From Rhodamnia argentea (taxonomy: Eukaryota; Streptophyta; Magnoliopsida; Myrtales; Myrtaceae): DNA of 64,000 nucleotides. The DNA lies in NCBI RefSeq assembly GCF_020921035.1, contig NC_063154.1, forward strand, positions 25,149,448 to 25,213,447. The letters run 5' to 3'. Position 1 is the first letter of the stretch. Each line of letters begins with the position of its first letter. The notes under the pieces were generated by a model that worked only from the letters and a program-made list of their open reading frames with translations, was not told the origin of the DNA and did no database searches. A program made the position numbers and the translations under genes. Below, piece after piece: positions 1 through 64,000 of this stretch.

Positions 1-486
1 CATTTATAAATTGCGTTATGATCGTGTTGCGGTTAATATTTGATCCTTCTCACATGATGCGTGATAGCAAAAGAACGTTTCTCAATTCCAATGTTTCTTG
101 TGATGGTTCAACTAGTAATGAGGTCGCAAAGAAGATAGCAGGAGACATCACAATAGATGATTGTCATTGTTGATGCTGAACACTTGCCTTTTCATTTTCT
201 CTATCTGTTCCAGTGCATTCTTTAATGGTGTTCGCTAAGTTGATATAAAACGAAGTCCATGTAACGTCACCATATTACAGAAGGTCCCCCGGCAGTGAAG
301 CTGGACACCATGTTTTAGAACCTCAGTTGGCTTTTTCCTAAATAGATTTTATCTCCTCCTTGTACAGTGGTAGGGCCACTTCATTTGATTGCACCTTTGT
401 CCTTTGATGAAAGTAAAGAGTAACATTAAACCACGTATGACCTAAAATCTCCCGCCAGCGTAATCAGAATTTTTCCTCATCTGCAG

Positions 487-546
487 GTCAAACTTGTGAT
501 GAAGCTGATCCAGGACTCTGGACCCTTCAAAGAAGACATACAGTAG
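487..546 (+). CDS. possible terminal exon of a plus-strand gene
   Basis: After a pyrimidine-containing acceptor ending in ctgcag at 481-486, an open frame encodes VKLVMKLIQDSGPFKEDIQ and stops with TAG at 544-546. It would be the last exon of a gene running toward the convergent DRP2 gene. A separate open stretch from the window edge to a TGA at about 171 (including FDPSHMMRDSKRTF) may belong to the same gene, but I could not join the two. The family is not recognised and the call rests only on one acceptor and one short frame. Confidence 0.2.
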   Translation, partial: VKLVMKLIQDSGPFKEDIQ

Positions 547-1446
547 AAACACGCCGAAGAAAGTCCCATGTGTGGTTGTGGTATATGGACATCTCTATGA
601 ATATTATCACTTCGTATACGCTTGAAATCGTTTCTAATTTACAGATCAATTAGTTGACCACTTCCACTTTATTGATGTCGCCGCTCGGTGCTATTGCTAT
701 CAAACATGCTGTGGAAACGAAAACCATTTTCTGTATGTATAATCTTGCTGTTTTCCGATAGAGCAAGTGACAAAAAGTAGTCATTTCGATTGTAGAAAAT
801 GGTGAAAGGCACGACGGCAATTACTGGCTCGTGTACCGACATGAGCACAAGAAGGCACAGCAGAAATTATTTTGTGAACAACAATATTACATCCTTTTCA
901 TAGTCTTATTTAAAGATAAAGATGTGGAAAACGACATGAATCGGGCTCCATCGTTTAAAGTAACAACAATTGCAGATTTGAATGTGGAACTGATTAGAAC
1001 ATGGAACTCCGTCACGTGATCGAAACTCAGAAGCTTCCATTTCAGAATAATAGGTCTGTACGCCAGAAGCGAAGAAATGCACTTCACCGGTAAACATGGT
1101 ATACAATCAGTCAAAAGCATGTCACTGAGAACAAAAATTGTAACTCAACCCTCCCCCCCCCCCGCCCTACCCCACAACTCGACCAAAAAGGAAAAATAAA
1201 ATAAAATAAAAAACCCAACCCTTCCAATGAAAGGAACTAATGAAGCTCCGATGACAGCCAGTCCGATGGGCAGGCTCTGATACTAATCCCGTAAGTTTTA
1301 TACATAACCACCTAATACTCATTCTCACCACTATGAAGCATATACAGTGACATGCGATTCAATTTAAATACTCAAACCACCAGGAGTAAGATACTCAACC
1401 GACGAGAATGCCTTCAGAGATATAATCCATCATGATCTTCAATCAT
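547..1446. other. intergenic region between converging genes
   Basis: No supported gene lies here. It is the 3' flank of the DRP2 gene and probably includes its 3' untranslated region. A C-rich run near 1150-1163 is followed by a short A-rich stretch with taaaa repeats near 1190-1215. The short open frames at 831-1120 overlap on both strands and look random. Confidence 0.5.
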
Positions 1447-14970
<13,524 letters not shown>

Positions 14971-15269
14971 GTTCAACTCGATCGGGCAGTACGCACGCGA
15001 CGAAGCAGGATCGAGCGAGATTCTTCGCCAGAGAAGGCGATCAGATCATGAACTACGAAAGCCGGCCGATCGATCTGAATCTGAGGCGAAGATCTACGGA
15101 AGTGGCGGTAGGGTTCCGGCGTGACGCCGGCGCGGGCAGATTGCAAGGAGCTCGTCGTCACGCTCGTGATCGGGGATTGAGAGAGAATCGGAGAGGGCGA
15201 CCCGAAGGAATGAATTCAGAGATCAGAAATTTCAAACTCAAAGGCGAAGAACAGAAACGCGCAATGCAA

Positions 15270-15289
15270 TCTCTCTCTCTCTCTCTCTC
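15270..15289. repeat. (CT)10 microsatellite in the DRP2 5' leader
   Basis: A run of CT dinucleotides on the plus strand reads as GA on the dynamin transcript. It lies about 300 bp upstream of the DRP2 start codon. GA/CT runs are common in plant 5' untranslated regions and core promoters. Confidence 0.8.
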
Positions 15290-15329
15290 AGACGTATACA
15301 CGCACTCATGATCCGACGAAATTAAAAGA

Positions 15330-16824
15330 TTTTGAAGTTTTTGCAATTGCGTCCTCGTAGTTTCAAGTAATTACGCGATTGACCACACACTTTTCTCTTT
15401 TTTCGTTTTCAAACGATCACTCGGTTTGGGAACGGACAGAGAGGGGACGGAAGGAAACTAGGAGCGAAGATTGAGAAATCTTACATTATTTTCTTTAAAG
15501 CAAAGGAAGAAAAATTTAAAATTTTGTCGCCTATTTCAAAATATTCCACCTTTTCCTTCTCATAAAAATTCAGAAAAAAAATTCCGAATTTTCCTTCGCC
15601 CAATTCTCCCAAGCGTAGCGATAATTAGTATTCCAAACAGAGCATGTAACAAGAACATGCGGAACGGAAATTGTATCGTACTAAGTGTGAACCGTGCGAT
15701 TTCCTTAAATTAGCTTCACAGCATCATTACGTAGCCGAGGAAAAGATGAGATTTTATATAATTTATTTTATAGATTTGTAGAAGTATCATACTTCATGAA
15801 GGCCTTAGATTGATATTGGACAAAAACAACCACAATGTTAAGTTCCATGAGCACATAAAATAAAACACACAAATGGTTTTCCAGAGTAAGAAAGCAAAAT
15901 TCGAAAAATGTTTGTTCAAAAAAGTGAAAACACAAACATAAGGAAAATACAAAAATGATAAAGTTTAGTAGTTTACCTAACTTGTATTTGCAAGTTTGAA
16001 ATACGTATTGATGCTTTTTTAATAGGAATATGAAGGGAGTCGTTCCGTTGAATATCCTCGGAGTAATTTAAGAAATCCCGATATATGGTAGCAATTATTT
16101 ATAAAAAATTATTCTATATCTCAAACTATGGAACTATTTATTAAGGGTAATTTTTCTAACGGAATACATCGAATTACTCGAACAAAATCAATAAAATTTT
16201 AGTTAGCACTAATATTATTTCAACAAGAAGTATACTTAGAGTGGGATTTGAATGCCATAAGTGAGACAGATGTCAACGAATAGGCTATATTTGATTCTAA
16301 GCAAAATTATTATTTTTTCTTTAATTAAGTGAGGTAGATGTAAAGAAAAAGGTTGTATTTGAAGATATAAGTGACATCATCTACGTATCATTCGAAGATA
16401 CCTTCGTTGACCCAGTCCAGGTTTGAACGGAGGTATTTGAATTATTTATCCAAAAAAACATAAAAATTTTATCAGTAAAATTGAAAATAATGAATTCTGT
16501 TGGTCACCAGGGGTTGCCCCAGTGACCATACTTTCCACTTGGAAATGGGGAGGAGGTGAGTTGATTCCCCACTTTTTGAGAGGGTGGGGATGAAGATGTG
16601 TGAGTGAGAGAGCAAGATTTCGCAATCTATACAGCGTATAATGTTCGCTGGCTTGTAAAATAGAATAAGAGATTTTCAGAAGAAAAAAAAAACTATAGGA
16701 TAGGATAGGTGAGACCAGAAAAAAAAAAGGAAAAAAAAACTATATCTTTCATCCATATTTGCAACATATCAAGTTAATGGAATTCCTTTATTCACTAGAA
16801 ATTTTTTTTTGGATGCCCTAACTT
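15330..16824. other. intergenic, DRP2 promoter side
   Basis: No gene is supported. The stretch is AT-rich, with short homopolymer runs near 16680-16740. It separates the minus-strand dynamin gene from the plus-strand glycosyltransferase and must hold the promoter of the former. Confidence 0.5.
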
Positions 16825-16827
16825 TAA

Positions 16828-17283
16828 GGCTATGTATGGTAATGTTTTTGTTTCTGAAAACATATTTGGAACAGAAATATTTTTTTATGTTTCTATTCTC
16901 GGCTACGATTTTTGAGAACGGAAACGTGTTTGGCAAGTTAAAAAAAAATACTTTTTTCACCAAAAGCAAGGATCTGCAATCGACGGCCGGCGGCGGGAAA
17001 TGGCAGGCTGCGGCCGACAACCTAGGACGGGAGGCGGCGGCCGCTTCAACTCCTCGCCGACGATGGTGGGTGGTGGTGGCTTGCACAAGCTCGCCCTCGA
17101 GTTATTTCTAAAAAGTGTTTCAAAATCCAAAAACAAAGTTTTTTTGTTTCTTATTTTTGCTTCAAAAGTGTTTTTTTTTCTCTTTTGGAACAATTTTTTA
17201 CCATACGCATTTCTATTTTGAAAGTGTTCTGGAAATATTTTTGGAATAGAAACATTTTTTCTGGAATGTTACCGTATAAACCC
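16828..17283. mobile_element. Tourist/Harbinger-like MITE (456 bp)
   Basis: The ends GGCTATGTATGGTAATGTTT and, in reverse complement, GGGTTTATACGGTAACATTC form imperfect terminal inverted repeats. They are flanked by the trinucleotide TAA at 16825-16827 and 17284-17286, the PIF/Harbinger target duplication. The core near 16980-17095 is strongly GC-rich (cggccggcggcggg) between AT-rich arms, and open frames there on both strands are compositional. It lies about 0.9 kb upstream of the GT14 start codon. Confidence 0.65.
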
Positions 17284-17286
17284 TAA

Positions 17287-18149
17287 ATCACCCCACAATT
17301 TATTAATATAATTAATGAACTCTCAATCAAGAGGACGGGAGAGAGGGAGAGAAAGAGGCCAAATCCCAAGAAAACCGCAAGAGAATCGTTGCGCTCCAAC
17401 TATTCATCGTCCACGTTCAATCTGACCCACCAACTTCTCGCGCTCGCTCTCACTCTCGCTCATGCATTCACGAGTGCAAACGCGGCGACGTGACTCTCAC
17501 GATCTTGCATTCCATTTCATTGCACTCCAAAACACGTTCAAATCTAACCAAACGCCCCCCCTCTCCCTCTCCCTCTCTCGTGGATTCATTGCTGTCCTAG
17601 TGCCCCTCGTGCAAGATACCCTCTTCACCAACTGGACGCCATCAACGAGCCTTGAGATCTCTCCACCATCTTCTTCGACTTCATCGCCATCGCGGGGTCG
17701 TGGTAACTACTCTCGGCGATCTCTCGCCAGTTCCTTTAAGTTTCTTCTTCAGTCGAGTGCATCTTGGATAGAGGAATGGAGGGTACAGTCTCCATGCATC
17801 CTTCTTCTTTTCTCTTTTGAAGATCAACTGTTTGATCGCCTCTCCTAACCGTAGGCTTTGTTAAGTTAGGAGTGTGTTCTGATAATGGCTTTTTGGATGA
17901 CCCAATTGGCTCCTTGAGCTAATATATTCGAAGATCGGCGCTTGATGTATGCGCGAATCTTGGATTCGTGACCGCGGACTAAGAGTGCTTTCGTTTTGCA
18001 TCGTGGGGAATGCAAATCAGATTGCTTCGATTGTTGGCATTGAATCGGGTCACTTCATTAGGCAATTGATGTTCTTGATGTCAGATTGAAGGAAGCCCTT
18101 GATAGATTTGGGGTGGAAAAAGTCATCTCGGTGTTCCTTGGAATCTGGA
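17287..18149 (+). other. promoter and 5' leader region of the GT14 gene
   Basis: GA-rich then CT-rich sequence (17340-17360; 17560-17580) is typical of plant promoters and leaders. A frame at 17462-17848 stays open but has low-complexity Ser-rich content and no recognisable domain; if transcribed it would act as an upstream ORF. A possible leader splice donor (cgcggggtcgtggtaact region, 17690-17706) cannot be confirmed. Confidence 0.4.
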
Positions 18150-19511
18150 ATGAATAGAGAGATTATGGCTAGAAGCAGGGGAGACAAAGAAGATGCTGAA
18201 AAGCACACGGGATTGCTAAAACTCGCGCAGATCCTATCGTCTCTGGTCATTTTCGTCGCCGGTATTATAATCGGCCTCACGACGAGCTCGCACATGAATA
18301 ACTATTTCGCTTCTCAGACAGAACTGTTTTTCTCTACTAACCATGTCTCAGCCTCGATGAACAGTCCCGAGAAGAATTGTACCCTGTGTGAGAAGGTGGA
18401 TTGTCTAAGCATGGGCACTTTCTTGTTTCCTAGGAACTCGACTCATGGCATGTCAGACGTCGAGCTCTTGTGGAGAGCATCAATGGTCCCAAGAAAGCGG
18501 GACTACCCTTTCACTAGAGTGCCTAAGGTGGCTTTCATGTTTCTGACAAGAGGGCCGTTGCCGATGCTGCCATTGTGGGAGAAATTCTTCAATGGCCATG
18601 AGAGCCATCTTTATACAATCTATGTGCATGCACTTCCCGGGTACGAGCTCAATGTGTCGAGCACTTCTCCATTCTATGGACGGCAGATCCCGAGTCAGGT
18701 AAGTGCAGAACAGATTTTCAACTTTTTATGGTCTTGTATTGATCTCAAATTTTGATTGATGATTCTATACATGCAAAGATAAACATGACCACATGAGGTA
18801 TTTTGTGGTTTCTAGCGATGGTCTTAAGTAATTTTTTTGCTGACTTCTTTATCATTAATCCTTTTCCAGAAGGTTGCGTGGGGAACAGTACAACTCGTTG
18901 ATGCCGAGAGGCGACTTCTAGCAAATGCCCTGCTTGACTTCTATAATGAGCGATTTGTTCTGCTTTCGGAGAGCTGCATTCCGGTCTACAACTTCCCCAC
19001 GGTGTACAAGTATCTCACTGGTTCAGACCACAGCTTCGTGGAGTCGTATGACGATCCATCTCGTTATGGACGTGGTCGTTACAGCCGCAGTATGCTTCCT
19101 TACATTAGGCTCCACCAGTGGAGAAAAGGGTCTCAGTGGTTCGAGATGACTCGCAACTTGGCAACTTATATAGTGTCCGACACCAAGTACTACTCCCTCT
19201 TCAAGAAGTACTGCAAGCCTGCTTGTTACCCGGATGAGCATTACATCCCAACTTATCTGAACATGTTCCACGGATCGAAAAACTCGAACAGGAGCGTCAC
19301 TTGGGTCGATTGGTCTCTGGGTGGGCCGCACCCTGCTACTTTCAGGGAATCTAACATAACGGAAGATTTTATTCGTTCTATTAGAAATAATGCTACGCAC
19401 TGCTCCTACAATTCAGGAAAGACATCTCTTTGTTACCTCTTTGCACGGAAGTTTGATCAGAGCGCGTTGGCGCCGTTGCTCAACATCAGTTCAGCTGTGA
19501 TGGAGTTTTAG
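18150..19511 (+). CDS. core-2/I-branching beta-1,6-N-acetylglucosaminyltransferase family protein (GT14, DUF266 type)
   Basis: Exons are 18150-18698 and 18870-19511, joined in phase 0 by a GT-AG intron of 171 bp, giving 396 residues. The protein is a type II Golgi membrane glycosyltransferase by family: a hydrophobic anchor at about residues 23-44 (LKLAQILSSLVIFVAGIIIG) and a lumenal GT14 domain with FMFLTRGPLPMLPLWEKFF, WGTVQLVDAERRLLANALLD, FVLLSESCIPVYNF, GSQWFEMTRNLA, CYPDEHYIPTYL and VDWSLGGPHPATF. Rice BC10 belongs to this family and affects wall polysaccharides and arabinogalactan proteins; the exact acceptor here is unknown. The second ATG at 18165 (gattATGGCT) has the better initiation context and may be used instead. 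Related to Arabidopsis At1g10280 from memory. Confidence 0.93.
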
Positions 19512-20045
19512 CTATGTCAGTGTAGTGAAGACTGAAGAGACTATATCTTGATTCTTTGAAGTCTGCACATGTATTAGGACCCCTCTAGTAGGTCTTCCGC
19601 GTTCAGGCAGTCTCGGCCAAAATTTTTGGATTTTATTTGGTCTCGCAGACATTGAATGAGATTCCTGTTTCTTTTTACAGGCACGTTGTAGTGGCTTCTG
19701 TATCTACAAAACTGAACTGTTTCAGGAGATACTTCTAATAGATTGTTACTTCGTACGACTGACGTTGAAGCGCTAGTTGCCACATATAGCTCCAGTGGTG
19801 CATTGACAGGCTCTCTGTTGGTGCATATGGTACCAGAGGTGCAATCATGGCTCAACCATTGGGCGGGCTCTCTATTAAGTAGATCTATCCATCACCATAT
19901 AGAAGCGCAACTTCCACATAAGACCTGAGAAGCTCATTAACATTAAGCATCGGAAGGGACGCCTCTCAGCCGGAGGAGTAGGCGCTGAGTCATGGATATA
20001 CGCTTTCAGATGTCCAAGATATTGCCAGGTTCTTTCAATTGTCAT
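19512..20045 (+). other. 3' flank of the GT14 gene
   Basis: This is the probable 3' untranslated region and downstream DNA up to the Mutator-like insertion. No additional coding sequence is supported; the minus-strand frame at 19574-19855 shows no domain. Confidence 0.5.
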
Positions 20046-20054
20046 TTTTGGATT

Positions 20055-22318
20055 GGGAAAAAACCACCAAAAACCCCAAACTATACTTGGCGTGACACAT
20101 CTACCCCACGTTCCAGGTCCATCTAAAATCACTGTTAAAACGCTGATGTGGATTCGCCGTGGCGTTTTTAGTGACAAGTAGATCTGACGTGGCACCACAC
20201 TGAAAAAAAAAAAAAAAAACTAAAAAATGCAAAAGCTTGCACTGTTCATCATCTTCTCCAGCGCTTTGCAGACTACTGTTCATGGCTTGCGCGTCTTCAA
20301 TCAGTTGGCCAAACTCCTCGGCACTTTTGCTTTGCTGCCCACTGCTACCTCGACCTCCGATGGCTCTCGTAGGTGTTTGCCTGACCATCCATTAGCTTTG
20401 AAGATCGATGTGAGACCGTCGAGCCAAGTTTCGAGCTTCAGCGGCCATGGAGGCTTCGAAGCTCAACCTTCTTCTTCACTGCCTCCTTTTTCAATTTCTT
20501 CCGCTCCTCATCTGCTGCCTTCCCCTCTTTGAGCCTCTCTTTCTCAGCCCTCCTCATAGCCCTCTTGTCTTTTGATAAGAAGAAATCAAAAGGTGCAAGG
20601 TTTGAAGTAGGGGTGTGCAAACTGGACCGGACCGGCCCGGACCAACCCGGGACCGGCCCGGACCGGCCGGGTTGGTCCGGTCCTTGAGGTGGATGGTCCG
20701 GTCCCTGGTCCCAATAAATGGGACCGGTGATCGGGCGGTCCGGTCCTCGGGTTTCCTGCATTGGGACCGGACCGGCCCGGCCCGGACCGGACCGCCAATA
20801 ATATATAATTATTTATATATAAATATATACAATTGCAAAAAAAAATTGAAAACAAAATAGAATAATAAAAGTCCACTGTCCATTTTTTTCCCAACCTCTC
20901 CTCCTCAAGACTTTCTTTTTAGTCTTATTTTCCATCTTGTTTTTTGTCATCTTTTCTCCCCGCAGGCTTTTTTGAGTGCGGTTGGTGATGTTTTTATCAT
21001 GTAATGGCTGGATTTGGTATTGAATTCGAACATTTTGGTCAAGTTCGTCGATCATAAAAGTCATAGCGAGTCGCTATGTTTTTACCATAGCATAATTTAT
21101 TAAGTTGACTAGATTTTTAATAGTTAACGGTCCCATCTGGGCGGGACCGAGACCGGACCGGGACCGGCCCGGACCAGGACCGGCGGTCCCGGCCCGGTCC
21201 TTGGTCCCGAAAATATGGGGACCGGGACTACGGTCCGGTCCCCGGTTCCATGCCGGGACCGGGACTACGGTCCGGTCCCCGGTTCCATGCCGGGACCGGA
21301 CCGGCCCGGACCATGCACACCCCTAGTTTGAAGCCGCCGCCCTGCCTCGAAGCTTGGCTTGAGGATTAACACCGACGCTCAAGCTCAAGCTCAAGCTCTA
21401 GTTGATTCGGATGCGGGTATGGCGCCGCAAGTTGATCAACAAATTTGGGACAGCGAAGGAGGAGGGAGGGAGGGCCGAGGAGGAATCTGGGCATGGGGAG
21501 AGGAGTCACCCCGCGACTTGAAGAAGCTCATCCCGATCCTTGCCAGAAACTCCCCGGTTGAAATCTCGTCCCCGATGTTAGCGACAACTCGTCTCACGTT
21601 TTCATCAAAGATCTGCGCAACCGGCGCGTTTTCTCTCTCGGCCCGAGCCAAAGTCGAGCGATTCGGTCCCAATCGCGGAGAGGGAAAGTTCGAGAAGCTC
21701 GATTTCTGTGTGCGGGGACGAGCGTGAAGCCCATAAGGATGATGTGGACACTACTTTGTCTTTGATTATTCGGGACTACTTGCTCCGAGAAAAATGGTGG
21801 GATGAATTTGTACAAAGAGGATGATGATGAGATGTTGGAGGGATGAAGGGCTCGAAAAGGCAGACTTTGAGGCCGAACGCGATTGAGCGATCAAGAAGGA
21901 AAGAATCAAGTACCTCCTTATTCGTCCGAGAAGGTCATCGCCGCACTCGAGACGGCCAAGGGATTGGACGATTCCGGGGACGATTGCGTTCAGCCCACGC
22001 TCCCTGAAGCTACGGATGTAATTCCGGATGCCATGAACAGTAGTTGGGAAGTGCTGGAGAAGACGATGAACAGTGCAAATTTTTGCTTTTTTTTAGTTTT
22101 TATTTTTTTTCTAATGTGGCGCCACATCGGATCTACTTGTTATTAAAAATGCCACGGCGAATCCACGTCAGCATTTTAACAGTAATTTTAGACCGAGCTG
22201 GAATGTAAGGTAGATGTGTCACAATGTTGATAGTTTGAGATTTTTTGTGTCGTAAAAAAAAGTTGAGGGTAAATATGTCACGCCGGACATAGTTTGGGGT
22301 TTTTTGTGGTTTTTTCCC
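20055..22318. mobile_element. non-autonomous Mutator-like element (MULE, 2264 bp) carrying gene-like sequence
   Basis: Both ends begin with GGGAAAAAACCAC and the inverted similarity extends about 250 bp inward (20055-20300 against 22040-22318). A perfect 9-bp direct repeat, ttttggatt, flanks it at 20046-20054 and 22319-22327, the Mutator signature. No transposase is present. On the minus strand the interior holds open, gene-like sequence: LARAERENAPVAQIF and RRVVANIGDEIS near 21450-21670, and APFDFFLSKDKRAMRRAEKE near 20520-20600. It is interrupted by the hAT element at 20608-21325. It may be a Pack-MULE, but I do not recognise the donor gene. Confidence 0.88.
20608..21325. mobile_element. 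non-autonomous hAT element (718 bp) nested in the MULE, GGACCGG-rich
   Basis: The perfect terminal inverted repeats TAGGGGTGTGCA and TGCACACCCCTA are flanked by a perfect 8-bp target duplication, gtttgaag, at 20600-20607 and 21326-21333. This combination is diagnostic of hAT elements. Dense GGACCGG/CCGGTCC motifs fill both subterminal regions (about 20625-20795 and 21140-21315), forming strong inverted repeats around an AT-rich centre. No transposase is encoded. Because both sets of target duplications are intact, insertion into the MULE came after the MULE itself arrived. Confidence 0.93.
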
Positions 22319-22327
22319 TTTTGGATT

Positions 22328-23368
22328 TGATTGGCAGTCACTCCTCCACTCCTAATGGTAGTCACTCGTTTGCGGCAATATTCATGATTCATGAACATAC
22401 TAGAAATATGTACCTAGGATTGATCTGTTAGTGCTTTCACCAACTAGCGGAGAAGGATCATGAAATGAGTTGCTTTCTCTGGGTTGCAGTTGGAAGTTCA
22501 TTAAGTACTGACTGATGGCTGTACCATCTGGTTTAATGCTTGTCCAACTCTTGAACGAGGATCGAGATTTTTCAATTCTCAGTGCCAAAGGATGTACCGA
22601 GAAGTGCTTCCACATTGTTAGTGAGATCATATCTTCTTAATGTCGTTCAATCTTGGATGTAAAATCTTATCTGGTTTCGGCAAGCAAGTCACAAATCGAC
22701 AATCACAATCCTCTGGATTTATCTCTATAAAACATCTGATTTTTGTGGATTCAGAAAAGGATTGTTTCTGCTGTCTAGTTTTAGATGCTGTTTTAGGTAC
22801 ATTGTAGTGCCTGCTAACCTGCATCGACTAATTACTAGCCGGCCTTCTCCTTGTGGCCCGGCAACGACGAAAAACTCCAATGCATTTGTCTGATCCAGAT
22901 GGCGGAAGAAACAAGTGTAAGGTCTAAAAACATATAATCGTCGAGTAAATAGCTCATATCAAATTGACTACAGGTATTGTTCTACACGCAAAAATCAAAG
23001 AATGGATACAGAACTGTCCCTCAATTTTCCATCATTCCCCAGGACATATTCTCTTTTATCAACCCACTTTTAGTATGACTAGAAGCAGATGGATACTATG
23101 GAAGTTTACAAATCGCTACGAATCATGCTTATAACTTTTTGGACACTCCCTACTTGTATCCTTTCTAGTGGAATTAGGCTGCATGCTTTCAACTGAGCCG
23201 GTGTATGAAACCACGAGAAGGTGCCTTACTTGGGGGAAGTGGAATCCATGAGGCATTTAAGTCGTAGGATATAAGCCATTTTCCTTCACTAGGTAAGTTC
23301 AAACCACGAACTGGCACAAATGGTGGAAGAATATCGTCTCCATAGAAGCAAGAAGAGAAACTAATATT
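22328..23368. other. intergenic region downstream of the PPR gene
   Basis: No gene is supported. Two minus-strand frames (22400-22630 and 22627-22824) show no domain that I recognise. Part of this interval should be the 3' untranslated region of the PPR gene. Confidence 0.45.
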
Positions 23369-25294
23369 CTACCAATAATCTAGGCAAGAACATGCGCCGT
23401 CTTTAAACCGGTGGAATCTACTCCCATCTCTCACTACTATTTCCTTCTGGAAGACCTGCGAGATCACCTTTGTCACCTCATGGCAATCCGCACAAACCCT
23501 CAAGTTCTTCACTATCCGAATGCAATCACCGTCTTTTGCAACTAACAATCCAAAAGCCATTGCCAACCTCTCGCTATGCACCTTGATTGCATTTTCCTTC
23601 TCTTCCTCCCCAATGTCATGCAAAACCGATGAAACGTCCGGTGAATACCCAGCTTCTGTGATTCGTGCTTCGATAATTTCAAGCATCCCATAAATTTCTG
23701 ACGAAAGTTCGTGCTGTCTATCCCCAGCAACAAATCTATGTACTATCCCCTGCGCTTCAATCAAGCTCCAACCAGCAACTTTATTGGCATTTCGCTCTGC
23801 CATTAGCCTTCGGACTCTAATTACATCTGCCCATTTGCTTGCCTTGGCATATATGTTTGATAGTTGCACATAATGCCCCTCATGGGTGGGATCCAAGTTT
23901 ACAAGTTTGCTCCCTATCTTTTCACCTAGCTCTACTAAGCCATGGACTTTACAGGCGCCAAGCAATGTTGCCCATAAGACCGGATCTGCTGAAACTTTCA
24001 TGTTTTCAATCAAATCAACAGCTTCATAAATGTGACCTGCACGACCTAGGAGATCGACCATGCATCCATAATGTTCCATCTCAGGTTCGATTCCATATTT
24101 CTCTGTCATCAACTTGTAATATTGCCTACCTTCCCTAACCAGACCTGAACGACTACAAGCGTTTAGGACCCCCACAAAAGTCACACTCGCTGGCTGGAGA
24201 CCTACAGATAAGAAGCCTTTGAAGAGGGCAAGAGCTTCCCTTCCAAGGCCATGGGAGGCCAATCCACAAATCATGGCGTTCCATGACCAAATGTTTTTTT
24301 GTGCCATTTGATCAAATACGAGTCTAGACAGTTCGATACTTCCGCATTTTGCATACATATCGACCAGAGCGGTCCCAAGAGAGACTGTAATTGGGAGATT
24401 TAACGAGCTTATGACTGAATGAATGAACCGACCGTGCTCAAGCAAGCCCAGTTGAGCCGAAGCCCAGAGCACTGTCACCAAGATGGCCTCATTAGGCATC
24501 AGACCACACTCTCTCATCTCCTTAAAACACTCTAATCCCCTTTCCAGCTGACCATTTTGAACGTAGCCAGAAATCAAAGCAGTCCAAGAAATAACATCTC
24601 TCTTAGGCATTTCATCAAAAAGTTGCTTAGCAACGTCAATCTGCCCATCTCCGGCGAATCCCGCCACCATCGAATTCCACGTGATGACGTCTCTGCAACC
24701 AGGGCGCTCGTTGAACAACCTCCTCGCAGCGCCCATTTCAGAGCAAGCGCAATACAGGTGAATCAAAGCATTCCTAACGTACAGATCCCCACAAAAACAC
24801 AGCTTCACAGCGTGAGCGTGGACTTGCCTCCCTTCAAGCAAACCCACGCCCTTCCCGCAAGCCTGCAGCACGAAAGTGAAGGTATGCTCGTTGGGGCTCA
24901 CCCCACGCCGCCGCATCGACGCGTAGACAGAGACGGACCCGAAAGGGAGATCGCTCCGGGCGAGGCATCGGATCACGTTATTGGAGGCGAAAACAGATGG
25001 GGGCTCGATGCTGCGGTAGAGGGAGAGGGGATAATCAAGATGGGTCGGCGAGGCGAGGGAGAGGCGGAGGAGGAGGTGGCCCAAGAGGCGGTTCTTGTTC
25101 TTGACGGCGGCGGCGGCATGGCCGGAGAGGACGATGATCCGAGCATGGGCTTGCTTGATCTGGGCGAGGGAGGGGCTTGGCGGGAGAGAGAGGGGAGAGA
25201 GCGGCGGTGGGCGAGACTGGGATGCACTGTGGACGCGCTTGAGGGGAGGGAAAGAGAGGAGTTCGAGTTTTGGTTTGCAGGCGGACAATAACAT
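23369..25294 (-). CDS. PLS-class pentatricopeptide repeat protein with E/E+ and DYW domains
   Basis: An intronless gene of 641 residues, the usual structure and length for this family. DYW-class PPR proteins bind organellar RNA through their repeats and act in C-to-U editing. Repeats include YVRNALIHLYCACSEMGAAR, DVITWNSMVAGFAGDGQ, DVISWTALISGYVQNGQLE and NIWSWNAMICGLASHG. The C-terminal DYW deaminase domain keeps HSER (His573, Glu575), CADCH (Cys601, Cys604), CSC (635-637) and the terminal DYW, so editing chemistry should be intact. The Ser/Pro/Leu-rich N-terminus could be an organelle transit peptide; plastid or mitochondrion cannot be told apart. The ATG at 25294 is the first in frame. A long antisense frame overlaps its 5' half but is compositional. 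The RNA target is unknown. Confidence 0.93.
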   Translation of the reverse strand: MLLSACKPKLELLSFPPLKRVHSASQSRPPPLSPLSLPPSPSLAQIKQAHARIIVLSGHAAAAVKNKNRLLGHLLLRLSLASPTHLDYPLSLYRSIEPPSVFASNNVIRCLARSDLPFGSVSVYASMRRRGVSPNEHTFTFVLQACGKGVGLLEGRQVHAHAVKLCFCGDLYVRNALIHLYCACSEMGAARRLFNERPGCRDVITWNSMVAGFAGDGQIDVAKQLFDEMPKRDVISWTALISGYVQNGQLERGLECFKEMRECGLMPNEAILVTVLWASAQLGLLEHGRFIHSVISSLNLPITVSLGTALVDMYAKCGSIELSRLVFDQMAQKNIWSWNAMICGLASHGLGREALALFKGFLSVGLQPASVTFVGVLNACSRSGLVREGRQYYKLMTEKYGIEPEMEHYGCMVDLLGRAGHIYEAVDLIENMKVSADPVLWATLLGACKVHGLVELGEKIGSKLVNLDPTHEGHYVQLSNIYAKASKWADVIRVRRLMAERNANKVAGWSLIEAQGIVHRFVAGDRQHELSSEIYGMLEIIEARITEAGYSPDVSSVLHDIGEEEKENAIKVHSERLAMAFGLLVAKDGDCIRIVKNLRVCADCHEVTKVISQVFQKEIVVRDGSRFHRFKDGACSCLDYW

Positions 25295-26195
25295 GTCCAA
25301 GCTCGAGAACCAGAAGGCGTTTGGTCTCTGAAAGTGAAGATGCAGCAGTCAGCACAAACCATAACAAACCATGAGAAAACGGGCAATTCAAATAATTACT
25401 TTTATGGCCAGTTAATCCTATTTAGACTCATTGGCTCCGTTAAGAAGTTATTAGATAGGTTAAAAGTTAATAATCTTGGGTAAAAACACTAATGGCCACT
25501 CGCCAAGTAAGTACGTTCTCATTTACTCCTTCCAAATGAAAAGGTAAAACAACCACCGGAAAAAAGTTTCTCACATCTATTAAAAGTTCATCGTTACCTA
25601 TTTATATTGTCAATCTCTCGTTCTTATCTGATGTTTTGTCCTATAATTGCTTGATCTTCATGTAATTTGATGTACATTTATTATTGTAAATGGGATAATC
25701 CCGATTCCTATTTAAGATCACTAAATTTTACCTGTATTCGCGATTTCATTCGATTTTAGTTTTGCAAACTCGACCTCCCCTCATGCAATCGTGAATCAAA
25801 TGTAGCTTCTCTTAAATATCGCACGAGTTAATGGCACATGTAGGCGATAGTTAAGTATATCATCATCATTGACCCCAAAAAAAAAATTGTTTATCATCAT
25901 CAATCAAAAGCCTCATCGAAGGAAATTATGGCCCTTTCAATTAAAATCTAAGGGAGTATTTCACTCTACATCACTATTCTGGTGATCTCGTTCCCGGCAA
26001 AAGCAGGATTCTTGGTGCTATCGGAGATGGAAACACATTTTCTATACTCAGTCATCAGCCTACAAAATTTCACTTCAACATATTCGATCCCTGAATTTAA
26101 CTCCAACATCCACAATCCGCTCGGCATTATGCATTCACCCAGCCTAGGAACAGCATGGAGGATACACGTACCGTCGGATGATCAAAATGGCAGGG
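25295..26195. other. intergenic region between PPR and FRS11-like genes
   Basis: AT-rich, with no supported gene. It contains the PPR promoter on its left side and the 3' flank of the FRS11-like gene on its right. Confidence 0.5.
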
Positions 26196-29100
26196 TCAAA
26201 AGTTCCTATGAATGGAAGAAGCGTCTCTTACAACCGGGGAAGACACCGGCTGCTCTCTGATACGCGATAAGAGGATGGAAACTTGCTCAGTTGCAATGTC
26301 TAGCCTCTCCTTGGACTTGGCTGACTCTGATACGAGATTCGATACCATGCTCTGGAGTAACTGTATTCTTTCTGAGTGATTGCTTGAAGCATTATGAAGG
26401 GGCTTCGACGAAGACGTACTGATCTTCCGCCATCGGAGGGGTAGATACTTATCGGGTATTTGGAAACAATTCCCAGTGGAGAGGACTCGAAGCGCATGGC
26501 GGCATAGGATTCCAGAAAACTCGAATAGATGGCAACTGCAACTTATGATGCCATCCCGAGGGATCCAATAAACCCTACGCCCTCCCTCGAGTTTCGTGTG
26601 GTGCCTCACAAGGAAACCGTCTTCCATTTGGAAGGATGCATAGTGGGCTGCCAAGACAAGTTGTTCTTGGAGCTTAGAGAAAGCAAATGGAGTGAGGACT
26701 GTCGCGGCATGGGATTCCATGGGCGCTCCCGTCTTTAAGGAGATGTTTTGGAGATTTTGTTGCATTGTTTGCTGCTCTCCTGCTTGATCTTTAAAATCGA
26801 CTGCAACAGCCACCTACGTCAACAAGCTCCAAGGTTCAGTCAACAGAGAGAAAATAGATTAATGCCATGAACCCTGTCTTAGGAAAGAACAAACAGGTCA
26901 TAAGTCAGCACTGAGGATGAATTACACACATTCCAACTAGCAAAAGATTGTTTGTACACGAATGTGGAGGTACGGATGGAAGTATTAACAGGTGAGAACA
27001 AGTTCTCGTTTCCAGCCTGTTTGGCTCAAGGAGAGAACTAAATTTGGGACTCAAGAACTTCAATTCCCTCCAATAATGCACACTGCCTTTCTTTTCGAAT
27101 ATGAGGTCCCTGAAATAATCAGAAACTACAGCACTACGCTCTCACAAACTTAAAACTCAACACAGAACTAAGAGATGAAAGTGCAACACGCTCAGACACA
27201 GCCCAAAATTATAATGTTTTCAGCTCTACCATCTCGCACATAACCGTCAAAAGTTCCCACTAGGCTGCCCAGCCTGTTATAGTCTCCATAATCTGAATAG
27301 CCCTACTCACCCAGCGAAATCAAGACCGAGACATCAATACATGTTCAATATCTACGTAATGCTTAACCTAATTGATGGAAGGACCTGATTATAAAGTTAA
27401 ATTAACAGTGATGATTAAGGGCCTATGGTATCCTGACAGAGAGACAAAAGAAAAGCAGCCCAGAAATGTTCTCTCAGTTCTCTTCCAAAAGGTAACCAGC
27501 GATGGCCATGCAGAATTTTAGACCAAACAGCTAGAAAACATAAAACAGAAATCTAACAGTTAAAGCCACAATAATTAAATAATGTAAACAAAATAAGACG
27601 TACCTGCTCAACAAAATGTGCAAGACGGGTTTGTGCACTCAGAAAACGTTGGATAAAGGAATTAATGGACTTTGACTGGCCAGCGGAAGTCATTCCAGCA
27701 AAAAAGTAGCTTCTCGAGTATGGTAATGCCCAATATGATCTCAGGGCAAACAGATTAATAATGTGCCTGTTTGAGTGCAGTCCAAAAAAATTTTGCATTT
27801 CCTTCCACCCTATTTCGAATTCCTCTATTGATTCCACATTATAGAGTCGATAAAACTCAGACTTCCACTCGTTATAACGCTCTCCCAGAACAGCATTGAA
27901 CCAAGAGGGGAACTTCGACACGATCATCCAGATGCAAAGTGCATGTTTAGTTGTTTCCATTTCCATAGATATCGCTTCTTTCAGGCACATATTCTGGTCA
28001 GTAAGAATTGTTTGGGGTGGTTTTCCATTCATAAACCCCAAGAAGACCTTCACAAGCAAGAGAGAGAAATTAAAACATTGAACTATTTATTGGAGGAACT
28101 GGAGCCCAAAATAGGACATACACTCCAATTCCAGAAAGAATGGAAAGAATAAGTGAAAAAACAGGATAGGTAATAACTCGTACATCTACACCAGCACGAC
28201 AAATGTGCTTCCAATCAGCCTACCATGACATTTAAAATGTCAATTATGGAGCAATAGTATTTCTTATACAGAGAGAACTATTCGTTGATTGTTTTAATTA
28301 CCTTTAATGCCCATGAATAAGACCTCAAATTCTCCTCCCTCATAAGTACACAACCAAAGAAACAGGGCATACCATAATTGTTGATCCCAACCCACAAACC
28401 AAGCGGCATATCAAATGCAGTCAGCCTGTGTGTCGTGTCAAATACAACAGCATCACCAAAAATTTCATATGATTGTATGGACGATGCATACGACCACGCA
28501 ATATTTTCCAATCTGTGGTTCGAATCAAGTGTGTACTCGAACCTGAAATTAGGGTCCTTTTCCTTTATATTTCTGCACATTCTTAATAAATCTATACTTT
28601 CATCTTCAGGGTCTATCTTCCGAAATGATTGGAGTAAGTTCCTAACATCCTTCTCAGTGAAAGGCAAGTATCCTGGTTCCACACACTTCTCGAGTTCCAT
28701 CAGCCGCATCATCTGCTGGACTGAGATACCTGTCTTGGCAAACATAAGAATCCTGCTCTTGTCCGTGTCAGATATTGTTCGGTAAGCAGGTAGGAAACGA
28801 ACTTGGTTTGGCTCTAGTAGTTCGTGATTATGATGGTTTACAAAACCAGTGACGCGCCATTCCGGAGCACCTAAATCCGTTGACTTGCTTATTCGCATGT
28901 ATGCCTGGCATCCACACCGAGAGGATTTTCTGTTTCTTTGAGGTTTACTTTCCTTAGTTGCTTTGACAGGCGTGTTTCCAGCACGGTGGCAAACAAAGTA
29001 TCGCCTAGTGAGCCCTTTACCGACTCCTTCTTTTCCTTCGGTACGGTGACGACGGATCGAAAAGCCACACCGTTTAGCAAATTCACTGTAAAACTCATAG

Positions 29101-29279
29101 GCAGCATCATGAGTATCGAATCTCTGCCCAATGTACGGGACAGTCTCGTTAGCGCTTTCCAGGGAGAGCCTTGTTTCATCAAGAGACTCTTCGGCACTGC
29201 TGTTGTCATCTAAAGAGAAAGAATGCCGGTCAGACGGATCATCATAAGCCACTAACATCTGTCCAGTCCCCATCGACAT
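26196..29279 (-). CDS. FRS11: FAR1-related sequence 11-like protein (FHY3/FAR1 family)
   Basis: Exons are 29279-28302, 28047-27604 and 26813-26196, with GT-AG junctions in phase 0, giving 679 residues against about 680 for Arabidopsis FRS11. The family consists of transcription regulators derived from MULE transposases. In order: an acidic N-terminus, the FAR1 DNA-binding zinc finger (about 50-155, FYSEFAKRCGFSIRRHRTEG, CGCQAYMRI, NHHNHELL), the MULE transposase-derived core (about 265-420, AVVFDTTHRLTAFDMPLG, DQNMCLKEAI, ALCIWMIVSKFPSWF) and a SWIM zinc finger (Cys566, Cys568, Cys578, His580). The C-terminus has SKERLDIATEQVSILLSRI, probably helical. The best match I can recall is FRS11 rather than FHY3/FAR1. 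FAR1-family members act in light and developmental signalling; the role of FRS11 itself is poorly known. Confidence 0.93.
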
Positions 29280-30158
29280 ACTCCTCTCTTCCAGGAAAAT
29301 GTTTCTGAGGATCAGATCCCAAGTCCGATCATATCGTTCCTTTCAGGACAACACGGGTCAACTAACTCTGATGACAAGCAACAAATACCCCTGAAAAGAG
29401 AAATAGCTACCGGTTGGTGCACTGAGATATGGTTCCAAAACATAATCTATAGACCGAAGACTGCTTTCAACTAATCAAATGGAATAAGCCCTTCACCTGT
29501 TCCCAAACGATAAGCCCTCCACAAATTTTCAAGTCAAAGAACACATAGAGACATCACAGTTCATGAACCTCCTTTCTTCAACACCAGATCAAAAGAAACC
29601 AAATTGCAAACACATTGCCTCATCATTTTTCAATCTTGAACCAAAAGAAAAACAAAAACGTGAACAGCTTCCCCATTCATCTGCATTACACGAAGTTTGC
29701 ACATTGAACCCACATTTGCCCACTTCACTTCAAATCCGAATCGAGAACTCCTCCCCCTACTCGACACAATCCTAAACACGGTCGCTCTCAAGAAACCCAC
29801 GACCCTAAACAAGATTTTTCTCGCCTGCAATTCGCTACAGGTAGATTTTCCGAAGAAGTAAAGCACGGGACGATCGTAAATGCGGATAAGAGACGGAGAA
29901 GGGAGGGAGGTTACCGTTGAATTTTTTGAGGTCGGAGGAGCAGGGGAAAAAATTGAAATCCTTCTTCTTGAGGGAGGAACCCTAATCTGCGCAGGTAAGT
30001 GACGCGGACCCGTCTCGGATGGTCGCTATCGTGCGCCTTGTGTTGATGTCACGCCGCCCTTGCTCCCAAACTGAGCCGCTCGACCCGGAGCAGGGACGTA
30101 CAAGCTCCACAACCAAACACGAGATCCGAAACAGACCGACCGGAAAGATAAAGGCATC
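29280..30158 (-). other. 5' leader and promoter region of the FRS11-like gene
   Basis: A likely 5' untranslated exon lies near 29930-30000, where CT-rich sequence on the coding strand is followed on the transcript by a donor-like GGTAACC at about 29912. An intron would then run to just before the start codon. No separate gene is supported; short frames on both strands near 29563-29866 overlap each other. Confidence 0.35.
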
Positions 30159-30167
30159 AAGTAACGT

Positions 30168-32276
30168 GGCCCTAATTTCCTAAAAAATCTCTCAATTTTA
30201 GGTTTAGTTCAAAATACACCCCTAACCTTTTTTTGCCTCAGAAAAAATGTCAAACTTTAAGTTTAGTCTCAAATCTGCCCGAACTTTTTTTTCCCTAAAA
30301 AAAAACCTCGAACTTTAAGTCTAGTCTCATATCTACCCAAAAATAAATATCAAAGAAAATAATTACTAATTTTTACTCTAATATCAAATCTTCCCCCAAT
30401 AGCTATCCGATATCCTGTAATAGTTTTATTTTGGAGAATTTCAATAATTTTTATTGGGTGAATTTGTTATCCACGTGAAAATGCCACATCGATCCATACC
30501 TATCGTCCTATTATTTTGATGATGTGGATTTTTTTTTTTCAATTTGAAAATGTTATGTCAAGTTGGGACTGGACCATGGGTTAAATTTAAGAATAGGTTG
30601 ACAAGTTTGTTATTTTTTTACAAAATAAATTTTGTGGCAGGTTTGGGACTAGAACTAAAGTTGTTAGTTTTTCCCGAGACAAAAAATAATTTGGGAGAAA
30701 ATCTGGGACTAGACTAAAGTAGGGTTTTTTTCCAATTTATTTTTTTAAAATAAATATTTACAAAATTATTTTTTAAAAATAAATATTTATGATTTTGGGC
30801 CTCCCTCGGCAGGTTGGGCTGCGAGCGAGGCTCACTCGGCAGTTCAACCGCCGAGTAAGGTGGGGTTGGGCCCACCCAGTACTGGCGGTTATTGGCCGCC
30901 GAGCGACCCACTTGCTCGGCTAGATCCTGCGCCGAGCGGCCCATTTTTTTTAATTTTATTTTTTAAATAATTTTAATTATTTATACTTATAATATTTAGT
31001 TTATTTCATATATTTTTAACATGTTTATATTTATTTTATTTATAAAAGGCCTAAATCGATAAATATTTATTTTTAAAAAATAATTTTGTAAATATTTATT
31101 TTTAAAAAATTATTTTGGAAAAAAACCGAAAATCAAGCAAACGAATTAAAAACCGCATGGAAAGATTAAAAACCGCAACAAAAGAGTGGGAACGAGTAAA
31201 AAAATGGGAAAACTTTGAAAGAGCATATCTCATCGCTCGGGCGTCCGTTTGGGACGAATTTTTTTTTTATTTCACGTAATTTTTCGAGACGAATCCATTG
31301 CAAACAGCCATAGGCGGTTTGGCCTGGCTTTTTCCCCCAAAAATGCCATTTTCCTTGTCAATTTTGCATTTTCTCCCTCCGGTGCCATTTCTCGATATCG
31401 AACGAACCCTCCTTTCCCTCTTTCCTCTTTCAATCTTTCCATGCTAGACTCATTAAATCACGTCTTTTGTAGTGGGAAAGGGGTCTAGGCAGTTTTTCAT
31501 GTCCAAATTAAAGAGGAAAGAGGGAAAGGAGGGTTCGTTCGATATCGAGAAGTGGCACCAGAGGGAGAAAATGCAAAATTAACAAGTAAAACGGCGTTTT
31601 TTGGGGAAAAAGCCAGGCCAAACCGCCTACGGCTGTTTGCAATGGATCTGTCTCGAAAAATTACATGAAATCAAAAAAAAGTTCGTCTCAAACGGATGCC
31701 CGAATGATGAGATATGCCCTTCCAAAGTTTTGCCTTTTCTTTATTCGTTTTCACTCTTTTGCTGCGGTTTTTAATCTTTCCATGCGGTTTTTAACTCTTT
31801 TGTTGCGGTTTCCCATATATCTATTACTGCGGTTTCCAATATATTCCTGCGGCTATATTACATTATATCACAACATTATTTATTAATTATATATCTTAAT
31901 AAATATTTACATTAATTATTGCTAATAATGTTATAAATATAAGTTTCACGAGAAAAAAAATTATAAATAAAATAAATATTCTAAGTATCAATAATTAAAA
32001 AAATACGAAATTAAAAAAAAAAAAAAGATTGTGGGCCGGATTTGTGCCTTGCTCGGCAGTGGGCCTGCCGAGTGGGCCTCGCTCGGCAATCCACCCACCG
32101 AGCGAGGCCCAAATCAGTAAATATTTATTTTTAAAAAATAATTTTGTAAATATTTATTTAAAAAAAATTATTTTGGAAAAAAACCCACTAAAGTTTGGGG
32201 TTGTTTCTAAGACCAAAAAAAGGGGGCATATTTGAGCCTGAGCCCAAAGTTGAGGATTTTTACAGGGAATTGGGCC
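30168..32276. mobile_element. foldback Mutator-like element (2.1 kb)
   Basis: The ends GGCCCTAATTTCC and, reversed, GGCCCAATTCCC are inverted. The 9 bp on either side, aagtaacgt (30159-30167) and aagtaaaat (32277-32285), agree at seven positions, suggesting a decayed Mutator target duplication. Almost the whole element folds back on itself: AT-rich arms, then CTCGGC-rich blocks (30800-30945 and 32045-32110), then the core hairpin described separately. No transposase is visible. Confidence 0.6.
31160..31770. repeat. long near-perfect inverted repeat (hairpin core of the foldback element)
   Basis: The arms at about 31160-31440 and 31510-31770 are near-identical in reverse complement, for example catatctcat at 31221 facing atgagatatg at 31708, and gatatcgaacgaaccctcc facing ggagggttcgttcgatatc. 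The loop of about 70 bp lies between them. A transcript through it would form a double-stranded stem of about 250 bp. Confidence 0.85.
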
Positions 32277-32285
32277 AAGTAAAAT

Positions 32286-33059
32286 GTATGTACTTTTTAT
32301 CAAATTAATCGATTTTTTTTTTGGGTCTGAAAAGTATATGACTTTTAATTACTACAATCCGTTTTGGAAGCTGACTCGTTATTTCATACCACTCTATTTA
32401 AGGAAAAAGTAAAAATAAAAATAAAAAACCTATTGCAAACTCGTAAAAATTCAAATCAAATGAAAATAATATAAGTACTATCATGTATAGCCGAATTAAC
32501 TTCACTTAACATTTATTGTGAAACATGAAGAATTTTTCTATCATATAACTGTTATTTAGTTCAATTTGAAGCAGTAAATTTCATTATATAATAAGATATT
32601 TGCAATTAAATTGGAGACTTTAATAGTATTTCTCAAGTTCTTTACTAATTTTTATTTTGTAGATGAAAGATTCATCTCATCAAAGTTAAACGCACAAAAT
32701 CTTCTAAGAGCTCTTTTACTACTCAGAAAAAATTTTGAATTTTTATTTGGTAAAGAAAGAGTCCTCTCATTAAATTACCAATGTAGTTATATGAGATTGT
32801 ATTAAATCACTCGTCAGAATAGATAAATATATAATAAGTACACTAAGAACTCTTCATATTACGACAAAAAGAAAAAACTCTTCATATTACTAAAGTAAGC
32901 ATGTATGAATTGGCAACTACTAATACGAAAATTTAATTAATTAGGAAAAAACGAAGAGATAGAGAGCTAAAAGAGGATATTGGATCCTTACCAAAAAAAA
33001 AGAAAAAGAAAGAGGATATTGGATTATCTTGTAAGCTCTTTAACATCCAACAATAAGCA
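32286..33059. other. AT-rich intergenic DNA
   Basis: Very AT-rich sequence with no supported gene. The open frame at 32611-32805 is short and shows no family features. Confidence 0.5.
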
Positions 33060-33141
33060 TTACTATTACTACTACTACTACTACTACTATTATTATTATT
33101 ATTATTATTATTATTGTTGTTGTTGTTGTTGTTGTTGTTGT
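33060..33141. repeat. compound trinucleotide microsatellite (TAC)n(TAT)n(TTG)n
   Basis: Three successive trinucleotide runs grade into each other over about 80 bp. A second TTG run lies at 33530-33554, on the other side of the adjacent element. The poly-Asn/Ser frame read from the minus strand is an artefact of the repeat. Confidence 0.9.
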
Positions 33142-33149
33142 TTTTACTA

Positions 33150-33530
33150 GGGTTAATACCATGAAAAATCAAAAACTGGTATAGCCGTGAAAAATTTACC
33201 CTCATTTAGTTTTTGTTAAATTTTATCGTCAAATTACTGAGTTGGATGATACGTGGTAGTTGAGTGATGTACCAGTTTGAGGTTTTTACCCTCAATTTAT
33301 CAAATATATATCAATGTGGGATTTTTCATGGTATTAACCCAATTTAATGAAAACTAACGGAGGGTAAACTTGTCACATGTGAACCAATTTAAGGTTTTTG
33401 ATAATAAAAAAATTAATTTATGATAAATTTGTCACATGTATACTAGCTTGGGTTTTTACTGGTCAAAAAATAGGTTTGGGATAAATTTTGTCACAAGTAT
33501 ATTGATTTGAAGTTTTTTCGTGATGTTAAC
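33150..33530. mobile_element. Mutator-like MITE, same family as the element at 51006
   Basis: The left end GGGTTAATACCATGAAAAA and the right end near 33530 (cgtgatgttaac) match the ends of the 51006-51435 element, as does the interior (gttaaattttatcgtcaaat tactgag). An extra internal copy of the end, in inverted orientation, finishes at 33340, so the element may be composite or rearranged. It sits between two TTG runs. No clear target duplication was found. Confidence 0.6.
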
Positions 33531-33820
33531 TTTGTTGTTGTTGTTGTTGTTGTTAAAAGATGGCACAAACGGATAAGAAACCACTCGATCATCGAACTTA
33601 CTCAAATCAGAAAGCTAGTCGGATCATCTTTCCTCTTCGGTCTCCAGCACATTTCAACGTGCTTCTATGCATGTGAGCTTATGAGGTGCTCATTCTCTCT
33701 ATATTTTCGCTCAATCGGTCTTGTCAATGGAGAAGGTCGCTGGTGGCGGTTCGTAGAGCGAAAGGAGTCGAATCGCTGAAGAAATGGGAGAGAGAAGAGA
33801 TTTGAAGTGAATATTATTTC

Positions 33821-34679
33821 AAATAAAGGCTCGAGATACTCTCATTATTTCAAAGAAAAGTCTCACTAAGGACATTTTCGTCATTTGGTTTTTTCTTTTC
33901 TTCCTTCGTTTTTTTCCATACCTTTTCTTCCTCACTCGATGGGCACGACCATCATCGGAGTCACCTACGATGGCAGCGGCGTCCTTAGTGCCGAGTCTCG
34001 AACCAGCACCGGTAAAACTCACTGATTCCTGTTCTGTATGGGGGGAGGGAGTTCCTAGGGTCTCTCGATTTTCTTTGTTCTGTTACCAGAGGAAAAGTTA
34101 ATCGAGAGAGTTAATTTCTAAACAAGTGTGTCCCTGTGAGTCTATCTGTGTCGAAACTCCAGAGACGTAAAGAATGAAAACGATCAAGGGGAAGAAGGCA
34201 CTTGTGAGATCATCCGAGAGAGAAAATCCGGAGAGGAGAATGTGTTGCTTTCTTTCTCCGCCGAGTGAGGAAGAACGCATGTCTATGGTAGTCCGGTGCC
34301 ACCTGGTGACGGTAGTGGCGAGCCTCAACGGAGCTGAAAGGAGTAGTGATGGCGTTGTCGGCCGATCGGAGCTCGTCGATCTCTGCTCTTTCATCCGCCT
34401 GACCAAGGGCTTTCTTTCGTTGTTTCAAACAGCGTAACCTTTGGATTCTGCTTGGCAAACGGATAAATGGCGAAGAGTGGAAAAGGACAAAGGAAGAAAG
34501 AAAGTAAGAAAAAAAAACGAAAAAAATAGAAAAAGAGAAAAAAAAAAAAAAGGCAAATGACCAAAATGCCCTTGGTCATGTCCTTTTTTGAACAAAGAGA
34601 AGACTTCAAGTTTTTATTTGAAATAAAGTCCATTTCAGATCTTTATTTAAAAATATGAGGGTACTTCGAACCTTTATTT
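33821..34679. mobile_element. TIR element with captured gene fragment (Pack-MULE-like)
   Basis: The left end AAATAAAGGCTCGAGATACTC and the right end, read in reverse as AAATAAAGGTTCGAAGTACCC, form inverted repeats. The similarity continues inward (ggacattttcgtcatttgg facing a gggcattttggtcatttgcc on the other strand). Flanking 9-mers tattatttc and taatttttc agree at seven of nine positions. The interior carries a proteasome beta-1 exon and further gene-like sequence (34170-34460) whose origin I do not recognise. Confidence 0.5.
33930..34011 (+). pseudogene. PBA1: fragment of 20S proteasome subunit beta type-6 (PBA1) exon 1
   Basis: The frame [28 protein letters not shown] is split here only for length; it matches the N-terminal region of plant beta-1 proteasome subunits, including the autocatalytic Gly-Thr-Thr site. 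It ends at a splice-donor-like G|gtaaaa at 34011-34012, as the first PBA1 exon would. The normal start codon and preceding residues are missing and nothing downstream to 35 kb continues the protein. Gly-to-Ser and Asp-to-Glu changes follow VL. It is a captured fragment, not a working gene. Confidence 0.7.
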
Positions 34680-34689
34680 TAATTTTTCT

Positions 34690-36182
34690 CGTTCGCTTGT
34701 GTAGTAGAAATAATTTGTAGAGACCAAAAACTCGATCCGATCCAATTAGGAACACCCCTAGAGAATTTGTTGTAGATCCGTGTCAAAGACGACAAATTTC
34801 TAAATCATTCATTTTCTGCGCAATAGATGGAGCTTAAATTAACATATCACGCAAAATTGACTTTAGTTTGAAGCTCGCGGGGGGAGGGGATTGGGGAAGA
34901 CGCTCGTAGAAGTCCAAACGGGGCGTGTATTAAGGACGAAGAGAGAAAGCCGTCCCTAGGGCTGGAAAAAGTATCTTTTGCGGTAATCTTTCGACACGCA
35001 AGATGCCACAAAAGATACCAAGTAAAGGCTGGAAAAAAGAGAGCAGAAAGCATAGTTTGGAGGATAATTATGAAAAAAAAAATCTTAAATTTATTGTAAT
35101 TATGACAATTTAATCCCAAATTTTTTTAGCCAATTCAGTCATAGACCTTTTACATTTGAGCTACTTTAGTTGGCGCAATTATAAATATATTTAACATTTT
35201 TTTGGCAAGTTTTCCTATAATTCGGCTCCAAAAGATAAGTAGAAAGAGCAGAATGTTGACATGATCGTTGACCCCAGTCCCAGAACTGGGCTCCTCAAAC
35301 ATAAAGAAGCTAAGTACAATTACCCCAACAAGCGTATCGATAGAATGTCTGATAAACTGAGTATAAGTGAAGTTTATGGCACGTATCGACCATCCATTGA
35401 TCCCAAGCAAAAGTTGAAGACAGGAATCATTGACCGAAGGATGATTCTAGCGAAGGATAAGTGGAGATTCTCATGTAAAGCATATACACATTCAACACAG
35501 ACATCAATCGAGATTCTCATGTAAAGTGGAGAAGATCGTTAGTACCAGATAGACATGCGTTATATTTAACCTAAGGGCTCCGTTTGATTCGCAAAATTGA
35601 TCCAGGTTTCCTAATTCCAACTCTTGAGTAAGTTTTAAAGCTTTTTCACGTCCTTCTGTTACCTCCATTAAGAAGTTTATGTTCAATTTCAACCATCGGG
35701 CAAGCATGGCATCCAAAAACGTAGGACATCCTTCTAGTTCAATAAAGTTTTCATGCAATTCCCTTCTTGTTGTCAACCATTTGCCTGTGTGTCATCTAGT
35801 AATTTTAGTTTTACAAGACTCTTGAGATATCAAGGCATATCAAAACCCAATAGCATTTGATTTGATGTCAAATTTAATACTTTAATTGGCTATCGATCAT
35901 TTTTCGCGTAGGTCACCGGCCCTTGGCCGGTGACCGAAAGCTTCATGCTGGCTCAAAAAAAAAAAAAATATATATATATATAAATTAATTAAAAATTTTA
36001 AAAGATATTATTAAGAGTTTGTCACGTTAGCTTCGATCGGCCAAATGAACTGAATTGACATAATTACAATAAATTTACGACTTTTTTGAAGTAATTCTCC
36101 CTCGATTCTCTGCAGTTTCAATGAAATAAGACATTAACCCATAAAGTGCAAAAAGAAAATTATTGGCACCTTTAAACTAAAA

Positions 36183-36217
<35 letters not shown>

Positions 36218-36801
36218 AAAACGAAGAAGAAGAGAAAAGGGGTGGGGAGTCACATGGAAGAGATCTTTAGCAAAATAAAAATAGGAAAAGAGGAAAAGGA
36301 GAGGATTGAAGGGAAGGAGTGAAATGTGTCCTCTTGAAACCTTCCTTTCACATATAGTATAGACTATAGATGTAAGATTCTTGGGCTAATCATTATAAAA
36401 CTCAATTCACATAATATGCATGCCCTAATACAACCTATTAAACGCTCAAAAGTTGCTTAATACATTATGTGTTAAAGATTATAGCATTGTAAACAAACCC
36501 ACAATATAGCTGACCATGATAACGAGAAGAAACTAAATTTAATGCACTATAAATCTTGTGGAGAACCAACTCCAATGTGGAATACTAGAAAAGTTCAATA
36601 TTGCAACCAACAGGTGAAAAACTGATCTTAGAAGAACACAACCAGAAATGTCCTTATTATTGTTCTCATCACCTCATACCACGACCCATAACCATTTAAA
36701 AGCTTGTACACGCAAAGAAATAAAAGGAAAGCCTGATTTGATACATAATCCCGATCACAAACAAACAAGATGAACAAGAAGCAAAGAACTACAGACAAAG
36801 G
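34690..36801. other. intergenic region downstream of the NLR gene
   Basis: No gene is supported with confidence. A minus-strand frame at 35504-35776 (ELHENFIELEGCPTFLDAML) looks protein-like but is not recognised. A (TA)n run lies near 35969-35982 and an (AAT)n run near 36184-36216. The block 36122-36435 is repeated near 51.8 and 52.6-52.8 kb (see separate entry). The segment just above 36430 should contain the 3' untranslated region of the NLR gene. Confidence 0.45.
36122..36435. repeat. dispersed direct repeat, copy 1
   Basis: Shared strings with the second copy include attaacccataaagtgcaaaa (copy 2 at about 51815), agaagagaaaaggggtgggg (copy 2 at about 52610) and acataatatgcatgcccta (copy 2 near 52778). 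The order and orientation are the same. It starts about 370 bp downstream of the NLR stop codon. Confidence 0.65.
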
Positions 36802-39729
36802 CTAAGTGAAGTTGCAGAGAGACCGTAATCTTTTCTCGATGGCATCGTCTTGCCAGACCAGTGTAGACCACCATGATTGCTCCGCGTCGATGGATCTCAG
36901 ACTGATGGCATTTTCCCCGCTAAAGGGAAGTTTCAACAATGATGGACATGAAGCTATATCCAATCTCTCCAGAGAAGGCCAAATCAATGTGTCATCCGGT
37001 GTAATGCTCCTCAATTTCGGAAGATCATGAAGTACTAAGATTTTAAGACTCGGAAGGGTTCTCGAGTCCAAGCGAGGATTCTCGGTTTCAATGACGATCT
37101 CCTCAATTTCGTAGCACTCTTCGACACTTAAATGCTGAAGTTTGGATAGTTGCTCGATCAATCCATTTGAGAATATCTTCTTGAGCTTGGGGCAATTGTA
37201 AAAGCTTAAACTAGTCATTTGACCTAAGCTCCCCACAGGCACAGGACCAGGACCATTCCAAATGCAATGCAGACTTGGGGCACTCTTGATAACCATTCTC
37301 TCTAGCCATTCGAATGCAGGAGGTGGTGCTACATTACCGTCAATAATGCATATGATATCTTCGCATCCCTCCACTGAACAAGCTCTGAGTTTACTCATGT
37401 TCACAGTCCCAAAATCTGATAAGCTTGATATATTCTTGTGATCAATCAATTCAAATACATCGGTCTCGGTGAGTACTTCTGAGATCACAGGATGTACGCC
37501 TTCATCGTTTGCGTACTTCAAGCACTTGCACAACTGATATTCAAAATAATCAAGAATATGATACTTCACCGAAGTGCAAATACCGACTGAAAACTGAAAT
37601 GTGAAGCGCAAGTCTTTCCACAGAGGGCTTGATTTGACAAAGATTTCAAGGCACTCCACCTTAGGAAAGGAAAATGTCAGTGAAGTCAATCGCGTCAAGG
37701 TAGAAACCTCTTCCGTGATGGTCTTCACGACCTGGTCGGACCACAAAGTGGTTGGGTCTACATCAATGATGAGTTCTTCCAATGATGAAATGCTTGAAAT
37801 CACCTTGGACATTGGGATCCCAGTGCCAAAGTTTGACAACGACATACGTAAACATTTCATTTGCATTAAACATCCGACTTGAATAGGTAAAGAAAGGATT
37901 CCGGTGCGTCGAATGTCAAGCACCTCTAGATGCACCAGTGCCTCTAAGCTGGAAGGTAGTTCTGTTAAACGGGTGCAAGAATTCAAGTAGAGTGCCCTAA
38001 GATCAGTCAAGCAAGACAAAGAAGGTGGAAGAGATGCTATTGCAGTACCGTGCAAGTCCAAGACTCGAAGTCTTTGCATAGACAAGAAGAAGCCATCGGG
38101 GATCATCATTAAATTGTAATTCCTCTGCAGGAGTAAAGTAGAAAGATTTGTGCAATTTGATACCACTGGTAGAATGCACAAGTCATTATCCATCAAAGAA
38201 ATTCGATTTGCAGATGTCCATTCTTCTTCCTTTGGGGCCTCTTTTAGCCCCTCACATGTTCTTGCCAACAACTTATAATCTGGGCCTCCTGATGAAATTT
38301 TGAGGGCCATATTACGAAGTACTTTGTTCATTCGGACATGTCTCTTCGTGGCACTTCTTTCTAACAGAGATACATTAATCAAATCATGCAATATGTTGTG
38401 CCCTCTATCGCGTGCATCTCGAAACTCATCAATGCTGAGGAGAAATCCCTCCGCCTTCCAACATTCCATCAAATAGTCCACAAATATGTCGCAGTCTTCG
38501 GGAAACAATGCCCCATAAAGAAAGCAAACCTTTTTATCCTCTCCATCTAAATCATTGTAACAAAATTTCAGAAATTCAAGCACTTCATCCATACCTTGGA
38601 TTTTGATACTGGGCCATCTCTGCAAGCTCCTTAATCCATCTCTCCAGAGGTGAATGTTGTCCTTCTTCCTAAAAACCTTAGCCACTTTATCAATTAACAG
38701 TGGCAAACCAGCACACTCTCTAACCACAAGTTGTGCTATTGGTATAATGCTTGGATTTTTCATAGTTCGGCCTACTTTTTCTTCGAACATTTTATATGCA
38801 TCACCATAGGATAAACGCTTCATATTGACAAGCTCGTCCGCATCCATGTCATAGCACAAATCGCGGAATCTACTAGCAAATACCACCTTGCTGTCCTTGT
38901 TATTGTTGGGAATACCTATCTCATGTAGATCAAAAGGATCCCAAACTTCATCAAGGAGAAGTAAGTACCTCATGCCTCCCAACTCATTTGATATAAGTTG
39001 AGCAGTCTCAATTGCGGTGACTCCGGCCTCCACTTTTAGCTTCAGACGCTGCATGATTGAATCTTGCACCTTCTCAATGCTCCAGGCCTGCGACACCGAT
39101 ACCCAAATGACAATATCAAACATTTTCTTAACCTCTTCAGTATTATTCAGATTCTGCATCACCGTAGTTTTCCCGGTACCAACCATTCCCCAGAGTCCAA
39201 TCCTTTTGACATTTCTCTCCCTTAGATTACCCAAAATCTCTTCGACAGCCCAGTGTAGTGAAGGCTTATTCTCAGTGCTAGGAGCATATATGACTCTCAC
39301 AGGGTCCGGAGGTCTTTCAACTACCACCCCATTATCGAGCTTTCCTTCTTCTAACAAGACTTTTAGTTCCTCACGCTTCTTGGCCATATGCTTGCTGAGA
39401 TTTGCACGCGGCCAAAACCGAGGGAATCTCCAAGCATGTCTGATCTCTTTCTTGTACTTGCTTTCCAATTTGAGCACTTCTTGTTCGGCCACCTTGACCC
39501 TGTAAATCCAGCCTTCACATTCCTTGGTAGCCCTCTTCATCTTGTTTTTGTTTAGTTCTGCCTCTACATCATCCCTTCTTGCATAAAGCATTCTTGCTTG
39601 TTCTGTCATTTTCTCAAAATTGACATTGAAATCATCAGCATAGTCAATTTTTTGAGTGACGTAGCCAAAAATGCTACGTCCATCCTTGTAGGCTTCGACA
39701 GCTATCGCAGAAGCTGCTGCTTCAACCAT
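36802..39729 (-). CDS. CC-NB-LRR disease resistance protein (RPS2/At4g27190-like)
   Basis: A single-exon gene of 975 residues. The family are intracellular immune receptors that recognise pathogen effectors and trigger cell death. Order: a coiled-coil N-terminus of the type without EDVID (about 1-160), NB-ARC with P-loop GMVGTGKTT (181-189), RNBS-A FDIVIWVSVSQAW, kinase-2 LLLLDEVWD (256-264), RNBS-B KVVFASRF, GLPL as CAGLPLL (339-345) and RNBS-D CFLYGALFPEDC, then LRRs from about residue 515 to the end. The MHD motif is replaced by MNK (467-469, in HVRMNKVLRNMAL), so both the His and the Asp are lost. In kinase-2 the second Asp is Glu. The frame is otherwise intact. The ATG at 39729 (MVEAAASAIAVEAYK) was chosen because upstream codons lack ATG. 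It lies head to head with the LRR-kinase gene at 43620. Confidence 0.93.
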   Translation of the reverse strand: MVEAAASAIAVEAYKDGRSIFGYVTQKIDYADDFNVNFEKMTEQARMLYARRDDVEAELNKNKMKRATKECEGWIYRVKVAEQEVLKLESKYKKEIRHAWRFPRFWPRANLSKHMAKKREELKVLLEEGKLDNGVVVERPPDPVRVIYAPSTENKPSLHWAVEEILGNLRERNVKRIGLWGMVGTGKTTVMQNLNNTEEVKKMFDIVIWVSVSQAWSIEKVQDSIMQRLKLKVEAGVTAIETAQLISNELGGMRYLLLLDEVWDPFDLHEIGIPNNNKDSKVVFASRFRDLCYDMDADELVNMKRLSYGDAYKMFEEKVGRTMKNPSIIPIAQLVVRECAGLPLLIDKVAKVFRKKDNIHLWRDGLRSLQRWPSIKIQGMDEVLEFLKFCYNDLDGEDKKVCFLYGALFPEDCDIFVDYLMECWKAEGFLLSIDEFRDARDRGHNILHDLINVSLLERSATKRHVRMNKVLRNMALKISSGGPDYKLLARTCEGLKEAPKEEEWTSANRISLMDNDLCILPVVSNCTNLSTLLLQRNYNLMMIPDGFFLSMQRLRVLDLHGTAIASLPPSLSCLTDLRALYLNSCTRLTELPSSLEALVHLEVLDIRRTGILSLPIQVGCLMQMKCLRMSLSNFGTGIPMSKVISSISSLEELIIDVDPTTLWSDQVVKTITEEVSTLTRLTSLTFSFPKVECLEIFVKSSPLWKDLRFTFQFSVGICTSVKYHILDYFEYQLCKCLKYANDEGVHPVISEVLTETDVFELIDHKNISSLSDFGTVNMSKLRACSVEGCEDIICIIDGNVAPPPAFEWLERMVIKSAPSLHCIWNGPGPVPVGSLGQMTSLSFYNCPKLKKIFSNGLIEQLSKLQHLSVEECYEIEEIVIETENPRLDSRTLPSLKILVLHDLPKLRSITPDDTLIWPSLERLDIASCPSLLKLPFSGENAISLRSIDAEQSWWSTLVWQDDAIEKRLRSLCNFT

Positions 39730-40779
39730 GACTATCACAAGAACAAAATCAATTTGAAAAAGCACTCCAACAAAATGTAGATTACTTGAGTAGAAAAGAG
39801 CAAGATATTCAGTTTAGTAATGACATGTATATGTAGACAAAAGGAAAGAGAAAATTCGACTTTACATTTGTCGAGCAAACATACAGTAAAACATCCTTAA
39901 ATTAAAAGGAATGAGATTAACTTTTGCAATGATTCAGAGACTTCCAACAGGGATGTCTCAACAACAAAGAACTTCTGCATTTGGTTCAATTAGTGTCTTA
40001 TTGAATATGACCCACATGTTCAAACCTATGTTCTTGGGAAAGATCAGGACCTAAACTAGAACATGATTATATTCTACTGTGAGTCCAAGTAATAAGATAA
40101 GTCTCAGCAGCCACAGCTTGCAGTTCTTGGTTCAGCTCAAGTACACACTGAATCTGAATACCACCTTTCCACAAGAATGGGCACTTAAAAAGCTAGACCA
40201 AATGAAAAGAAGAGCTTTATCTTACAATCGGGTGCTTAACGGAAGTTGCTGTCTTAGCCACACACAGGAAGAAATGTTAGGTTCTACATGGACATCCACT
40301 GAGTTCAATTCAAGAGACCCACTGATTCAAAAGACGGCAGCAGTGCAATCTGCAAAAGTTGCATTTTTTCTGATGGCGCCATCGTTTTATCACACAGTAG
40401 AGGATCAATCTTGCAGTAGAGACTCGATCTTTTCAAGAACAAGCACAGGCAACAGAAAGCAAAGAAAGGAAAGAAGGCAAAAAGGAAAAATAAAAAATAA
40501 AAAGTACAGTCCCATAAGCAACATATATCAGAGTTAGAGAGAGTGAAGAAACATCTGGCGTACCTGATTCTGCACAGATCGAGATTGGCAAGGTGAGAAT
40601 CACATTTTAGAAAAGTCCCAGATGGATGAAGCTGCTCAAGGGAGACGGAGAGGGTCCATCAGTGTTGATCCATTGACGTTGACTTGTCAGAAAGACCAAA
40701 TTGCACCTACACAATTGCATAAATTCCCTCATGCACCACGGGTCTGCCTTTAATTAGGTGTTTGAATGCTGTCCACTGA
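39730..40779 (-). other. 5' leader and promoter of the NLR gene
   Basis: No other gene is supported. On the minus strand a donor-like AATCAG|gtacgcc at about 40563 suggests a leader exon near 40565-40640 spliced to an acceptor shortly before the NLR start; this is an inference without transcript data. The frame at 40079-40537 shows no domain. Confidence 0.35.
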
Positions 40780-41688
40780 GGATGCGCATGGTAACACTTA
40801 CGCTTCAAAAATCAACTTCTAATTAAAAGTTGATTTTTCTACTTCTTCTCATAAGTAAAAGTTGATATTTCTACTTCTACTCATGAAGATATTTCTGATC
40901 GGAGAAATTCGTTTGGTAATGGTTAAAAATTTCTACTTTTGAAATATTATTAATACAAAATATTCTATGAAAAATTATTATCGGCGGCCGAAAAATTTTC
41001 ACTTCATTTTCGAACTTTTTAAATTTCTTTAAAAATAATTTATATTATTAAAATGTTATTTAACTTTTTAAAAATAAAAATTTATTATTTATTTTTTACT
41101 CCAGCGAGCAGAGACGGCGACTCGGAGGGTGCGGTTGGCACGCCGATCAATGGTTGGTGGCAAGGGGCGGCGATCGGCGTCGGTCGCAGCTGGCAAAGAT
41201 CGACAGTTGGTGGGCCGGTGAAGGTTGGCAATGGGTGGTTGTCGGTGGTCGGTAGTCGTGGGCGGCGATGGGTGGCGACCGGCGGAAGTCGGCGGTGGTT
41301 GGCTAACGGGGATGGTCGGCCGGTGGTGGCCGGCGGAGGCCCGCCTTGGGCGAGGGCAGGCGATGGTTAGCGGTTGGCGGTGGTTGTGGGCGATTGCCGA
41401 TAACGGTCCGCGGCGGTAGAGGTTGGTAGACGTGGGTATGATCAAAAAGAGGGTGAACACTTAATAAAAAGTGGGTGAGGCGAGAGTTACTTCTTGAGTT
41501 GGAGAAGTTATTTTTTTTAACTTCTTAAATTGGAGAAAAAATAACTTCAGAATTGGAAATTTCTTTCGGGAGTAAAAATTTTTACCAAATGAATTTCTAC
41601 TTCAAAAGTTACATTATCAAATTGATTTCTACTCCCGAAGTACTTCTGGAGCGGAAATCCATTTCTAGAAATGTTATCGTGCGCATCC
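40780..41688. mobile_element. MITE-like foldback element with GC-rich core (909 bp)
   Basis: The ends GGATGCGCATGGTAACACTT and, in reverse, GGATGCGCACGATAACATTT are inverted. The flanking trinucleotides (tga and tta) do not match exactly, so the superfamily is uncertain; the layout resembles the Tourist-like element at 16828. AT-rich arms with many attt-ctact motifs enclose a GC-rich core at 41100-41420 (ggcggcgatcggcg) that yields spurious Gly/Arg-rich frames on both strands. It occupies the space between the two divergent resistance-type genes. Confidence 0.6.
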
Positions 41689-43619
41689 TTACTTTCTTTG
41701 TGTCTTCTTCTTTAGTCGAGAGAGACCAAGTCCTTTTGATTTTTTTTTTACTCTGTCGTATCATATTATATGATAGAATCTATCTTGTATGCGCTATGTA
41801 TCGTGTGCAGATTACGACATCCCGCTCCCTCACTCACGCATCCCCACCTCCAACCCTAAGAAAGTGGAGACTTGCCCCTTCTCAAGCGGGAAGTTTGCCA
41901 CTGTAGCAACTCTCGTAATTTCGAGAGAAATAAATTCAATAACCAATTTTGATGACTAAAAACAAGTAGGACGAAATGACTATACCTTTTTCATTTTTTG
42001 GCTAAACAAACAAGCCATTTTATAAAGCTTCGTTTATTTTGAGAAAATAAATAATTTGCAAAAAAAAATCTCTTTTTTATTACTTGAAATAATTAGCCAA
42101 TTTTTTTTTATTATCGTCAAATATTTATATCTTATTATTCTCATGAACAATGAAAATACTTTTTATTCATTTATTTTTATAAGAGATAGAAGTAATCACT
42201 TTTATAAACATAGTTTTCATATTTTTTACTTTTCGCGAAATAGATACACATTAAATTTCTAACTTTAAGTGGATCAATTTTGTTGGAATTGTCGACCGTT
42301 ATCGGGATGGTGCATGCAATTTCTGCTCTCCCACCGAAAAATTCTTGGATATAACTTATACATGTATGCGACGTTCATAGGTATCATTAGATGAGATGGG
42401 CCCCATTTGGGACTAATGTGATCTAACGGTGCATGTTTAATAGTGAGGTGGTCACTGCTCTCAATTTTTTTTTTTAAGAACTCGTACTTCACTGATTCAT
42501 TATTGCGACTCGCTATTCGTAAGAGGTTATAGGTTCTGTCCTTGTGGGAACCAAAAGAGATCCAGAAATTTTGAAGATTTGATGTAAGAGAGAACTCGAC
42601 TAAGCAAATATGAGAGTAACGTTCAAAATACTTTTGCAAAAGCTTTAAACAAAGAAAATACAAGCTTAAGACTTATAAGTGTCAAAACTTGTGTACGACA
42701 CTCACTTTAATGTCAAAACTTTTAAAACGATCACTTAAGTGCCAATTTAAAAAAAAAATAATCATTTAAGTGCTAATTTTTTTAAAAATGATCACTTCAC
42801 TGTGGGCTCACCTTGCATTGCCTTGCCTCGCTTGAGGAGCTTGAGGAGGAGGCTCGCAGACATGTCGCAGAGCTCGATGTGAGGGCAGTTGTGGAGGAGG
42901 TGGGTGAGCTTGAGAGAGTTGGGATTGGTTTGTTTGGTGAGGTTGAAGAGGGACTCGGTCGCAGATCGAAGGTGGGACCATCGTGAATTGCTATGTTTGT
43001 TGAAATGAAAAGAAAAGCAGGGGTTGGGGCCTAAAAAGAAAAACGTAGAGTGGGCAATTAGGATTTTGAAATAAGAGGTTTCTAATTTTTTTTTTTTTGC
43101 GAATAAAAAAAGGAAAAGCAAGGGGTGGGAGGCGAGGATCATCGAGCTGCGCCAAAGGAGTGGGTGGATTAGGTTTTGAAGTGGGAGGGGTCTCTTTTAG
43201 TGATTTTTTTTTCATTTTTATTTTATTCTTTTTTGAGGGAATAAAAAAGAACATATATAAAAGTGATAATTTTATTCTTTTATTCTAGGCTTTTTTTGTT
43301 ATTTATTTATAGAATCATAAAAATGATAATTTATATAATGTGTCTCAATGTATCAATTTTTTTTATTATTTAATAAATCACATGTTGTATGTCACGTCGT
43401 GTAATATATCGTGTTTTATGTCGTATCGTATGTCATGTCAGTGCACTTAAATTACTCCACCAACAAGAAGAATTTCAACTAGGCCGAACCGGTCTTATCC
43501 GGACGCACTTGACCGGTTCGTTCGGATTCTACACCTAAGACGTTTATATCGGGAAACGGTTCGCGGACAGGGGACACTGCGTGCTTCATTTGCTTCTTCC
43601 TTCTTTTTGGAGTGCGATC
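41689..43619. other. intergenic region upstream of the LRR-kinase fusion gene
   Basis: Mostly AT-rich. On the minus strand, about 42998 to 42815, there is a GC-richer open frame (SLFNLTKQTNPNSLKLTHLL, HIELCDMSASLLLKLLKRG) ending at a donor-like CAAG|gtgagc. It looks like a captured or decayed coding exon, which I do not recognise. The promoter of the plus-strand gene should lie in the last few hundred bases. Confidence 0.4.
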
Positions 43620-46600
43620 ATGGGGAACATCAGAAGCAAGCCAGAGTCGATTGGGCAGTGGAGAAGCCATAGAAGTAGGGCGAGAGCAAGTTTTCCAACG
43701 CAGGCCTGCGATTCAGATCCTGCTTCGGTTTCAGGTTTGTCCGTTCAAGCATCCGATTCCGACATCTCTCGTAGTTACTTCATTTCCTCGAATTTTTCAT
43801 CCATGTTTGGTTTTTGGCTGGATTCTTCATGTGTTGTTTGGCTCAGGTACACCGCAACAGGTAGAGGAACTTGAGATATGTTGTGACGACGTCGAACCCA
43901 GTCGACCTGAATATAGCAGAACGGTCCTTATGTGCGGGGGTTTAGGACTGACGGCGCCTCCAGAAGTCAAGCAATGGCAGAGTTTCACAGAGATTTACTT
44001 GATGGAAAATCAGTTTACTGAGTTACCCGAGGATCCTCGGAGTCGTGTACTCTTGGCGTTGTTTCTGAATAGAAATTACAAACTTAGAATGATTACTCCC
44101 TCTTTCTTTGATTACATGCCTGCTCTGGAAATCCTGAATCTATCCCGAACTCGGATCAAGTCCTTGCCAGAGTCTCTGTTCAGGTTAAGCCGCCTAAAAA
44201 GACTATTCTTAAATCACTGTGAGCTATTGACGGTGTTACCTCCAAAAATTGGAGAACTTCAGCAGCTTGAGGTACTTGATCTTGAAGGGACTGAGATCAT
44301 GGATCTCCCAAAGGAGGTTGCCAAGCTCACAAAGCTCACTTGCTTAGAAGTATCTTTTTGTCGATGCATAAATCGGGGCACAAAATCTGCGAAAACTGCT
44401 GCATTGATTCCTCAAGGCACTATTTCTGCGCTCTCTAAATTAGAAGAGCTAAGTATTAATGTAAATCCGGAGGATGAGAGATGGGAAAATGTTGTGGAAG
44501 CTATTGTTGACGATGTTTGTGGCTTGACAAGGCTGGATACACTTAAACTGTACTTTCCACAGGTGGACCATCTCAGGAAATTTGAATGGTTTTGTATACC
44601 TAGATGGTTATCGCATTTCAAATTTATTGTTGGCAATCATGATGAACGCATCATGTCTCGTCTCCCAGTGGATCTTGAGCTTGAGTTTGAATACTGGGAT
44701 AGATCCCTCAGATATGTAAATGGTGTGGGTGTACCCATCAATATCCAAAATATGCTCTCGCATACTACTGCATTTTTTTTAGACCGCCATACGGATGTGA
44801 CTAAGCTATCTGATTTTGGGATTGAGAACATGGAGCAACTGAAATGCTGCATAATTGGGGAGTGTAATGAGACTCAGGTAATTATTGATGGAACTGAAAT
44901 GTACGATGAAGCTGATAGAAGTGAAATTGCATTGGAAACATGGGAGGATGATAGGAGGTTTCTTGGATCACTTGAGTATCTCTATGTATATCGTTTGAAG
45001 AGCTTGAGGAGCATTTATGAGGGGCCACTGCATCGAGGATGCTTGTCTCATCTTAAATGCTTGGTCTTACTGACATGTCCTCAGTTGACCACTATATTCA
45101 CACCTGAACTACTGAAAAACCTTGATAGCTTAGAAGAGCTCAAAGTTGAAGACTGCCCCCTTGTCAAAAGTTTAGTGAGGTGTGAAGATCCTTTAATTTG
45201 CAAGGGTACTTTCCTTCCCAGGTTGAAAAAGATATTCCTATTCTCTTTGCCTGAACTCATTGGCCTTTCCTATGGCCTTTGCATTGCACCAAACTTGGAA
45301 CAAATGAGCATTTTTGATTGTCCGAATCTCAGGCATCCATCAACTGATGAATTCTCTTGCAATCATCTGACAGTGACTGAAGGTAAGGGCAATAATCAGC
45401 AGAGAGTATTGTTTTGTTGAAATTATGCAGGTCTTTTTCTTTCACTTTCGTTTTATACAGTTGATTGAACAAGTTAAAGCTGCAAGCCCAGCTTTAATTA
45501 AGAGAATTGGAAAGTCAACACTTATCTGAATGAACTCTTATCTTTTTCAAAGTGGATACCTGATCTATTAACCTTAAAGCAATGGTTTATATAAGCTCTG
45601 TAAACAAGTGATGTTCAATACTTTAATATTCCCTCTCATGTTCAAACCCAAATAAAACCTTTGATGAACGCACTTTAGGAATAATATAGAGAAAATATCT
45701 TACTCGAAATGAAATATTAAATGGGGCATGAAAAATCAAAAGTTGACTCTAGTACCAAATAAAAGTCCTATCTGAAAGTTTAACTTATTTAGTGGATGCT
45801 GACCATAAGACCATTAAAACCCGAAAAGAAGCAAAGTGGGGTATTTTGCCATTATGTGTAGCTTCTTATTGTGAATTTATAGTCTAATTCTGGTTTTGCG
45901 CTTTGGTGACTCATGCATTTGCCCCACTAACACTTGTCAAGTCGGAGAATTTTTTCTCTCTAAATGTGCCATTATGCCCAGTCTATGAAACTCTTTTGTT
46001 CGACATGCGATTGTCATTTCCCACTTAAATGACTCATGCTGTAGCCCAATTGGAACTTGCCTAGTTACTCTCTGAGGCTCTCTTTAATTTCCAGCATCCT
46101 TAGGAGTGTGCTTTGTTTTCAGAATTTTAATTGTTAGTGTTGGTTTGGCAAGAGAAGAACAATTATTGTGCATTATACATGATCTAGTAATGGGTGATGA
46201 CAGCGAAGTTCTCATACGAAGAGATAAGTTTGTGACAGATCTAGAGTAGGTTGAGGGTGTGATATGCTAACAAGTGAGTGTTCAGTGCCTCAGAGATTGA
46301 GAAAGTCGTACATCAGGTAGACAGGACATTGGCATGCTGAGTTGCTTGAAGAAAGCTTTTGTGTTTCAATAGGTATTGAGTGGTGTTATGTCATGAACTG
46401 GAGCTGAAAGTGGTGAAGCTCGTTGAGGAGTTGATTGATTCATAGGATTGTTTTTGTTTATATCAAGAGATCAGGTAGATTTATTGCTGCTTATCTTTTT
46501 CCATCACTCTGATTATGTTGTCATAGTTATCTGTTGTAGACCACAGATATCCACCTGGGTGACTACATGCTCCTCTGTTCGGGATTGGATGTTTCCTAGT

Positions 46601-49600
46601 ATTGCAAAAGTAACACGTGCTAGGCCAACTGGCAGATTAGCTGATTCATCTTTAAATTCCTGTTTAGATGACGTGGCCTGGTGCTTGTTATTCATCTAAG
46701 TGTGGTTACTCGTTTTGCCTAATACGCTGATTTTGTGTTTGAGCAGCGCAAAGTATTCCAAATGATGCAAGCAGAGAGCACCCTGCTCCTCCTGTGGTTT
46801 CATCTACGACCACTGATAATGAAGCAGTTAACCCTTCAACTACTAAACTCAAAAGGGAGCCTAGAGTTGCTCCTCGGCTGCGGAAATCCTTATTTAATGA
46901 CCTTAAGTTAGCTTGCAGAAACTTTGGTTCTGCAAGTCTTTTCGGTGAAGGTGGTTTTCGCTGTGTACGTGATGTTACAAATGATACAAGCGGAGAACAG
47001 CCTGTCTCTCCTGGGATTTCATCTACAACCACTAGTAATACAGCAATTAACGCCTCAGTTTCCTTGAAGACCACCAGTAATTCAGCAATTACATCTTCAA
47101 TTTCATCGAAGACAGCTAGTAAAACTACCATTAACCCTTCAACTTCTAAACTTGAAGAGGAAATTCTAGTTACTCCTCTGCTGCGGGAATTTTCGTTAAA
47201 TGACCTTAAGTTAGCTACAAAAAACTTCAGTAATGCCACTCTGCTCAATAGAGGTGGTTTTGGCAGTGTCTTTAAGGGTTGTATTAAAGAAAATGGCACT
47301 GGGCTGATGGTTGCTGTTAAGAGACTCAAATGCGATTGGATCCAGGGTCGCAAGGAATGGCTGGTGATGTATCATCCAATGATCTCTTATTTCGGGATTG
47401 ATGCAGGTTTGACTGTTAGTATGACATTTCATGTGTTGCGCTTTCCATGTGGCAGGCTGAAGTGAAGCATCTTGGTCATGTAGGACATCCAAATTTGGTA
47501 AACTTAATTGGATATTGCATTGAACTCGATGAAAGGCTGCTAGTATATGAGTTTATGCAACGAGGGAGCTTGGAGGATCAGCTCTTTAAAATGCGCAGTG
47601 GTACTTTACTACGTGCCTGGTGCCCTTAATGACGTCTTACATTATGTTCTTACTGTATAAGTTTTCATGGTGAAACAATCCTCCTGTAGCTGTATATTGA
47701 ATGTGTCTCCCAAGAAACTAATAGATTGCTACTAGCATCTAGATAATAATGTGAAGGAGAGAGAATCATATTTGTCCTAATTATGGGAGTCTTTCCAGAA
47801 GATAATAGGGCTTGGAATCATATTTACCCAAAAAAAATTGGTTAAAAATCTCGTCCTCTGTTGGATGTTCTTCTGCCTGAAATGTTTTTAAGTAAATTGC
47901 TTGTTTGTTGTTGGAGCCACTGCCAACCCAAGGATGCGATACCTGGGACTTTCACTGTTATCAAACTCAGAGGACTTTATTGTTCGAAGCCAGTAAGAAA
48001 AAGGAAAGAAATGTCGGGAGATCAGAACTGGTCGTGAAATGTCACTTTTTAGCAGCTTCATCCGTGTGATGATCGTAGTATCATTTTATCACCTTTGTCT
48101 CTCAGTACTACAAGTAGGTTTAGCTGAGCTTTCCTTTGCGTAATTTCTTCACAGTTATTTATCAAAAGTTGGTATCAGTTTTAACCTTAACTATCTTTGA
48201 CTATGGTGGCTTCACAAAGGGAACATTGATTTATCTGTGATGACAAACATTTATAACCAGTTCTTGTTTTCTTTTGTGGGCTGTGTAGGAGCGACTCTGC
48301 CTCTTTCTTGGTCTACCAGGATGAAAATAGCCCTGGATGCTGCAAAGGGTCTTGCTTTTCTTCATGAGGAAGCAGAACCGAAAGTGATATGCCGTAATTT
48401 TAAAACTTCCAAGATTCTATTAGATGCTGTATGTAGCAAAAGCTGTGGCAACATTCTTTTTCCTTTTTAATTATGTGGTTCCACTTTCTTATAACTTGTC
48501 TTTTTTCAGGACTACAATGCCAAGCTTTCTGTTTTAGGAGTTGGAAGATTTTATCCCAAGGGAGATGACTCTCCCGTATTCCCCCAAACTCACTTTGCCA
48601 CCAAAACCATTGGAACATATGGCTATGCTGCCCCGGAATATGTGGCGACTGGTATGTAAATGTTAGTAGGGGCAATTTGAGGATGAGAACTGTCCAAGTC
48701 ATCTGCATAAAAATGGTTTGAGTAATAGACGAATTATGATTAGCAACTGAATTGAATTAGGCTGGTCAATCGTGACCAAAAAGACAAGAAAATTAGAGGA
48801 ATGGTTATACACTGATATACCTACCTTTCTCTATGTGCATTTGGTCTCCTCCAATTGCAATGTATGGTGTCTGTATCATATTTTTGCCTGGGAGGAAACT
48901 GGAAAATTTGCTGGACGCTCACTTGTGGCGAAAGGCTAAATATATGCCAGTCATAGATGTGGACATCATGAGTTAGTGTTCCTAGGTGATCTAGATTTAC
49001 AAGAACATGTAAATTTGGATCTTGAGGGTGCAAATTACGCGAGTTCATAAGCCACATTAATCACGCATTGCTGGCAAGTGAATTTTTTTTTTTTGGTTAA
49101 TGTTATTCTTTTCAAATAATGAGAGAAGTTCGCTACACCCTTCGATCACCCGATTAATTCCCATTAGGTCCGGTACTTTTTGGTAGGATTTGTAACCAGT
49201 AATAACCGAAACATGGATTCATAATTAAAGTTCTTTCGTTATATGAAGGCATTTGATTTTATCTTTTACATCTGTTGATTTTGAGTTGAAATTTTCATAT
49301 TTTATTTCTGATCTACATTTGTCTTTATAAATTTAAGTGAAGGCAATGCATGAACAAGCGTTAACTATGTTATCTAAAATTGAGATAATTTTGATTTGAC
49401 GATTTCTAAGAGTAGGCATCATTCTGAATTTGAGATTTGGTAGTTAGTTCATGTCTATTTGCTATAAATTATTACCTCCCCGAAGCAGATACCTGATTTT
49501 GATTGCTATAAGAAAAGGAAGTGATGGAAGGACAAAGAACTAAGTTATTGTTTCAGCCTTTTGGGTCAAGTACCTGTTTTTGATTGCTAGAGGTGAGGGT

Positions 49601-50099
49601 TGAGACATTTGGCAGGGACCTCATGGATTGTACCTATATCTAACATAGGATCATTTGGTACTTGTTTTGTGTATCCCCGTCCAGTGACTGCCCATGTTGT
49701 ATTGCAGGGCACCTCATGGCAAAGAGCAATGTCTATGGTTTTGGTGTGGTTCTTTTGGAAATTCTGACCGGATTGCGAGTCATAGACCAAAGTCGGCCTT
49801 CCAGTCAGCATGACCTTGTCGAATGGGCTCGTCCATCTCTAACAAAGAAACGAGAGTTGCACAGATTGATAGATCCAAAGCTGGAACGTCGATACTCACT
49901 AAACGGAGCCCGCATTGCTTCGCAGTTGGTCGCTCACTGCCTTAGCCACGATCCAAGACTTCGTCCCCAGATGAGTGAAGTTGTTGAAGTTTTGAAGGGT
50001 CTCCAAAATTTCCAGATAAGGCAAACTTCATCTGAAATTGTCAGAACGAGCCAGGGAAGCTCTAGCAGTGGAATGGCTTTTCAAGGCAAACCGCGGTGA
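43620..50099 (+). CDS. fusion protein: myristoylated N-terminus, NLR-type LRR domain, RLCK-VII (PBL-like) pseudokinase
   Basis: Exons 43620-43734, 43847-45382, 46747-47363, 47456-47600, 48289-48428, 48510-48651 and 49708-50099 join with GT-AG borders in one frame of 1028 residues. Exon 1 encodes [10 protein letters not shown], a textbook N-myristoylation signal (Gly2, Ser6) like those of PBL kinases. Exon 2 encodes an LRR domain of RPS2/At4g27190 type (about 40-550; [20 protein letters not shown]) with no coiled coil or NB-ARC. Exons 3-7 encode a kinase resembling RLCK class VII; the C-lobe ([16 protein letters not shown]) recalls At2g17220. The ATP lysine is kept (VAVK, 742), but the HRD Asp is Asn841 (CRNFKTSK), DFG is VLG (859-861) and the helix-F Asp is Asn906. 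A membrane-anchored pseudokinase receptor or decoy is inferred. The alternative is two adjacent genes, an LRR remnant and an RLCK; RNA evidence is lacking. Confidence 0.7.
45383..46746 (+). other. intron 2 of the fusion model (1364 bp)
   Basis: It joins the LRR exon to the kinase exons, with donor GAAG|gtaagg at 45382 and acceptor gagcag at 46746. It carries no convincing alternative first exon for a free-standing kinase: I see no ATG-MGN-type exon ending in a compatible donor. Readthrough past the donor would stop within 13 codons. Confidence 0.5.
46759..47270 (+). repeat. in-frame internal duplication of linker and kinase start
   Basis: Unit 1 (46759-46977, 219 bp) and unit 2 (from 46978) share the same order: [18 protein letters not shown] / [18 protein letters not shown], then [15 protein letters not shown] / [15 protein letters not shown], then FGEGGFRCV / LNRGGFGSV. 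Unit 2 has about 28 extra codons of Ser/Thr-rich linker. The frame stays open, so the protein would carry a truncated extra glycine-rich loop (residues 615-624) before the true N-lobe (716 onward). Confidence 0.85.
48652..49707 (+). other. intron 6 of the fusion gene (1056 bp)
   Basis: AT-rich intron with a poly-T run near 49084-49096. No embedded gene is supported. It interrupts the codon for Gly899 within the activation-segment region YVATG|H, a position conserved in RLCK-VII genes as far as I recall. Confidence 0.5.
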
Positions 50100-50990
50100 G
50101 TTCAGTGGAAGAAATGCAAGTCTTTCAACTCTGGAAGCCAATTGTAAAGCGCAGCAATGTGTCTGCAAACAGCCGTCCTTCCAACTCCATTTGTTTCCTT
50201 TTCTCCTCATCCTGTTTTTGTTCCAGGAATTTCAATTTTTGTAGTTTGCTCTACAACCTGAAAGTCTAGATTGGACAAAACTTTTGGGCTCAAGATCGTT
50301 TTTCTTTTTGGGCACGGACGGGGCTAAAGGGCCTTAAAAAAGCCTAGAAGTGTGAGCCAACCCAAAGCCATCATCATTAAGAATTAGAAAGACATATGTA
50401 GAGGTTGATATAATGAGAAAATGGCATATTTCTCCTGAAAAAAAAAGAACCATTAAAGTCATAAAAACCAAGCTGACCTAGCAAATTAATCAGCAAATGG
50501 GCTTAGAATGAGGACCAAATTCGATAAGGCTGCCGAAACTATAGATTCCTCTTCACTTATAATAATGCAGATGTTAGTTTCATAGGAACTTATAGAGGAG
50601 TAGCTCAATCATTAGCTCTTTAATTTCCTAAACGCTTTAATCCGAAGCACTTGAAACTTTTTATAATGTACAAATATCGACAGATGGATTCATTGATATC
50701 GTTATTCTGTTCTATATTTTTCATTTGTCGCGCTACTACTACCTGCCGTTTTATATCCAATGTAAATAGATCCACATCCATAGCATGTGCCCTCCATTCC
50801 AGTATGGAATTCTGTGCCAGCATGCAATCTTTTTAGATGGTAGCAGAAGAAACCAAGAAAGAAAGACCGGAAAGAGAATTCATAGCTCTTTTACTAGTTG
50901 AAAGGAGAGAGGGAGAGAAGGACATCAGCGCAGGAAATGGAGCACAAAAGATTTCTAGTTGATGATCTTTGGCTATGTTGGAGACATGAA
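50100..50990. other. 3' flank of the fusion gene
   Basis: Probable 3' untranslated region followed by intergenic DNA. No gene is supported; short overlapping frames near 50620-50836 are on opposite strands and show no domain. Confidence 0.5.
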
Positions 50991-51005
50991 AGAACATTTA
51001 ATAAA

Positions 51006-51435
51006 GGATTAATACCATAAAAAACCCATAACTATTTTTTGATCATAAAAAACCCTAAATTGGTACACCTAAATTTACCTCAAACTGGTACACCTGTGAC
51101 AAATTTATATTCCGTTAGTTTTCGTTAAATTTTATCGTCAAATTACTGAGTTAGATGACGCGTGGCAATTGCCGGATATACACGTTTGGATTTTTACCAT
51201 TTGTCACGGGTTTATCAATTTGAGATTTTTCGTAATATTAATCAAATTTAACAAAAATTAACGGAGGGTGAATTTGCAAATGTGTATCGGTTTGGAATTT
51301 TTTATGGTCAAAATAGTTGTTTGGAATAAATTCGTCACATATATACCAACTTGAGGGTTTTTGGTGAGCGAAAAAATAATTTGAAGTAAATTTATTACAT
51401 ATATACCGATTTGAGATTTTTCGTGATATTAACCC
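51006..51435. mobile_element. Mutator-like MITE (430 bp)
   Basis: The element begins GGATTAATACCAT and ends, in reverse complement, GGGTTAATATCACG. A perfect 9-bp direct repeat, tttaataaa, flanks it at 50997-51005 and 51436-51444. Inside, repeated phrases such as ccgatttgagatttttcgtg recur several times. It has no coding capacity. The element at 33150 belongs to the same family. Confidence 0.8.
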
Positions 51436-51799
51436 TTTAATAAAACCACACTTGTCTAGGAATCTATGACATCTTGCTGTTATGGAAGTACAATATTCAG
51501 ATGCTATAATAACACGCAGTGGGATATGTTGCATTCAATGTTCGATTCGGCTATAAGTCTACTGGCTATGTACAGAAGCTTCTGTGGCACCAGTGACCAT
51601 AATTGTAAAGGAAAAAATAAGGACAATTATTTGATAGAATATTAATTTTGGGCCCTCTTTTGAGATTACAGCCTCAAATAGGGATCTTATTTGGAATTTT
51701 CTCTAAATATATGAAGTGTCGTTTAATATATTAAAGAGAAATATATTAGAATGGGACGAATAAAATAAATGTAGCCTAATTGTAATGATTCATTGTACT

Positions 51800-52800
51800 T
51801 TCCATAAAATTTGATATTAACCCACAAAGTGCAAAAGGAACGAGATTGGTACATTCATGCTCCGTTCATTTCGTGGAAAATAAGTTGTTTTTGAAAAATA
51901 TTTTTCAAGAATTTATTTTTCAGGGAAATAATAATATTTTTCGGTGTTCGGCTAAAACCTGAAAATGAAGTAGAAAATACTTTCCGTTATTCGGTATGGA
52001 AAATCAGATTTGACTTTCATCCGTTCACTCCTTTTTTTTTTTTTTTTATTTGTTATTTTTTTCTTTTTGTTCTTCTTTTATTTTTTTTCCCTTTTCCCTT
52101 GTTCTTTACCATTCGCCGGTCGGCCACAAATCTAGCGAGGTGAGCTTGCCCAAGGCCGCCAAGCTCGGCTCGAGTGAGCTCGAGGGCCTTGGCAAGGTCG
52201 GCGAGCCGAGGCGAGGCCAAGCTTCGCCTTTGGCGACGTGGACGATCTCGGCCTTGCTAGAGAAAGAAAAAAAGAAGAAAAAAGGAAAAAGAAAAAAGGT
52301 TAAAAAATAAAAAATATTGAAAAACTACAATATTAATAAATGTGGAATTGTTTTTAAAATAAATAGAAAATAAATATGAAGGAGTGGAGGAAGGAAAGAC
52401 AAGGAAAAATGATTTCCTCTTTTCAAAAAGAGGAAATTATTTTACCCACTTTTGAAGATGTTTTTTTTTTATGATTGGAAAATATATTTCTTGACTCGTT
52501 TATTTTACGTGAACTGAATATCGAAAAATCTGAAAATTATTTTTCTGGAAGTTATTTTCTATTAAAAGAATGGAGCCTTAAACTCAAAATAAAATAAAAT
52601 AAAATAAAAGAAGAGAAAAGGGGAGGGAGCGACGTGGACAAGGAAGAGATTCTTTTAGCAAAATAGAAACAGAAAAATAGAAAAGGAAGAGGAAAGAAGG
52701 GAGGCAGTGACATGTGTTCTCTCGAAACTCTCCTTTCATATATGTTACGGGGAACAAACGTATCATGAACTCAATACACATAATATGTATGCCCTACACA
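51800..52800. repeat. dispersed direct repeat, copy 2 (split by a MITE)
   Basis: The segments 51800-51855 and 52605-52800 correspond in order to 36122-36170 and 36222-36435. The MITE at 51859-52577 separates the two halves. The last shared piece reads acataatatgtatgcccta near 52778. Confidence 0.6.
51859..52577. mobile_element. MITE-like foldback element with GC-rich core
   Basis: The left end GCTCCGTTCATTTCGTGGAAA and the reversed right end GGCTCCATTCTTTTAATAGAAA are inverted. Subterminal AT-rich repeats (gaaaat, ttttcaaa) surround a GC-rich core at 52110-52260 (gccaaggccgccaagctcgg). It interrupts the second copy of the direct repeat found at 36122-36435. Boundaries are accurate to a few bases only and no target duplication was settled. 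Confidence 0.5.
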
Positions 52801-53270
52801 TTTCTTCTTTCCTCCCCAACCACCTCGCCAATCTCCGCCGTTTCACCGCAACGCTCGGTCTTTGCACATGAAAGCACTGCGACGCCTCTCCATGTCCTTG
52901 GCAGAGACCCGGCCGATCTCGACGAAGCTCCCCAGCAGTAGGCTCCAGTTTGAAAGGCCTGAAGTAGAAGGTGGTCCGGCGGTGGCGGGCAGAGGTTGGG
53001 GGCCCGGTGAACTCTAGGACAGTTCACGTTTGCCTTGATGTGGTCAAACTCAGTCCCGTCCCACTTGTGGCGACTCTGGTCGGGGAGAGATGAGGAGGCG
53101 CAGATCGCAGGGGAAATCAGCGGGCAAGGAAGGTCTGGCGAAGGAGTTGGCGGTGGCGGAGAGGCTTTTGAGGCCGGCTCGGTAGCGGCGGAGGACAGCG
53201 AACATGACTCTCCCAGGGTGACGCCACCGAAGTGACTCAATAAGGTTGGACGAGTTAGTCGGTGCATGGC
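52801..53270 (-). pseudogene. coding-like GC-rich fragment, unidentified
   Basis: GC content rises sharply and minus-strand frames stay open over about 470 bp. From an ATG near 53205 one frame gives MFAVLRRYRAGLKSLSATAN, resembling an organelle presequence, while another frame holds WDGTEFDHIKANVNCPRV. The apparent need to change frame suggests a decayed or captured gene piece. I do not recognise the donor. Confidence 0.25.
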
Positions 53271-55732
53271 GGCATCACACCATCAGCTAGAGAGGATGGA
53301 GCGTTAATTGGATTTCCTTGAAAGGGTCCGCCTAGCTTGACGGTAGGGTCTCCGTGATGGGAGCAACAGTTCAACTTCGGTCCCACTTTTTTATGGATGA
53401 ATAGGGGGAACTGGTTCCAGCGGTTTCATTTTCTTTTAATTCCCATTTTCTCCACTTAATTTAGGATTAGATTAGAGAATTTGGAAAGGAAATATTATTA
53501 GCCAACATTACCGAAATCACAATTGGAGAGTAAGTGGAACATTTTGAAAATGAAGAATGGAAAAGCAATTCAAATACCAAAATACAAGATAATCACAAGT
53601 AAAAATATATTATCACTAACATTTACCAACCATATCCCCCAAATATTTTTCTTTGGTAGAAAATGATATTGACTCCTTTAAAAGTTTCACTTAAATTTTT
53701 TTTGTAAAAATTGTCAAAAATTTTATAAATCTATTGCACTTTTGCCAATTAAATCATAAACCTTTTTAATTTGCCAACTAAGTGATAAATATTTTCACTT
53801 TTTACTAATTGAGCGAAAATCGCTCATGTGGACGCCAACAGCCCTACGCTGCATGATTGACGATGACGTGGACAATTTTACATAATATTGTACTTTTTTA
53901 ATTTATTCTAATTATTATTTTTTTACTTTGGTTTTCTTCTTCATCGGCCGGTGAGGCCTATAATGCCCACCAATTGCAGATGAGGGCTACAGCAATCGCC
54001 GGACCTAGTTGGCCATAGGCAAGGTAGCCTTGCCGAAATCCGGGGAGGGCCACAACCATTGCCTACAGTCGGTGAGGCGTCGCTACCCTCGCCAAAGGTC
54101 GGCGAGGGTGTTGCGGCCCTCGCCCGTAGCCAGCGAGAGGGTAGGTTGGTGAAGAAGAAATAAAAGGAAAAAAAAAAGAAAAACAAAAAAATTGAAAAAT
54201 ATGTTAAATATTATTTAAAAAGAAAAATAATTTGCTAATAGTACCGAATAAACAAATAGAAATATCCCACTAAATGGATATTTTTCGATTAAAGAAAAGA
54301 TTGAAGTAGACTTAAAATTTTTAGGAAAATTGTCAAAAAATTCCTAAACCGATTGCATTTTTGTCATTTCAGCTTCGAATCTTTTAAATTTGTCAATTGA
54401 GTCCTAAACATTTTCACATTTTTCCAGTTGAGTCCTATGAGCTAGAATCGCCGACGATGGATGCCCCGTCCTACGTGGCAATGCCGGCGCCGACGTGGAT
54501 AATTTTAAATAATATTTAACAATTTTCTGAATTTTTTGTTTTGTTATTTTTTTCCTCTGATTTCTTCTTCAACAACCGATGAGGGTCGCTTAGCCCTCAC
54601 CGACTGCGAGCGAGGGCCGCAACACCCTCGCTAACTGCCGGCGAGGGCCGTGACACCTCACCGACTGTGGGCAAGGGTCGCGACCCTCCCTAGATCTCAA
54701 TAAGGCAACCTTGCCTGTGGCTAGTAAGGTCAGCGATGGCCGCAACCCTCGTCCGCAGCTTGGCGGGCGTTATGCCCTTCGGCCATTGAAGAAGAAAACC
54801 AGAGTAAAAGAATACAAAATTAGAAAAAATGCAACAAGTATAATATTATTTAAAATTTACCATGTCAACGCCGATCGTACCATGTAGGACTGTTTCAACG
54901 ATTTTCAGTCAATAGGACTAAATTAGCAAAAAGTGAAAATATTTATAACTTAATTGGCAAACTTAAAAGGTCTAGGCTAGCGTTGCGGCCCTCACTGGTT
55001 GGTTTTGATATTGATTGTAGAGATCGCCATGCTCATTTTAACAATTGGGAATAGGATTTCGTTCCATTGGGGGGCTCGATCTCAATGCTTCGTATACTTC
55101 TTTCACAAACTTCTATCCCTTGGAGATGTCATGAAAAGGGTGATCGTCATTGCCAGGCAAATAAGAACATGAAAGCTCGAAGCACTTTTGCTAGATCACC
55201 ACGTAATTCGGCAACCCCCCTTCGCAATGAATGTTGAAATGTAGGTTGAACTTATGGAAATGTTTCAAGTACTTCGGTTTCCTGAGGTTCCTAGAGAAGG
55301 GCGAAAACAATTTGAGGTCCAAATATGAGTTACTAATCATTCATATCCAAGAGAAATTAGGAATATCAGTTGGTTGCAACATTTTTAGCACTATTATATC
55401 TTATTGCATTTGTTGTGCAACTTAGGAATTTATTACTACATATCATCACTCTCTAATGACAATTTAGAGTTAGGTGATCATATGGATTTGTAGTAAGAAA
55501 ATCAAACTCCACCAGTTCTAATATTTGAACAAAGACAAAACCTTTTTTTTATTTATTTATCATTTTATGCTCATTTATATTTTTGAATGGCAAGATATAT
55601 TCAATTCTCTCACTTGCATATAAAATGACTAGACCGTGTCATTGATTTGGGTTTCAATAAGCTAAAAGCTCGAGAGTTTGATCTCTGATCGCGACAGGAT
55701 CTGTCTTTTAGCCACAAAAAAAAAAAAAGTCT
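53271..55732. repeat. repeat-rich intergenic DNA with two related foldback elements
   Basis: Two segments, about 53690-54250 and 54320-54990, share a similar opening (attgtcaaaaa... then ...tttgccaa or tttgtcaattgag) and a GC-rich core of gagggc/ccctcgcc motifs (53945-54140 and 54580-54790). The second clearly ends in an inverted copy of its start (ggcaaacttaaaaggtctag near 54955-54977). They look like non-autonomous DNA transposons of one family. No genes are supported in the rest. Confidence 0.5.
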
Positions 55733-57930
55733 TTTTACTATCTTTCAAGTTCTATCGCATTTCATTTTGAACTCAGGCGTCGTTTTCGTAACAAATCAAA
55801 GTTGGACTTTTGGGTCGAAATAGTAAAAGAAAAAGGAAAATAGATATTACATAGATAACAAACGAAAGGCGAATTCGATCTCTCTGCTAACCGTCTCCCT
55901 TATATTAAGCGATTCATCTTTCTCTTCCTTTGATTTTTTCTTCACAACTGACTCCGCTTTCTCTGCTAACCGCGCAAGTCATCTGTGCGATACTTTAGCG
56001 ATTAATCTCTCTCTGCGCTATCCGTCTCCTTCATATAAGCAATACTTTTGTTCCTTCAAGGTCACGCACACGTTCAGAAAAGGGGAGGAGAAGAATTCTC
56101 TCTTTGATGCTTCTCTCCCCTTCTTCCTTCTCTGGCCACCACCAGCACGGCAGCTCCTCCTCTCCCTCATTCCTTTCTTTCTTCTCACTTCTCCTACGGC
56201 GGCTTCGAGTTCGGGAATCACTTCATTAGCGGAAGCTTTCACCACTTCGAAGGAAACGAAGCAAAGCTGAATCACCCTCTGCTCTTCTCGTTCGATTTGT
56301 CATGTCGAGCTCAAGATCGCTGGATTATGGCTACAAAACCGAAGCTAAGTTTTATGGGATTCTCCCTTTTCTATTTTTCGGTTTTTCATCCAGTCATCTC
56401 TCTCATCTATCCGTTTTCTCCTCTACTTCCAGTGTTTTCGTGCTTGCTTCTGAAGCTCCGATTGCTCCGGTGGCTCTACCTCCAATCACCGTCGCTTCAA
56501 GTTCCTCTTCCACCGATACCGATCTTCCGTTGTAAGGCTCTCTGGAGATCTGCTCCTTGGTTAAATCACCGGCTGCACCTTCAAGTTGAAATGATCGCCC
56601 ACCAGACATTTTGCATGGGCAAATGCCTACATAACAGTCCTTGTCACTATTTTGCATGGGTAACGGACCATTATTAACCAAAAAATGTGTTGCTTGGGAC
56701 CTTATGACTGGCTTATCCGGTTCCTGCAACATTGCCTTTTTATTCTAGATGCAAACTAAGAATCAATGTCCATAAATTATTGCCTTTTACATTCCTTTTT
56801 TTCCCGATGGCTTTCTACTCCTCCTCTTTTTATCTTTTGCAGGGTCCTCTTCTCTTTTTCGTAGCACGCCGTTAGCTTTAGCCGCTGGTCCAAACGCATA
56901 GCCGAATCTCCCTCTGCTCTTCTCTTGAGGCCTAACTTGGAGCGGTATCATTTCATCCAATTTGTCATGTCGAGCTCTAGACGGCTGGATTATGGCAACA
57001 AAAATTTACAGGTATTCAAATTTTAATTATTAGCTGCTCCAATGCAAATCTTAGTGATTAACTATCATAACCTACGTATCATGCCTCTCTTTCGGAACTT
57101 GTATGATGTGAATTTTATCTTGCATATCCAAAAATTTACAAGTTTTAACTTCACTTATTTTGGACAATTATATGAAGCATATACTCCAGAGATGAAGTCT
57201 CAAGTTGAAATTCACTTGGTCAATTTGAGAGCCCAATTATTTTAATAAAATTATTTGAACTGCTTGAGTATTTTGTTATTTTGGCTGTAAACCAATCATG
57301 AAGGAGCAACAATTATTATTATTATTATTTTTTTTTGGGAATGTTGTCCCACTTTGTTGTCAAATCGGTGCTTAGTAGAAAAATCAAACTCTCTCAATAG
57401 CCGATTTCCTTGTTGGAAAATTAGTGGCTGATAAGCACCGTCACCAGCAGCACCAGCTGGATGTGAAAGAGTCATCAGCTTAGCAACGCCCTTGTTGAAC
57501 AAAACAGTTGATTATTCTGTTCAAAAAACATCCCTCGTCACCCGGAAAATAGAGGACGTGAAAGTGGGGTGGGCCTTTCCGAGAAAATATGACACAGATA
57601 GAGGATTCGTCTTGAAGGAGAGAAAAAGTCAAAACAAGAGAGAAATAGAGTTGGCAAAGCAGAGAACAAAAAGTAAAAACAAGAGAGAAATAGAGTTGAC
57701 AACGGAGATAAAAAAAAAAAGGAAAGAACGAGGTAGAAAGAAATATCAGAGAGAGAGAGAGAGAGAGTCGAATAAGATGTAGACTTGATCACTTGATCGA
57801 TGATGGCACTTTGAATAATGGAAGTGATTGGATTAGCTGCCAAAATCAAGATAGACGTGATTGAGTAATATTGAGGATTGCTCTTTAAGAAGTAAATATA
57901 TATAAAAATAAAATTAGCTAAATCGTTTTT
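55733..57930. repeat. duplicated unit, copy 1
   Basis: About 2 kb closely matching 58463-60430 in the same orientation. Shared landmarks are gtcgttttcgtaacaaatcaa (55782), the CT-rich leader-like stretch, the frame MSSSRSLDYGYKTEAK (56302), its shorter echo (tgtcatgtcgagctctag, 56960), and a GA-rich tail with gagagagaga (57750). The frames are short and differ between copies, so I do not claim a protein. It may be a promoter-bearing gene remnant or an unclassified element. Confidence 0.7.
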
Positions 57931-57941
57931 CAATCTTAAAA

Positions 57942-58437
57942 GATCCTACTAGGCAGGAATAGAGAGTAAGGGGTCATCGTCCCAACGATCGGCAAAAGGC
58001 GTTCTCGACAGAATCTGTCAAAGCCAGTTTAACTTGGATTCATTCAACATTGGATTGCACTTTGTTTTCTACAAAGGTGAATATGCTTGAACGGAGCTTC
58101 TATCGTTTGACACGAAGCTTCTATATGCGTTTTCAGAAATATAAGGCAAGTAATTTTCTAAAATTTTCTCAGCCAAAATGTAGATCGGTTTAGTTCAGGC
58201 TGAGAAAATTTTAGAAAATTACTTGCCTGATATTTCTGAAGAACCTAGATAGAAGCCCCGTTTCAGACGATAGAAGCTCCTTTCCAGGCATTCACCTTTG
58301 AAGAAAACAAATGAGAGTGCTGGATGAATCCAAATTTACCTCTCCTTGACATATTCTGGCCGAGAGCGCCTTTTGCCGGTTGTTGGGACGATGACCCCTT
58401 CCCCTCTGTTCCTGCCTAAGTAGGGTCTTTTAAGATT
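57942..58437. repeat. 0.5-kb palindrome between the two duplicated units
   Basis: The arms, about 57942-58175 and 58197-58437, are reverse complements with roughly nine in ten bases alike: aggggtcatcgtcccaac facing gttgggacgatgacccc, and ggcaagtaattttctaaaat facing its exact complement. The loop is only about 25 bp. Inverted similarity continues outward into aaaagat and agctaaatc. It resembles a foldback transposon, with no coding capacity. Confidence 0.85.
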
Positions 58438-58462
58438 GGAAAAAGATTTAGCTGATTTTTAT

Positions 58463-60167
58463 TTTTACTGTCTTTTAAAGTTCTATTTCATTTTATTTTG
58501 AACTTAGGTGTCGTTTTCGTAATAAATCAAAGTTGGACTTTTTGGTCGAAATAGTAAAAGAACAAGGAAAATAGATGTTACATAGATAACAAACGAAAGG
58601 CCAATTCGGATTAAGCACAACCTACTCCGCTTTCTCTGCTAACCATCTCCCGCATATTAAGCAATTCATCTATCTCTTCCTTTGATTTTTCTTCAGCGTG
58701 CTAAAAGAAGAAGCGTGCCCCCAACAACCGACTCCGCTTTCTCTGCTAACCGAGCGATTCATCCGTGCGATACACAAATTTAGCAATTAATCTCTCTCTC
58801 TCTCTCCCCGCGCTAACCGTCCCCTTTATATAAGCAATAGTTTTGTTCCTTCAGGGTCACACACATGTTCAGAAAAGGGGAGGAGAAGAATACTCTCTTG
58901 ATGTTTCTCTCCCCTTCTTCCTTCTCCGGCCACCACCAGCACAGCAGCTCCTCCTCAGCGCCGCCGTCACCTCATTCCTTTCTTTCTTCTCAGTTCTCCT
59001 ATGGCCGCTTCGAGGTCGTGAAGCACTTCATTAGCGGAAGCCGTTTCATCCGATTTGTCATGTCGAGCTCTATATTGCTGGATTATGGCTACAAAACGGA
59101 AGCTAAGCTTTCTGGGATTCTCCCATTTCTATTTTTGGTTTTCGATTCAATCACCGCTCAGATCTTTCGCTCTTCTCCTGTATTTACAGTATTTTTGTGC
59201 TTGCTTCTGAAGGTCCTCTTCATCGACCATGTTACTCGAATAGCACTCGATGCTATTAGGATCAAGATGGTGACGATTGCTCTGGGGGCTCTACCTCCAA
59301 GCACCGTCGCTTCAAGTTCCTCTTCTACCTCCAAGCACCGTGGCTTTTAACTTGCTATTTTTCTTTTTTCTTTTTCCTTTTCTGATGGCTTTCTACTCCT
59401 TCTCGTTTTATCTTTTGCAGGGTCCTCTTCTCTTTTTCGAATCAGTTCATTACTGCCGTTGGCTTTCGCCGCTGGTCCAAATGCATAGCTGAATCTCCCT
59501 CGGCTCTTCTCTTGAGGCCTAGCTTGGAGCGGGATGATTTCATCCAATTTGTCTTGTCGAGCTCTAGATGGCTGGATTATGGCAACAACAATTTACAGGT
59601 ATTCAAAGTTTAATTATTAGCTGTTCCAATACAAATTTTAGTGATTAGGTATCATAACCTACGTATCATGCCTCTCTTTCGAACCTTATATGTTGTGAAT
59701 TTCATTTTTTATCTTGCATATTACAAAATTTACAAGTTTTTAATTCACTTATTTTGGGCAATTATAAGAAGCATATACTCTAGAGATGCGTAAATAAGTC
59801 TCAAGTTGAAATTCACTTGGTCAATTTGAGAGCCCAATTATTTTAAATAAAATTATTTGAACTGCTTCGAGTATTTTCTTATTTTGGCTGTAAACAAGGA
59901 GCAAAAACCATTTTTTTTTTTTTTTGGGAATGAAAGGTCCCACTTGTTGTCAAATCGGTGATTGGTATAAAAATCAAACTCTCTCTATAGACCGGTTTCC
60001 TTGTTGGAAAATTCGTGGCTGATAAAGCATCGTCACCAGCTGGAGTGAATCCGTCACCTTAGCAACGCCCTTGTTGGGCAAAACAATTGGTTATTCTGTT
60101 AAAAAAAAATCCCTCGTCACCCGGTAAATAGAGGTTTTGGAAGGGGTGTGCCTTTCACAGAAAATTT

Positions 60168-60208
<41 letters not shown>

Positions 60209-60430
60209 TCTCTTGAAGAAGAGAAGAGGAAAAAACAAGATAGAAATTGAGTTGGCGGAGGGGAGAACAAAACGACAGAACAATAAATCAAAAGAAAAGG
60301 TAGAAATAAATATCAAAGAGAAGAAGATGATCACATAATCATCATACTAGCATGGCGACTGATGGCCGTTTGAATAATGGCTGCCCGAATCAAGATAGAC
60401 ATGGTCGAGTAATATTGGAGATTGCTCGGC
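58463..60430. repeat. duplicated unit, copy 2
   Basis: Direct copy of 55733-57930 with small indels. It holds the same leader-like CT-rich sequence, MSSSILLDYGYKTEAK (59060), a second shorter echo (tgtcttgtcgagctctag, 59550) and a GA run at 60172-60203. Both copies contain TATA-like tatataagcaa followed by the CT-rich segment, which looks like a promoter and leader. Confidence 0.7.
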
Positions 60431-60625
60431 CACGTATGTCTTGATTTTGGCAATCAATCCAGCCACTTCCATTATTCAAACAGCCACCATTCGTCATTTG
60501 GGTATAATGATCAAGTGATCAAATCTACATGTTCTTCGACTCTCTCTCTTTGATATTTCTTTGTGCCTTTTGATTTCTTATCCTTTCCTTTTGTTCTCTC
60601 CTCTGCCAACTACTCTCTTTCTGTT
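60428..60625. repeat. inverted partial third copy of the unit's tail
   Basis: In reverse complement this stretch matches the tail of both units: caaaatcaagacatacgtgg, tttgaataatggaagtgg, gatcacttgatcatt and the GA-rich gagagagagtcgaag. It abuts copy 2 tail to tail, forming an inverted repeat around 60428. Confidence 0.75.
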
Positions 60626-63600
60626 CCTTTTATTGGGTTCTAAGGGACCAATGGTCTTCTTGTGCTTTATGCTGAAGTCTGTGGGTCATTAAGCTTGAGT
60701 TTTCTTTCCAATGCACAAACCCTAAAATAAAATAATAGGAACAAGTGCACTGCATTCCTAGCACATAAAGCTAAGATTTTCCAAATATTCATCAAACAGG
60801 ATGACAGTCGACTTAAATGTGGCAAGATAGGGCTTCTCTACCTCGATACCGTTTCTATCCTACCGCCAAATTGTATAACTTTTCAGAAACGGTGATCAGC
60901 TTAGGTATTCTCTATCCACTTTTCTTCTACCAGTAGAGGTCCACCAATTTGGCAGTCTTGTGGTGTTACATATATGCGCCGCAGCACCTTGTAGTTGAAG
61001 ATTTACCGGCATGTCCATCCTCGGTTTTACACGTGCGGAAGCAAATCATCTATGACTGATCTTTTTAACGTTGGGCAATTGCTAGGAGTTTTCCCTTAGG
61101 TGGCTTTCAGCAAATGGTAAAAATGTCGCAAGATTTCTGCCTACAATAACTTTGATGTCATTTTTCCATTTATCCGTACACTTTGCCCTCTCTTGGATGC
61201 TTTAGCTCTATCCACCTCTTAGTTTTGATCGTTACCAAGAAATTTTAGGCCATAGAAAATCAAAGGAAATCTGAGAACCAATGATGGGAAGACCTGGCTA
61301 AAAATTAGAGTAAATATAAGGATGTCAAAATTATTCATATTGTGACTAATGGAACCGTGACACATCCTTGTCAATGCCCGGTTATTTTTCCTCTTTTGGA
61401 GAGCAAGATTAGATTAGACTGTATCAATTTTAACTCACATAACAATTTTTACTCACAGTTTTGATCTATGTAGCGAGGAAGATGGTACTTCTTGTCTTTT
61501 TTCTCTTTTCATTGGAGCAAAACATATGTAAAATTATAATTTTATAGTTTGTAATGCATTGTTATTTTCATGTTTCTTACAATTAGTACTTTCAAAATTA
61601 AATTTTTCGAATAAAGCTGATGTTTGTGGGTAAATATTTCTTCTATTCTTCTCTTTAATGAATCCAAGTGCCGAATACATTTTGATTGATTCTAATCAAT
61701 CAAATTGGTGTGAATGTAGAACCAGACTAATTACAAAGTGATTTTGATGGATTCCAGACTTAATCTTGCCAATTAACGTGCTGTGTTTGCAATTGAAAAT
61801 GGAGAATCGATCATTTAGGAAGCTAATTAGAAAGGAGTATGTTGGGACATGACAAACGCCGTCCTATGTCGTCATTGCCGGCTTCTGGCTGAACGTTCAT
61901 GTGTAGAGATGTGTTTGTATGTATCTGTATCTGTATATACCTTTGTAAAGAGAGAGAAAAAGAAGAGGAAGAAGAAGAAGAGCAGAAGAGGAGAAGCTGA
62001 GGCCGAGAAAGGTAAAGATCATTGGAAATGCTCTGCTTCGCATTCATTTTGCTCGTAATCTTCATCATCTTCCTCTTGGATAACTTCCCTGAACTTCCAC
62101 ACCAACATCATCCTCCTCCGCCTCCAATGATTGCGGATTCCACTGTGAAAAAGAACGAGAACCCGTGAAAAAGAACACTGAAAAAAGAGAAGAGGTTGTG
62201 ATGATTCGTATGTATATGGAGTAGAGAGAAAATGAAACCGGGCAGGCTCCAAGAACCGGCCGTATCTCTTCTTCTTTCTTTGCTCCTGCAGCAGCGGCAT
62301 TATCTAACTGCTCGTTACTTTGTGATACCAAGTTTGCTCTGCTCTTCCAAATTTCTGACGACTTCACTCTTTTCTTTCTGGTGGAGAGTTGATGCGTTCA
62401 CTTATTATTTGGTTTGCTTACAATTGACATCATATGTTATAAGATTCGACTGGAAGGTTGTCTCGCAATTGATTTCTGCAACTGATCAGCACAGTCGGTC
62501 AATTGACCATCCTGTCAAGTTCATTACAAGAAGCAACAAGACACACTCAGTTCAAGATTAAAACAGGTGAACCGTTTTGACTACATTGGACATTTAAGTT
62601 GGCAATTGTCAAGGTAGTGAGGTAGGCCTCTGTTAAAAAGTGCGATCCATTTCTGTAAACGTAGCTTTGGCGGTGAAAACCAAAAAATAAAAATTAAATT
62701 AAATTAAATTAAAAATATTAAAAATTAATGGCGGTGGCACATAGTCGGTTTTGTAGTCTATGAATAGGGCTGTATAGTCCTTCATTATATATATGGTCTT
62801 TCATCAGATGAATACTCCCATGTAGAAGAAAGCCCTCAAATAAGAGTTTTCTTTGTAACTCTTTGTATTTATTAATTTTATATCAAATATCCTTCTTTGT
62901 TTAATATGCTCTTCCATAAAAAAAAATAAAAATTGTAGTCCCATGTGTAGATCAAGCCAAGTATGAGATATCTTTTGGATGTCTTTGTTCTTATTAAATT
63001 TATATCAAATATTCCTTGTTATCTTTCTAGTCTTCTTGCCATTATTTCTCTATATTTCATACCCAAACACACACACTTGCACACACGCTCCCGCAAAAAT
63101 CCAACAGCTTCTTAATTTCGTCATCTGCATTTTCATTGTTTAGCAAAGTTTAATGATGGTTATAGTTCCAATTCCTTTTCTGGATTGTGATATTTCATTT
63201 TCTTTCGCTTGAGACTAGAGAAACAAATGAATGAAACTGACATGGCTTTCGACTCGGTTCGGAGGCTGAGCGTGCAGATGGTAGGACAAAAAAGATATCC
63301 TCTCTCCTCTTCTACCCTTGCTCCCTCCATACAATAGACGTTTGTTCTCGCAGCTGCCTATGAACTTTCACTTCCGTAAAAGAAGTTTCACGTTGTCAGC
63401 GGCATTTTCCGCTGCTAATAGTCTTGTAAATGTTTTTCACAATATAGTAAAGTTTCATATGGGCTATTGTACGTTTGGTGCAGTTGGTCCCTGATAAAAT
63501 CTTAATTAGCGTTGATCTTTTTGTATTCATACATCTCCAATATATTGCAATTATATTGCCAAAGAACAATGGTAGTAATGCTAAGACTTGTCTAATATGA

Positions 63601-64000
63601 ATCCAAATAAGGTAGAGACAGACGAGCAATTAGTCTAATATGAGTGTAATATGAGTCTGAGGTTGTGTTGAGTTCTTTGACTGAAAAAAAAAATCGCAAG
63701 GATACAAATGCTTTAAGAGCATGACAATGGTCAAGGCCACAGTTAAAGTTGAGAGCATAATCTTATGTGAATATGTGGCTGAAATTGAGTTCGATGACCA
63801 GATTTGTAAGAGAGAGATACCAAGCTGGAAGATAAATTACAAAATCCTATTGGGTATTGCTATCATCAGGATCTACCCTTAATCTTAAGAGCTGGTAGGT
63901 CTATAAATCAATGAACGATTTTTTTTCCCACAAAAACGAATTCGGAATGATGACGAAACAAAACATTGAATTTAACCACAATAAATAGGTTGTCTGCGGC
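60626..64000. other. mostly non-coding region at the right edge
   Basis: No gene is clearly supported. On the minus strand, about 62367 to 62020, a short frame starts MKSSEIWKSRANLVSQSNEQ, and an acceptor-like ttctttttcacag at 62143 leads into WKFREVIQEEDDEDYEQNEC; this may be a small unrecognised gene, but its exon junctions are not convincing. The rest, to 64000, is AT-rich with no open frames of note. Confidence 0.35.

Follow-up and report, generated by a model that had tools for sequence, protein, structure and literature searches.

A single gene in the window, the 64,000-nucleotide stretch of Rhodamnia argentea DNA analysed here, probably encodes one fused reading frame in which an RLCK-like pseudokinase follows an NLR-type LRR domain. 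Seven GT-AG exons between 43620 and 50099 (+) join in frame, and translation gives a predicted product of 1028 aa with one terminal stop. The leading explanation, held tentatively, is that an RLCK gene captured the LRR-coding piece and that the product would be a membrane-associated sensor or decoy that signals by way of an NLR. An NLR receptor would combine an NLR-type LRR, which is present, with an NB-ARC domain, which is absent; an NLR-ID would carry NB-ARC and kinase in one protein, and here there is the kinase without the NB-ARC. As an in-silico gene model with a kinase and another domain in one ORF, the gene does answer to the description of a kinase fusion protein. It is tentatively placed by its sequence as a variant among kinase fusion or integrated-decoy proteins.

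Exon 1 (43620..43734, +) opens with MGN and supplies 38 codons and 1 nt, ending in phase 1. Exon 2 (43847..45382, +; 1536 nt) encodes the NLR-type LRR domain as a stop-free phase 1-1 cassette of about 511 codons. In exon 3 (46747..47363, +), a linker rich in Ser and Thr, internally duplicated in frame and carrying two degenerate glycine loops, leads into the start of the kinase N-lobe with its VAVK stretch. The kinase runs on through exon 4 (47456..47600, +), which holds the alpha-C WLAEV stretch, exon 5 (48289..48428, +), in which the catalytic-loop YRDFKxxN has become CRNFKTSK, exon 6 (48510..48651, +), in which DFG reads VLG and APE is retained, and exon 7 (49708..50099, +), which encodes the C-lobe and C-terminal tail and closes with a TGA stop. 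The sequence-only reading had proposed this chain and singled out the junctions 43734/43847, 45382/46747 and 47363/47456; all three are GT-AG and keep the frame, and with the borders of exons 4-7 set in this analysis the whole chain is borne out as a reading frame of 1028 aa.

The LRR exon has the strongest splice signals of the gene. Scored with approximate matrices over the region 43500-50200, its donor takes rank 1 among 402 GT sites and its acceptor rank 10 among 431. Three of the kinase-exon donors are mediocre (47600 at rank 26, 47363 at 41 and 48428 at 48, of 402), and at exon 4 the in-phase 47600 is preferred over 47597, which ranks 359 of the 402 GT sites. Across both strands of the window, 43847/45382 is the sole pair with an acceptor score of at least 3.5 and a donor score of at least 5 flanking an open frame of 1200-2500 nt; looser cut-offs (acceptor 2, donor 4) admit three such pairs, every one using donor 45382. 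This uniqueness is support and not proof, since the matrices are approximate and the borders were perhaps first chosen by the same signals. Coding character points the same way. None of 3000 first-order Markov sequences with the composition of exon 2 was open in any forward frame. A codon model trained on 2793 codons from other genes of the window, a neighbouring NLR of the same family among them, scores exon 2 in its own frame at +0.16 bits per codon, the highest of the six frames, and the forward frames of intron 2 at -0.27 to -0.38; in introns 2 and 6 every one of the six falls below zero. With the neighbouring NLR removed from training (1815 codons), the own frame of exon 2 is still best at +0.10 and the introns stay negative. 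The model does not discriminate in exons 1 and 6.

The same phase that lets the LRR exon join in frame also lets it drop out. The most serious rival, which we regard as somewhat unlikely, holds that the LRR exon is optional or ignored: exon 1 would mostly be spliced straight to exon 3, the main product would be a plain RLCK-type pseudokinase of 516 aa, and the LRR would be a passenger or a minor isoform. It is serious because a phase 1-1 cassette can be removed without loss of frame; the end of exon 1 and the start of exon 3 are both in phase 1, and the skipped form of 516 aa is fully open. It has to contend with the rank of the LRR exon's donor and acceptor, with 511 open codons, and with the rarity of that openness in no-selection simulations if the insertion is old: out of 2000 runs at each level, 105 left the exon without a stop at 0.05 substitutions per site, 6 at 0.1 and 0 at 0.18. 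These simulations allowed substitutions only and started from the present sequence.

The kinase domain is by sequence a pseudokinase, which would have kept its fold and lost catalysis. Its best solved-structure matches are PBL2 (6j5t; 173/308 aligned residues identical) and BIK1 (5tos; 165/310), followed by ScRIPK (8ho6) and by two entries titled "hypothetical protein", which would make it closest to PBL/BIK1, or RLCK-VII-like, among solved structures. Over 305 compared columns, 147 are invariant in PBL2, BIK1 and ScRIPK, and the fusion retains 115 of them. Among the 32 changed positions are the loop's first glycine, the catalytic Asp (N841), the catalytic-loop Asn (K846) and the DFG Asp and Phe (V859 and L860), the rest being scattered across the domain; PBL2, BIK1 and ScRIPK all carry D, N and D where the fusion has N841, K846 and V859. 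The VAVK Lys and the WLAEV Glu are retained. The activation loop has gained a six-residue insertion, and the VST ahead of its conserved GT reads FAT; the Ser-Thr pair of VST we take to be the target of AvrAC. The GDK/GDL stretch, presumably the AvrPphB site, is GDD in the fusion. A search for relatives of the kinase part in viral contigs, a non-plant collection silent on plant relatives, gave 10 pattern matches and 0 confirmed.

Exon 3 records repeated duplication within an intact frame. One copy of 169 nt lies at a spacing of 303 (71% identity) and one of 83 nt at a spacing of 219, and a 42-nt unit is present four times, at spacings of 219, 42 and 42; each spacing is divisible by three. What the duplications left is a pair of defective glycine loops, GEGGFR at 617 and NRGGFG at 718. 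Between the longer duplicates, 55 codons give a dN/dS of 1.06 and 27 codons one of 1.26, values near 1 that suggest a lack of constraint on the linker amino acids, or their fast evolution, in a frame that has survived; two comparisons of 13 codons each give 0.33. Such values, the degraded glycine loops and the lost catalytic residues are what would be expected of a gene in decay, whether a recent fusion or an RLCK that is being lost, functionless and still open. We consider this unlikely, as 1028 codons carry no stop or frameshift and 115 of the 147 positions common to related kinases are kept. The dS of the duplicates is 0.36, or 0.18 per copy, and at 0.18 substitutions per site exon 3 remained stop-free in 127 of 2000 no-selection runs and exons 3-7 in 1 of 2000; the latter figure argues against decay if the dS of the duplicates dates these exons, their age being applied to the other exons by assumption.

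The LRR of the fusion belongs to NLR families, and its NB-ARC is missing. Pfam matches on exon 2 are LRR_14 (7.6e-20), LRR_RPS2 (2.2e-16), LRR_8 (1.1e-14) and LRR_4, above the Pfam cut-offs, as is the kinase match behind them, and the Pfam scan of the fusion returned no NB-ARC. No remnant NB-ARC lies by the LRR exon either: the neighbouring NLR, used as a query at E up to 1, matches only itself and the LRR exon across the window. Pfam, the alignments and the exon chain thereby support the architecture first suggested for this locus, an MGN exon with an NLR-type LRR and an RLCK-like pseudokinase but no NB-ARC. Single-sequence structure prediction of the LRR exon was unusable (mean pLDDT 34.5). 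Its relatives were sought in prokaryote genomes, where 27 pattern matches yielded 0 confirmed; this collection, too, is non-plant and silent on plant relatives.

The LRR exon stops short of an NLR C-terminus. Reading on past donor 45382 adds 12 residues before a stop at 45418-45420, and these show almost no identity to the C-terminus of the neighbouring NLR; as a guess, the donor may have arisen inside former NLR coding sequence. A reading as two transcription units, in which the MGN-LRR protein ends at that stop in intron 2 and the kinase is separate, seems improbable. The frame is open to 45420, and AATAAA hexamers at 45651 and 45758 in intron 2 make early polyadenylation possible, but the kinase would then need its own beginning. 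A kinase start inside 45383-46746 had been named earlier as the alternative to one fused gene; a sequence scan of that interval finds a lone 10-nt first-exon candidate (filtered for phase 1 and a donor score >2), which is not credible, and the sole Met in the exon 3 frame, at 47307, falls inside the N-lobe. A separate kinase gene starting inside intron 2 was rejected for want of a credible first exon. Under the single fused gene, retention of intron 2 could give a third product, an MGN-LRR protein that stops at 45420.

Exon 1 suggests that the fusion protein may be membrane-associated. The N-myristoylation pattern GNIRSK, a pattern match only, starts at residue 2, and the exon has 6 K/R. A Cys at position 4 is usual alongside such an anchor; exon 1 has none there, its sole Cys being C30. 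Hydropathy reaches at best 0.23 in 19-residue windows starting in the first 60 residues, so there is no hydrophobic N-terminus, and in a simple scan of the whole fusion one 19-residue window exceeds 1.6 (1.77 at residues 501-519, within the LRR exon). An LRR receptor-like kinase was considered and rejected, because a signal peptide or hydrophobic N-terminus is absent; the LRR, moreover, matches NLR families. The first intron of the fusion gene is in phase 1 and follows its short MGN exon; the usual pattern of RLCK-VII genes would be such an intron behind a short lipidated exon. The phase common to exons 1 and 3 fits the insertion of an LRR piece in the first intron of an RLCK gene.

A CNL-type NLR stands head to head with the fusion. 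This neighbour (36802..39729, -) is an uninterrupted frame of 975 aa with Pfam matches to NB-ARC (1e-43), WH_DRP and LRR_RPS2. At its MHD region the letters are RMN by eye, EDVID does not occur in the frame as an exact string, and the best solved match of this NLR is 9h2l. RPS2-type G10 NLRs are described, in the available part of one source, as lacking EDVID and forming octamers (PMC12856790). The two genes are divergent with start codons 3.9 kb apart, and of the pair the fusion is the one without NB-ARC. The sequence-only reading is supported by sequence on the architecture of the fusion, and its idea of a membrane-anchored decoy carrying a recognition domain of its own would be compatible with it; it overlooked the isoform that joins exon 1 to exon 3 and, in the text given, this NLR of the same family.

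By BLAST, 169 of 484 aligned positions (35%) are identical between the LRR exon and the LRR of the neighbour, an identity that marks the two as family members and not recent copies. The alignment covers residues 20 to 494 of 512 on the LRR exon; on the neighbour it runs from 486, ~15 residues past the MHD region, to 934 of 978. When a global alignment is forced, the first 19 residues of the LRR exon fall weakly on the MHD region of the neighbour. Over 440 aligned codons, identity is 0.525, 0.600 and 0.334 at codon positions 1, 2 and 3, and the pair was judged too diverged for dS. The neighbour could be a mere nearby family member.

The capture can be pictured as follows. An RLCK-VII gene of the PBL/BIK1-like kind would have taken up, inside its first intron, an LRR-coding piece of an RPS2-type NLR, and the two would now form one gene; we infer this direction and route from the phases and domains described above. 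The piece would have come without the NB-ARC, stopped short of the NLR C-terminus and become a phase 1-1 exon. The kinase would have lost catalysis and kept its fold, before or after the LRR capture. If expressed, the product would be a membrane-associated LRR-pseudokinase, most likely a sensor or decoy: effectors aimed at PBL kinases might bind or modify the pseudokinase, and the LRR might hold or sense it. Signalling would require an NLR executor, for which the head-to-head CNL is the first candidate.

To our knowledge, a protein without an NB-ARC should not form a resistosome alone, which is one reason for favouring a sensor or decoy that acts through an NLR. The other is precedent: the LRR of ZAR1 works with a PBL kinase and a pseudokinase, and some kinase fusion receptors are NLR-dependent. 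As far as the accessible text goes, the ZAR1 LRR binds the pseudokinase RKS1 and ZAR1-RKS1 recognises modified PBL2 (PMC12856790), and dependence on an NLR is stated for some kinase fusion receptors (PMC12830362). A fuller version of the sensor, in which a lipid-anchored PBL-type pseudokinase is the bait, an RPS2-type LRR accompanies it without NB-ARC, the divergent same-family NLR executes, and splicing of the LRR cassette switches the gene between plain pseudokinase and sensor, is quite unlikely as a whole. A regulator that is not a sensor seems very remote: at a receptor complex its pseudokinase would compete with the active PBL kinases, and its LRR would give only partner specificity. Such a scaffold or dominant-negative role would suit the kept kinase scaffold and lost catalysis but leaves the NLR that stands head to head, with an LRR from the same family, without a role.

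Barley Rpg5 offers the closest layout. Rpg5 has a C-terminal kinase and lies head to head with HvRga1 (PMC6570958, PMC4246468), and both loci set an NLR beside a protein joining an NLR LRR to a C-terminal Ser/Thr kinase. As Rpg5 is described in the portions available, however, it has a nucleotide-binding domain, whereas the fusion has none and combines a kinase without catalytic residues with an N-terminal myristoylation pattern. NLR-integrated kinases likewise hold LRR and kinase in one frame; according to the excerpted text of Sarris et al. 2016, catalytic Lys and Asp are conserved in all of them (PMC4759884), whereas the fusion keeps the Lys, has lost the Asp and has no NB-ARC. A survey of NLR genes in 305 angiosperm genomes, again as excerpted, reports Pkinase in the NLRs of 105 species (PMC12787737).

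The cereal kinase fusion proteins Sr62, RWT4, WTK3 and Pm4 join a kinase to another domain or kinase, and some rely on an NLR; in the parts of the sources available they are described without an NLR-derived LRR, whereas the fusion here has one, with an RLCK-like pseudokinase (PMC12830362, PMC12839863). The available text of one 2026 paper terms kinase fusion receptors cereal-specific (PMC12830362). The ZAR1-RKS1-PBL2 system resembles the fusion in that an NLR LRR works with a pseudokinase and a PBL kinase, but its components, as set out in the accessible text, are separate proteins, and the fusion is one NB-ARC-less chain with an LRR that is RPS2-type by Pfam (PMC12856790). PBL2 and BIK1 are the nearest solved kinases, from which the fusion differs in its lost catalytic residues, in the LRR exon between MGN exon and kinase, and in having no Cys4. 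Among the matches listed in the open-licence literature, no NB-ARC-less fusion of an NLR LRR and an RLCK was seen, and the earlier remark that such an architecture was not a known one holds to that extent.

If expressed, the gene would reverse the direction of the integrated decoy: an effector target would have gained the LRR of a receptor, in place of a receptor gaining a target. It would also add to the kinase fusion proteins one with an NLR-derived LRR. The locus would then allow a test of whether a decoy can be sensed in cis by an LRR and the response executed by a separate NLR.

The surrounding window holds further genes and repeats. Pfam matches identify a Core-2/I-branching enzyme gene at 18093-19508 (+), a PPR-DYW gene at 23372-25348 (-) and a FAR1/MULE/SWIM gene at 26199-29342 (-). 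A 1.1-kb inverted self-match at 30944-32020 (76% identity) is perhaps a foldback element. Beyond the fusion gene, 55732-57682 and 58462-60283 form a direct duplication in two blocks of 75% and 82% identity.
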